Of a DNA stretch of 49,767 nt, positions 1 to 49,767 are shown piece after piece (within the stretch, counting starts at the first letter, position 1; each line of letters opens with the position of its first letter). A program made the position numbers and the translations under genes. Source of the DNA: Magnetococcales bacterium (GTDB taxonomy: Bacteria > Pseudomonadota > Magnetococcia > Magnetococcales > JADFYX01); NCBI GenBank assembly GCA_015231305.1, contig JADGBW010000009.1, forward strand, positions 1 to 49,767. Direction: 5' to 3'. The notes below the pieces were generated by a model. The model had not been told where the DNA came from. It searched no databases and was given only the letters and a program-made list of their open reading frames with translations.

Positions 1-50
1 CTATGCCAATATCTATTCCCTATAGCCCCAAAGATTGTGTGGTAGCTTAA
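1..50 (+). CDS. possible C-terminal tail of an upstream gene (partial)
   Basis: One of the three plus-strand frames stays open from the window edge to a TAA at 48-50, four bases before the next ATG. The other two frames also close within the first 45 bases, so coding cannot be told from chance. If real, it is the 3' end of the gene preceding the channel operon; the type I secretion ATPase missing from this operon would be a natural candidate, but nothing in these few residues shows that. Confidence 0.15.
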   Translation, partial: MPISIPYSPKDCVVA

Positions 51-54
51 TAAT

Positions 55-3000
55 ATGACCAAGAGGAGACAAGTAATACTGATCATAGCGGTAATCTTCA
101 TCCTTGGTGGAGTTACTTCCTATGTAGCAAAAAAGTATTTTCTCGCAGTAAAAGATGTAATACCAATAGCATTAGTTGCTCCTATAACTGGAATAAATTC
201 TGTAACTGGTCAATCTATGCTCCGTGGGGCAGAGTTAGCTGTATCACAGTTTAATGAGATATTGGGAGATCGTGGAAAAGAGCTTGAGTTGACCATCTTT
301 GATGATGCTAGCGATGAAACACAGGCAAGGGCAATTGCCAATGAGATAGCTCAGAATGGGGATTATGTCACAGTTATAGGCCATGCAACCGCAAGTGGTG
401 CAAAATCGGCCAGTTTTATATATGAAGACAATCAAATTCCATTTATTACTTTTGCTGCTGGTGGTCGAGAAATTGTTGATGGTAAGGAGTGGGTTTTTAA
501 GATTGGTATAAATGGCTGGCAGCAAGCTAGGTTTCTGGCTAACTATACAAAAAATGTATTAAAACAAAATATTGCTACAATTGTTCATGAAAACTCACTT
601 CTAGGTAAGGAGATGGCCAGAGGGTTTGAGGAGACCTATAAACGTTTTGGTACACGAGTTCGTTTTAAATGGTCATATAACGGCGAAGAAGACAGAAGAA
701 AAATATTTACCGAGGTTATAGAAACACTTAAGGAAAAAAGAGATACTGGCATTATTTTTCTTGCCATGCCTGCTAATGATGCTGCCAACTTTGTAACTTA
801 CGCTAGAGGGGCCAAACTTAAAAACCGTTTTGTTGGACCTGACTCACTAGCAAGCCACGATTTTAGCCAGAAAATTAAAGAGCTAAGTGGTGAAATGGCT
901 GCTAATGACAGCAATAACATTCTACTAACTTCTTCTTTGTTGTGGGATACCGCAGATCAACAGGGCCAGCAATATAATAACGCCTACCAAAAAAGATATC
1001 GTGGGCAGTCAGACTGGATTGGTGCTAACGCATACGATGCCGTCTCTATAGCCATGAAACCTCTTATGCAAGATAGACTTAATCTTGAGATTAAGGCTGA
1101 TCAAGATACAGGTTTTTTTGAAAGTTTGAGACTATTTTTAGATGATGAACCTCAGTATATTGAAGAGGTTGAAGCTCCTATAGTTATCGAAGATGAGGAT
1201 GAAGACTCTCTTTCGGAAGTTGAAAAATCCCGACGTAAAATTCATAAATATCTCCGTTCACTCACATCCCTTGAAAAATCCTATCAAGGGGTTAATGGAA
1301 AAATGTATTTTGATGAGTTCGGGGAGGTGCAAAAAAATATACTGTTGGGGAAATATAACGGAACTCAACTTATCTCAGATTTAACACAGTTGATGCCCAT
1401 TACAGCCAAAGGCAACATCAATTTTATCAATGAAATTAAACAAGGCAGGATGCTCTATGTAAATGACAGGTTTATGTATAAAACCAACGTCGTATACTCT
1501 GGCGTAAATTTAAAAGAGGCATCTAACATCAACCTAGAGGAAAACACGGTAGATTTGGAGTTCTCTATCTGGTTTCGCTATCAAGGTGCTTTTAACCCAG
1601 CTGATTTGCAACTTATCAACGCTGTAGGAGATGTCTCTCTTGGAGAACCAATTGAGGAGTCTATAAAAAAAGACCTTAATTTTAAACTATACAAAGTTAA
1701 AGGCACTTTTCGCCTTAATTTCTCTAATGCATTAAGGCCATATGGTAGTCAAGTATTAGGCTTGTCTTTTCGGCATAAAAACTTAAGCCGGAATAATATT
1801 ATCCTAGTCGTTGACGTTTTGGGTATCCGCTTGGGTAGTGGTGTGCCTCTGTCGGAAACAATTCAAAAGTCAAAAATTATTGACCCAACCCTTGGTTGGG
1901 TTGTAGATCAGGCTTGGTACTCATCTGAAACAACAGTTGAGAGCAGTATGGGTCGTCCCCAATTTGTTGGTTTTGGTACCGAAGAGCCATCTTTTTCTAG
2001 AATGGACTTTGGAGTAATGATCTCCAGTGATTCCTTTTCCATTCGCGATATTGTACCATCAGAATATTTTATATATTTAGGAATTTTTGCGGTTATTGGG
2101 ATCTTTTTTGGGGTCGGAATTGATGCAAGAAACCGGACACTGTTTTTTTCCATAGTATCTTTTGGGCTTTACGCTTTTTCTTGGCCTCTTTTTCTCTTGG
2201 CAAGTGGCAATATCCTTCTAGATTTTGCCGTAAACAATCTCACTATCAGTGCTATAGACTCAATTGTTAGAGTTTATGATATAATATGGTGGTTTATGCC
2301 ACCAGTTTTAATAAATGTTGCTGTTGAAAGGTTTATTTGGAAGCCCCTGGAGAGACGTACAGAACAGATAGTACCAAACATAATTAGAAAATTTGTTTCG
2401 GTAATATTCTACCTATTTGCTTTTTTAGGGGTTATTGCATTTGTATTCGGGCAAGCATTAACCAGCTTGTTGGCAACTGGTGGTCTGCTTACTATGATCA
2501 TTGGCCTAGCTGTTCAGTCTAACATTGCCAATATATTCTCCGGCATTGTGGTTAATATCGAAAGACCATTTTCAGTTGGAGATTGGATAAAAATTGGCCT
2601 TTTAGATGATGCCCAAGTTATTGATATTACATGGCGAACACTCCGTTTAAAAACATTAAGTGGGGTTATTATTAGTGTACCAAACGGCATGGCATCTGAC
2701 GCTGCTGTTTTAAACTATACCGTAGGTGGTGCAACCAAGGTTAAAATCCCTGTTTATGTATCAACTAAACATGATCCATTAGATATAATTGCTCACTTAG
2801 AAGAGGTATGTGCAAATGTGCCACAGTCTTCTGAAGTTAAGCCTATTATGTGTGTTAATAAGGGTGTTGAAAACTTCTTTAGGCAGTGGGTTGCTGTATA
2901 TGAAATTTGGTACTGGCTTGAGGACTATACAGATGGAAGTATAACCCGTGCTCTGTGGGTAGAGATTTTCCGCTATTTTGCCGAACAAGATATCAGCATC

Positions 3001-3114
3001 GATGTTGGTTCAAGAGAAGATGTTCTTGGTGAAAATAAAGAAGTTGAAGAGGGTTTCAAAGAAGCTAGAGAAGAAGATTGGGATCAGAACATGTTAGAGG
3101 AGATGGTTGATTAA
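55..3114 (+). CDS. Periplasmic-binding-protein / Cys-loop-ectodomain-like / MscS fusion channel
   Basis: A 1019-residue inner-membrane protein, probably a ligand-gated mechanosensitive-type channel. Residues 8-30 form an N-terminal membrane anchor. Residues about 35-445 resemble type I periplasmic binding proteins of the branched-chain amino acid family (opening IALVAPITG, then GxxxxRGAELA). Residues about 450-660 carry the motif FSIWFRYQG, a KGTF strand, a PYGSQVLGL segment and IILVVDVLG, a pattern resembling pentameric ligand-gated channel ectodomains; this is inference. About five membrane spans follow (670-840). The last is a clear MscS pore helix and beta domain: GLAVQSNIANIFSG, NIERPFSVGDWIKIG, TWRTLRLKT, VPNG. 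An acidic, charged tail ends the protein. It starts the operon and its stop codon abuts the tolC-like gene. A paralogue with an extra nucleotide-binding domain lies at 13855-17268. MscS and periplasmic-binding domains are secure; the ligand is unknown. Confidence 0.85.
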   Translation: MTKRRQVILIIAVIFILGGVTSYVAKKYFLAVKDVIPIALVAPITGINSVTGQSMLRGAELAVSQFNEILGDRGKELELTIFDDASDETQARAIANEIAQNGDYVTVIGHATASGAKSASFIYEDNQIPFITFAAGGREIVDGKEWVFKIGINGWQQARFLANYTKNVLKQNIATIVHENSLLGKEMARGFEETYKRFGTRVRFKWSYNGEEDRRKIFTEVIETLKEKRDTGIIFLAMPANDAANFVTYARGAKLKNRFVGPDSLASHDFSQKIKELSGEMAANDSNNILLTSSLLWDTADQQGQQYNNAYQKRYRGQSDWIGANAYDAVSIAMKPLMQDRLNLEIKADQDTGFFESLRLFLDDEPQYIEEVEAPIVIEDEDEDSLSEVEKSRRKIHKYLRSLTSLEKSYQGVNGKMYFDEFGEVQKNILLGKYNGTQLISDLTQLMPITAKGNINFINEIKQGRMLYVNDRFMYKTNVVYSGVNLKEASNINLEENTVDLEFSIWFRYQGAFNPADLQLINAVGDVSLGEPIEESIKKDLNFKLYKVKGTFRLNFSNALRPYGSQVLGLSFRHKNLSRNNIILVVDVLGIRLGSGVPLSETIQKSKIIDPTLGWVVDQAWYSSETTVESSMGRPQFVGFGTEEPSFSRMDFGVMISSDSFSIRDIVPSEYFIYLGIFAVIGIFFGVGIDARNRTLFFSIVSFGLYAFSWPLFLLASGNILLDFAVNNLTISAIDSIVRVYDIIWWFMPPVLINVAVERFIWKPLERRTEQIVPNIIRKFVSVIFYLFAFLGVIAFVFGQALTSLLATGGLLTMIIGLAVQSNIANIFSGIVVNIERPFSVGDWIKIGLLDDAQVIDITWRTLRLKTLSGVIISVPNGMASDAAVLNYTVGGATKVKIPVYVSTKHDPLDIIAHLEEVCANVPQSSEVKPIMCVNKGVENFFRQWVAVYEIWYWLEDYTDGSITRALWVEIFRYFAEQDISIDVGSREDVLGENKEVEEGFKEAREEDWDQNMLEEMVD

Positions 3115-5421
3115 ATGTGGCTGCTCACAACGTTGACCCAGAAAAAACTGAGTCTGTTAAGTTGTGTGGGGTGTATATCTTTGTCGATGATACTCTTCAG
3201 TGTTTCTCCGGCATTAGCAAGAGTGCAAAGATTGGAGCCTCTGCTTGTAGACCTTCTAAAAAATAGTAAAAAAATACAAGGTGTACAGACAGACTATGCA
3301 GCACAACAAGATCGTCTAAAATCAGAAAAGGGTAAAATGTTTCCTATTTTAGACGTAACGGCAAACACAGGATTTGAAGAGATCGATGGTGAAGGTTTAT
3401 CATCAGATTCAGACCTTAATTTTAATGAAGTTGGCTTAAAGTTTACCCAAACATTATGGGACTTCGGGGCAACACTCTCAGATATTCGTAAAGGTAAACA
3501 TGCATTAGAGATACAACATTTACTGCTAAAACAGCAGATAAATAACACAATCGTAGATGGCATTACTGTTTTTTTGGAAGTTAAACGGGCATCAATCGCA
3601 TTAGATTATGCAAAAAGATCTGAGTTAAACATTAAACGTCAAGCAAAATTTTCTGAGGTTATGCTAGCTGAGGGTGCAGGTCTATCGTCTGATATTATAG
3701 AAGTAAGAAAGCAGTTAGCAACTGCCCAGACCAAGTTATTTAATGCTGAGCTAGCTATGGTGACTCAGATAAATAAATTTAAAAAAGTGTTTGCTTCAAC
3801 TCCTGTAGATTTTGAAAGTTTTGAAAATCTAGATTTTTCAATTTTAAGCCATGTTCCAAGTACTATCTATGATGTTATTAGCCGAGTTGAAAATAATAAT
3901 CTGGATATTAAATTAGCTGGTATAGACATTGAAAATGCAAAAGAGGACTCTTTTGCTTATAAAAGTCGCTCATTTTTTCCAAAAGTTGAGGCAGTGCTTG
4001 AGAAAAAGTGGAAACATAATGTAGGTGGTACTTTAGGTGATAAAAGTGAGTTTTTAGGTAAAGTCGAATTAAGCATGCCTATTAGTTTTGGTTTTACTGA
4101 AGCTAAAGAGTACATGGCAACAGTTAAAGATAAAGAGTCTCTGGTTATCACCATGGAGTCTCTCAGAGAAGATATAGTAGAAGAGGCTAGAAATGCTTGG
4201 CATAAGCTGATAGCTTCTACAATGATTTGGAAATCTATTAAAGAACAAGCAGATCTTGCAGCAGAATCATTACAAATTGCATACTCTGAAAGTAAGTTTG
4301 GCATTGGCTCTAAGACAAAAACAATGAATTCAGAAACAGCTCTGTTAACAGCGCAAAGTGATGCTGAATCAGCCAGAGTTGATATTTTACTAGATGCTAT
4401 ATCGTTGCTTAACCTTATGGGTGAAATATCAATTGATATTTTATTTAAAAAAGAGTCTCCTGAAGATCTAGCTTATGATCCAATACCAATTTTTCATGGT
4501 AATTTTTCATTAAAGCCTTCAGATAAAGTTGTTGCAATTCTTAAAAAAATTGTCAGTAACGCAAACGAAACACCAGAATCAGCAGACTCTTCATATAACG
4601 AAGAAAATATTAAAATAAAAGATGAAGCTGTTAATGGCTCAGTAAAGAAAGCAGAAAAGAAGGTTGGTGTTAAGGGTGATAGTATAAAGGCAGATGATGT
4701 ATCTAAAGTAAAAGAAGTCGATAAACCAGCAAATAAATCTGAAAGCAGTGTAGTCAAGAGCGATATAGCAGCTAAAGATAATCAAGAGTCAGATAAGGTT
4801 TTAGATAATTCTAACACAATTCCGCAGGCAGTTAAGGGTGATGACACTGTTAAGGCAGAAGCGGAAGAGAAGCCTAAAGTTAAAGAAGAAATTGATGAAG
4901 GTTTGGAGGCTGATGATTATTTTGATAGTGACACAGGAGATAGATATAACCCGGATACCATGCTTACAGATGAAGAGCTTGAGATAGAGAGACTCTATTC
5001 GGTTCCTTCAAATGAGCCTGCTGATGAGGAACTTCTACCTAAAGAGTTACTACCAGCTGAACCTTTAAAAGAAGACATTAAAGATCTGCAACCTGATAAA
5101 CAGTTAAAAGAAGATAAAAAAGAGTCGCAACCAACAAAAAAGTTAAAAGACAACAATAATAAAAAAGGTAAAAGCTCTAGCCCCACATACGGTGAAAATG
5201 CAACAAATGCTGCAAAGCCCCATTACGAGCAACCTACCGCTGTGATAGATGAGGTTGAGGCTGAAAAGGATAAATCACCAGCATATGAAGTTAACCCTAA
5301 CCAGGCTCCTGCATATGAAGTTAACCCTAACCAAGCTCCGGCATATGATGCAGAGCCTAACCAGGCTCCGTCTTATGTTGCAGTGCCTAATCAGGCTCCA
5401 GCTTACGACGCTGAACAGTAA
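3115..5421 (+). CDS. TolC-family outer membrane efflux protein with long repetitive C-terminal tail
   Basis: A 768-residue TolC-like outer membrane channel of a tripartite exporter. A signal peptide ends near residue 36 (VSPALA). Residues about 40-450 have the two-fold helical pattern of the outer membrane efflux family, including the typical TLWDFG near the first half and long helices with regular Ala and Leu. The family normally ends around 450-480 residues. Here about 290 more follow, rich in Lys, Glu, Asp, Ser and Pro, and ending in four 10-residue repeats of the type YEVNPNQAPA. The tail should be periplasmic if the TolC fold holds, and may bind peptidoglycan or partner proteins, but that is inference. 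The ATG directly follows the stop codon of the channel gene, so translational coupling is likely. An HlyD-type adaptor gene follows. No ABC ATPase gene is present in the window. Confidence 0.85.
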   Translation: MWLLTTLTQKKLSLLSCVGCISLSMILFSVSPALARVQRLEPLLVDLLKNSKKIQGVQTDYAAQQDRLKSEKGKMFPILDVTANTGFEEIDGEGLSSDSDLNFNEVGLKFTQTLWDFGATLSDIRKGKHALEIQHLLLKQQINNTIVDGITVFLEVKRASIALDYAKRSELNIKRQAKFSEVMLAEGAGLSSDIIEVRKQLATAQTKLFNAELAMVTQINKFKKVFASTPVDFESFENLDFSILSHVPSTIYDVISRVENNNLDIKLAGIDIENAKEDSFAYKSRSFFPKVEAVLEKKWKHNVGGTLGDKSEFLGKVELSMPISFGFTEAKEYMATVKDKESLVITMESLREDIVEEARNAWHKLIASTMIWKSIKEQADLAAESLQIAYSESKFGIGSKTKTMNSETALLTAQSDAESARVDILLDAISLLNLMGEISIDILFKKESPEDLAYDPIPIFHGNFSLKPSDKVVAILKKIVSNANETPESADSSYNEENIKIKDEAVNGSVKKAEKKVGVKGDSIKADDVSKVKEVDKPANKSESSVVKSDIAAKDNQESDKVLDNSNTIPQAVKGDDTVKAEAEEKPKVKEEIDEGLEADDYFDSDTGDRYNPDTMLTDEELEIERLYSVPSNEPADEELLPKELLPAEPLKEDIKDLQPDKQLKEDKKESQPTKKLKDNNNKKGKSSSPTYGENATNAAKPHYEQPTAVIDEVEAEKDKSPAYEVNPNQAPAYEVNPNQAPAYDAEPNQAPSYVAVPNQAPAYDAEQ
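5281..5418 (+). repeat. 30-bp tandem repeat encoding (YEVNPNQAPA)n
   Basis: Four consecutive 30-bp units plus a partial fifth encode a 10-residue Pro/Asn/Gln repeat at the end of the TolC-like protein. The first two units differ by only two bases and the later ones diverge, which suggests recent expansion at the upstream end. The reading frame is kept throughout. Confidence 0.85.
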
Positions 5422-5526
5422 GCCTATATTTTTCAATAATTCGGCAGGGATTAATTGACCTGACGGATTTAGATTTGTTATTTTTTTAATTTAATTATAT
5501 TTTTTGTTTAAACCAACTTAAAAACT

Positions 5527-6831
5527 ATGAGTGATACAAATAACCAACAAGAGGAACTCGATGACTTGCAGATATCTGCTGGTAATCATCTCTTTTTGTT
5601 TGTAACATTTATTGGTTTTTTTGCCTTTATAATATGGTCTACAATAGGCCGTCTAGATATTGTAAGTAATGCCACTGGTGAGGTAATCCCGGCAAGCCAG
5701 ATAAAAGAGATACAACATCTAGAAGGGGGTATTGTAAATAAAATAATGGTAAAAGAGGGGGATAGAGTAGTTGCTGGCCAGCCCCTTGTCTCTTTAGAGT
5801 CTGTAGGAGCGCAATCAGACTTGGTAGATCTTAAAATAAGGCGGGTTAATGCCCAGCTTAAAATTATTCGTTTAAAGGCTGAATTGGCAAATTTACCAGA
5901 ATTGGTCTATTCCAAAGAGCTACAAGAGCAATTTCCCAATTTAGTTGATCGCAGTATTGCTCTTTTTGTCTCTAGGCAGAAACGTCGAAATAGCCAATTA
6001 AACGCACAAAAAGAGGTTATATTACAGCGAAAGCATGAGATAGCCGGAACATTAGCTCGGCTTAAGTCTAACCGTACTGTTTCTGCACTTTTTCGTGAGC
6101 AGATAAGAATTAGCAAAAAACTTTTAAGTCAAGACCTTTCAAACCGAATGCAGCACATTACACTGTTAATTGATGAATCTAAACTGCAAGGGCAAATTTC
6201 TGAAGATAAAGAGGCGTTACGTCGTATTAAGTCTACGATCCAAGAGGCCCAAGAGAAAGAAAAAACAATAATAAATGCGTTTCAGGAAGAGGCCCAAAAA
6301 GAGTTGATAGAGTCAGTAAGTGAGGAAGAAAAACTAGCTCAACATCTGGTTAAATTTGAAGATAGCTTTAAACGTACAGTTCTGTTTGCACCAGTTGATG
6401 GAGTAATTAAAACATTACATGTGGTTACAGTTGGGGGTGTTGTGCCACCAGGGGGAACTGTAATAGACCTTGTTCCAGGTAAAGACCAACTTATAATAGA
6501 AGCTGAACTTCAAACCGAAGATATTGGTTTTGTCCGTCTTGATCAGAATGTCACTATAAGGCTAGCATCTGCAAACGCAGCCCGTTTAGGGATAATTGAG
6601 GGTAAAGTTACTTCGATTAGTCCTGACACATATATCAACCAAGATGGCATGGCCTACTATAAGCTTCAGGTATCAACAGAACAGTATTATTTCGAACATT
6701 TGGGTACAAAATACCCTCTTGTTCCAGGTATGCAGGTAACATGTGGAATTATAACTGGGGATAGAACAGTGCTAAATTTCTTTTTAGAGCCATTACTTGG
6801 ATCCGCAGTTACTGCTTTACAGGAGCGCTAG
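5527..6831 (+). CDS. HlyD-family membrane fusion protein (type I secretion adaptor)
   Basis: A 434-residue periplasmic adaptor linking an inner-membrane transporter to a TolC channel. It has a short cytoplasmic N-terminus, one membrane span (about 21-42), then the split biotinyl-lipoyl domain (ATGEVIPASQIKEIQHLEGG, followed by VKEGDRVVAGQPLV). A long alpha-helical hairpin covers about 100-275. The second lipoyl half is FAPVDGVIKTLHVVTVGGVV, and a beta-barrel region runs to the C-terminus. Length and order match HlyD/PrtE/LapC adaptors of type I secretion. The gap from the TolC-like gene is 105 bases and AT-rich, with no obvious Shine-Dalgarno before the ATG. The absent partner ATPase may be encoded left of the window. 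Confidence 0.92.
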   Translation: MSDTNNQQEELDDLQISAGNHLFLFVTFIGFFAFIIWSTIGRLDIVSNATGEVIPASQIKEIQHLEGGIVNKIMVKEGDRVVAGQPLVSLESVGAQSDLVDLKIRRVNAQLKIIRLKAELANLPELVYSKELQEQFPNLVDRSIALFVSRQKRRNSQLNAQKEVILQRKHEIAGTLARLKSNRTVSALFREQIRISKKLLSQDLSNRMQHITLLIDESKLQGQISEDKEALRRIKSTIQEAQEKEKTIINAFQEEAQKELIESVSEEEKLAQHLVKFEDSFKRTVLFAPVDGVIKTLHVVTVGGVVPPGGTVIDLVPGKDQLIIEAELQTEDIGFVRLDQNVTIRLASANAARLGIIEGKVTSISPDTYINQDGMAYYKLQVSTEQYYFEHLGTKYPLVPGMQVTCGIITGDRTVLNFFLEPLLGSAVTALQER

Positions 6832-6837
6832 AAGTTA

Positions 6838-8481
6838 ATGGCTGAATCCGAAAACCAACCATCAAAAATTACTTTGCTTGAAAAAGCAACTAATGATTTT
6901 AACGAAAACCTCATTGCCCAGTTTAATGAAATCGATGAGCTGTGGAAAAAAATTATTGAGACTCCAGAAGAATATGGACTGCAAAGTACCTTTAAAAGGT
7001 TGGTGCAGAATATAGGTGACCGTAGTGGTGTGTTTTCTGTTCCCAACCTCAAAGAGCATGCCCTTGAGATTGAAAAAATTCTCTCGTATCCACTCTGGAG
7101 TATGGGAGGTGAACAAAAGTTACAAATAGATAAAATAAGTGGTTATTTATCTCAGATAGGTCAGTCTTGTCGGGGTGTTTTTTCTGATGACCAAGAAAAG
7201 TTTGCACCTGAAAATTATGGCTGGAGGTCAAAAAATCGTCTTGACGAACTAGTAATTGTTATTGTTGAAGATGATGCAGAATTTGTTCAGGGTGTTACTT
7301 CCAAACTAAGGCAAAACGATATGCGGGTTAAGCATGTCACAGCCATAGATGATCTTGGTGATATTCTTAAAAATATGGAGCCAGCAACGATAATTGTTAA
7401 CAATGAAATGGCTCAAAAAAGTAAAGTTCCGTTTGAAATATTGGTAAGTCAGTCAGGTCAGGTTCCACCTCCCATTATCATGATATCAGATACCGATGAT
7501 ATGCAGAAACGATTTGATACTCTGCGGAGTGGGGCAAGCTTTTTCCTGCCTAAAGCTGCCGGGCCTGAACGTATTGTTATGGCTCTTAACTCTGTTTTAG
7601 AGACAAAAAAAACTGGTGAACTAAAGGTAATGGTTGTTGGTGAGTCACGCTATTTGGCAGAACACATAGCTATGGTATTTCACAATATTGGTGCGCGGGT
7701 TGCCTTAGTTGCTAAACCAATGGAGATGCTGCCACCAATGCGTCGCTTTCGTCCTGATGTTCTTCTTATTGATCTAAGAATGTCTATGTGCTCTGGTTTT
7801 GAGCTACAGCGGGTTATCAGGCAAGAGCTTGGATTTTCGCAGACACCAATCATGTTTCTTTCTAGCGATTCAGTAGATATTAGCCTTACCTATGAAAGAA
7901 ATTTAGATATAACCAATTTTATTCCGCTACCTACATCTCAGGTACGTTTGGTGCGGGCTGTCTTAAACTCTATTAAAATCTCCAAGAAAAAAATATTAAA
8001 CACCAATACAGATGCTTTTAGTGGGCATCTTAACCGAGAGGCTTTTTTAGAGAAAATAGACTTGGAACTTATCAGGTGTAAACGGAGCAAAAATAATTTT
8101 TGTATTGCACTGATAGAGTTAGATGCATCAGATGGCTCTTCGGGTACGGTAAGCGAGGTGGCTTTAAAGGGGTTAAGTGATCTTTTAGGTAAATCTTTAC
8201 GGACTTCAGACTTTATTGGTCGTTTAGACGAAGGGCAGTTCGGGACACTTCTGGTTGACTCAGATACCGATGGAGCCATGATAGCAGTAAATAAAACAAG
8301 AGAGATGTGGCATAAGTTACATGCTGGTAATGCAGAGCTAGAAGCTTACAAATCTATATCAGCTGGCATTGCAATGTATCCGGCATTTAATAAATCCAAA
8401 GCAATGTTACGGGGCGCACAAGCTTCACTAGATTCTGCTAAACTTAGTGGTGGTGGAAGTACTATGATTGCCTTTAAATAG
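6838..8481 (+). CDS. Degenerate Hpt-REC-REC-GGDEF signalling protein
   Basis: A 547-residue cytoplasmic protein built from four signalling modules that mostly lack catalytic residues. Residues about 25-110 resemble an Hpt domain, but the phosphorylated His is Gln57 (RLVQNIGDRSG). REC1 (about 138-255) keeps Asp145, Asp146 and Lys239, but the acceptor position reads VNNE, with Asn for Asp. REC2 (about 262-380) keeps an acceptor Asp312 (LLIDLRMS), but the acidic pocket reads GESR and the conserved Lys is lost. The C-terminal GGDEF fold (about 395-547) has RLDEGQF where an active enzyme has RYGGDEF, so it should not make cyclic di-GMP. It probably works as a binding or scaffold protein. It begins seven bases after the adaptor gene and closes the operon, suggesting it regulates the export system or channel. 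Confidence 0.8.
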   Translation: MAESENQPSKITLLEKATNDFNENLIAQFNEIDELWKKIIETPEEYGLQSTFKRLVQNIGDRSGVFSVPNLKEHALEIEKILSYPLWSMGGEQKLQIDKISGYLSQIGQSCRGVFSDDQEKFAPENYGWRSKNRLDELVIVIVEDDAEFVQGVTSKLRQNDMRVKHVTAIDDLGDILKNMEPATIIVNNEMAQKSKVPFEILVSQSGQVPPPIIMISDTDDMQKRFDTLRSGASFFLPKAAGPERIVMALNSVLETKKTGELKVMVVGESRYLAEHIAMVFHNIGARVALVAKPMEMLPPMRRFRPDVLLIDLRMSMCSGFELQRVIRQELGFSQTPIMFLSSDSVDISLTYERNLDITNFIPLPTSQVRLVRAVLNSIKISKKKILNTNTDAFSGHLNREAFLEKIDLELIRCKRSKNNFCIALIELDASDGSSGTVSEVALKGLSDLLGKSLRTSDFIGRLDEGQFGTLLVDSDTDGAMIAVNKTREMWHKLHAGNAELEAYKSISAGIAMYPAFNKSKAMLRGAQASLDSAKLSGGGSTMIAFK

Positions 8482-8893
8482 TGTTATATTGGTTTCACTT
8501 AAAAAATGTACACAATTAAGAAACCCTCGTCACTCCCACTCAGGTGAGTATCTAGGGCAGTAACGTTGAACTCTCTGGTTTCCCGCCTTCGCATAAAAGA
8601 CGTTATGTTGGTTGTGAGTGTCTGTCTTTGATTTGAAATAACTATATATATTGGCTATGTACAAAGTTGAACTCTACTGAAATTAGTTTAAAAATACATA
8701 TTATTACTACATTTTTTTTCACATTGTTAACAGCGATTAACATCTTGTAAGCTTATGGCAGGTTAGTTTTTTTTTATACCTTGCTAGAAAATGGATAATT
8801 TACTAGTCTTTGCAGGTAATTATTGATAGATTGAGAGCTAAATTTAATGCGTATACTCTATCCTAACTTCAAACTTGATAAAAAGAGACAAAT
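8482..8893. other. 412-bp intergenic region with a REP-like element
   Basis: No credible gene is present. A weak inverted repeat just after the operon (GGTTTC near 8491 against GAAACC near 8520) may end transcription. The REP-like element at 8524-8592 follows. The remainder is AT-rich and must hold the promoter of the downstream cyclase; no clear operator was recognised. Confidence 0.6.
8524..8592. repeat. REP-like intergenic palindromic repeat, copy 1
   Basis: The segment contains GGTTTCCCGCCTTCGC at one end and CTAGGGC in the middle. Both resemble parts of the element at 30180-30235 (ATTCCCGCCTTTGC and GCCCTAG). It is GC-richer than its surroundings. The arms pair imperfectly, so this copy looks decayed compared with the second. 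Confidence 0.5.
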
Positions 8894-11122
8894 ATGAAAA
8901 TAGATAATGTCAATTTGAAAGTATCCCTACCGGCAGCATTTTTACTATTTATTGGTTCAATTTCATCAATCATACTTATTTCAAGTTTCATAACTTCAAG
9001 TAAGTCTGTAAACCAACTTGCCCAGGAGGTTCTGGTCAAAATTGGTGAGGGCACACTTGATAAGAGTATCAACTATTTAGAAACAGCAGCAAAACTGGTT
9101 CGAGTAAATACCGCTCTTTTTAATCCAGACGAAAACGGCAACTTAGATCTGGACACTTTTAATCAAATAACCAGAGAAGAGATACTTACGTATCCACAGT
9201 TTTCATTGGTTTATTTTGGCAATGAGCATGGCAACCACTGGCTCAACAAGCCAACATCACAAGGCAATATCAGCACTCGTGTTATTAAACGCCTAGATGA
9301 CTCTGCAAAAGGAAAAGAGGTCCTTAGTCAAGCTGCTCAAATGCCAAAAGGTACAGCGGAAGAGAAGCAAGCTGTTGCAGATATGATTGCTCCTTACATT
9401 AAGACCACATGGCGTTATCGTGATAGAGATGGCGATATTTTGCGGACTGAAAATGATCCTTTAAAAATTTATGACCCTCGTGAACGTCCTTGGTATAGAG
9501 GAGCCGTCGAAAATGGAGGGCATTTCTGGACCGATGTTTACACATGGGCCTCTGATGGTGGCAGAAGCTTTCAAGTAGGTATTACAGTAGCTGAGCTAAT
9601 AAAAGATAAAAAAGGTTTGGTTGGTGTTACCGCTGTTGATATTATTCTAAACGATATTTCTAAATTTCTCGGTAGTTTAACCATCGGAAAAACTGGCCAA
9701 GCGTTTATTGTTAACTCTAAGGGCCAGGTTATCGGGCTTAACGATTTCAGCCAAGTTGTAAAAAATAATGATGATGGTAGTGTATCTATAAGACATATTT
9801 CAGAAATTTCTGATAAAACTATCAGCAGGTCATACAGAGCCTTACGTAAGAAGCTCAAAATCAAAGAGAGTGCTCCACTATTTTTTGAAGGTTCACATCA
9901 GCTTAAATTTAGTTCCGCTGGCGAAGAGTATTTTGCCTACTACAGACCATTTAGGCCAGACCATGAGCTAGACTGGGTTATCGGTATTGTTGTTCCAAGT
10001 AGTGATTTCTTAGGAGAGATTAACGGCAATATGCAGATGATGGTCTTTTTCTCAATTATCTGTGTAGTCATAGTTATCTTTATCAGTGTTCGTTTAAGTA
10101 AAAAGATTACTGACCCTCTAAATGAGCTAGCAATTGAGGCAAACAACATCCGGGTGTTAAACCTAGATGGTCCAACAGTACCGCATACAATGTTTGATGA
10201 AATTAATCAGGTGATAGAATCATTCGCCAAGATGAAAGTCGGGCTGCGCTCATTTAGAAAATATGTTCCTACCGATCTTGTGGTTGGTATGATTCAATCT
10301 GGGCAAGAGGCTAATTTAGGCGGCAAAAAAGATGATGTAACAATCTTTTTCTCTGATATTGCCGGCTTCACAAGTATGTCAGAAAAACTAACTCCAGATC
10401 AGTTGGTTCAAGTTCTTGGTGATTATCTAGGAGCCATGAGCGGTATCATTATGAACCGTGATGGAACCCTAGATAAATATATTGGCGATGCAATCATGGC
10501 GTTCTGGAATGCGCCTCAGCCTGTTACAGATCATGCTGTAAAAGCTTGCTATGCAGCTATTGAGAACCAACAAAAACTAGCTGAAATGCGTGTTAGATGG
10601 ATAAATGAAGATCTACCACCAATCGGTTGCCGAATTGGACTACACACTGGTCCAGTTGTTGTTGGTAACTTTGGTTCTGAGCAACGCTTGAACTACACTA
10701 TTATTGGTGATCCTGTAAACCTAGCTGCTCGTCTCGAAAGTGCCTGTAAACAGTACAATATTGGCATTATGATCAGTGAAGCCACTTATATGGCAGCGAA
10801 AGATCATATTGAGGCTCGCCTATTGGATAACATTGCTGTTAAGGGCAAAAAAGAGGGTGTGTTTGTATATGAGCTGTTAGGTCGCAAAGGTAAGCTTATC
10901 CAAGAAGTTAAAGAATTTTCTGAAACTTATGATCAGGGAGTTGAAGCTTACAACGCTAGAGAGTGGGATAAGGCAATTGAATGTTTTGAGAAAGCAGAAT
11001 ATCTCAAGCGTTCAGAAGATCCAGCAGCACGTAAATTAGTAGAGAAGAGTAAAGCATTTAAGCAAAACCCACCTGACGCTAGCCAAGACTTGTGGGCAAC
11101 TGATATATTGACAAGCAAATAA
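8894..11122 (+). CDS. Membrane adenylate cyclase with double-Cache sensor, HAMP and class III catalytic domain
   Basis: A 742-residue receptor cyclase converting ATP to cAMP in response to a periplasmic signal. Membrane spans at about 12-34 and 378-400 enclose a periplasmic domain with Cache features (YDPRERPWYRGA, WTDVYTWASDG, VGVTAVDI). A HAMP segment follows (about 398-450). The catalytic domain spans about 478-665. Metal ligands are Asp488 (FFSDIAGFTSM) and Asp532 (KYIGDAIMAFW). Lys528 and Thr602 (NYTIIGDPVN) form the Lys/Thr adenine-selecting pair of class IIIb enzymes. Asn609 and Arg613 are the transition-state residues. The last 75 residues look like one or two TPR helices (GVEAYNAREWDKAIECFEKA). 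The gene stands alone with its own upstream region. The CNBD channel at 13855-17268 is the nearest candidate cAMP target in the window. Confidence 0.92.
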   Translation: MKIDNVNLKVSLPAAFLLFIGSISSIILISSFITSSKSVNQLAQEVLVKIGEGTLDKSINYLETAAKLVRVNTALFNPDENGNLDLDTFNQITREEILTYPQFSLVYFGNEHGNHWLNKPTSQGNISTRVIKRLDDSAKGKEVLSQAAQMPKGTAEEKQAVADMIAPYIKTTWRYRDRDGDILRTENDPLKIYDPRERPWYRGAVENGGHFWTDVYTWASDGGRSFQVGITVAELIKDKKGLVGVTAVDIILNDISKFLGSLTIGKTGQAFIVNSKGQVIGLNDFSQVVKNNDDGSVSIRHISEISDKTISRSYRALRKKLKIKESAPLFFEGSHQLKFSSAGEEYFAYYRPFRPDHELDWVIGIVVPSSDFLGEINGNMQMMVFFSIICVVIVIFISVRLSKKITDPLNELAIEANNIRVLNLDGPTVPHTMFDEINQVIESFAKMKVGLRSFRKYVPTDLVVGMIQSGQEANLGGKKDDVTIFFSDIAGFTSMSEKLTPDQLVQVLGDYLGAMSGIIMNRDGTLDKYIGDAIMAFWNAPQPVTDHAVKACYAAIENQQKLAEMRVRWINEDLPPIGCRIGLHTGPVVVGNFGSEQRLNYTIIGDPVNLAARLESACKQYNIGIMISEATYMAAKDHIEARLLDNIAVKGKKEGVFVYELLGRKGKLIQEVKEFSETYDQGVEAYNAREWDKAIECFEKAEYLKRSEDPAARKLVEKSKAFKQNPPDASQDLWATDILTSK

Positions 11123-11148
11123 AAAATAGAACAGTAAAAAATTTGGAG

Positions 11149-11180
11149 ATATCCCTCGCTTTGCAAAAAGCGGGGGATAT
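11149..11180 (+). promoter_or_regulatory. Strong hairpin that contains the next gene's Shine-Dalgarno
   Basis: A 14-base-pair stem (11149-11162 with 11167-11180, one G-U pair) closes a four-base loop. It follows the cyclase stop by 26 bases and is followed by TTAATT, so it could end cyclase transcription. Its right arm carries the GGGGG tract (11172-11176), the only good Shine-Dalgarno for the gene starting at 11185. If read through, the structure would hide that site and reduce translation. Which role applies cannot be told from sequence. Confidence 0.7.
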
Positions 11181-11184
11181 TTAA

Positions 11185-13332
11185 TTGTCTATGAAGTTGC
11201 CAGACTTCAATTCACTTATTGGTAAACTACCCGACTTAAAACAAGTATTGGTTAATTTATCAGACTTTAAAACAACGTTAAAAAAACTATCTGACCTCAA
11301 AACAACATTAAAAAAACTACCTGACTACAAAACTTTATTAGATAAAAAAGGTAGAGAAGCCCTCCTTGTATCCGCACAAAATAAGTTTACAGAATTATCA
11401 TCCAAACGTTGGGCGCAAATATCAGCTGGATCTCTTGTATTTATTGCCAGCGGTTTGGTTGTTTGGTGGTTAACTGATGAACCAGATACTAAATCACTAA
11501 AAAAAGATAAAAAAAAGTATGTGACAAGAACTGTTTCTGGTAAAAAAATAGTTTCTCTTAAGCGGGGTGTTAGTTCTAAGGAGTTAGCCGACACACCTGA
11601 AAGGGGAGTAACACCCCATCAAGCTTCTACTAAAAAAACAAGCAAATCTCAAACTAAGTACATTGGAGAAGGAGTTATGATTATTGAGTCGATTCCTTCT
11701 GGAGCAGATGTTTTAATTGATGACAAGATAGTTGGTGAAACTCCATATGAAAGTGAAAGAATCCCCGCTGGGTTATATCATATTCAAGTAAAAAAACTAT
11801 ATTTTACTCCAGAACTTGAGGCAGTTAGGTTAGAGAAAAACTTAACCACAAAACGTAGTTATATATTACGTAATGGAGTTGGCAAATTATCTATAATAAG
11901 TTCACCAACAGCTGCTTCTATATCCATAGATGGCAAAGCAAAAAAAATACAAACCCCTGCTAAATTTAATCAAATAAAAGCCGGAAACCATACCCTCGAT
12001 TTACAATATGGACCGTGTGCTGGTTTATCCATTGATTTTGACCTCAAACATGACCAAACCTTAGAGCTTGATCTTGCTCTTGATGGAGCTGATAAAAGTT
12101 TGTATGAAGGTGAGTGTCTAACAGCTAAGCAGATTCTTATTAAAGAAAAAGAAAAAGAGTTAATTGCAGAGAAAATTAAGAAAGAAGTAGAAAAAAGATT
12201 ACAATTAGAGGCTCTTAAAATAGAACAAGAAGAGAAAGAAAAAAGGCTGAAAAAAGCTAAGAATTTATTAGTTAATATTCAAGATGATTTAAAGCTAGGA
12301 CCGTTAAATATTAAAGATTGGGAAGAGAACCTTGCTATATATTTAGAAGTATTAACTCTTGACCCGGAAAATTTAGTTGCTAAATCAGGCTTAGAAGAGG
12401 TTTCAGAGCAATATCTGCACATGGCAATAGTTGCAGCAAAACGGTATGACTGGAGAATGGCTGAAGAAAATTTAAACAAAGTAAAAAAGTATAATCCAGA
12501 TCTTGAGAGTATAAATATTGTTCAGTCAGAAATAGATTCAGGTCGTAGAATTGAGCAAGAACGCACCCCAGCTACAGCTAAAAAATGGCGTGATCCTAAA
12601 ACAGGTATGGAGTTTGTCTGGATTAATACTGGCTGCTTTTATATGGGGAGTGATTCTGCTGCATCAGACCAAAAACCAAGACATGATGTTTGCATTGATG
12701 GATTTTGGCTTGGAAAATATGAGGTTACAAATAGACAATTTCGGAAGTTTAGATCTACTCATAATAGTAAAAGCTGGGGCGAGTATACTTTAAATGATAA
12801 TGAGCAACCAGCTGTATATGTTAGTTGGGAAGATAGCAAAAAATTTGCTGACTGGATGACAAAACATAGTCGTGGAACATACCGGTTGCCAACAGAAGCC
12901 GAGTGGGAATATGCTGCTAGAGCTGGTTTGCAAACTGACAGTTACTGGGGAAAAGCAGAAGATGAAGCTTGTCAACATGGAAATTTTTTAGACCCACTAA
13001 CAAAAGATAAATTTGCTTGGTCTTGGCAAGAATTTCAATGTGAGGATGATTATTTTGTTACTGCCCCTGTGGGCAAGTTCACCAGCAACAGGTTTGGTCT
13101 ACACGATATGTTGGGAAATGCCTGTGAGTGGGTATCAGATTGGTATGACGAGCACTATTATGCTAAAAGTCAACGCAATAAGCCAAAAGGCCCTGAGAGG
13201 GGGTTCTTTAAAGTGAGTCGTGGTGGTTGTTGGAACAGTGGCCCCCAAAGCACCAGTTTCTCATATCGTCGCAATTACCTGCCAGACTACAAAGTTGACT
13301 ATACCGGTTTCCGCCTTGTAAGAAAGATGTAA
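11185..13332 (+). CDS. Membrane-anchored PEGA / formylglycine-generating-enzyme-like (SUMF1) protein
   Basis: A protein of about 715 residues. The N-terminal 55 residues hold five near-repeats of ten residues (such as LSDFKTTLKK). One membrane span lies at about 76-97. Two PEGA-type beta domains follow at about 162-229 and 232-298 (IIESIPSGADVLID; LSIISSPTAASISIDG), then a charged coiled coil (315-360) and helices. The FGE-sulfatase domain spans about 473-714: GCFYMGSD, YEVTNRQFRKF, YRLPTEAEWEYAARAG, GLHDMLGNACEWVSDWY, RGGCWNSG. The Cys pair of formylglycine-generating enzymes is not present near the end, so sulfatase activation is unlikely; related domains often bind or modify other targets. 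The start is uncertain: TTG at 11185 sits 8 bases from the GGGGG tract, while ATG at 11191 is in frame but 14 bases away. Confidence 0.85.
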   Translation: MSMKLPDFNSLIGKLPDLKQVLVNLSDFKTTLKKLSDLKTTLKKLPDYKTLLDKKGREALLVSAQNKFTELSSKRWAQISAGSLVFIASGLVVWWLTDEPDTKSLKKDKKKYVTRTVSGKKIVSLKRGVSSKELADTPERGVTPHQASTKKTSKSQTKYIGEGVMIIESIPSGADVLIDDKIVGETPYESERIPAGLYHIQVKKLYFTPELEAVRLEKNLTTKRSYILRNGVGKLSIISSPTAASISIDGKAKKIQTPAKFNQIKAGNHTLDLQYGPCAGLSIDFDLKHDQTLELDLALDGADKSLYEGECLTAKQILIKEKEKELIAEKIKKEVEKRLQLEALKIEQEEKEKRLKKAKNLLVNIQDDLKLGPLNIKDWEENLAIYLEVLTLDPENLVAKSGLEEVSEQYLHMAIVAAKRYDWRMAEENLNKVKKYNPDLESINIVQSEIDSGRRIEQERTPATAKKWRDPKTGMEFVWINTGCFYMGSDSAASDQKPRHDVCIDGFWLGKYEVTNRQFRKFRSTHNSKSWGEYTLNDNEQPAVYVSWEDSKKFADWMTKHSRGTYRLPTEAEWEYAARAGLQTDSYWGKAEDEACQHGNFLDPLTKDKFAWSWQEFQCEDDYFVTAPVGKFTSNRFGLHDMLGNACEWVSDWYDEHYYAKSQRNKPKGPERGFFKVSRGGCWNSGPQSTSFSYRRNYLPDYKVDYTGFRLVRKM

Positions 13333-13854
13333 AATATTGAAAGCCCAACTTTCTGAAAATTAAAAGTAATTCACTTTCACAGTTCTTGAATTACTAATTT
13401 GATCTGGTTATTTTTAACCTAGCCTGGATATTTTATGAAGAATAGCCGCTATGCTGCCCCAGAGATTGCCAGAACTGCGTTGCAGGATAAATTTTTAAGG
13501 ATCACATACGGTCAGTATGCTCACCTGAAAAATTCAATCTGCGCCCTGTTCTGACAACCCCTGGAACAACCTTTCGGCCACTCTTCATGAAATATTCGGG
13601 CTAGATCCGGTTGTTGTCGCCACGTACCTGACGCAAGCTATTGATTCACCTGGAATATTTGGGGAAAATCTTATCACCAACAAGGTGACTGCGATTTCCA
13701 CAAATACACCAGATAAACCAACATCTTACGACATACACTCACCGCCAACTGCCGAATCTAGGTTTAAATGTATAGCACTTCCAATTTCCTACGTTTCTTT
13801 GGTTAATAATTGACTAAGAGAAACGTTCATTGGAACGGCTAAATTAAGCTTAAC
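13333..13854. other. 522-bp intergenic region between convergent genes, with palindromic element
   Basis: The genes on either side converge here. Apart from the palindromic element at 13419-13604, the stretch from 13605 to about 13740 is noticeably richer in GC than its flanks and reads like decayed inserted DNA. No open frame with recognisable homology was found in it. Confidence 0.6.
13419..13604. mobile_element. 186-bp imperfect palindrome, MITE-like
   Basis: The left end (13419-13448) and right end (13576-13604) are inverted copies matching at roughly 22 of 29 positions, both bounded by CTAG. The inner arms pair as well: CAGAAC near 13471 with GTTCTG near 13556, AATTTTTAAGG with CCTGAAAAATT, and CATAC with GTATG around the apex near 13515. 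The whole element could fold into one long hairpin. It has no coding capacity, which fits a miniature inverted-repeat element, but no target-site duplication longer than CTAG is evident. Confidence 0.6.
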
Positions 13855-16800
13855 TCAAGAGAATAATCTTTTAAATCTTTGCATAAATCCAGAGCTATTG
13901 CTTGTATCAGATGCTAACTGTTTCTCTTTTAGTTTGGCTGCGTGCTCTGCAATTTCTTTGGTACTATCACGAAGCATTTTGTTCCAAAAACCTTTTGTTT
14001 CAACGTCTTGGTTAAAGACACTAAGCAGGTCTTGTTTGTTTATCTCCATAATTCTAACGTTGGTAGTTGCAACCATACCTGCTGTTCTTGTATCGCCATT
14101 TAATATAGCTTCTTCACCAAAATACTCACCTGCTCCAAGTCGTCTTAATTCAATGTTTTTGTCTTCACCACAATTAGTATTTATGGCACATACACCTTCA
14201 ACAATTACAATAATAGACGAGCAAATGTCACCATAGTTGACAATATTCTGGCCAGGAGCAAATTTTTGTATAAGTGAACCATCTTCAACTTTTAATTTAC
14301 ATGGATCTGGTAGGGCGTTATAAAGCCCAAGATCCTCCATCACTCGTTTAGGAGAGAAGGGTTCCTCTGTTTCAATGGCTTCAGCAGTCTCAATTATATT
14401 CCAACGTTTTATAGCAAACTCTATCCCTGCTAAACGTAGGTCAGCCCATATTTTTTTAGCCACTTTTTTGCGAATTGGTAGCAGTTGTCCATAGTCTTGA
14501 ATATTAAAGCCAAGCATATAGTTAGCTGACCACTCTTCTACACCTCTAAAGCTAGCAAAGGGAGGAGGGGTTTTTAATACTTCTGGTACTGATAACAGGC
14601 TTTGTTGGAGAATAGCTTCAACTTTTACTGGAGAGTGTTTGGGGTTTACATCAATAAATATCCAGGTAGATGAGGCACAGGTAGGGCCAGTAAAGTTTTG
14701 GATATTACTCTCAGCAACACTGGAGTTAGGAATTCTAGTTATACTTCCATCTCTATTCCAAATTTTAGTAGTTCTCCAGGTGATATCATCAACTCGTCCA
14801 GCATCAATATCACCTATTTTTACCCAATCTCCAATTCTAAAAGGTCTCTCTATGTTTATAGCAATTCCTGAAAATACGTTGGATATATTAACCTGAATTG
14901 CTAATCCTATAATCATTGCTATCATTCCAGAAGTGGCAAGTAGGCTGGTTAATCTTTGGTCAAATACAAAGGCAATAATGCCAAAAGAAGCTAATACAAA
15001 TATTGAAAGAGTAAGAAAACGTCTGATAATTACAGGGATTTTCTGTTTAGTTTTTTTCTCAAGGGGAGCCCAGAGAAAAGGGGTAGTAGCAAGGTTTATT
15101 ACAAAGGCAGCTGCTAACCACCATAAAATATCAAACACTAAAATAAGTGATGCTACATTATTTGGCGTGGCTGTATCACCAATAAACTCTAATAACAGAA
15201 CTTCGCAAGCTAAAAGCAGAATAAAAGAGCTGAATGTTGTAGATAACCAAAATGTGCGATTTAGCATATTTAGCACAGCAATTTTTGATCTGAAAACAGC
15301 AATTATCAATAAAACAATTGATACCGATAAAAGTATCCTACTTAACTCAGAATCAAACATACCCCGTAGGGACATTTCATCTTTTTGGATAGATAAGGCA
15401 ATGTTAAAGCGAGAAAAGTCTATGTCTTCACTTATATTTAAGTATTGTGGCGAACCGAAAGAGTTTTTTGTTACTGTATCTTGGAAAACTGTTACATCAT
15501 TAAAAAGCCAACCGCTGTTTGCTCCTAAAACTTGCGCTTTATTAAGGGTTTGGGTCAACCCTTCTTTACCACCAAGTTTCATACCTAGAACATCGTTAAC
15601 AAAAATAAGGTTGGTTCTAGGTAGTTTGTTATAGCGGAAGTTAAGACCAAGAATATGGTTAAGCAGTGGGTTGCGAAGAGAGTTGCTGCCATCTAAAAAG
15701 TTGGCTTTAAATTTCCCTTTTATGTGATATCGCTTGTATGTTTGGTTATCAGTAATAACCTCTTCAACTGCTTTACCCAACTTTATGGGTGAAACCTCGT
15801 TAAGAAAAACAATCTCTTTTTCATCTAGTTCGCCATGATAACGAAACCAGAGAAATAGATCTAAATTATATGTTAAATCTTTGAGGTCAAGCTCAGTAAC
15901 TTTATTGATATTAAACCCAACAAAGACCACTTTTACAATGTGCATCTGGTTGTTTTCGACCAAGATAATACGCTTATGTTGGACCGCATCATCCATGTTT
16001 TCAATATCATCTATATTTTTTATAGTCTGTAGCTGAGTTGCTGCTGATATAAGGCTTCTATTTTGAAATTTACCAATTGATATTGGTTTTTGAGCGTCAC
16101 CATTTTCATCAAAAAAGTTTAAGCCTGTAACGCCTTCAATTCCTTGGGCTGAGCTATTTAAACTAGCAAGAAACTCTCGTATTTGCTTGCGCTCTTTTTT
16201 TATAGATTTTATTTTACCTGTAATTTTGTTCTGAATTATTGCCTGCACAATAAGCATAGCAGAGTCATAAGAGTATGCAGCTATCCAATCAGGCTCATCT
16301 TGGAACTCTTTTAAAAATCTCTCCCTAAATATTTGTGCTTTTTCATTTCCTGTATCAAAAATAAGTGGGGTAGCAACGTAAATTCCATTTGTGTAATGGC
16401 CAGGATTATTAATCTCTTTTGGCAGACTGTTAAAGCCATCTCTAAATGATTTTGAGGCAAAAGAGTCAGGGGTAATAATAGGGTTTAGTAGGCCAGCATC
16501 ACGAATTTTGCTGGTAATAATTACCCCTTCTGTTGCGTGGGTTGCTAAAAAAATAGTTCCTGTTTTTTTATTGTTTTTTAGCTGTTTAATAATATTGTCA
16601 ATTGAGCTAGTAAAATTTTTATCTCCAACAACTATTTCACCTCTATATTGAACATTCAAATTAAGGTTTTTTGCTGCAATGGCAAAATTATCTGCTAATG
16701 AACGACCATATGTAAGGTTTTCACTGATAATAGAGACATTATCTGAACCCAAAATTGATTTTGTATAGTTGGCTAAAAATCGCCCTTGTAATCTGTCGTT

Positions 16801-17268
16801 AAAAACTGCTCTGAAGTACCAATCGTTATCTTGTGTAACAGAAATATCAGTAGATGTAGGAGATATAGCAGGTATTTGGTTTTTTTTGTAAACTGGGCCA
16901 GCACTTCTTGAACTAGAGCTGTAATTGTGTCCAATAACAGCAACAGCTCTATTATCTTTAACTATTTTTTGAGCCATTTTAAGAGCTGTTTGGGGATTGT
17001 TTTGATCGTCATAGAAATCTAAAACAATTTTTTTCTGGTTTTTATCTCGACTTTCATTGTGTATATCAACATATAATTGCGTACCGCGCTTTATAGATTG
17101 ACCTTTAATGGCAGTTTTACCAGAAAGTGGGCCAACCACAGCAATATGTATCTCATCGTCCCATTGCAGGGGATCTGCTGCCAAACTAGGGTTGATTGTG
17201 GCAACTATTGATAAAAAAACTGCTAATATTGCAAAGAAACGTAAATAAACTGCATTGAAATTAGTCAT
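13855..17268 (-). CDS. Periplasmic-binding-protein / Cys-loop-ectodomain-like / MscS channel with C-terminal cyclic-nucleotide domain
   Basis: A 1137-residue paralogue of the channel at 55-3114. A cleavable-looking signal sequence ends near residue 30 (INPSLA). Residues about 38-415 form a type I periplasmic binding protein (IHIAVVGPLSG, IKRGTQLYVD). Residues about 440-630 carry FLWFRYHGELD, FLNEVSP, KGKF and LIFVNDVLG, the same Cys-loop-ectodomain-like pattern as the paralogue. About five membrane spans (640-805) lead into an MscS pore (GLAIQVNISNVFSG, NIERPFRIGDWVKIG, TWRTTKIWNRDGS, IPNS). Residues about 990-1095 are a cyclic-nucleotide-binding domain with a good phosphate-binding cassette (FGEEAILNGDTRTA: Glu1052, Arg1061). 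The channel could be opened or closed by an outer ligand and by cAMP or cGMP inside. It is transcribed alone. The MscS and nucleotide-binding parts are secure; the ectodomain call is inference. Confidence 0.88.
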   Translation of the reverse strand: MTNFNAVYLRFFAILAVFLSIVATINPSLAADPLQWDDEIHIAVVGPLSGKTAIKGQSIKRGTQLYVDIHNESRDKNQKKIVLDFYDDQNNPQTALKMAQKIVKDNRAVAVIGHNYSSSSRSAGPVYKKNQIPAISPTSTDISVTQDNDWYFRAVFNDRLQGRFLANYTKSILGSDNVSIISENLTYGRSLADNFAIAAKNLNLNVQYRGEIVVGDKNFTSSIDNIIKQLKNNKKTGTIFLATHATEGVIITSKIRDAGLLNPIITPDSFASKSFRDGFNSLPKEINNPGHYTNGIYVATPLIFDTGNEKAQIFRERFLKEFQDEPDWIAAYSYDSAMLIVQAIIQNKITGKIKSIKKERKQIREFLASLNSSAQGIEGVTGLNFFDENGDAQKPISIGKFQNRSLISAATQLQTIKNIDDIENMDDAVQHKRIILVENNQMHIVKVVFVGFNINKVTELDLKDLTYNLDLFLWFRYHGELDEKEIVFLNEVSPIKLGKAVEEVITDNQTYKRYHIKGKFKANFLDGSNSLRNPLLNHILGLNFRYNKLPRTNLIFVNDVLGMKLGGKEGLTQTLNKAQVLGANSGWLFNDVTVFQDTVTKNSFGSPQYLNISEDIDFSRFNIALSIQKDEMSLRGMFDSELSRILLSVSIVLLIIAVFRSKIAVLNMLNRTFWLSTTFSSFILLLACEVLLLEFIGDTATPNNVASLILVFDILWWLAAAFVINLATTPFLWAPLEKKTKQKIPVIIRRFLTLSIFVLASFGIIAFVFDQRLTSLLATSGMIAMIIGLAIQVNISNVFSGIAINIERPFRIGDWVKIGDIDAGRVDDITWRTTKIWNRDGSITRIPNSSVAESNIQNFTGPTCASSTWIFIDVNPKHSPVKVEAILQQSLLSVPEVLKTPPPFASFRGVEEWSANYMLGFNIQDYGQLLPIRKKVAKKIWADLRLAGIEFAIKRWNIIETAEAIETEEPFSPKRVMEDLGLYNALPDPCKLKVEDGSLIQKFAPGQNIVNYGDICSSIIVIVEGVCAINTNCGEDKNIELRRLGAGEYFGEEAILNGDTRTAGMVATTNVRIMEINKQDLLSVFNQDVETKGFWNKMLRDSTKEIAEHAAKLKEKQLASDTSNSSGFMQRFKRLFS

Positions 17269-17599
17269 AACTCACCGGAAATAAACTCATCTGATAGTCC
17301 TTACGGGCCGTTTTTTTTATTGCCATACTTTGTAACATAATATCCAGCTTTTCTGCTATGTTTAACCCTAAATATTTTACAATTTTGCTATCAATATTAT
17401 GAAAGAATTATACAAGAGTTACAGTACCATTATTTTCATCAATAGCTGGCAGTTTTAATGTTACGTTAATATCACTAGAAGATGATTGAGCCATTGCTCA
17501 ACTAGAGTTAGACTGCTATTATTTACCCTAAGTTTACAGATGGGGCAACCCCGCTAATTTATAAGATTATTCAGACAAACTTTAAAGACCAACTAACAA
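17269..17599. other. 331-bp divergent intergenic region
   Basis: This stretch separates the minus-strand channel gene from the plus-strand zinc-ribbon gene and must hold both promoters. A short perfect inverted repeat, TTGAGC at 17486-17491 and GCTCAA at 17496-17501, is a possible operator. Nothing else was recognised. Confidence 0.45.
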
Positions 17600-17815
17600 A
17601 TGACAGAACATATTGAGACGGATTGTAAAAAATGTGGTCAGCATCTTAGAATACCAAAAGATGTTGGTGGTATCCTTATGGCATGTCCTGCATGTGGTCA
17701 CAAGTTTAGCTCTGACTTCAAGTTTGCAGGTGTAAGAAAACCAAAAGATAATGTTGGAGAAATATTTGGATTACCCAATAAAATTTTGAATAAAATTTTA
17801 GGGCTTTTCAGATGA
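17600..17815 (+). CDS. Small zinc-ribbon protein, function unknown
   Basis: A 71-residue protein with two CxxC pairs (Cys9/Cys12 and Cys29/Cys32) spaced as in a rubredoxin-like zinc ribbon (TDCKKCGQHLRIP, then MACPACGHKF). The C-terminal part is short, basic and amphipathic (NKILNKILGLFR) and may contact a membrane or another protein. No enzyme domain is visible. It lies between the channel gene, which is divergent, and soeA, 252 bases downstream, so its partner is unclear. Small proteins of this shape are common near regulatory and membrane genes; no specific role is claimed. Confidence 0.7.
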   Translation: MTEHIETDCKKCGQHLRIPKDVGGILMACPACGHKFSSDFKFAGVRKPKDNVGEIFGLPNKILNKILGLFR

Positions 17816-18067
17816 AAAAGAACCCCTATAAAAAAGAAAAATACATTTCAAACTTTTAGCTAAACCATAAATAACATAGCATTTTTTGTAAGGACATTCC
17901 TGTGGTGTGATGTCAATGTAGTAGTTTGCTAATGTATATTTGAACTTATTAATATTCAAATACTCTAATATTTAATTTATGGTCTGTTTTCCATGTTGTT
18001 AAATATGGCAAGTGGTTGTGTATCGTATTGAGTATATTGTTTATTATTAATTTAGGAAACAAAATAG

Positions 18068-20965
18068 ATGGAAGATCCAACTAAGCAGTCAGATGGAGAC
18101 AAGGGACGAGTGGAAGTTAAAAATACCACTTGTTACATGTGCGCTTGCCGTTGTGGAATCCGGGTCACTCTTCGTGATGGGGATGTTAGATATATTGAAG
18201 GCAATCCTAACCATCCACTAAACCAAGGTGTGCTTTGTGCCAAAGGTTCATCAGGCATTATGAAGCAATACTCTCCTGGACGTTTAACCCAACCGTTAAA
18301 ACGGATTAAAGGTGCAATGCGGGGTGATGGTAAATTTGAGGCCATAAGTTGGGATGAAGCTCTTGGCATTATGGAGCAGCGTTTAGGGGGGATTCGTAAG
18401 AGTGACCCTAAAAAATTCGCCATGTATACTGGTCGAGATCAGATGCAGGCATTAACCGGAATGTTTGCTCGCCAGTTTGGAACACCAAACTATGCAGCCC
18501 ACGGCGGTTTTTGCTCTGTCAACATGGCAGCAGGTATGATCTATACCATAGGGGGGTCTTTTTGGGAATTTGGCGGGCCAGATTTGGAACGAGCCAAAAT
18601 GTTCATAATGATTGGAACCGCTGAAGATCACCACTCCAACCCCATGAAAAAAGCTTTAGGAGAGTTTAAACGACAGGGTGGGCATTTTGTAGCAATTAAC
18701 CCTGTTAGAACAGGATATGCAGCTATTGCAGATCAGTGGGTTCCTATTCGTCCTGGTACAGATGGGGCGCTGTTGCTGGCTATTATTCATGAAATTATTC
18801 GTTTAGGGCTGTATGATCGTTCATTTTTAACAAGTTATACCAATGCTGCTGATCTTGTAAACCTGGATGAAAAGTCAGATATATTTGGCATGTTTGTCCG
18901 TTCCGAATTAAATAAAGATGATGACCCCGATAGCTGTTTTGACAATGAAAATAAATATTGGTGGGACAGCATAGCAAACAAAGCAGTAGCCCAACGCGCA
19001 CCCGGTGCTAAACCTCGCTTAATGGGTGACTATACCTTAGAAGATGGTACACCAGTTAAACCAGCTTTTCAGATGTTAAAAGATAGGGTAAAGGAGTTCA
19101 CACCACAATGGGCCGAGGGTGTAACTGGTATTCCCACAAAAGTTATTTGTGATTTAGCCCATACCATGGGAGTAACAGCAAGGGATCAAAAAATTGAGTT
19201 ACCAATTCAATGGACAGATGTTTGGGGTAAAGAGCACGATACTATAACTGGCAACCCTGTAGCGTTTCATGCCATGCGAGGTTTAGCTGCCCACTCCAAT
19301 GGTTTTCATTCCATTAGAGCATTATCAATTTTAATGACTATTTTAGGAACCATAGACCGTCCTGGTGGTTTCCGTCACAAAGCACCTTTTCCTAGGCCAA
19401 TACCGCCTTGTGCCAAAGGTCCAAAGGGGCCAGAAGATGTCCGTCCAGGAGAACCGTTAAACGCTATGCCTCTTGGTTGGCCTACAAACCCGGATGATCT
19501 ATTTGTGGATGATGATGGAGAGGCATATCGTTTGGATAAGGGTTTCTCTTGGGAATATCCTCTGTCAGTGCATGGTTTGATGCACAACGCCATTAGTAAT
19601 GCTTGGCGAGGAGATCCTTATCCCATAGATACATTGCTTTTATTTATGTCAAATATGGCCTGGAACTCTACCATGAACACTGGGAAGGTTCGGGAGATGT
19701 TGAGAGATAAAGATGATAATGGAGAGTATAAAATTCCATTTATTATTGTCTGTGATGCTTTTCAGTCAGAAACAACCGCGTTTGCCGATCTAGTTTTGCC
19801 AGATACCACATACTTAGAAAGACATGATGTTATGTCTATGTTAGATAGGCCAATTTCGGAGTTTGACGGACCTGTGGACTCTATTCGTGTTCCTGTACTA
19901 CCACCCACAGGTAATAGCCGACCTTTTCAAGATGTGCTTATAGAGATGGGAGCCAGATTAGGCCTGCCAGCTTTTGTTGATGAGAATGGTGCAGCAAAAT
20001 ATCAAGACTATCCAGATTTTATCTCCAACTATGAAACCGAGCCTGGGTCTGGAATTGGCTTTTTAGCTGGTTGGCGCGGAAGTAGTGGTGAAAAGTTTAT
20101 GAAGGGAGCACCTAACACTCGCCAGTGGGAGATGTATGAAAAAAATGACTGTTTTTACCACTACAAGCTTCCTCCTTCATATCAATATATGCGTAATTGG
20201 AACCAGGGGTATCTGCAATGGGCAAGGCATCATGGTTTAATTCGTGAGGCTAAATCTATTAACCTGCATATTTATTCCGAAGTTTTGCAAAGTTTCCGGT
20301 TGGCTGCACAAGGAAAAGGACCATCTAAACGCAGACCACCAGAACGGCTAAAGGAGCGTGTAGAGACATTTTTTGACCCACTACCATTCTATTATGAACC
20401 ATTAGAAACCCAGTTGATAAATGCCCGTGAATACCCTTTAAGTGCCATTACCCAACGCCCAATGGCGATGTATCACTCTTGGGATTCGCAAAACGCCTGG
20501 TTGCGTCAAATTCATACCCAAAACTATCTGTTTGTTAATCCACAAGTGGGGCGCAGCGTTGGTTTTGATGATGGAGACTGGATATGGGTAGAGTCTCCAT
20601 GGGGAAAGGTTAAATGCCAGTCTCGCTTTAGTGAGGCGGTAGAACCAGGAACAGTCTGGACTTGGAATGCCATAGGAAAAGCTTCTGGAGCATGGGGGTT
20701 AGATGGCAAGGCTAACGAGTCCAAACGAGGTTTTTTGTTGAACCATTTAATAAGTGAAGAACTTCCCAATCATCAATCCGGTGCTACGGTTTCTAACTCT
20801 GACCCAATTACCGGACAGGCTGCATGGTTTGATCTTCGAGTTAAAATATATAAAGCAGAGGAGGGGGAGGAGAGTTGCGAACCTAATTATCCCACCCTGG
20901 ACCATTTTCCCGGTATGAAAAAATGGGGTAACAAACTCAGAGCCTACTTTGCAGGTCAAAATTAG
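18068..20965 (+). CDS. soeA: Sulfite dehydrogenase (quinone) molybdopterin subunit SoeA-like
   Basis: A 965-residue molybdopterin oxidoreductase of the DMSO reductase family, most like SoeA, which oxidises cytoplasmic sulfite to sulfate and passes electrons to quinone. The N-terminus has no twin-arginine signal, in agreement with the cytoplasmic Soe complex and unlike periplasmic PsrA/PhsA. A 4Fe-4S site is formed by Cys22, Cys25, Cys29 and Cys57 (TTCYMCACRCG, GVLCAKG). A candidate molybdenum ligand is Cys149 (AHGGFCSVNM). The C-terminal dinucleotide-binding domain includes TQRPMAMYHSWDSQN. Genes for a ferredoxin-like subunit and a DmsC/NrfD-type membrane anchor follow with the spacing of an operon. 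Substrate assignment rests on the lack of a signal, length and gene order; thiosulfate, polysulfide or tetrathionate enzymes are related alternatives. Confidence 0.85.
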   Translation: MEDPTKQSDGDKGRVEVKNTTCYMCACRCGIRVTLRDGDVRYIEGNPNHPLNQGVLCAKGSSGIMKQYSPGRLTQPLKRIKGAMRGDGKFEAISWDEALGIMEQRLGGIRKSDPKKFAMYTGRDQMQALTGMFARQFGTPNYAAHGGFCSVNMAAGMIYTIGGSFWEFGGPDLERAKMFIMIGTAEDHHSNPMKKALGEFKRQGGHFVAINPVRTGYAAIADQWVPIRPGTDGALLLAIIHEIIRLGLYDRSFLTSYTNAADLVNLDEKSDIFGMFVRSELNKDDDPDSCFDNENKYWWDSIANKAVAQRAPGAKPRLMGDYTLEDGTPVKPAFQMLKDRVKEFTPQWAEGVTGIPTKVICDLAHTMGVTARDQKIELPIQWTDVWGKEHDTITGNPVAFHAMRGLAAHSNGFHSIRALSILMTILGTIDRPGGFRHKAPFPRPIPPCAKGPKGPEDVRPGEPLNAMPLGWPTNPDDLFVDDDGEAYRLDKGFSWEYPLSVHGLMHNAISNAWRGDPYPIDTLLLFMSNMAWNSTMNTGKVREMLRDKDDNGEYKIPFIIVCDAFQSETTAFADLVLPDTTYLERHDVMSMLDRPISEFDGPVDSIRVPVLPPTGNSRPFQDVLIEMGARLGLPAFVDENGAAKYQDYPDFISNYETEPGSGIGFLAGWRGSSGEKFMKGAPNTRQWEMYEKNDCFYHYKLPPSYQYMRNWNQGYLQWARHHGLIREAKSINLHIYSEVLQSFRLAAQGKGPSKRRPPERLKERVETFFDPLPFYYEPLETQLINAREYPLSAITQRPMAMYHSWDSQNAWLRQIHTQNYLFVNPQVGRSVGFDDGDWIWVESPWGKVKCQSRFSEAVEPGTVWTWNAIGKASGAWGLDGKANESKRGFLLNHLISEELPNHQSGATVSNSDPITGQAAWFDLRVKIYKAEEGEESCEPNYPTLDHFPGMKKWGNKLRAYFAGQN

Positions 20966-20974
20966 GAGTTGGTA

Positions 20975-21721
20975 ATGGATAAAACAAGCAAAAAACAGTT
21001 AGCTCTAGTTATTGACCTAAATGTCTGTGTGGGTTGTCATGCCTGTGTGACCAGTTGCAAACAGTGGAACACTTCAGGCTGGGCCGGACCCTTAACAGAT
21101 GTAAACCCCTATGGCGAGAACCCTTCAGGCACTTTTTTTAACCGGGTTCAGACTTTTGAAGTTGGTACATACCCTAAAACCGATTTAATTCATTTTCCTA
21201 AAAGTTGCCTGCATTGCGAAGATGCCCCTTGTGTTCCTGTTTGTCCAACGGGGGCAAGTTTTAAACGAGAGGAAGATGGTATCGTTTTAGTTAATTACGA
21301 TAAATGTATCGGTTGTAAATACTGTTCTTGGTCTTGCCCTTATGGAGCGAGGGAGTTTGACGAAGGACAAAAAGTTATGAAAAAATGCACTTTATGTGTA
21401 GATAGGATCTACGATGAAAAGCTGCCAGAACAAGAGCGACTGCCAGCTTGTGTAATGGCCTGCCCAACTAGTGCACGGGTTTTTGGTGATATTAACGATT
21501 CTGACTCTCAAGTGTCACAAAGGATTCGTGAACATGGTGGTTTTCAGTTGATGCCAGAGTGGGGAACAAAACCTTCTAACCACTATCTACCTCGACGTAA
21601 AACAGTGGTAACAATTCAACCTGAACAACTGGTTCGTTCTGATAATCCTTTAAAAATTGAAGGCGAGCTTTCCGTACCAGGCAAGGATGATAGGAGCTTG
21701 GATGATTATACTAGCTGGTAG
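20975..21721 (+). CDS. soeB: Sulfite dehydrogenase iron-sulfur subunit SoeB-like
   Basis: A 248-residue electron-transfer subunit with four ferredoxin-type Cys clusters, the first being CVGCHACVTSCKQWN at Cys18-Cys28. Others are CLHCEDAPCVPVCP, CIGCKYCSWSCPYG and CTLCVDRIYDE with a late ACVMACP. It should carry electrons from the molybdenum subunit to the membrane anchor. The start at 20975 is chosen because AGGAG (20964-20968) sits six bases before this ATG; an upstream in-frame TTG at 20969 overlaps no better site. It begins nine bases after the soeA stop. Confidence 0.88.
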   Translation: MDKTSKKQLALVIDLNVCVGCHACVTSCKQWNTSGWAGPLTDVNPYGENPSGTFFNRVQTFEVGTYPKTDLIHFPKSCLHCEDAPCVPVCPTGASFKREEDGIVLVNYDKCIGCKYCSWSCPYGAREFDEGQKVMKKCTLCVDRIYDEKLPEQERLPACVMACPTSARVFGDINDSDSQVSQRIREHGGFQLMPEWGTKPSNHYLPRRKTVVTIQPEQLVRSDNPLKIEGELSVPGKDDRSLDDYTSW

Positions 21722-21739
21722 TAAAAGAAGGAGTATAAA

Positions 21740-22720
21740 ATGAGACCTGCTTTTTCCGTAATTTTTTTGACCACTCTAATAGGTGCAGGTCAAGGGATGT
21801 TTATTGCGCTTTTTTCTGGTCGGGTTTTTGCCTATATGACCGGGGTTGAACTGTTGGATTCCAACTGGTTTTATGGGGTGGGCAGTGGATGTGCTTTGTT
21901 ATTTATGGGGGCAGGTCTTTTTGCCTCTTTTTTCCATTTAACTCATCCTAGCAGAGGTATATATGCTTGGCAGAGGTGGCGAAGTTCCTGGTTATCTCGT
22001 GAGGTGATTCTACTACCCATGGTTATTGGGTTAATGGCTATATCAGCCATGTCTCATTATTTTAGATGGGACAATTTTTTCTTGGAATTTAGCGGTATGG
22101 ATTTAACCTGGATATTAAGTGGTGTCACTGTTTTACTGTGTATTTTCTTGTTTATTGCAACGGGAATGATATATGCCAGTGTACGCTTTTTTCAGGAATG
22201 GGCATCTCCTTTTACTGTCATAAATTTTCTGCTAATGGGGTTGGCATCAGGTTATACTTTGGCAGCAGTTTTTGCTCATACAGGGTTTGGCAGGGGGTAT
22301 TCTTTGGGAGAGTTTTTGCTCTATAGTGCACTATTTTTTACCATATTGGCGTGGGCATCAAGATCCTGGTCTTTAGCTAGAAATAGACGAATACAGCCAA
22401 CCTCATCTTTACAGTCAGCAATTGGTGTTCACCACGGAACAATTCGCCAGCTTACTCGTGGGTTTACTGCTAGTTCATTTAATATTAAAGAGTTTTTTCA
22501 TGGGCGCGCCCCAACTACTATTATATGGGTTCAACGGCTCTTTATTATCCTCTCTTTTATTTTACCTTTTACCCTGCTTTTAGTAGGCAGTTGGTTAAAC
22601 ATAATACCTGTAATACATAGTGCGTTTGGAGTGCAGATGTTGGGGTTGTTTTTGGAGCGTTGGTATTTCTTTGCACAGGCCAAGCATCCACAAAATCTCT
22701 ATTATCAAAACGTTGCATAA
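21740..22720 (+). CDS. soeC: Sulfite dehydrogenase membrane anchor SoeC-like (DmsC family)
   Basis: A 326-residue, very hydrophobic protein with about eight predicted membrane spans, of the DmsC anchor family. The opening RPAFSVIFLTTLIGAGQGMF is typical of the family. Basic loops such as LTHPSRGIYAWQRWRSSWLSRE also match DmsC-type anchors. It should bind the soeAB dimer on the cytoplasmic side and reduce quinone. A clear Shine-Dalgarno (AAGGAG) lies seven bases before the ATG, and the gap from soeB is 18 bases. The SLC13-type carrier gene follows after 189 bases. Confidence 0.85.
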   Translation: MRPAFSVIFLTTLIGAGQGMFIALFSGRVFAYMTGVELLDSNWFYGVGSGCALLFMGAGLFASFFHLTHPSRGIYAWQRWRSSWLSREVILLPMVIGLMAISAMSHYFRWDNFFLEFSGMDLTWILSGVTVLLCIFLFIATGMIYASVRFFQEWASPFTVINFLLMGLASGYTLAAVFAHTGFGRGYSLGEFLLYSALFFTILAWASRSWSLARNRRIQPTSSLQSAIGVHHGTIRQLTRGFTASSFNIKEFFHGRAPTTIIWVQRLFIILSFILPFTLLLVGSWLNIIPVIHSAFGVQMLGLFLERWYFFAQAKHPQNLYYQNVA

Positions 22721-22909
22721 TTGTAACTTATCAAGTTGAACTTGCAACTATGGGTAGGTCTATTTATCTACCAGTATCTAATTCATTTGGCTTAAGGATT
22801 ATTGAAAATCCATTGCTATAACAAGTCAAGAGGTATATTTTTTCTTATAACGATTATATAAGGCTAAATAATAAAAATATATGCTATTGTTCCTAGGGTA
22901 TCCTCTTCT

Positions 22910-24874
22910 ATGTTACTGCTTTCAATTTCCAAAAAAACACTAATTGCTGCTCTTGTTTTCACCTTAGCAGGGCTTTTCACTGTTACTCTGGTTCCCTCTA
23001 TTGAAGTGGCATGGGTGATGGGGGTTCTATATTTAACCATCTTTCTTTTTGTATTTGAGGTGGTTGGTGTAGATGTAGCAGCTATTTTGGTGATGGTAAT
23101 ACTTGGGCTTACAACACTTTTTGCCCCTGCAATGGGCCTTGAAAAAGGCTTGGTTGACAATCAGCATCTATTTAATGGATTTGCTTCTAATGCGGTTATA
23201 TCAATAATAGCTGTAATGATAATTGGTGCTGGTTTAGATAAAACTGGCATCATGAGTAAAATGGCAGTCCTCATCATGAAGGTAGGGGGAACCTCAGAAA
23301 AACGTATAATTCCCATTATTTCTAGTACAGTGGGTATTATCTCTAGCTTTATGCAAAATGTAGGGGCAGCCGCTCTTTTTATCCCTGTGGTAAGTCGTAT
23401 TTCTGCACGTAGCGGACTTCCTTTATCTCGACTGCTTATGCCCATGGGTTTTTGTGCAATTCTTGGTGGTACTGTAACCATGGTTGGTTCCAGCCCTCTT
23501 ATTTTGCTCAATGACTTAATGATGAACTCCAATACAATGCTCTCTCCTGAAAACCAGATGGAACCATGGGGGCTATTTTCTGTTACCCCTGTAGGTTTGG
23601 CTTTAGTGGGGACTGGTATTCTTTATTTTGTCATTGCTGGTCGTTTGGTTTTGCCTACATCTGGTGGTAAGGGCGCATTAGCTGTTAGTCCTATGGATTA
23701 TTTCCAAGAGATTTACGGGCTTGATTATGTGCTTTGTGTAGTTTCTCTTCCGAAAAAAACCAAAATGGATGGGCATACACTTTTTGATGTAGAACATGAC
23801 GTAGACCATCATAAAATTAGAGTTATTGCTGCCACTCGCCTTACTGGCCAAGTAGTTATGGGGCATACCGGAATGGACCGTGACTTTTTGCTAAAAAGCG
23901 GTATGCAGCTTGGGGTAATGGGCATTAAGGAAGAAATTGATGATTGGGCGAAAAAGTGGGGATGTAAAATCCATAAAGACCTTGGTGTTTTCTCTGAGGC
24001 TCTTTCAGATACCCATGCTGGCATTGCAGAGGTAGTAATTCCTCCTGGTTCCAACATGATTGGTAAAAGTGCTCGTGATGTTTGGTTACGGAAACAGACT
24101 GGTATTTCAATGGTGGGTTTGCACCGAAATGGTAAAACCATGCAAGAGGGTGATGGAATCAGAGCCTTGCCACTTCAGGCTGGCGACACTTTGGTTGTGC
24201 ATACTAGTTGGGAGAGTTTATCTAGACTAGAAAAAGACAATCGCAATTTTTTGGTTGTTACTTCTGAATATCCCAAGGATGAACTAAGACCTCATAAAGT
24301 TGGCTGGGCAGGTATATTTTTCGTAATTGCCCTATCTATGGTGCTATTTACAGAATTAAGATTATCAGTCTCTCTTTTAACAGGAGCACTTGGAATGATA
24401 ATTTCAGGGGTTCTCAATATTGATGAGGCATACGAAGCTGTTAGCTGGAAGACCGTTTTTCTACTTGCAAGCTTGATCCCACTTGGAGGAGCTGTTGAGA
24501 CCTCCGGTACTGCTGCATGGATTGCTAGTGGAGTTTTGGACGCACTAGGAGGAGATACTCCAATTTGGGTGTTACAGTCTGCTATTGCTGTTTTGTCTAC
24601 ATTTTTTACTTTGGTTATGTCAAACGTAGGGGCGACTGTTCTACTGGTTCCATTAGCAATTAATATTGCGGTTGGGGCTGGGGCTGACCCTGCGGTCTTT
24701 GCTCTTACCGTTGCCCTTGCAACTTCAAACTCCTTCCTTATACCAACCCATCAGGTTAACGCCTTGATTATGGGGCCAGCAGGCTATCGGGTAGCTGACT
24801 TTATGCGGGCTGGAGGGGTGATGACAATCCTATTTTTGGTTGTATTAATGCTATCAATGGGTATGTTTTTCTGA
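22910..24874 (+). CDS. SLC13/DASS-type anion permease with two RCK_C (TrkA-C) domains
   Basis: A 654-residue membrane carrier with a split membrane domain: about six spans before residue 255 and six after 465. Between them lie two RCK_C-type regulatory domains (about 257-345 and 360-445; VVIPPGSNMIGKSARDVW, LPLQAGDTLVVHTSW). Family hallmarks include the repeated SNVGATVLLVPLA and SFMQNVGAAALFIP helices and ATSNSFLIPTHQVNALIMG. Such carriers move sulfate or dicarboxylates. Downstream of soeABC it could remove the sulfate made by sulfite oxidation or import a sulfur anion; direction and substrate are inference. The gene has its own 189-bp upstream gap and ends at a strong hairpin terminator. 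Confidence 0.85.
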   Translation: MLLLSISKKTLIAALVFTLAGLFTVTLVPSIEVAWVMGVLYLTIFLFVFEVVGVDVAAILVMVILGLTTLFAPAMGLEKGLVDNQHLFNGFASNAVISIIAVMIIGAGLDKTGIMSKMAVLIMKVGGTSEKRIIPIISSTVGIISSFMQNVGAAALFIPVVSRISARSGLPLSRLLMPMGFCAILGGTVTMVGSSPLILLNDLMMNSNTMLSPENQMEPWGLFSVTPVGLALVGTGILYFVIAGRLVLPTSGGKGALAVSPMDYFQEIYGLDYVLCVVSLPKKTKMDGHTLFDVEHDVDHHKIRVIAATRLTGQVVMGHTGMDRDFLLKSGMQLGVMGIKEEIDDWAKKWGCKIHKDLGVFSEALSDTHAGIAEVVIPPGSNMIGKSARDVWLRKQTGISMVGLHRNGKTMQEGDGIRALPLQAGDTLVVHTSWESLSRLEKDNRNFLVVTSEYPKDELRPHKVGWAGIFFVIALSMVLFTELRLSVSLLTGALGMIISGVLNIDEAYEAVSWKTVFLLASLIPLGGAVETSGTAAWIASGVLDALGGDTPIWVLQSAIAVLSTFFTLVMSNVGATVLLVPLAINIAVGAGADPAVFALTVALATSNSFLIPTHQVNALIMGPAGYRVADFMRAGGVMTILFLVVLMLSMGMFF

Positions 24875-24888
24875 TGAGCTACACCTAT

Positions 24889-24935
24889 GCAAACAGTGAG
24901 TTGTTTAAATATAACTCACTGTTTGCAATTTTATT
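24889..24935. terminator. Bidirectional intrinsic terminator
   Basis: A perfect 12-14 bp stem (GCAAACAGTGAGTT paired with the copy ending GTTTGC at 24926) is followed by AATTTTATT on the plus strand and preceded by an AT-rich stretch. It separates the SLC13 permease from the convergent DUF4389 gene and probably serves both. Confidence 0.8.
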
Positions 24936-24947
24936 ATTCTAGCTAAT

Positions 24948-25223
24948 CTAGTTCTTAGGCCATTCATCAAAGGGAAAAGGTCGTTGTTCACTGTTAAATG
25001 TTAGGTAACAAAATACCTGATAGGCATATGTACTGAATTGGGCTCCAACCTTAATTAAACGATCATTGGGATTACCAGTTGCTAAGTAGCTAATCGCCAG
25101 AAAGAAGATTATGCCGAATAGGACAAATTTGGCGATAGCATAGCAAAATCCAATTATCATCATAAAAATGATTCTCTGAAAATCTGCTTTATTTTTCCAC
25201 TCTGTGTTAATTTTATTATTCAT
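24948..25223 (-). CDS. DUF4389 family small membrane protein
   Basis: A 91-residue protein with about two closely spaced membrane helices (about 17-47) and a conserved C-terminal tail. The pattern NPNDRLIKVGAQFSTYAYQV and LTFNSEQRPFPFDEWP matches the DUF4389 family, whose role is unknown. The ATG lies in the correct place relative to a short AT-rich leader. It converges on the SLC13 permease gene across the terminator. Confidence 0.85.
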   Translation of the reverse strand: MNNKINTEWKNKADFQRIIFMMIIGFCYAIAKFVLFGIIFFLAISYLATGNPNDRLIKVGAQFSTYAYQVFCYLTFNSEQRPFPFDEWPKN

Positions 25224-25360
25224 TATTACTCTTAAATAAATTATATGGTTGATGTATGATGATGTTTATTGAGTGGTTGATTGTTATAAAACTTTATAGT
25301 TATTCCGCTTTTAAATAGCACATAAATTGAGCACAATGTCATTCTCATTCATTGGCAATT

Positions 25361-25386
25361 GTTGAGTATAACATATTGGACTCAAC
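25361..25386. promoter_or_regulatory. Inverted repeat upstream of msrA, possible operator
   Basis: GTTGAGT (25361-25367) and ACTCAAC (25380-25386) form a perfect inverted repeat with a 12-base spacer, about 100 bases upstream of the msrA start and in the divergent gap with the DUF4389 gene. The regulator is unknown. Confidence 0.4.
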
Positions 25387-25483
25387 TACTTACCCAATGT
25401 GCTAAAATAACGCAATATTTTTGTTGTGCAGTTTATATTTGGATTACCTACTAGTGCTAAAAAGAATGTGGAGATCTTTTATT

Positions 25484-26242
25484 ATGTTTAAAAAAAATAA
25501 GGCTCATATGGTGGATTCGTCACAGGCTCTTGTGGGTCGTAATGAGGCAATGAAAACTCCAGCTAAGCATTTTGTTAATAGTAACCCTATCTGCCCACCT
25601 TTTCCAGAGCATTTAAGTTTTGCCCTGTTTGGTTTAGGTTGCTTTTGGGGAGCTGAACGTATGTTTTGGAAGTTGGCTGGGGTATATTCTACGGCTGTGG
25701 GTTATTCAGCAGGTTATACACCAAACCCAACTTATGAAGAGGTCTGTTCTGGGCAAACGGGACATAACGAAGTTGTGCAGGTTATTTTTGATCCTTTGGT
25801 TATTAGTTATGAACAATTATTAAAGGTTTTCTGGGAGCAACATAACCCTACTCAAGGGATGAGCCAGGGCAATGATGTGGGAACTCAATATCGGTCTGGG
25901 ATATATACCTACAACGACCAACAGCGATTGGCTGCTGAGTTAACACGAGCAGAATATCAAAAAGTATTGCTAGCAAATAGGCTAGGAAAAATTACCACAG
26001 AAATAATACCAGCTACACAATTTTATTATGCAGAGGGTTACCATCAACAATATCTTGCTAAAAATCCCGGTGGTTATTGTGGAATTGGAGGAACAGGTAT
26101 TTCTCTTCCAATAAGCCAAGATGATACATCTAAAAACCCTGAGGATAAATATCAAGTACCCAAGATAAACCGTCTGTTATCTGGCAAACCAATGGATGAA
26201 ATTATTATGGACCCAGCAAACCCAAATTTGAAAAACCAATAA
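25484..26242 (+). CDS. msrA: Peptide methionine-(S)-S-oxide reductase MsrA
   Basis: A 252-residue enzyme that reduces methionine sulfoxide in proteins. The catalytic motif GCFWGAE is at residues 52-58 with Cys53 as the sulfenate-forming residue. YEEVCSGQTGHNEVVQV and GTQYRSGIY are the substrate-pocket segments. NPGGYCGIGGTG provides Cys199 as a probable resolving residue. The start at 25484 is preferred over an earlier in-frame ATG at 25421. It matches the E. coli-type beginning (MxxxxKxxxVxxxxALxGRN), and GTGGAG lies about 10 bases upstream. Confidence 0.93.
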   Translation: MFKKNKAHMVDSSQALVGRNEAMKTPAKHFVNSNPICPPFPEHLSFALFGLGCFWGAERMFWKLAGVYSTAVGYSAGYTPNPTYEEVCSGQTGHNEVVQVIFDPLVISYEQLLKVFWEQHNPTQGMSQGNDVGTQYRSGIYTYNDQQRLAAELTRAEYQKVLLANRLGKITTEIIPATQFYYAEGYHQQYLAKNPGGYCGIGGTGISLPISQDDTSKNPEDKYQVPKINRLLSGKPMDEIIMDPANPNLKNQ

Positions 26243-26314
26243 TTATAATAAGTTTAAAAATTTGTTCTCGTGGTTATCCTTTTTGAAAAATAACTCTACT
26301 ATTTTGGTGTCTTT

Positions 26315-27136
26315 CTAGCCAAAAACTTTTGCTGATGGAGCAATATCATCTGAGTCAATAAGTCTTAGTTCCAAGACAGAGAGTAAATATATCACCTCGG
26401 TGCTATAATCGAGCATCTGCTCATAATATAGATCAGATTTTTTTAAGTTCTTTTTTCTTAAAGCGCGAATGGTATCATCAGCTTTTGCGTGAAACGCTTT
26501 GTGTGTCTCTTCAAGTAACTTTATTTCAGGAATACTTTCATAACGTTTCAATCCAATTGTATCTATCCATGCTCCTAACGAACACTTTCCAGCTGACTCT
26601 AGTTTAATTTTATTTCCCCAGTCCTCAAATGCAGTTAGCATATTTCTGGACCATTGGAGGTGAACCAGCCTAGCATGGCCTATTTCTAGTATATTGTTTT
26701 TGTCGCTAATGGTAGTAGTAGAACTTTCGAAAAGGTTTCGTAAGAGCTTTTTTATAGGGGCAGTCAGTATATTTCCTCTACGTTGCATTTCCAATGAGCT
26801 TAACTCGATAGTTGTAAGCAAGAAGATTATTTCGCGGCTTAACCCTCTAATTTTTTTCATATCCATTCTAAGGCTGAGTTGGTCATATATGTTAACATCG
26901 TTAGAAACTCTGTCAGCAACGGAATGAAATGTTTTATGTACATCAATTAACTGCCTAATAGCTTGATTGCCCTTATATTTTTTAATGCCGGTCACATGCA
27001 GCCAAGTACCAAGTTCGCAGTCTTTGTGTGACTCAAGCTTGCTAGGAACGCTAGCCTTTTTAACCATTAACTCTAGCTCTTGTTCCCAATTTAAATGTGC
27101 CATTCTGGCAAAATCAATATCTAGTTGTGTCTTCAT
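26315..27136 (-). CDS. Tandem CZB (chemoreceptor zinc-binding) domain protein
   Basis: A 273-residue soluble protein made of two CZB domains with no receptor or enzyme attached. The His-Cys-His-His zinc signature is intact in both: His14, Cys40, His67, His71 (DCELGTWLH, HKTFH) and His159, Cys185, His212, His216 (KCSLGAWID, HKAFH). CZB domains bind zinc and can respond to thiol oxidants such as hypochlorous acid when fused to chemoreceptors or diguanylate cyclases. Here the protein would be a free zinc or redox sensor or buffer. It is convergent with msrA, an oxidative-damage repair gene, which is suggestive but not proof. Confidence 0.85.
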   Translation of the reverse strand: MKTQLDIDFARMAHLNWEQELELMVKKASVPSKLESHKDCELGTWLHVTGIKKYKGNQAIRQLIDVHKTFHSVADRVSNDVNIYDQLSLRMDMKKIRGLSREIIFLLTTIELSSLEMQRRGNILTAPIKKLLRNLFESSTTTISDKNNILEIGHARLVHLQWSRNMLTAFEDWGNKIKLESAGKCSLGAWIDTIGLKRYESIPEIKLLEETHKAFHAKADDTIRALRKKNLKKSDLYYEQMLDYSTEVIYLLSVLELRLIDSDDIAPSAKVFG

Positions 27137-27356
27137 TAAACTGCTCTCCGATTATTTAAACCAACTCAAGCTTTTTGAAATGAATTAGGTAGTCTTTTAA
27201 GCTTGTTAAAATATAGCATGTTGTTTTGTTCTAAATTTATAAAACTATAATTTAATAAGTGCCTGCAAATATTTCTAAAAAATCATACTATCTTATATTT
27301 TATAATATCATTATGTCAAGGAGTTGTCGCTAATAAGATATTTGATATTTTTGTAT

Positions 27357-27600
27357 GCAAGTTTTAAAACTGAATCAGAAGAACGGGAGTTTTGGGAGTC
27401 AAATTATTCATCTAACTACATAGATTGGATGTAGGGCAAAACGCACACCTACCCAACCTAAAACCCTCCACAAAATATATATCTCTACGCCTGCCTATAA
27501 TTTTCTATTAGAAAAGATAAAAATAACTGCAAATAAGCATGTTGTAACCTATCAATCACTTATTAAAGTTTGGTTGGCTGAAAAAGCTGGGGTGGTTTGA
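27357..27600 (+). pseudogene. Frameshifted CopG/BrnA-type antitoxin remnant
   Basis: Two frames together read as a ribbon-helix-helix antitoxin. The first gives KTESEEREFWES..SSNYIDWM and a stop at 27432-27434. The second, shifted by one, gives KRTPTQPKTLHK..., then LLEKIKITANKHVV and TYQSLIKVWLAEKAG to the TGA at 27600. The motifs EEREFWES and YQSLIKVWLAEK are typical of this family. No toxin gene or remnant was found beside it. Confidence 0.7.
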
Positions 27601-27992
27601 ATGTATAAGGTTAAATCTTAAATAGCAGTGCTATTATTGTAACTAAAGAGGAACTATTATGATAGAGTTTAGCATCAATATTGTCTTAATAAACTTATAG
27701 CATATTTAATGGTTATGTTAGATAACACAATCATAATATTATAAGGTCCCCTCACGTTTTGGTAGCTACCCCAACCCCTTTGATTAGTGCTTAGTCTTAT
27801 ATGTTTTGTTTTTTTTAATATCTCATAATATTTGCAGATAAGAGTGTGTCATCAAGCCAATCGATTGTTCAAAATGCCACAAAATGAGTCAAAAGTTTAT
27901 ATTGCATTGCAACATTTTGTGGCATTCGGTACAATCTTCCTACTGTAAAATTATCTTGGTTTTTCTTCTAAGTGTGTAACTTGAGGGAAAAA
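27601..27992. other. 392-bp gene-free stretch upstream of small ORF
   Basis: AT-rich DNA with multiple stops in all frames. It contains the long inverted repeat at 27863-27936 and presumably the promoter of the CNBD-CBS gene. No other structure was recognised. Confidence 0.5.
27863..27936. promoter_or_regulatory. 24-bp inverted repeat, 26-bp spacer
   Basis: The left arm (27863-27886) and right arm (27913-27936) share GATTGT and then a perfect AATGCCACAAAATG after four unmatched bases. It could be a dimeric operator pair or a cruciform. No T-run follows, so it is not a typical terminator. It lies about 60 bases upstream of the small ORF. Confidence 0.55.
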
Positions 27993-28121
27993 ATGATTAT
28001 TTTGACATTATTGTTGCAGTGCAGCAATATGGCACTGCTTTTGCTTTCTTTAATTACGTGGGAAATACTTTTTACGGTGAGTTTTTGTAAATTAGAGCTA
28101 AAACAGCGTTTAATATTCTAA
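27993..28121 (+). CDS. Possible 42-residue small membrane protein
   Basis: A short frame with a good Shine-Dalgarno (GAGGG, about five bases before the ATG) encodes one hydrophobic helix (MIILTLLLQC...ALLLLSLITWEILF) and a basic tail (KLELKQRLIF). It ends 36 bases before the CNBD-CBS gene and could be co-transcribed or act as a leader peptide. No homologue is recalled. Coding is supported only by the ribosome site and hydrophobic composition. Confidence 0.35.
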   Translation: MIILTLLLQCSNMALLLLSLITWEILFTVSFCKLELKQRLIF

Positions 28122-28157
28122 GCTCTTAAAAAAAGCAAAAAAATGTGAGAAAATAAG

Positions 28158-30035
28158 ATGAATTGTGTCACTATAAAATCCGATGAAGTAAGTGAATGCC
28201 TTCACGATCACCCATATTTTTCAAGATTTCCTATGGAAGTCTTGAAGGCAATCTCTTCAAATGTGGTTCGTATACACCTCGTACCAGACCAAGTTTTTAC
28301 CCCTTCTGAAGATAACGCAAAGTCAATCTACCTTATTCACCATGGCACTATTGTTATACATGGGGCTAAAAATCAGGCGGTTACAAAACTTGGGGCAGGG
28401 GAGCTGTTGGAAATGGGCGCATTTATTGATGAAAAAAGTGGCAAACCTCAGACAGTAATAGCAAAAAGCTTGGATGAGGTTCTTATGTTTCAAATTTTCA
28501 TGGATAACATTGCCAAATATGCCTCTAATGAAGAGTTTGTTAATGCTTTAGATGTGCCAAGCACAGGGGATAGGCTACGTCGTGCATTGGAGAGAAGGCA
28601 GCAAGAAAATACACCCCAATCTGGAAATTTTCTTACTATGCCTGTCAAGAGCCTCATAAAACGAGAACCTATTTCTATGAGTGAAAATGACTCTATACGT
28701 GATGTAGCCAAAGCGATGATGAAAAACAGGGTTAGCTGTATGTTACTAACCAAAAATTCAAAGTTATCTGGTATTGTTACAGATCGTGATTTACGTTGCC
28801 GAGTACTTGGTGGAGGAGTATCTCGCAAACAGCCGGTTTCTAAAATAATGACGGCCTCACCTATGACCATAGATATCAACGCCTACGGGTTTGAAGTTTT
28901 GATGTTAATGTCCCATAACAACATTCATCACGTACCTGTTTTGATGAAAGGCAAACCTGCTGGCGTAATTACTAATACCAATATGCAGCAATGCCAAACA
29001 ACTTCTTCAGTATTTATGGTAGGCGATGCATACAAACGTAAGTCAGTAAGTGGGTTACGTATGATTGCTAAGCGTGTTCCTGAATTGATGAGCGGTTTGG
29101 TGCAAGGTGGAGCTTCTCCTCATGCCACAGGCCAAATGGTAACAACAGTAACAGATGCCATTAATATCCGTATTTTACAGATAGCAGAAAAAAAACTTGG
29201 TCCACCTCCTGTTCCTTATGCATGGATGGTAGCTGGATCTCAAGGTCGACAAGAGCAGACAGCACTATCTGATCAGGATAACTGTTTAGTGTTGGATAAT
29301 GCCTATGACCCAGTTAAACATGGAGACTATTTTAAAGAGTTTTCCCAGTTTGTCTGTTCTGGACTTAATGAGGCCGGTTATGTTTTTTGCCCTGGTGATA
29401 TTATGGCGCAAAACAATAAGTGGCGTAAACCTTTAAAAAAGTGGAAGAAATATTTTAATAAATGGGTAACAGAACCCAAGCCAGATGCATTGATGAATGC
29501 CAGTACATTTTTTGATCTACGTTTTGTACATGGAGAGCAGGGGTTAGCAAAAAGCCTTAATAAGCATGTTCGTAAACTTTGCAGTCAAAATAGTCTATTT
29601 TTAAGTATATTGGCACGTAACTCAATCCAGTTTCACCCACCTCTTAGCATATTTAAAAATCTGGTTCTTATAAAAGGTGGAGAAAACGATAAAACTATAG
29701 ACTTAAAAAGCAAAGGCATTATACCAATTGTAGAGTTGGCAAGGGTCTATGCACTAAATGACGTTTCAGACCCTGTAAATACTCGCGATAGATTAATAGC
29801 TGCTGCTGATGGAAAAGAGATTAGTCGCAGTGATGCACTTGACCTTAAAGATGCCCTCAAGTTCATATCTCTTACTAGGCTGCGTCATCAAGCACGGCAA
29901 GTAGACTCTGGCCAAACCCCTAATAATTTTCTACCAATAAATGAGTTAAGCCTTTTTGAAAGAAACCACCTTAAAGATGCTTTTACTCAAATACAGACCA
30001 TGCAATCTAGCCTTGAGCGCAGATATAACATCTAA
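28158..30035 (+). CDS. CNBD - tandem CBS - DUF294 nucleotidyltransferase-like protein
   Basis: A 625-residue cytoplasmic regulatory protein. Residues about 18-125 resemble a cyclic-nucleotide-binding domain. Its phosphate cassette (GAGELLEMGAFIDEKSGKPQ) lacks the usual Glu/Arg pair, so cAMP binding is doubtful. Two CBS domains follow (about 160-215 and 225-280: MSENDSIRDVAKAMMKNRVS, GIVTDRDLRCRV, HNNIHHVPVL). The DUF294 nucleotidyltransferase-like core (about 300-480) has AGSQGRQEQTALSDQDN, with Asp372 and Asp374 as likely metal ligands. A DUF294_C substrate-binding-like helical domain closes the protein. This layout resembles GlnD-like uridylyltransferase relatives. It neighbours type III glutamine synthetase on the opposite strand, which may hint at a nitrogen or energy link (inference). 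Confidence 0.88.
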   Translation: MNCVTIKSDEVSECLHDHPYFSRFPMEVLKAISSNVVRIHLVPDQVFTPSEDNAKSIYLIHHGTIVIHGAKNQAVTKLGAGELLEMGAFIDEKSGKPQTVIAKSLDEVLMFQIFMDNIAKYASNEEFVNALDVPSTGDRLRRALERRQQENTPQSGNFLTMPVKSLIKREPISMSENDSIRDVAKAMMKNRVSCMLLTKNSKLSGIVTDRDLRCRVLGGGVSRKQPVSKIMTASPMTIDINAYGFEVLMLMSHNNIHHVPVLMKGKPAGVITNTNMQQCQTTSSVFMVGDAYKRKSVSGLRMIAKRVPELMSGLVQGGASPHATGQMVTTVTDAINIRILQIAEKKLGPPPVPYAWMVAGSQGRQEQTALSDQDNCLVLDNAYDPVKHGDYFKEFSQFVCSGLNEAGYVFCPGDIMAQNNKWRKPLKKWKKYFNKWVTEPKPDALMNASTFFDLRFVHGEQGLAKSLNKHVRKLCSQNSLFLSILARNSIQFHPPLSIFKNLVLIKGGENDKTIDLKSKGIIPIVELARVYALNDVSDPVNTRDRLIAAADGKEISRSDALDLKDALKFISLTRLRHQARQVDSGQTPNNFLPINELSLFERNHLKDAFTQIQTMQSSLERRYNI

Positions 30036-30050
30036 CTTAGCTTGTAAAAT

Positions 30051-30098
30051 ATTGTTAAGCTATAGTTTAATATTTATCTACTACTGTAGCTTAACAAT
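30051..30098 (+). terminator. Hairpin after the CNBD-CBS gene
   Basis: ATTGTTAAGCTATAGT (30051-30066) pairs with ACTGTAGCTTAACAAT (30083-30098) with one mismatch around a 16-base loop, starting 15 bases after the stop codon. There is no strong T-run, so the terminator role is likely but not certain. Confidence 0.55.
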
Positions 30099-30179
30099 TC
30101 CATCTATAAAATGTACGTTTTTTTGTTTAGCGGCTCAAATTTAAATGTGTCACATTTAAAATCCTGCCATGTTATTTCT

Positions 30180-30235
30180 GCGAAAGCGGGAAACCCAGGG
30201 TGTTGTATTTTGTTGCCCTAGATTCCCGCCTTTGC
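30180..30235. repeat. REP-like intergenic palindromic repeat, copy 2
   Basis: GCGAAAGCGGGAAACCCAGG at the left end pairs with CCCTAGATTCCCGCCTTTGC at the right end to make a long imperfect stem with a loop of about 16 bases. The GC-rich arms stand out from AT-rich flanks. The pattern (AAAGCGGGAA.. ..TTCCCGCCTTTGC) resembles widespread bacterial palindromic repeats and the copy at 8524-8592. Confidence 0.6.
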
Positions 30236-30384
30236 ATTAATAGAGCTAGTCTAAAATTCTTTCTTTCTTTCTTTTTTAGGCTATATTGCTATGAGTAAAT
30301 ATATGCAGTATTTAACTATCCACCTGTGAAAATAATAACTTATTTGCTGTAAATGTGGGTAGTTAATGAAAATATGTTCTGAGT

Positions 30385-30430
30385 CTTGGAGCTACTATTT
30401 TACTTGTATAGTAAAATAAGCAGCTCCAAG
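30385..30430 (-). terminator. Hairpin downstream of glnN
   Basis: CTTGGAGCT (30385-30393) and ACTATTTTAC pair with GTAAAATAAGC and AGCTCCAAG (to 30430), with a small bulge and a six-base loop. It lies about 18 bases beyond the glutamine synthetase stop on the minus strand. The following T-run is weak, so this may be a terminator or an mRNA-end stabilising stem. Confidence 0.6.
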
Positions 30431-30448
30431 ATAAGTTTGTTAGTTAAA

Positions 30449-32623
30449 CTATTTTATAAAGAGCATTTCATGATATTTAGGAAGAGGCCATAGCTCATCA
30501 GCAATAATTCCTTCCAATGTGTCTGCGTGAGTACGTACATTTAACATCATATTACAGATAGTTTGCGCGCAATAATTCATATGTTCTTCGATGGAGGCAA
30601 AGTCATCTTTTGCTACAGCAGCACTTAGTTCCTTAACAGCTGCCATCATAGCATTAGCTTCGGTAACTGCTGTTTTTACCCCTGAGTTTTCTAAATCTAC
30701 CCCATACTCTTTCAGGCTGGATGATGTAGATGTTATGCCAGAAATATGTTGGATAGCAGCAGGATAAATTTTGGTAGTAGCTATATCAATAACCAGTTTA
30801 GCTTCCACCTCGATAGATTGTACATATTGTTCAGCATATACTTCAAATCGGCTGGCTAATTCTACTTCACTAAGAACACCTGTTTTAGAAAAGAGATCAA
30901 CTACAGATCTTTCTTTATATGCAGGCAATGCATCAGCAGTAGTAGGAATATTTTTTAAGCCACGATCTTTAACTGCCTCTTCGTGCCACTCTTTAGAGTA
31001 TCCGTCACCACCAAAAATAACGTTACCATGAAGCTCTACTAGCTCTTTTAAAACTATAATTACTGCCGTAGTTTTGTCTGTACCATCTTTTAAAGCAACT
31101 TCTAGTTTGTCTGCTATCCATGTTAGTGAATCAGCTAACATAGTGTTCATAGCTACAATAGGGCCAGATACAGATTGTGACGAACCAACAGCGCGGAATT
31201 CAAAACGGTTACCAGTAAAAGCAAATGGAGAAGTTCGGTTTCTGTCTCCTGGATCACGATCAAAATTGAGAATTTGCGAAATGCCAAGGTCCATTACCCC
31301 GCCTTTGGCTTTCTCCAGTAATTTACCTTTTTTAATATCATCAAATACGCTTTCTAATTGTTCACCTAGGTAAACAGAAAGAATAGCAGGGGGAGCTTCG
31401 TTTGCACCAAGGCGATGATCGTTTGCTGAAGATGCAATTGCTGCACGTAACATAGGACCAAAAAGATGAACACCTCGAACTACAGCACCACAAAAGAGTA
31501 GAAAATTGAGGTTTTCGTGAGGTGTTTTTCCTGGGTCTAATAAGTTACCTTGTGTCGAGTTGCCAATTGACCAGTTAACATGCTTACCAGAGCCATTAAC
31601 ACCAGCAAAAGGTTTCTCATGTAAAAGGCAAGTGAAACCATGAGCTTTAGCTGTGCTTTTTAGTAATGTCATCATTAGTTGTTGATGGTCAGCTGCTACA
31701 TTTGCTGCCTCAAAATATGGTGCAATTTCAAACTGTCCTGGTGCTACTTCGTTGTGATGGGTTTTTGCTGGTATGCCAAGCCTGTAAAGTTTGTCTTCAA
31801 AATCCTGCATGAAGACCTGCACTCTCTCAGGTATGGCCGCAAAATAGTGATCATCAAATTGCTGTCCTTTGGCTGAAGGAGCACCAAATAGTGTGCGCCC
31901 AGCAAGTAGTAAGTCGGGACGAGCATTAGCAAAATTTTCATCAATTAAAAAATATTCTTGTTCAGCACCACAGCTGGAACTTAATGGGGCGATATCTTCT
32001 TCTCCCATTAGCGATAAAACACGGTTAGCTGCTTTATCCATTGCCGAATTAGAACGCAACAAGGGAATTTTTTTATCTAGTGCTTCACCAGTCCAAGACA
32101 TGAAAACACTAGGTATCATTAGGGTAGCACCGTTTGGTGTATGCATCACAAAAGCAGGGCTGGTGGGGTCCCAAGCTGTATAACCACGAGCAGCACTTGT
32201 CATGCGCAAACTACCATTGGGAAAGGAAGAACCATCAGGTTCACCTTTAATCAAAAGGCTGCCAGTAAATTCGGTAATGGCTCTGCCATCGGAGTTGGTA
32301 ACAATAAAACCATCATGCTTTTCAGCTGTGATGTTGGTCATGGGATAAAAAAGGTGCGAGAAAAATTTAGCACCTTTACCAATAGCCCACTCTTTCATTG
32401 CTGCTGCAACACTATTTGCTGTTTGTGGGTCTAGAGGTTCACCTGTTTGGACGGTTTTTTTAATAGATTTAAAAGAACTCTTAGATAGAGAATCTTCCAT
32501 TGTGCTTAAATTAAAGACATCAATTGCCCAAATTTTACTCAGAGGGTCTGTTGGTTTGCATATTTTTTGTGCACGATTCATGATGTTATTAATTGCTTGT
32601 ATGCGTGTTTTATTTCCGCTCAT
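30449..32623 (-). CDS. glnN: Glutamine synthetase type III (GlnN)
   Basis: A 724-residue type III glutamine synthetase, which makes glutamine from glutamate and ammonia using ATP. The size is far above type I enzymes (about 470) and matches GSIII. Recognisable segments are SCGAEQEYFLID (metal-site Glu), KTHHNEVAPGQFEIAPYFE, HEKPFAGVNGSGKHVNWSIG, FRAVGSSQSVSGP and GNRFEFRAVG. The start at 32623 (MSGNKTRIQAI) is favoured over an in-frame ATG at 32698. AAAGGTG lies just upstream, and the resulting N-terminus matches the family. The gene is single and divergent from the FHA-cyclase gene. Confidence 0.92.
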   Translation of the reverse strand: MSGNKTRIQAINNIMNRAQKICKPTDPLSKIWAIDVFNLSTMEDSLSKSSFKSIKKTVQTGEPLDPQTANSVAAAMKEWAIGKGAKFFSHLFYPMTNITAEKHDGFIVTNSDGRAITEFTGSLLIKGEPDGSSFPNGSLRMTSAARGYTAWDPTSPAFVMHTPNGATLMIPSVFMSWTGEALDKKIPLLRSNSAMDKAANRVLSLMGEEDIAPLSSSCGAEQEYFLIDENFANARPDLLLAGRTLFGAPSAKGQQFDDHYFAAIPERVQVFMQDFEDKLYRLGIPAKTHHNEVAPGQFEIAPYFEAANVAADHQQLMMTLLKSTAKAHGFTCLLHEKPFAGVNGSGKHVNWSIGNSTQGNLLDPGKTPHENLNFLLFCGAVVRGVHLFGPMLRAAIASSANDHRLGANEAPPAILSVYLGEQLESVFDDIKKGKLLEKAKGGVMDLGISQILNFDRDPGDRNRTSPFAFTGNRFEFRAVGSSQSVSGPIVAMNTMLADSLTWIADKLEVALKDGTDKTTAVIIVLKELVELHGNVIFGGDGYSKEWHEEAVKDRGLKNIPTTADALPAYKERSVVDLFSKTGVLSEVELASRFEVYAEQYVQSIEVEAKLVIDIATTKIYPAAIQHISGITSTSSSLKEYGVDLENSGVKTAVTEANAMMAAVKELSAAVAKDDFASIEEHMNYCAQTICNMMLNVRTHADTLEGIIADELWPLPKYHEMLFIK

Positions 32624-32987
32624 ATTGCACCTTTTGTTATATATCAATAGTTTACCTTCGGTATGTTTTCTTATAGCACCAACATTACTCTGAGACACTA
32701 CCCTACATATTCGGCAATATATGCGCCAGTTTTTTCACGATATTTAATACAGTAGCAACTTGTATAGTTTACTGCATAATATTAGAGTGCCTTAAAAATG
32801 GATTTTTAAGGTAATTTCTGGTATATCTGCTAATTGCTATAGGATACATAGTAAATTTTGATTAAATTATTGAATAGCATAAGCTGAGTTGATCACTTTT
32901 TTAAAATTGTTCCAGAATTAAATACCTACCCAATAATATTTTGGAACATATTATAATTCCTTATGTTTAACATAAAAGGAAGGCAAA
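32624..32987. promoter_or_regulatory. Divergent promoter region with three palindromes
   Basis: Between glnN and the FHA-cyclase gene lie three symmetric sites. CCTTAAAAA/TTTTTAAGG is at 32790-32811. GTTCCAGAAT/ATTTTGGAAC (one mismatch, 19-base spacer) is at 32909-32947. A perfect TTATGTTTAACATAA at 32961-32975 sits directly before the cyclase ribosome site (AAAAGGAAGG). Any of these may be operators; the last could block ribosome or polymerase access. No known regulator box was matched. Confidence 0.5.
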
Positions 32988-34499
32988 ATGACGAAGGGGA
33001 ATAAAGCCAAGGTTGCTGCCCATTGGGACAGTCTCTTTACACGACTAAGAGAGCTTAATGTCGAGACAAAAGAGATATTGCAAAATGCAAAGGACGAGAA
33101 AGATTCTAATATGTCTTTAAAGGCAATTGCTAGGCTTGAAGGGCAGATAGAATTGGAAGGTAAACTTCTTGGTGAGGTTGTGCAGTTACTGTTTACTGAG
33201 GCTCCACCAGCCCCCCAACCAACTAGGGGTTCTTATACTACCCATCACACTCCACAACAACCAATTGAAGAGGATGCTGCCACACCTCCACCTCCACCTC
33301 CAGTTAAAGAAGAGACTACTACAACTCCACCTCCACCGCCAGTTAAAGAGGCAGTAGCTCCTTCCTTAGAATTACCTGAAAAGGAGATTAACCAAGATCA
33401 CCAACTTTATAAAGATGAGGCAGCACCAGCTTTGGAATTCCCTAAAGAAGAAGCTAGCTCTGATCAAGAATTATCAACTGAGGAGACAACTCCAAATCTG
33501 GAATTAACAAAAGAGGAGCCAACTTCAAATTTAGAATTTTCTTTAGATGAAGCTACCCCAGCCACTCAAGATGCAATTAGCCAAAAAGCTCCTTCTTCAC
33601 AATCAAAGCAGGTTAATAGCCAAGCAGCTATAATGTTTGCTGATATTGCTGGCAGCACTAAGCTTTATGAAGCAATTGGAGACGAAAAGGCCCGTGAATT
33701 AACCTCTGCCTGTATTGATCTTCTCAAACAAATTACTGAGGATCATCAAGGTGTGGTTATTAAAACCATAGGTGATGAAGTAATGTGTACCTTCCCAAGT
33801 GCAGATTTAGCAGCTGAGGCATCTATCCGTATGCAAGAGGATGTTGTAGAGCATGAAGAAGTTTGGGGATCTCAATTAAAAATCAGGGTTGGGTTCCATT
33901 TTGGTGATGTTATTGAAGAGAACAACGATGTGTTTGGCGATGCGGTAAACCTTGCTGCTCGTATGGCAGGTCAAGCAAAAGCAGATCAAATTATAACAAC
34001 AGGTGAAACCCTAGATGTTATGAGTGATCATCTTTCAGCTGATAGCCGAGAGTTAATTAGGTCTCATGTAAAAGGAAAGGCAGAAGCTATCCGTATTTGT
34101 GAGTTGACTTGGGGTGAGGAGGAGGAGTTGACTATTATGGGTGGTATGGATGCTGCCCCTGTTGTGGAGCAGAAAAAGAACACTGCTACTGTTAGTCATG
34201 GTGGCAAAGATGTGACAATTGATGAGTTCAATACTGGAGCATCTATGGGACGTGGAAAGAATAATACATTCATGGTTCCTGATAATAAGTCTTCCCGTGA
34301 TCATGCTAAATTTGAGTATCGCCGTGGACGGATATATCTTATAGACCAAAGTGCAAATGGAACATATATTTCACCTGATGGTGGTAAGATGGTGTTTGTC
34401 CATCGTGATGAACATATTTTAGAAGGTACAGGTGTTGTTGGTTTAGGTCATGAGGTAAATTCAGCCCATAAATTGGCTATCCATTATAGTTGTGGTTAA
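32988..34499 (+). CDS. Class III adenylate cyclase with C-terminal FHA domain
   Basis: A 503-residue soluble protein. A helical N-terminus (about 1-70) is followed by a Pro/Glu-rich linker (about 72-205, with PPPPPPVKEE-type repeats). A class III cyclase core spans about 210-375. Metal ligands are Asp219 (MFADIAGSTKLYE) and Asp263 (KTIGDEVMCTF). Lys259 and Asp314 (NDVFGDAVNLAAR) fit adenine selection, so cAMP is the likely product. Asn321 and Arg325 are the transition-state residues. The C-terminal FHA domain (about 395-500) has Gly421-Arg422, Ser435/Ser436, His439 and Asn457-Gly458, the usual phosphothreonine-binding set. A kinase-modified partner could tether or regulate the enzyme, but no Ser/Thr kinase is present in the window. 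Confidence 0.9.
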   Translation: MTKGNKAKVAAHWDSLFTRLRELNVETKEILQNAKDEKDSNMSLKAIARLEGQIELEGKLLGEVVQLLFTEAPPAPQPTRGSYTTHHTPQQPIEEDAATPPPPPPVKEETTTTPPPPPVKEAVAPSLELPEKEINQDHQLYKDEAAPALEFPKEEASSDQELSTEETTPNLELTKEEPTSNLEFSLDEATPATQDAISQKAPSSQSKQVNSQAAIMFADIAGSTKLYEAIGDEKARELTSACIDLLKQITEDHQGVVIKTIGDEVMCTFPSADLAAEASIRMQEDVVEHEEVWGSQLKIRVGFHFGDVIEENNDVFGDAVNLAARMAGQAKADQIITTGETLDVMSDHLSADSRELIRSHVKGKAEAIRICELTWGEEEELTIMGGMDAAPVVEQKKNTATVSHGGKDVTIDEFNTGASMGRGKNNTFMVPDNKSSRDHAKFEYRRGRIYLIDQSANGTYISPDGGKMVFVHRDEHILEGTGVVGLGHEVNSAHKLAIHYSCG

Positions 34500-34540
34500 T
34501 TATTCTATACTTTGTAACAGTAGAAGTCTGAACAATTTCT

Positions 34541-34581
34541 AACCTTACAGCTATTTATAAAAAACTGGTAGTTGTAAGGTT
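34541..34581 (+). terminator. Hairpin after the FHA-cyclase gene
   Basis: AACCTTACAGCTA (34541-34553) pairs with TAGTTGTAAGGTT (34569-34581) with one mismatch, 42 bases after the stop codon, leaving a 15-base loop. The T-run is weak. A second small stem (GGCAA tagcc TTGCC) follows near 34600. The rest of this 282-bp gap leads to the next cyclase. Confidence 0.55.
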
Positions 34582-34781
34582 TAGATCATACTGGCAATAG
34601 CCTTGCCACTTATAAATCAAATATTTACCACAAACTGTTCTGTAATTCACCAACAAGGTTGCTTCTATATTTTATTAATTTAATATAAAAAATAACATGT
34701 TGCATTATAAATGCACGCCCAACAGCTAAAACTAGGTTAAACTACAAAATATTGTACTGATATTTTTGAAGGAGACAACAG

Positions 34782-36257
34782 ATGTCCCATGATCAGTTCT
34801 ACACCAAAATAGAACAGGCTGCCCATCTAGCTGGCGCACCCAATACAATTGGTGAACAACTAGCTCAGGCTCTACTTAATCGTGATCCTGTGCTAAGGGT
34901 TAGACTTAACCCTATGGTTTTAGCTCAGGAGTTGGATGTTAACCCTTTAACTATGCTGGACCTGTTTATTCACGGAACCCGTATTGGCTTATTTGAGTGG
35001 GGTTGGGATTTAATATGTCCACTGTGTGGTTTTACAAGTAGCCCATCTGCTCAATGTATCAATGATACCCAGGGTGAACATTTTCATTGCGCGCTGTGCG
35101 ATATTTCTGCCCCTTCAATAATGGACGACACTGTAGAAGTTAGTTTTTCCACCAACCCTGCTTTGCTTGCCCCGCTTAAAGATCCCCATGCTAATCTAGA
35201 AACCTATCTATCCTATTATGCCTCTCAAGCCTCACCTTTTACCCAAGAAGTTTCTAAAATGTTGGAAAAACAGGGGTTGGCAAGTGCTAGACTAGAGCCT
35301 GGAGAGAGTGCTGTTTTTGTTTTTACCCCTAAACACGATAAACTTTATAGAGTGACATGTCTGGATTTTCATGACTCAATTTCTTTTAAAGGAAATACAG
35401 ATACTGCTGATCCTGGTTTGCTAAATATTGAGCAGAATAGTGATGGTTTTGTCAAAAAAAACCTACCCCAACTTTTGCCTGTCACACCAGTTAATATAAA
35501 GATGGTCAACAAAAGTAAGGCTACCGTGTTTAACCAACTATTTGAAGTACCTAGTTGTCACTCTGATGGCTCCAAAGATATACAAAATGTAGGCAGTCAA
35601 GAACAGATATCCCTTTTTGGGCCACGTGTTACCGGAAAAATATTGTTAAATAATCAAACATTTCGAGACCATTACGGTATTCAAAAATTAGACCCAAACT
35701 TAAGCCTGAAAGTGCGGGATCTGACCATGTTATTTACTGATTTAAAAGGTTCCACAGAGCTTTATGACTTAACAGGAGATATTGAGGCTTACCGCTTGGT
35801 TAGAGATCACTTTCTAGTTCTTAAAGAGGTTGTGCGTCAACATTCCGGTGCTGTGGTTAAAACCATGGGTGATGCCATTATGGCGAGTTTTTCCACTCCT
35901 CAGGATGGTGTACGGGCAGCCTTGGATATGTTAACAGGCCTTATGGCCTATTCAGATACTATTAGACCCCATGAACTAGGTCTTAAAATCGGTCTGCATA
36001 GTGGCCCGGCATTAACTGTAAATGCTGGTGATCAGCTTGATTTTTTTGGTCAAACGGTAAATATTGCTGCCCGTGTACAAGGGCTGGCTCAGGCTGGTGA
36101 AATTTGCCTCTCAGAATCAGTCAATGGTGGGGCAGGGGTTAAGGGTATTTTAAGTGAAAAACATTTTGCCTCAAGTAGGGAAGAGGTAGTTTTAAAAGGA
36201 GTATCTGAGCGCAATATTATTCACCGCTATGTCTGTCGGGCTTCAAATAACAGTTAA
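34782..36257 (+). CDS. Class III adenylate cyclase with DUF5939-type zinc-binding front end
   Basis: A 491-residue soluble cyclase. Residues about 1-290 match the DUF5939 front end found on some bacterial cyclases. They include a zinc-ribbon-like set, Cys79-x2-Cys82 and Cys103-x2-Cys106 (CPLCGFTSS, FHCALCDISAP). The catalytic core spans about 310-485. Metal ligands are Asp320 (LFTDLKGSTELYD) and Asp364 (KTMGDAIMASF). Lys360 and Asp420 (LDFFGQTVNIAAR) are the adenine-selecting pair, and Asn427 and Arg431 the transition-state residues. A good Shine-Dalgarno (GGAG) precedes the ATG. It follows the FHA-cyclase in the same direction after a hairpin, so it is probably a separate transcript. Confidence 0.88.
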   Translation: MSHDQFYTKIEQAAHLAGAPNTIGEQLAQALLNRDPVLRVRLNPMVLAQELDVNPLTMLDLFIHGTRIGLFEWGWDLICPLCGFTSSPSAQCINDTQGEHFHCALCDISAPSIMDDTVEVSFSTNPALLAPLKDPHANLETYLSYYASQASPFTQEVSKMLEKQGLASARLEPGESAVFVFTPKHDKLYRVTCLDFHDSISFKGNTDTADPGLLNIEQNSDGFVKKNLPQLLPVTPVNIKMVNKSKATVFNQLFEVPSCHSDGSKDIQNVGSQEQISLFGPRVTGKILLNNQTFRDHYGIQKLDPNLSLKVRDLTMLFTDLKGSTELYDLTGDIEAYRLVRDHFLVLKEVVRQHSGAVVKTMGDAIMASFSTPQDGVRAALDMLTGLMAYSDTIRPHELGLKIGLHSGPALTVNAGDQLDFFGQTVNIAARVQGLAQAGEICLSESVNGGAGVKGILSEKHFASSREEVVLKGVSERNIIHRYVCRASNNS

Positions 36258-36444
36258 CCTTTGTAGGTAGTTGACTGAATTTAACTGGTACAGTTTTATT
36301 GATTCTCCTAGCTGATAACAAAAAAATATCAATAATAAAAAAAGTTACTTTGATATTATATTGTTTACAATAAAAATGTTACGTAATTCATACATGCTCA
36401 AGTGTCAGTTCTAGGTTCAAGCTATAAGGTTAGGAATATGGAAG

Positions 36445-37254
36445 ATGAATGTCGATAAAAGGCAGTTTAGTAGGGTAGACCCAATATTTATCTCTCATGG
36501 TTCTCCTGATATATTATTAAGAGACCTGCCTGCAAAGCAATTTATGGTTTCGTTAGGTAGCTCTATTTCCCCTCCAAAAGGTATTATTGTTGTGTCAGCT
36601 CATTGGGAGCAGCCCAAAGCCACCTTGACTGTAGCTTCAGAGTTGGAAACAATTCATGACTTTTTTGGTTTTCCTCCTCCTTTGTTTGAACAACAGTATA
36701 AAGCTCATACGAAACCTTGGTTAATTAATGAGGTTACTAAGGCGTTTTCTAGTCATGAAATTGAGCTAAAAACAGACAATATTAGAGGTCTAGATCATGG
36801 GGCTTGGGTTCCTCTCAAGCTTATTTTTCCTAATGGAGAAATGCCAATTGTGCAGTTATCATTAAAAGTTAATATGGACCCTTACGAACATTTTTTAATG
36901 GGAAAAGCCATTGGGACACTGGCAAATAAGGGTATTTTAATAATTGGGTCTGGTGCTGTAACTCACAACCTTAAAAAAATGCAACGCCCAGGATCAGACC
37001 CAGATCAATGGTCAGTAGAGTTTGTAAATTGGTTAACATATAAACTTAAAGAAATAACCCCAGAAAAATTAATTAGTAACCTTTCAAAAGCACCACATTT
37101 AAATGTCGCTCATCCAACTATAGAACACCTTATGCCATTATTTGTAGTTTTAGGAGCAGCAGGAGAGCAATATTTTTGTACTAATATACATAATAGCTTT
37201 GATTATGGCTCTCTGAGTATGGCTGCCTATCGTTTTGAAAAGGTTGATAAATAA
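36445..37254 (+). CDS. DODA-type extradiol dioxygenase (YgiD/LigB family)
   Basis: A 269-residue class III extradiol dioxygenase-like enzyme. Likely metal ligands are His18 (ISHGSPD), His53 (VSAHWEQ) and His174 (GAVTHNL), with catalytic His118 (LDHGAWVPL). LNVAHPTIEHLMPL is also typical. Relatives open catechol-type rings or form betalamic-acid-like products from DOPA; the natural substrate of most bacterial members is unknown. The start at 36445 is used because the ATG seven bases upstream meets a stop within six codons. It is convergent with the VOC gene. Confidence 0.87.
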   Translation: MNVDKRQFSRVDPIFISHGSPDILLRDLPAKQFMVSLGSSISPPKGIIVVSAHWEQPKATLTVASELETIHDFFGFPPPLFEQQYKAHTKPWLINEVTKAFSSHEIELKTDNIRGLDHGAWVPLKLIFPNGEMPIVQLSLKVNMDPYEHFLMGKAIGTLANKGILIIGSGAVTHNLKKMQRPGSDPDQWSVEFVNWLTYKLKEITPEKLISNLSKAPHLNVAHPTIEHLMPLFVVLGAAGEQYFCTNIHNSFDYGSLSMAAYRFEKVDK

Positions 37255-37488
37255 ATTTTATTTGCTGAAAATAATCAAGGACATTTAATTTTTTACTAGT
37301 AAGAGTTTTCACTGGTTTTCACTTTTTCTATGGGGTTCCAGTTTGGGTTTTTCAACAAGTTAGCATTTAATAGTTAAACCAATGATAGAGTTACCCCGTC
37401 CCATTCTGCCTGAGTTATTACAGTAGCAATTGGATGTTTAAGGTAGATGTTCCAGCGGCAAAATATGTTGTAAGCATTTTTCGTCAAA

Positions 37489-37523
37489 AGAGAATGCTCA
37501 ATCATTTTTGATGAGCATTCTCT
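37489..37523. terminator. Hairpin between convergent dioxygenase and VOC genes
   Basis: AGAGAATGCTCA (37489-37500) and TGAGCATTCTCT (37512-37523) form a perfect 12-bp stem with an 11-base loop. On the minus strand TTTTGACG follows, and on the plus strand ATTTAG follows. It probably ends one or both genes. The rest of the 338-bp gap from 37255 to 37592 shows no gene. Confidence 0.65.
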
Positions 37524-37592
37524 ATTTAGTTGTTCTTAAATATTATGTAAGCATGTGTGGCATGAAGCCTTGTTTAGATTGTCATCTAAAGC

Positions 37593-38096
37593 TTAATTGT
37601 AAGCACCACTTGCGTAATGAAGTTCATAGCTGTGGCTGTATATTTCCAAGATGTTTCCGAACGGGTCCTCCATATAAATCATACGATATGGCTTTTCTCC
37701 AGGAAAATAATAGCGTGGTTCTTTCATGCGCCTCTTACCGCCTTCAGCAACAATTTTTTCTGCTAACTCTTCCACGTTGGGATCTTGCACACAAAAATGG
37801 AAAATTCCTGTTTTCCAGTATTCGAAATTATCTTCAGGGTTTGTTTGGTTCTTAAATTCAAACAGTTCGACACCAATACGATCTCCTGTTGATAGATGGG
37901 CAATGCGAAATCTATCCCATCCAGCCCCAAAAACATCTGTGCACATTTCACCAATAGGGCTATTATCCTCGATAACGTTTGTTGGTTCCATTATTAGATA
38001 CCAACCTAATACTTCAGTATAAAATTTTACAGCAGCCTCTAAGTCTGGTACCGAAATACCAATATGAGAAAATGTTCGTGGATATCTACTAATCAT
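37593..38096 (-). CDS. VOC-family (glyoxalase/dioxygenase-like) protein
   Basis: A 167-residue protein with the paired beta-alpha-beta-beta-beta fold of the vicinal oxygen chelate family. FSHIGISVPDLEAAVKFYTEV opens the first half with a likely metal His11. GIFHFCVQDPNVEELAEKIV opens the second, and DPFGNILEIYSH supplies a metal Glu near the end. Members include glyoxalases, ring-cleaving dioxygenases and resistance proteins; the substrate cannot be read. The ATG at 38096 is chosen because AGGAG lies six bases upstream, in preference to a TTG at 38102. It is divergent from a LysR regulator gene. Confidence 0.88.
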   Translation of the reverse strand: MISRYPRTFSHIGISVPDLEAAVKFYTEVLGWYLIMEPTNVIEDNSPIGEMCTDVFGAGWDRFRIAHLSTGDRIGVELFEFKNQTNPEDNFEYWKTGIFHFCVQDPNVEELAEKIVAEGGKRRMKEPRYYFPGEKPYRMIYMEDPFGNILEIYSHSYELHYASGAYN

Positions 38097-38169
38097 GATC
38101 AACTCCTAAGAAGTGTGGTTTATCTCTATATTTGTAACCACTATAAACCTAGGTGCTGAAAACTGAAAA

Positions 38170-38194
38170 TTATCATATATTATAAAAATGATAA
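38170..38194. promoter_or_regulatory. LysR-type operator candidate (T-N11-A)
   Basis: TTATCAT (38170-38176) and ATGATAA (38188-38194) form a perfect inverted repeat with an 11-base spacer, the spacing of LysR-type binding boxes. It lies in the 128-bp divergent gap between the VOC gene and the LysR gene, 31 bases before the regulator's start codon. Confidence 0.65.
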
Positions 38195-38224
38195 AATATT
38201 GTAATATATAATAGGATTGTTTGT

Positions 38225-39109
38225 ATGATTAACCAGCAATGGCTGCATACTTTTCTCACCTTGGTTGACGTAGGTCACTTCACTCAAACCGCTAAAAAGC
38301 TATATATGACCCAGCCTGGGGTAAGCCAGCATATAAAAAAGCTTGAGGAACAGGTGGGGGTTCCTCTTTTGAATCGGATTGGGAAACGGTTTGAATTAAC
38401 TCGGGAAGGGGAAAGTTTGTACCAATTTGGCTATAAAATAAAGCAAGAGGAAGACGAGCTGTTTAGAGATTTGCAATTTGACGACCCTCATAAAGGAGAG
38501 TGTCGTATTGCTTGTTCAGGCTCTATGGCAACATTTTTATACCCACAGCTACTAAAAAGACAGAAGGTTTTTCCTGAGCTAGTGATTGCAGTTGAAGCAG
38601 CTCCTAACCATCGTATCATCCAGGCACTTTTGCATAACACCGTAGACCTAGGGATAATCACTCAGCCACCCCCATCAAGTGAATTGGCATTTGATGCTTT
38701 GGGTTTTGAATCTTTGTGTCTCGTTTTGCCTGTTAGCTATGCCCATCAGTCTCTTGATTTTGAAAAATTAAGCAAGTTGGGTTTTATTGATCACCCCGAT
38801 GGAGAACTATATGCTGACCGTCTTTTAAGTGCTAACTATGCTAAAACTTTTCATAGTATAGGAAAATTAAAAAAAAGTGGGTACATCAATCAGATAAACC
38901 AGATTTTAATACCGGTGTCCGAGGGACTCGGATTCACTGTTTTGCCAGAGACAGCAGTTCGGCATTTTGACCAACAATCATTACTACATATAGTTACACT
39001 TAAGTACCCAATCAAAGATGAGTTGTTTCTAGTTAGAAAAAAACATCGAGTTCTTCCTAAACGTTATGATTGGTTTGAAAGTGAAATTAAAGATTTGTTC
39101 ATAGTTTAA
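38225..39109 (+). CDS. LysR-family transcriptional regulator
   Basis: A 294-residue regulator with a winged helix-turn-helix at about residues 4-62 (WLHTFLTLVDVGHFTQTAKK, MTQPGVSQHIKKLEEQVGV, FELTREGESLYQ). The rest is a co-inducer-binding domain typical of the family. It is transcribed away from the VOC gene across a T-N11-A palindrome, so it probably controls that gene and itself. The convergent dioxygenase gene may share the response, but that is inference. Confidence 0.92.
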   Translation: MINQQWLHTFLTLVDVGHFTQTAKKLYMTQPGVSQHIKKLEEQVGVPLLNRIGKRFELTREGESLYQFGYKIKQEEDELFRDLQFDDPHKGECRIACSGSMATFLYPQLLKRQKVFPELVIAVEAAPNHRIIQALLHNTVDLGIITQPPPSSELAFDALGFESLCLVLPVSYAHQSLDFEKLSKLGFIDHPDGELYADRLLSANYAKTFHSIGKLKKSGYINQINQILIPVSEGLGFTVLPETAVRHFDQQSLLHIVTLKYPIKDELFLVRKKHRVLPKRYDWFESEIKDLFIV

Positions 39110-39303
39110 AATAAAAAAATAATTGGTTGAAAACTAATAAGTTAAAATAGTTTTTTGTCCAAGGTTGTAATGAATGAAGGGTCGGGTTCTGTGGTGAAGT
39201 TATTATTCGTAATTTTTTTATATTGCTGATAGTTATAGAATGTTTTTGAAATATTCAGTAACAAAATAGATGGTAACCGTTAAAATTATTGTTAGTTTTT
39301 CCC

Positions 39304-39337
39304 AAAAAAAAAGCCACCCTTTCAGAGTGGCTTTTTT
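39304..39337 (-). terminator. Intrinsic terminator of the EF-hand gene
   Basis: GCCACCCTTTCAGAGTGGC (39313-39331) forms a short stem flanked by A-runs on one side and T-runs on the other, so it works in both directions. It starts just beyond the stop codon of the minus-strand EF-hand gene, where the minus-strand tail is an uninterrupted run of T. Confidence 0.9.
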
Positions 39338-39346
39338 AGATAGCAG

Positions 39347-40009
39347 TTAAGCGGTTAATGATTCACTTAGTAAATTGTTATTGTCTTGAAAGCTCAATGA
39401 CTGCACTATTGATGAATAGCGACCACTCGCAGCACTTTGAGAGAGTCCCCCAAAAAATAAACTGGCCTCTTGAGAGCCAGATCGACTGGCTTGTTGTTCA
39501 AGTACAGCCGCTAGATCAGCTTCCAGTTCTTCAGTAGAAAGGAGGCCATCTCCATCGCTATCTACCTGATCAAATTTATTGGCAAGTGGTCCCTCTACCT
39601 CATTGCTGCTTAGTAAGCCATCATCATCTTCATCCATGAGAGAGAGAAGTTCCTCTATACTCAAAGGTCCTCCAGGAGGTGGGCCTTTACCTGCTCCTGG
39701 GGGTGGTCCATTACCTTCACCCGGGGGTGGTCCATTACCTTCACCTGGGGGTGGTCCCATGTTCCCCATGTTGGAACGAATATTAGCCAAGGCTGAATCC
39801 AGCTCTTCTGCTGTTAGTTGACCATTTCCATCCGAATCTACTCTAGTAAAGTCATCTGCAAGCTTTCCCTTTACCTCTGTGGTAGTAAGTGATCCATCAC
39901 CATCTGCATCCATATCTGAAATAAGCTGGTCTGTAGAGGGAGGCTGCATACGGGTAGCACCTCCCATTTTTGGCATGGACCCAATGCCTGTCATTCCACT
40001 AATCATCAT
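39347..40009 (-). CDS. Four-EF-hand calcium-binding protein with Gly/Pro-rich linker
   Basis: A 220-residue acidic protein with four EF-hand loops: DADGDGSLTTTE (34-45), DSDGNGQLTAEE (58-69), DEDDDGLLSSNE (126-137) and DSDGDGLLSTEE (150-161). All have acidic residues at the calcium positions and a final Glu. A linker of three or more GPPPGEGNG-type repeats joins the two pairs. No classic signal peptide is visible. The C-terminal tail is Ser/Gln-rich. The start at 40009 is chosen for AAGGAGAG just upstream; the longer frame from 40060 lacks a site. It is divergent from the CpxR-like gene and shares its promoter region. Confidence 0.85.
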   Translation of the reverse strand: MMISGMTGIGSMPKMGGATRMQPPSTDQLISDMDADGDGSLTTTEVKGKLADDFTRVDSDGNGQLTAEELDSALANIRSNMGNMGPPPGEGNGPPPGEGNGPPPGAGKGPPPGGPLSIEELLSLMDEDDDGLLSSNEVEGPLANKFDQVDSDGDGLLSTEELEADLAAVLEQQASRSGSQEASLFFGGLSQSAASGRYSSIVQSLSFQDNNNLLSESLTA

Positions 40010-40168
40010 GTGATACTCTCCTTTACTATATAGAACCTGGACAACAGCAGGTTCATTCAATATCAGAAAACCAAGCCAATTTGTTTGTTCTCCAATTGTT
40101 GTCTTTTAACAGTACTGCAATTTGATTGTTCTTTCGGTTAATATTTTGTTTAATTTTGTAGTGATTAT

Positions 40169-40183
40169 GTAAGGGTTTGTAAG
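40169..40183. promoter_or_regulatory. CpxR-type box in the EF-hand / response-regulator promoter
   Basis: GTAAGGGTTTGTAAG is a direct repeat, GTAAG-N5-GTAAG, matching the known CpxR pattern GTAAA-N5-GTAAA. It lies in the 356-bp divergent region (40010-40365) between the EF-hand gene and the CpxR-like gene. That region holds no other gene. A near-identical site at 43853-43867 serves another divergent promoter of the same cluster. Confidence 0.65.
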
Positions 40184-40365
40184 TTTCTTTTTAATTCCTT
40201 TGTTTATGATAGTACTATTATTGAAACGTTACCTTAAAAGAGCCTCAGCAGCTAATTGTTCTATGGCATGATTGATGGTTTAGAATACACCTGGAATAAA
40301 TTACCGGGTTATTTCTGCTGTTATTAGCAGCAATATTTTCCTGTTTGATATAAAAGGTATAAACA

Positions 40366-41073
40366 GTGCCGAAGATTCTTATCGTCGATGATGACCAACA
40401 ATTCTGCTTAATGCTTTCTCAATTTTTAAGTAGCGAGGGATACCTCTGTGATTCTGTGCATAATGGATTAAATGCTTTAGAAAAAGTGGCTCAAGTTGAA
40501 TATAAGGCCATTATTCTAGATATCATGATGCCAAAAATGGATGGCTTTGAATTTATTAAAAGGCTTCGGAAAATAAGTCAAACACCAGTTTTAATGTTGA
40601 CTGCCCGAGGAGAGGATGATGATGCAATCATAGGATTTGAACATGGTGCTGATGACTATCTAGCAAAGCCATGCAACCCCAAGGTTTTATTAGCACGACT
40701 ACGGGCAGTTTTAAGGCGAAGTGAGCTCACTTTTCCTGGATCTGGTGTCTTGGTGGATTCGGGAAATATTATTGTAGGTGATGTAGAAATTCACCCTGGC
40801 TCTAGACAGATTACTATCAAGGGTAAGCCATTGGAGCTTACTTCAGCAGAGTATAAAATTCTTACTTATATGATCCGTTTCGCAGGTCAGATTGTTAGTA
40901 AGGAGAACGTATCCATTAATTGTTTGAGCCGTAAACTAAGCCCTTTTGACCGCAGCATTGATTTCCATATTAGTAGTTTGAGGAAAAAGATGGGAGATAT
41001 TTCTCCTGACAGCATACGAATTATTACTATTCGTGGAGAAGGCTACCAATTTACTATTCACGATAAGGAATAA
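40366..41073 (+). CDS. CpxR-like OmpR-family response regulator
   Basis: A 235-residue response regulator. The receiver has Asp8-Asp10 (VDDD), phosphoacceptor Asp52 (LDIMMPKMDG), Thr79 and Lys101. The winged-helix DNA-binding domain (about 135-230) has LSPFDRSIDFHISSLRKKMGD and GEGYQF, close to CpxR. The start is a GTG preceded by AAAAGG. The stop is three bases before the histidine kinase gene. It probably binds the GTAAG-N5-GTAAG box in its own promoter and so autoregulates. Confidence 0.9.
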   Translation: MPKILIVDDDQQFCLMLSQFLSSEGYLCDSVHNGLNALEKVAQVEYKAIILDIMMPKMDGFEFIKRLRKISQTPVLMLTARGEDDDAIIGFEHGADDYLAKPCNPKVLLARLRAVLRRSELTFPGSGVLVDSGNIIVGDVEIHPGSRQITIKGKPLELTSAEYKILTYMIRFAGQIVSKENVSINCLSRKLSPFDRSIDFHISSLRKKMGDISPDSIRIITIRGEGYQFTIHDKE

Positions 41074-41076
41074 ACG

Positions 41077-42402
41077 GTGCATTTCTTTATCAAACTCTTT
41101 TTTTCATTCTGGATCACTCTAATAATAATGGCAGGAGCGGTTGCCTGGGTTTCAGATCATATTAGGGGTTCCTTTGAAAAACAGCGACCACAGTTTTTTC
41201 AACAGCAACTGCAAAACCGTGAAGCTTTGGCAGCAGTTCTAAAGCAAGAGGGGATTAAAAGTTTGCTGGAGGCTCTATTGCAACATAAATATAGAGACCA
41301 GTTAATTATTGTGGATGATCAAAATAGAGAAATTTTAGGCCGCCCCGTTCCACCATTCCATAAAAACTTACCAGGAAAGATAGATAGAATAAAAATGGCA
41401 GATCCACTCGTAACACAGAGCTTGGAAGGAAGAACTTATTACCTATACGCAGGGCCTCCTAGACCTTCTCTGTTGCGTTTAATCAGCTTGTTTCCATGGT
41501 TATTTGTAATGTTAATTATTGTGAGTGCCGTAGTTGTTTTTTTAATTGCTCGCCATTTTACCCGTCCCATTCAGCAGTTACGAGAGACTTCGCTGAAGTT
41601 AGCGGAAGGAAATATGAGCTCCCGGTGTCCATCGCCTCCAACACTGTTGCCAGATGAGCTGAACAGCTTGAGTCAAGATTTTAACTTTATGGCTGAACGC
41701 TTGGAAAATCTTTTTTACGCCCATAAAAGACTTCTAAGAGACGTTTCCCACGAACTTAGATCGCCTTTAGCTCGTATTAGGCTTGCCAGTGAGTTGGTTA
41801 AGCCAAATGGTTCAGATTCTCAGGATAATCTGAACCATCTTAAAATGGACCTTGAGCGTCTCGATGAGTTGATCTCTCAAGTTCTTATTCTCTCTCGTCC
41901 AGATCATCTCAAACCTATTCAGCAAGAGGATTGGATCGACCTAGTTGGATTGATACAAACAGTTGTGGAAAATGTAAATTATGAAGCTATTCAACTAAAC
42001 AAGCATTTTGAGACCTCTTTTTGCGAGGAGACCATCATTAAAGGTGATGGTAGGCAACTGAGCTCGGCCATGGAGAATATTATTAGGAATGCCCTCCGCC
42101 ATACCCCTGATAAAGGGTGGATTAAAGTACAGGCAAGAAAAAACAGTGAAATTATATCTATACAAATATTAGATCAGGGAGAAGGGGTTCCAGATGACCA
42201 GTTAGAGCAAATTTTTAAACCCTTCTTTAGGAGTGATGAAGCCCGAGATAGAGAGAGGGGAGGATCAGGTCTTGGTCTAGCTATTGCTGCTCGGATTATT
42301 GCTGATCATCATGGTAAAATTACAGCAAAGAATAGATCGGAAGGAGGATTGGAGATGACGATTGATCTTCCTTTGGGACATGATCATAAGATCGTTGGTT
42401 AG
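41077..42402 (+). CDS. CpxA-like sensor histidine kinase
   Basis: A 441-residue membrane kinase. Spans at about 7-26 and 138-158 enclose a short periplasmic domain (about 27-137). A HAMP segment follows (about 160-212). The phosphoacceptor is His225 (RDVSHELRSPLARIR). The ATP-binding domain shows an N-box (ENIIRNALRHTP), DQGEGVPD and GGSGLGLAIA. The start is GTG, three bases after the regulator's stop, so the pair is one operon. It is convergent with the TPR/barrel gene, with a 19-bp gap. Confidence 0.9.
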   Translation: MHFFIKLFFSFWITLIIMAGAVAWVSDHIRGSFEKQRPQFFQQQLQNREALAAVLKQEGIKSLLEALLQHKYRDQLIIVDDQNREILGRPVPPFHKNLPGKIDRIKMADPLVTQSLEGRTYYLYAGPPRPSLLRLISLFPWLFVMLIIVSAVVVFLIARHFTRPIQQLRETSLKLAEGNMSSRCPSPPTLLPDELNSLSQDFNFMAERLENLFYAHKRLLRDVSHELRSPLARIRLASELVKPNGSDSQDNLNHLKMDLERLDELISQVLILSRPDHLKPIQQEDWIDLVGLIQTVVENVNYEAIQLNKHFETSFCEETIIKGDGRQLSSAMENIIRNALRHTPDKGWIKVQARKNSEIISIQILDQGEGVPDDQLEQIFKPFFRSDEARDRERGGSGLGLAIAARIIADHHGKITAKNRSEGGLEMTIDLPLGHDHKIVG

Positions 42403-42421
42403 CAGTTAATGCTGATGAGTA

Positions 42422-43744
42422 TTAAAAACTACGTTGAAGGCTCAGTCCAAACACATTTCGTTGATACTCTTCTATTGGGTTGTTGGAAAAGTTGCTGACA
42501 AAATCATGCCTAATAGTAGTTCGCCAGTCTTTGTTTATACGATAACTAACACCAGAACTAAAATCAATGCGGTCGTCAACCTGTTGATCGACTAATGAGG
42601 AGGTATTCTGCTCATATTTTTTCTTTTCATAGCTAGATCTGGCAAATATCCAGAGGTCTTTTTTGATGGGGACTTCTATACCCAAATTCAGACCACCAAG
42701 GTAATGACGATTCTCAGCATATGTTTTGTTATTAATAATAAATGCACCTATATGAGCACCATACTGTAAATTGGTTCCTTTTTTAGGGAATGAAGAAGAG
42801 GTTTGTTGGTTGACACCTGCCGTCCATCTCCTACTGTTACGGCTAGAATCATCATTATATAGATAAATTACGCCCTGTCCTATGAAGGTAGTCTGTGTTC
42901 CACCTTCACCCATGTGACGCCATTGCATAGTAACAGAAGGAGAGCGTTGTTGGATTGACTGACCAAACCAAGTATTGGAAAGACCTCCATGAATTGTTAT
43001 TCTTTCTTTGTTCCAGTTGTGGCTTATTCCAGCTTCAAATTTTGCGTGTAGGGTGTCATTATCGTGGGCTGCTTCATACAAGCGTTTTTCGACTGTGGCA
43101 TCAGCCAGAAAAACTGTTTTATCTGAAAGTTGGTTTCGATAGTTGGCGACACCTCTTAGGGCAGAAAAAAAACTTGGTTGAGGTTGCAACTGATCGATAG
43201 TCTCGCTGGTAAATAGACCTAAACTTTCTAACTCATCAGGTGGTGGGCCACTGTTGCTATTATCGTCATAGCCTAATGTTAGACGTAGATAACCATCAAA
43301 AGGTTGTTGCTTAGGGGTATTTGACGCTTCAACAACTGCCTGGCGTTGTACCAATATCAGCCAAGTACTTCTGGACTGTGGCGAGAGGTTACTGGGGTCA
43401 ATTGTCAATAATAGATCTCGAAGACGATAGAACTCTCCAAGAGCGAGATAAGCTGAAGCTAAAAGTAGCCTAGACTCACTATTTTCTGGCTGGGTAATTA
43501 TCACCCGTTCTAATGCAAGTACAGCCTTTACTGGTTGTCCAGACTGAATGGCTGCTTTTCCTAATAACATGTCATAAGTAGGGTCTCCTGCCAATTCATC
43601 TTCTAAGCGGGAGAGTTTTTGGTAAATAACTGTTGCATCGTCTGTTTTCGGAAAAACCTCTTCTCCGTGAGCTGTCATTACCCATAGAGATAACCAAAGG
43701 ATGAGTGTAACTATAATAGAAAACGGAGGGGTTGATAATTTCAA
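42422..43744 (-). CDS. TPR / outer-membrane beta-barrel protein (DUF560 or Slam-like)
   Basis: A 440-residue protein with a signal peptide (about 1-27). TPR-like helices lie at about 45-135 (AAIQSGQPVKAVLALERVI, LLLASAYLALGEF). The remaining 300 residues are strongly beta-stranded with aromatic girdles and end in Phe (LSLQRSF), as outer membrane barrels do. LRLTLGYDDNSNSG at the barrel start is typical of the DUF560/surface lipoprotein assembly modifier type. It may export or display a partner, possibly the divergent FecR-domain protein. It lies in the presumed CpxR-like regulon, with a box upstream. Confidence 0.72.
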   Translation of the reverse strand: MKLSTPPFSIIVTLILWLSLWVMTAHGEEVFPKTDDATVIYQKLSRLEDELAGDPTYDMLLGKAAIQSGQPVKAVLALERVIITQPENSESRLLLASAYLALGEFYRLRDLLLTIDPSNLSPQSRSTWLILVQRQAVVEASNTPKQQPFDGYLRLTLGYDDNSNSGPPPDELESLGLFTSETIDQLQPQPSFFSALRGVANYRNQLSDKTVFLADATVEKRLYEAAHDNDTLHAKFEAGISHNWNKERITIHGGLSNTWFGQSIQQRSPSVTMQWRHMGEGGTQTTFIGQGVIYLYNDDSSRNSRRWTAGVNQQTSSSFPKKGTNLQYGAHIGAFIINNKTYAENRHYLGGLNLGIEVPIKKDLWIFARSSYEKKKYEQNTSSLVDQQVDDRIDFSSGVSYRINKDWRTTIRHDFVSNFSNNPIEEYQRNVFGLSLQRSF

Positions 43745-43852
43745 AACAATTATAGTTGATCAGTTAGGTGTGTTTGAGTGTTTCTAAAAATATATGAAAG
43801 TCTACTAGGTTTCATTAAGCAATTATAATGCCATATATTTGTTGTTATTTTC

Positions 43853-43867
43853 CTAACAAACCCTTAC
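43853..43867. promoter_or_regulatory. CpxR-type box in the barrel / FecR divergent promoter
   Basis: On the minus strand this reads GTAAGGGTTTGTTAG, one base different from the box at 40169-40183. It lies in the 268-bp region between the TPR/barrel gene and the FecR-domain gene. The motif TTGAAACGTT also occurs near both boxes (40221 and about 43927) and may be part of the promoters. Confidence 0.6.
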
Positions 43868-44012
43868 AAATTAAATGTTTGCAGATATTGTGCTGTATCA
43901 TTAAGTTAGATACCAATAACAAGCAATTGAAACGTTTTTTACCGTATTTAAAATTGTAATAAGCATTGTGCCGAGCGGCTAGCTAATTCATTTACACCAT
44001 TCAAGGATCATC

Positions 44013-45605
44013 ATGAGAGTCAATTTTCAGACAGTTTTTTTCTTCCTAGTTCTTCATTTATGTTTTTTCTTGGTGGTTTCTCCTCTTCAATCAGGTGAAA
44101 AAGCGGCATTTGCTTTTTTTGTTTCAGGAAACGTAACTGCTCAGGATGCATTTGGAAATAAGCGGGCTTTAATGAAAGGGAGTGAAATTAAAAGCGGTGA
44201 GTCAGTTCATACCCAAAGTGATGGTGTTATCCAGATGCGCTTTTCTGATGGTGGTATAATCGCTGTATATGGTGACTCTCAATTTAACATAAATGAATAC
44301 CGCTTCTTTGATGATGTTGACAAGCCTAACAGAGCTTGGTTTGGTTTTCAGCAAGGGATGATTCGCAGTATTACGGGAAAAATTGGGAAAATTCAGAAAC
44401 AAAATTTTCTAATAAAAACACCTCTCGCAACTATAGGTATTCGTGGTACCGAGTTTTTAGCTGAAATGAAGGTGAAACGTTCCAATCAAAACACAGACTC
44501 AACAGGGTTAACTATAAGTGTTATAAGGGGGGCTATATCTCTAGATAATCAGGCAGGCCATTTAACTGTATTTGAAGGCAGAAATGGATATGTTCCTGAT
44601 TCTCAAACCAACCCACAATTTACAGACCGAAGGTTGCAAGTTTTGTCTCGTTTAAAGCCAGCTATAAAAAATAATCATAAACCGCCAACATCGACCAACC
44701 GCCCCCCACCAGTAAAGAGACCAGAGTTAGCTCAAAGAGTTGGTGCAATTATGGCAAAACAAGGAGTAGATAAAGATAAGTTGCATCAATTTTTAAAATC
44801 CAAGAATATCCATCCTGGAATGATGCCTCAGCCTGATATTCTAGAAGCTGCACTTCATGACCAAGGTGTTGACCCAGAGAAAGTTAAACAAGCCATATTA
44901 GCAGACATTCCAGCAGATGTTTTGGGCCAAATAGGTAACAAAGGGGAGGTAGGAGAAAAGTTTAGCCAGATATTAAACCAAGCTATAGCACCACCCCCGG
45001 AAGAAATTCGAGTAAAGCTAGAAAAATTAGGGTTAAACCCTATGGACCTTAACCATCTTCCACCCAATAACCATCCACCCTTTACTCAAGAACTTATTGA
45101 TGCTTTGGCTCGGCAAGGGTTGAAGCCAGACCATCTTCAAAACATTATGAGAGAGGGTATGACCAATCAAGAAAATGTTTTAAATAGTTTGCAAGAACAA
45201 GGAGTAGATACCGAACATATCCGACAGCTATTGAAACAAAAAGGCCCAACTCCATCACCAGAACAGATGTTAGAGCTCTTAAAAAAAAGCAGTATAGATC
45301 CAGAAAAAATACGCCAAGCTATTACTATGGGCTTAAGGCCTCCACCCACAGCTAAAATGCAGGAATTGAAAAGACAATATGGTGATGATGATCTTGGGTT
45401 AAACCAACCATTTAACCCTAATTTATTGCCACCTCCGCTACCTAATGTGGCTATTGAATATTTGCTTGATCAAGGCATAGATCCTTCATCTTTTAAATCT
45501 CCATCTGAACTTCGAGATCATCTAATTCAAATTGGCAAGGATGAGAAGTTAAGGGAAATCCTAGAAAAATCACCACCAAGTTTATTGCCACCACAAAGTC
45601 AGTAA
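44013..45605 (+). CDS. Secreted FecR-domain protein with C-terminal helical repeats
   Basis: A 530-residue exported protein. The signal peptide probably ends near residue 34 (EKAAFA). A FecR-type domain spans about 40-195 (LMKGSEIKSGESVHTQSDG, MRFSDGG, TPLATIGIRGTEF). A Pro-rich linker leads to about seven helical repeats of 30-45 residues at about 240-495, each with a QGVDPEKVKQAI-type core. No TonB-like or transmembrane domain is seen, so this is unlike the FecR that signals iron to a sigma factor. It resembles FecR-domain surface proteins of large secreted systems. It is divergent from the TPR/barrel protein and is probably its partner. Confidence 0.8.
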   Translation: MRVNFQTVFFFLVLHLCFFLVVSPLQSGEKAAFAFFVSGNVTAQDAFGNKRALMKGSEIKSGESVHTQSDGVIQMRFSDGGIIAVYGDSQFNINEYRFFDDVDKPNRAWFGFQQGMIRSITGKIGKIQKQNFLIKTPLATIGIRGTEFLAEMKVKRSNQNTDSTGLTISVIRGAISLDNQAGHLTVFEGRNGYVPDSQTNPQFTDRRLQVLSRLKPAIKNNHKPPTSTNRPPPVKRPELAQRVGAIMAKQGVDKDKLHQFLKSKNIHPGMMPQPDILEAALHDQGVDPEKVKQAILADIPADVLGQIGNKGEVGEKFSQILNQAIAPPPEEIRVKLEKLGLNPMDLNHLPPNNHPPFTQELIDALARQGLKPDHLQNIMREGMTNQENVLNSLQEQGVDTEHIRQLLKQKGPTPSPEQMLELLKKSSIDPEKIRQAITMGLRPPPTAKMQELKRQYGDDDLGLNQPFNPNLLPPPLPNVAIEYLLDQGIDPSSFKSPSELRDHLIQIGKDEKLREILEKSPPSLLPPQSQ

Positions 45606-45667
45606 CTTTCTGCCTGTACTGGTTAATAATACCAAATGCAGAAAGTATGTTTTTAGCAATTTAACGT

Positions 45668-45929
45668 ATTGATTTAGCAAAGAACATCTTCCATTTACAC
45701 GGTGTTTACAAGCATGGCAAGACTGTTTTAAGGAAGAGGTTGACAAGATGCATAGTGCTTGTCTTTTTGGTTAACCTTCCCTAAATGCCTTATAGGACTA
45801 GAAGCATGTGGTGGTGCTCATTACCGGGCGTGTGAGATTCATAAACTAGGACATAACGTAAAAGTGATGATTACAAAGTGCCTCCTGCTATTTGGTCAAA
45901 GCAGAAGATTGGCAAAAAGAGCCGGGTAA
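45668..45929 (+). pseudogene. IS110-family transposase remnant (N-terminal part)
   Basis: Two frames together give the start of an IS110 transposase. IDLAKNIFHLHGVYKHGKTV runs to VFLVNLP and a stop, then, after a shift, CLIGLEACGGAHYRACEIHK, LGHNVKVM continues to a TAA at 45929. The motif GLEACGGAHYxA is characteristic. The rest of the transposase and its ends are missing. Confidence 0.75.
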
Positions 45930-46187
45930 GTTTAAGTCGGTAACAGGTTGATATTCAATTATTTCATTTTGTTTTAAGCAGTTAAATATCGTTCAACATT
46001 AAATGTTGGGATACTAGTGATAAAGACACATCTCTTATAGGGGATCTCTATTCTCCCTTAAATTTGGTGTCCAGAAAAGTGTAACCGTATTAATTGGCTG
46101 GTGGGAATCTTGTTTTAACAACCATCTGATAAGAACCAGTTATCATCTTCAAACTTTAGAACAAAATAATTTAGTGTAGTTGTCCAT
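45930..46187. other. Gap after the IS110 remnant
   Basis: No gene is visible. A 15-base perfect palindrome (CAACATTAAATGTTG near 45993) and GTGTCCAGAAAAGTGTAAC near 46069, which looks like an insertion-sequence end, are the only marks. The second was not assigned to an element. The stretch 45606-45667 is also empty. Confidence 0.4.
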
Positions 46188-48311
46188 CTATTTTTGGTGT
46201 AAATTCCTACCTTCACACCACTTCTTCCACAGTTGTCTATATACATCTTCAACATTTTTTACATATAGTTCGGAATTCCCCAAAACCGATTCATCAAAAC
46301 GATTACGCAACTGATGACGGAGGTTCTTAAGCATTACAATATCTTTGGCAAATTCTACTGCCTTGTGGAGATAGTCCTCTTCATTTTTAGCACGCCAATT
46401 ATCCAGACCAATAACATGTAAAATAGATGCACTGATCGGACAGCGAGTCTTGCCTTCACATGTTAATACAGGAACCCCCATTCGTAACGATTCTAATGTT
46501 GTTGTACCACCATTATGGGGAAATGGGTCCAGCATAATGTCTATCTTGTTATAGGTTTTGAGGTGTTCTTGTTTTGGTGTAGACCCCATCATGATAAGTT
46601 GATTCTGAGTAATACCATGTTTTTTAAAATAGTTCTGTACTTCTTCTATACGTTTTTGTGAGGTTAAATCCGCTGTTTTAATAAGTAGTTTTGCGTTTGG
46701 AATACGATGCAATATATCTGACCACAAAGTGTAGATAGTGTTATTGTATTTTATTATTCGGTTAAATGCACCAAAGGTAATATATCCTTTTTGACTGGCT
46801 GGAAGTTTTTCTATTTCTGGAAAATGGATGTTGGAATTTAGGTGAATAACACAAGGCAAATCAACAACCTTCTCTGAGTATTTTTTTCGTTCTGACATTG
46901 GAATGGAAATGGGATCTGCAAATAGATAATCCATAGCAGTCATTTTGGTTCCATGTGGATAACCCCAAGCCATAATTTGTATTGGAGCAGGTTTTCTGGC
47001 AAAGGTTAACAAACGATTTCCTTTGGTATGGCCGGAAAGATCAATAAGTATATCTATACCATCTTCTCGGATTTTCTCAGATAATGCAATATCATCTATA
47101 TTCGAGGTTGACAACCAATGGGTGGACTTTTTCTTTAGTTGTGTTGTTATATCATCTTCTTGTGTGTTGCCAGCATAACAGTATGTCTCAAACTGTTTTG
47201 GATTATGTCTCAATATCATTGGGCTAAAAATGTCAGATGCTGAATGTCGTATAAAGTCAGCACCAACATAACCAATTTTTATTTTTCGTTTTGGGTTAGG
47301 GTTGTTGTGAAAATCAGGACAACTAAATCGCAGCTTTTCAGCATGTTGCTTGTTCCAATTTTCTCGCTCAGTTTGGAATAAATCTGTATTTATGTTGGAA
47401 TTCAAGTCTATGCAAAAAATTAAATTATTGTGCGCTACTACACAATCAGGTTTAATTTCTATTGTTTTTTGGTAACTTGTAATTGCTGCGTCAAGTCGCC
47501 CATGTTCTGTTAGAGTATTCCCAAGATTGTAGTGGGCTTCTGCAAATTCAGGTTTAATTTCTATTGCTTTTTGGTAACTTGTAATTGCTGCATCAAGTTG
47601 TCCTTGTTCTTTTAGAGCATTACCAAGATTGCAATGTGCATCTGCAAATCCAGGTTTAATTTCTATTGCTTTTTGGTAACTTGTAATTGCTGCATCAAGT
47701 AGTCCTTGTTTTGTTAGAGCAATACCAAGGTTGGAGTGTGCTGCTGCAAATTCAGGTTTAATTTCTATTGCTTTTTGGTAACTTGTAATTGCTGCATCAA
47801 GTTGTCCTTGTTCTTTTAGAGCATTACCAAGATTGCAGTGGGCTTCAGCATATTCAGGTTGTAATGATATAGACTTTTGCAAATTTACAATAGCCTCTTC
47901 TAACATCCCTAGTTCTGTTTGTACATTCCCAAGACTGTTATATGCTTCAGAATAATTGGGCTGAATTTCTATTGCTCTTTGTTGGGCTTTGACAACCCCA
48001 TCTCTTTGTCCTAAAGGATAAAGAGATGTTCCTAAGTTGTAGTAAAACAAAGCTATACTATTATCAATGTTGATTGCTTTGTGAAACAGATCAATAGCAA
48101 TATCATGACGGTTGAGTTTTTGAGCGATTACACCAAGTAAATTTATAGCTTTGGTGTATTTGGGTGCTACTTGAATAATAGCTGTGCAAATTTGGTCAGC
48201 TTCTGTGTAGCGTTTTGATTCAAAATGGGTAATTGCTTGTTTATACGCTTCGTCAACAGTGATTAGTGGTTGATTGTTATTGGATGATTGGAAATGGTTC
48301 ATCTCATTCAT
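46188..48311 (-). CDS. TPR - GT41 (O-GlcNAc-transferase-like/SPINDLY-type) glycosyltransferase
   Basis: A 707-residue protein of the O-GlcNAc transferase family. TPR repeats fill about residues 20-295; several 34-residue units are almost identical (LDAAITSYQKAIEIKPEFAE). The GT41 catalytic region (about 340-700) has KIGYVGADFIRHSASDIF, DILIDLSGHTKGNRL, APIQIMAWGYPHGTK, FGAFNRIIKYN, LDPFPHNGGTTTLESLRMGVPVLT and the closing helices. It would attach a sugar to protein Ser or Thr side chains using a UDP-sugar; bacterial relatives often modify surface or flagellar proteins. An 18-bp tandem duplication lies at the start codon, so the exact N-terminus is uncertain. Confidence 0.9.
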   Translation of the reverse strand: MNEMNHFQSSNNNQPLITVDEAYKQAITHFESKRYTEADQICTAIIQVAPKYTKAINLLGVIAQKLNRHDIAIDLFHKAINIDNSIALFYYNLGTSLYPLGQRDGVVKAQQRAIEIQPNYSEAYNSLGNVQTELGMLEEAIVNLQKSISLQPEYAEAHCNLGNALKEQGQLDAAITSYQKAIEIKPEFAAAHSNLGIALTKQGLLDAAITSYQKAIEIKPGFADAHCNLGNALKEQGQLDAAITSYQKAIEIKPEFAEAHYNLGNTLTEHGRLDAAITSYQKTIEIKPDCVVAHNNLIFCIDLNSNINTDLFQTERENWNKQHAEKLRFSCPDFHNNPNPKRKIKIGYVGADFIRHSASDIFSPMILRHNPKQFETYCYAGNTQEDDITTQLKKKSTHWLSTSNIDDIALSEKIREDGIDILIDLSGHTKGNRLLTFARKPAPIQIMAWGYPHGTKMTAMDYLFADPISIPMSERKKYSEKVVDLPCVIHLNSNIHFPEIEKLPASQKGYITFGAFNRIIKYNNTIYTLWSDILHRIPNAKLLIKTADLTSQKRIEEVQNYFKKHGITQNQLIMMGSTPKQEHLKTYNKIDIMLDPFPHNGGTTTLESLRMGVPVLTCEGKTRCPISASILHVIGLDNWRAKNEEDYLHKAVEFAKDIVMLKNLRHQLRNRFDESVLGNSELYVKNVEDVYRQLWKKWCEGRNLHQK
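47448..47855 (-). repeat. Four 102-bp tandem repeats inside the TPR coding region
   Basis: Four consecutive 102-bp units (one TPR each) begin at about 47448, 47550, 47652 and 47754 and are nearly identical. Flanking TPRs have diverged. This points to recent duplication or gene conversion, with copy number likely to vary between strains. Confidence 0.85.
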
Positions 48312-48338
48312 GTCTTAAGTCTCATTCATGTCTTAAGT
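48303..48338 (-). repeat. 18-bp tandem duplication at the GT41 start
   Basis: CTCATTCATGTCTTAAGT occurs twice in a row, overlapping the ATG at 48311. The upstream copy has an ATG that opens only a four-codon frame before a stop (TAA). Confidence 0.8.
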
Positions 48339-48433
48339 CTCATTTATTTTTTACTACTTCAGCTACGAATCTGTTATTATTGTGCGGCAAAAATGAGTTA
48401 TAGTCAAATTGAACATCCTCCCATTTAAAGGGG

Positions 48434-48676
48434 ACCAAGCTGTGTCCAAAACAGCTTTGGCGGTTTATTGAAAAGGTATCCTATGCGGGTTTTAAATGCG
48501 AAGCGTGTACTTAGCATAAACTGGTTAAAGCTCAACACCTGAACATTGTCCCAATTGAGCTTTGTAATAAAGCAAATGAGAGAAAATTCAAAATTGTACA
48601 GGACGAAAACAGAGAAGAAACCGACTCTCTTTGTTTGTATGACCTGATTTATTTTCAAAAAGATCTAGCCAAGTGA
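48434..48676 (+). pseudogene. Unidentified degenerate reading frame
   Basis: One frame reads for about 80 codons with a single stop (48512-48514): SYAGFKCEACT, stop, HKLVKAQHLNIVPIELCNKA and KFKIVQDENREETDSLCLYD. Two Cys pairs hint at a zinc-binding segment. No family is recognised. It lies against the serine recombinase remnant and is probably part of the same decayed mobile DNA. Confidence 0.3.
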
Positions 48677-49216
48677 GCCTACATTAAACAACGTATAGAG
48701 TTTCCGTTTAAAGGGTTGATTAAGTGCCATTAATGGGGGAAATATTTGAAGGCTTCTGCTTATACGGGAAAGTCAGGGAAACAATTCCCTCTATACTTCT
48801 GCAATCGAGGTCACAAGCAAATTTCATCAATCCTACTGATCTATCCCTCCTGCTCAAAAAACGCCTCGGGGATATGCAATTTGCCAAACCTGCGGCAAAA
48901 ATAGTTGAAGCGGGTTTGAGATAAATTAGGCTTACAGAAGTTAATGCAATTAATAATGACATTAATCACACAACTGTAAAAATTTCTAAGCTTCGTGAGA
49001 GAGCTAAGGAGCTTAGGGAAAAAATCGGATTTTTGAGTAATCCTGAATTAATAAAGATGACGGATGAAGAATACTCACAGGTAAAAACTGAAGTTAAACT
49101 GCTTGAATCAGACCGAGCAGAAGAAGTCTATAAAGAGGAACATGTTGAACAGATTGTGCGGTATGCCAGAAAATTCATAGAACACCCTGATAAATGGGTA
49201 CTTGTAGTGGACTTTT
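48677..49216 (+). pseudogene. C-terminal remnant of a large serine recombinase
   Basis: The first frame reads AYIKQRIEFPFKGLIKC, then CGKYLKA-like residues and SGKQFPLYFCNRGHKQIS, the zinc beta-ribbon found after the catalytic domain of large serine recombinases. After a frameshift near 48825 the next frame gives LLLKKRLGDMQFAKPAAKIV and then a coiled coil (VKISKLRERAKELREKIGFL, EEYSQVKTEVKLLESDRAEE). In-frame stops occur near 48718 and 48922. The catalytic domain is gone. Confidence 0.6.
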
Positions 49217-49767
49217 GATCATCTTGAGCAGAAGCCTCGTAGTACTTGGAAAGAGGCTGTTGTGCGGTATTTGGATGAAACCTCGCACCACAAGGATCAA
49301 GTGAACAAGCTTGTAAGGTTGAGGTGGCTGTCTCCTTATTTTGAGCATTTATACCTTGATCAGATTACTAGGGATTATTGTCGGATAATCTGGAATAGGA
49401 AGGTAAAGGCAACTTCGATATCTAAAGCCAATCGTCACTTTGAGACGGTAAGGACAATTTTAAACCGTGCATGCGGCGAGTGGGAGTGGGTAGATAAGGT
49501 TCCGAAGATTTACATGGGGAAGGAGCTGAAGGGTTTAGTCTGGTATATATCGGAAGTACAAGCTATTCAGTTTCTTGAGGAATTACCAGAGCATCTGACC
49601 GACATGGTTGAGTTTTCTTTGATGACTGGTCTGTGTTAGTCCAATGTTACTGGTTTGGAATGGCGTGATGTGTATGTATCCAGGAGGATGGTTACTGTAC
49701 GGGATGAAGACTCGAAGAATGGTGAGGCTTTTGCTGTTCCCCTCAATGACACAGCTTTGGATATTAT
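49214..49767 (+). pseudogene. Tyrosine integrase, broken, running off the right edge
   Basis: From 49214 the frame reads FDHLEQKPRSTWKEAVVRYL, then RLRWLSPYFEHLYLDQITRD, RACGEWEWVDKVPKIYMGKE and ELPEHLTDMVEFSLMTGL, the core-binding and early catalytic parts of a phage-type integrase. A stop at 49637-49639 falls where relatives have Arg-x (GLR, then SNVTGLEW). The expected CGT-CAG is TGT-TAG here, so the catalytic Arg is lost as well. The frame then continues as SNVTGLEWRDVYVS to the window end. No start is seen, so it is also truncated at its N-terminus. Confidence 0.75.

Follow-up and report, generated by a model that had tools for sequence, protein, structure and literature searches.

P0005, a gene in the 49,767-nucleotide stretch of Magnetococcales DNA analysed here (the window), encodes a 1137-residue protein in which a LIV-type periplasmic binding protein (PBP) and a domain homologous to the extracellular domain of pentameric ligand-gated ion channels (pLGICs) precede an MscS-type pore, followed by a cyclic nucleotide-binding domain (CNBD). 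We established the identity and order of these domains, their recurrence, the CNBD phosphate cassette and the pocket residues of the PBP. We regard the domain anatomy of P0005 as close to certain (Table 1).

The reading frame opens with an ATG preceded by a purine-rich GGTGAG and runs without an internal stop; PBP, MscS pore and a CNBD with the cassette Gly-Glu and Arg thus lie in one unbroken frame. Pfam gave rise to four matches, each exceeding its curated cut-off: Peripla_BP_6 (residues 39–402, 4e-35), MS_channel_2nd (795–860, 2.7e-20), MS_channel_3rd (880–951, 4.9e-7) and cNMP_binding (1001–1088, 2.2e-16). The AlphaFold model of the full-length protein (pLDDT 81) comprises an N-terminal hydrophobic helix, two outside domains, five transmembrane helices and a cytoplasmic part; the CNBD is poorly modelled, with only one aligned relative carrying a CNBD. 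The N-terminal helix would export the next two domains. The pore aligns to E. coli MscS (2vv5, 1.4e-13) with pore helix and β-domain both present, and the fifth transmembrane helix (773–807) is the MscS pore helix in both model and alignment. The CNBD aligns to PKG and PKA regulatory domains and sits after the MscS C-terminal domain, its phosphate cassette intact. No Rfam elements were found around P0005. Its convergent neighbour in the window (11185–13332, TTG start) encodes PEGA domains and an FGE-sulfatase-like domain, and window positions 28158–30035 encode a DUF294 nucleotidyltransferase with two CBS domains and, in front, a weak CNBD (below cut-off).

A sequence-only reading of this DNA had described P0005 as having the architecture of the window's first channel (P0001) plus a CNBD that keeps Gly-Glu and Arg. 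The Pfam order agrees with this description, and the cassette FGEEAILNGDTRTA was found as quoted. The same reading had spoken of a merger of four modules: the CNBD, the MscS pore and the PBP are indeed there, but the pLGIC-type ectodomain, the most unusual module, had been missed.

Table 1. Coordinates of P0005, its parts and the related genes discussed in the text.
Feature	Record	Positions	Strand	Residues	Description and basis
P0005, whole gene	window	13855..17268	-	1137 aa	signal/anchor, binding protein, pLGIC-type ectodomain, 5 TM with MscS pore, CNBD
N-terminal hydrophobic helix, probable signal peptide	window	17169..17268	-	1-33	sequence; helix 3-30 in AF2 model
LIV-type periplasmic binding protein domain	window	16063..17154	-	39-402	PF13458 4e-35; LivJ/LivK structures (phmmer, Foldseek)
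pLGIC (Cys-loop)-type extracellular domain	window	15325..15990	-	427-648	AF2, Foldseek, BLASTP, hhalign
Five transmembrane helices	window	14848..15351	-	640-662, 667-697, 702-740, 746-768, 773-807	AF2 model, MscS alignment
MscS β-domain and C-terminal domain, cytoplasmic	window	14416..14886	-	795-951	PF00924, PF21082, 2vv5 1.4e-13
CNBD, cassette FGEEAILNGDTRTA	window	14005..14268	-	1001-1088	PF00027; PKG/PKA-R structures
P0001, paralogue ("first channel")	window	55-3114	+	1019 aa	P0005 order without CNBD
Nearest class III cyclase	window	8894-11122	+		dCache-HAMP-cyclase; Pfam
Binding protein + pLGIC	L176	2418-4712	-		nearest ectodomain to the MscS-borne ones
C222 copy	L127	4923-8513	-		TAA after first TM helix: PBP-ectodomain frame + pore-CNBD frame
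Tandem CNBD-less + CNBD gene pair, Thiotrichaceae	L105	7150-14897			
Tandem CNBD-less + CNBD gene pair, Thiotrichaceae	L106	2038-8557			
Tandem CNBD-less + CNBD gene pair, Thiotrichaceae	L107	5508-12087			

The ~220 residues between the PBP and the pore (residues 427–648) matched no Pfam family, and a sequence profile of this middle domain matched no chain in the PDB; the question of its identity was settled instead by a fold search and by a link to a pLGIC, L176. The AlphaFold model of the middle domain, for which the alignment was restricted to family members with an MscS pore, reached a pLDDT of 87. In a Foldseek comparison with the PDB, Cys-loop receptor ligand-binding domains (LBDs) made up 50 of the 50 best matches listed, headed by AChBP (E 1.9e-9, probability 1.00), with a loose superposition (TM 0.5–0.6, ~6 Å). 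The same bacterial order has proteins of 710–760 residues that consist of a PBP and a complete pLGIC, and hhalign matched the MscS-family middle domain to the LBDs of such PBP-pLGICs with a probability of 98%. An ectodomain profile built solely from MscS-bearing proteins and run over 399 genomes matched PBP-MscS proteins, PBP-pLGICs and plain pLGIC-like proteins of 350–400 residues, and nothing else among those examined. L176, which combines a PBP with a pLGIC, matched this profile at 3e-42 (per genome). Judged by its sequence, L176 is an unambiguous pLGIC: its phmmer matches to an ELIC/GABA-A chimera (6e-13) and to ELIC (6e-9) span both ectodomain and pore. BLASTP aligned P0005 with the L176 ectodomain at 7e-28 (27% over 204 residues).

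Because the fold match, the profile matches and the L176 link come together, we conclude that the middle domain is homologous to the pLGIC ectodomain, beyond mere likeness. A generic β-sandwich that came to resemble pLGICs by convergence would fit the failure of the sequence profile to find a PDB chain, but it deserves almost no credence: the MscS-only profile also matches plain pLGICs, and the direct sequence link to a true pLGIC (phmmer from L176 to ELIC, BLASTP from P0005 to L176) contradicts it. L026, L027, L033, other PBP-pLGICs and L172–L174 are true pLGIC relatives that fall below the Pfam Neur_chan_LBD/memb cut-offs or are missed.

Compared with canonical pLGICs, P0005 has the β-sandwich extracellular ligand-binding domain, as seen in the AlphaFold model, the Foldseek matches and the homology to L176. 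It lacks the Pro-loop signature (YPFDxQ) with the pre-M1 Arg, reading NPLLNH there, and it has five helices with an MscS pore in place of the four-helix pLGIC pore. Among MscS-type members the Pro-loop Asp, which faces the pore in pLGICs, is replaced by Gly in 61/72, and the pre-M1 Arg has mostly become Pro or Lys; PBP-pLGICs keep both residues. Positions that face the pore in pLGICs were thus altered along with the replacement of the pore, and the coupling between ectodomain and pore therefore cannot be exactly pLGIC-like.

A tree of the ectodomains places the proteins with an MscS pore in one clade (100/97), with L176 as the nearest pLGIC (95/76) and the other PBP-pLGICs outside. This topology favours, as its simplest reading, a single event in which an MscS pore took the place of a pLGIC pore, and L176 appears to be a living intermediate of that swap. 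The sensor block (PBP plus pLGIC-type ectodomain) is, as far as homology can tell, borne by two unrelated pores, and the data suggest that in evolution an external sensor belonging to one ion-channel family was transferred to the pore of another. The PBP tree does not conflict with a shared sensor block. When a single solo family serves as outgroup, the two receptor groups come together (100/100); with wider outgroups the deep order was not resolved and a one-clade test (p 0.46) did not reject a single clade. We dropped this tree as proof of a shared block since the wider outgroups leave the deep order unsettled. The P0005 pore itself groups with the PBP-MscS family, apart from two bCNG-like proteins of the order.

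The middle domain occurs in 74 named loci, nearly all in Pseudomonadota, and complete frames of the family have the order PBP, ectodomain, MscS. Most members are without a CNBD, a form present in ~70 species. The CNBD form is rare (n = 7), with three copies in the P0005 genome (C42, which is P0005, C115 and C222), one in a sister species of the same genus, and three in Thiotrichaceae (L105, L106 and L107, from Parabeggiatoa, Thiomargarita and one further member). An initial scan of the genome contigs with the P0005 sequence alone gave no match. The search across genomes for the full domain order, proposed earlier as a check, found it again in C115 (55% identical to P0005), in the same-genus genome and in the three Thiotrichaceae, with C222 split; recurrence in other contigs and genomes rules out an assembly artefact or chance as the source of the P0005 order. 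The split C222 copy is either a broken gene or a real fission, and the same-genus copy consists of two loci, L013 and L126, at contig ends that share an exact 77-nt overlap. The pore region of L017 (same-genus genome G003) is identical to that of L040. Two records, L098 and L073, are labelled Mesoflavibacter and Helicobacter cetorum, and L098 groups with Rhodospirillales; the labels may be wrong or the genes may have moved.

All CNBD forms fall within one clade of 13 rows (100/99), on which the presence of the CNBD needs up to four changes. In all three Thiotrichaceae assemblies the CNBD gene lies in tandem with a CNBD-less paralogue (Table 1). The two kinds of partner fall into distinct clades (100/97 and 98/95); the pairing is therefore ancient and has been maintained, and the arrangement hints that the two products may act as heteromers.

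Four residues of P0005 (S117, T140, Y187 and E247) are the equivalents of Ser79, Thr102, Tyr150 and Glu226 of the leucine-binding protein, which we take to be its pocket residues. P0005 thus has the LIV-type fold together with an amino-acid pocket; P0001 and most of the family are without these residues. For P0005, though not for the family, our best guess at the PBP ligand is therefore an amino acid. At the other end of the protein, 7/7 CNBD-bearing members retain the cassette Gly-Glu and Arg; a consistent loss of these residues among homologues, named in the sequence-only reading as a refuting outcome, was thus not observed. It is rather improbable that the CNBD has become a tail with a structural or assembly role and no nucleotide binding, leaving sensing to the outside: close relatives do without a CNBD and in C115 the Thr-Ala after the cassette Arg is gone, but Gly-Glu and Arg persist in two distant groups and the Pfam scores are well over the cut-off.

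The three cyclases noted earlier in the region are all class III (the one listed in Table 1, 32988–34499 and 34782–36257), and the nearest is a possible source of cyclic nucleotide for P0005. Their proximity had been offered as support for cAMP control. We found that 0/3 share an operon with P0005, whose genome has 18 class III cyclase matches and 31 CNBD matches. Class III cyclases are present in 48/48 genomes of the order (2–20 each), with or without the CNBD form, and in all nine other genomes checked. Co-occurrence, the second proposed check, was accordingly uninformative and shows only that cyclic nucleotides are likely available.

With moderate confidence, we propose that P0005 is an inner-membrane receptor-channel with gating from the outer side and tuning from the cytoplasm. 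The LIV-type domain, probably binding an amino acid, would sit atop the pLGIC-type ectodomain, which would be linked through the extra transmembrane helices to the MscS-type pore, with the CNBD on the cytoplasmic cage. The ectodomain would relay solute binding on the outside to the pore, whose ease of opening would be set by cAMP or cGMP at the CNBD. The scaffold would have originated when a PBP-pLGIC swapped its four-helix pore for an MscS pore, one branch gaining the CNBD afterwards. Putative control from both sides is well founded as anatomy; conduction, gating by both ligands and the identities of those ligands we infer. Against this explanation we counted the altered Pro-loop Asp and pre-M1 Arg, the mismatch between pLGICs, which are pentamers, and MscS channels, which are heptamers, the loose Foldseek superposition, the lack of a PDB match by the ectodomain profile, the poor CNBD model and the CNBD-less majority. 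We put somewhat short of an even chance on a separate class of receptor-channel, born of a natural pore swap, in which a nicotinic-type ectodomain would drive an unrelated MscS pore, probably of seven-fold symmetry, across a remodelled coupling interface, with a second, cytoplasmic cyclic nucleotide input and, in Thiotrichaceae, heteromers of CNBD and non-CNBD subunits.

Two other functions were weighed against the receptor-channel. Rather than serving as a route for solutes or ions, the family might be a regulator tied to adhesin export or surface attachment, which would signal the presence of an external solute to the machinery of secretion or biofilm formation. This is doubtful, though the gene neighbourhoods give it some substance: 51/74 loci (L040–L113) adjoin type I secretion genes, a giant exoprotein (laminin-G, Calx-beta, cadherin-like) or a two-partner-secretion exoprotein, and TolC, HlyD and REC-GGDEF genes lie downstream of P0001 (window 55–8481). 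P0001 fits this setting, but P0005 and the rest of the CNBD branch lie outside such operons, and the idea is compatible with channel action. Less likely still is a tension-gated safety valve resembling MscS, whose outside domains and CNBD shift the threshold, for example in response to osmolytes, with no ligand alone opening it. The pore helix and β-domain are close to those of E. coli MscS, and one MscS-CNBD channel has been described as gated by mechanical tension (title cited in PMC4560390); yet a plain valve would hardly account for two binding modules conserved before the pore in ~70 species, and the extra transmembrane helices set the pore apart. L148 (1474–3705, minus strand) joins a TRAP-type-looking binding protein to one of LIV type, beside a sensor-kinase-like gene in the same genome.

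Every module of P0005 is already known. PBP-pLGIC fusions were described by Tasneem et al. (2004; PMC549065), with ectodomain and four-helix core staying together, 'preserving the core module'; like P0005 they place an N-terminal type I binding protein directly before the pLGIC ectodomain, and both domains are related to those of P0005, which differs in its MscS pore and CNBD. Jaiteh et al. left extra domains aside. DeCLIC (PMC12664993) likewise has an additional periplasmic N-terminal region, but of another fold, on a pLGIC pore and with no CNBD. The bCNG channels of the MscS superfamily (Caldwell 2010; Malcolm 2012; both cited in PMC4560390) resemble P0005 in that a CNBD follows the MscS pore at the C terminus. 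Ionotropic and metabotropic glutamate receptors also carry a type I binding-protein domain outside (mGluR was among the structure matches), an analogy only, as they differ in the second sensor and in the pore or transduction domain. We know of no bCNG channel with a binding protein or pLGIC ectodomain. The literature searched gave nothing relevant on a pLGIC or binding-protein domain on an MscS pore; many subscription papers lie outside its coverage and an earlier description is possible. That literature contained no account of the combination, above all of an MscS pore that bears a pLGIC ectodomain.

In the pLGIC literature searched, ectodomain and four-helix pore always occur together. Should an MscS pore prove to be driven by a pLGIC-type ectodomain, one could test directly which features of the ectodomain carry a general signal and which serve coupling to a particular pore, by comparing one sensor block in its pLGIC, L176-type and MscS-type versions. 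The same sensor fold stands on pentameric and heptameric families, so subunit number would be testable as well. P0005 would also show a route by which outside solute sensing and second-messenger control may be joined in one bacterial protein.
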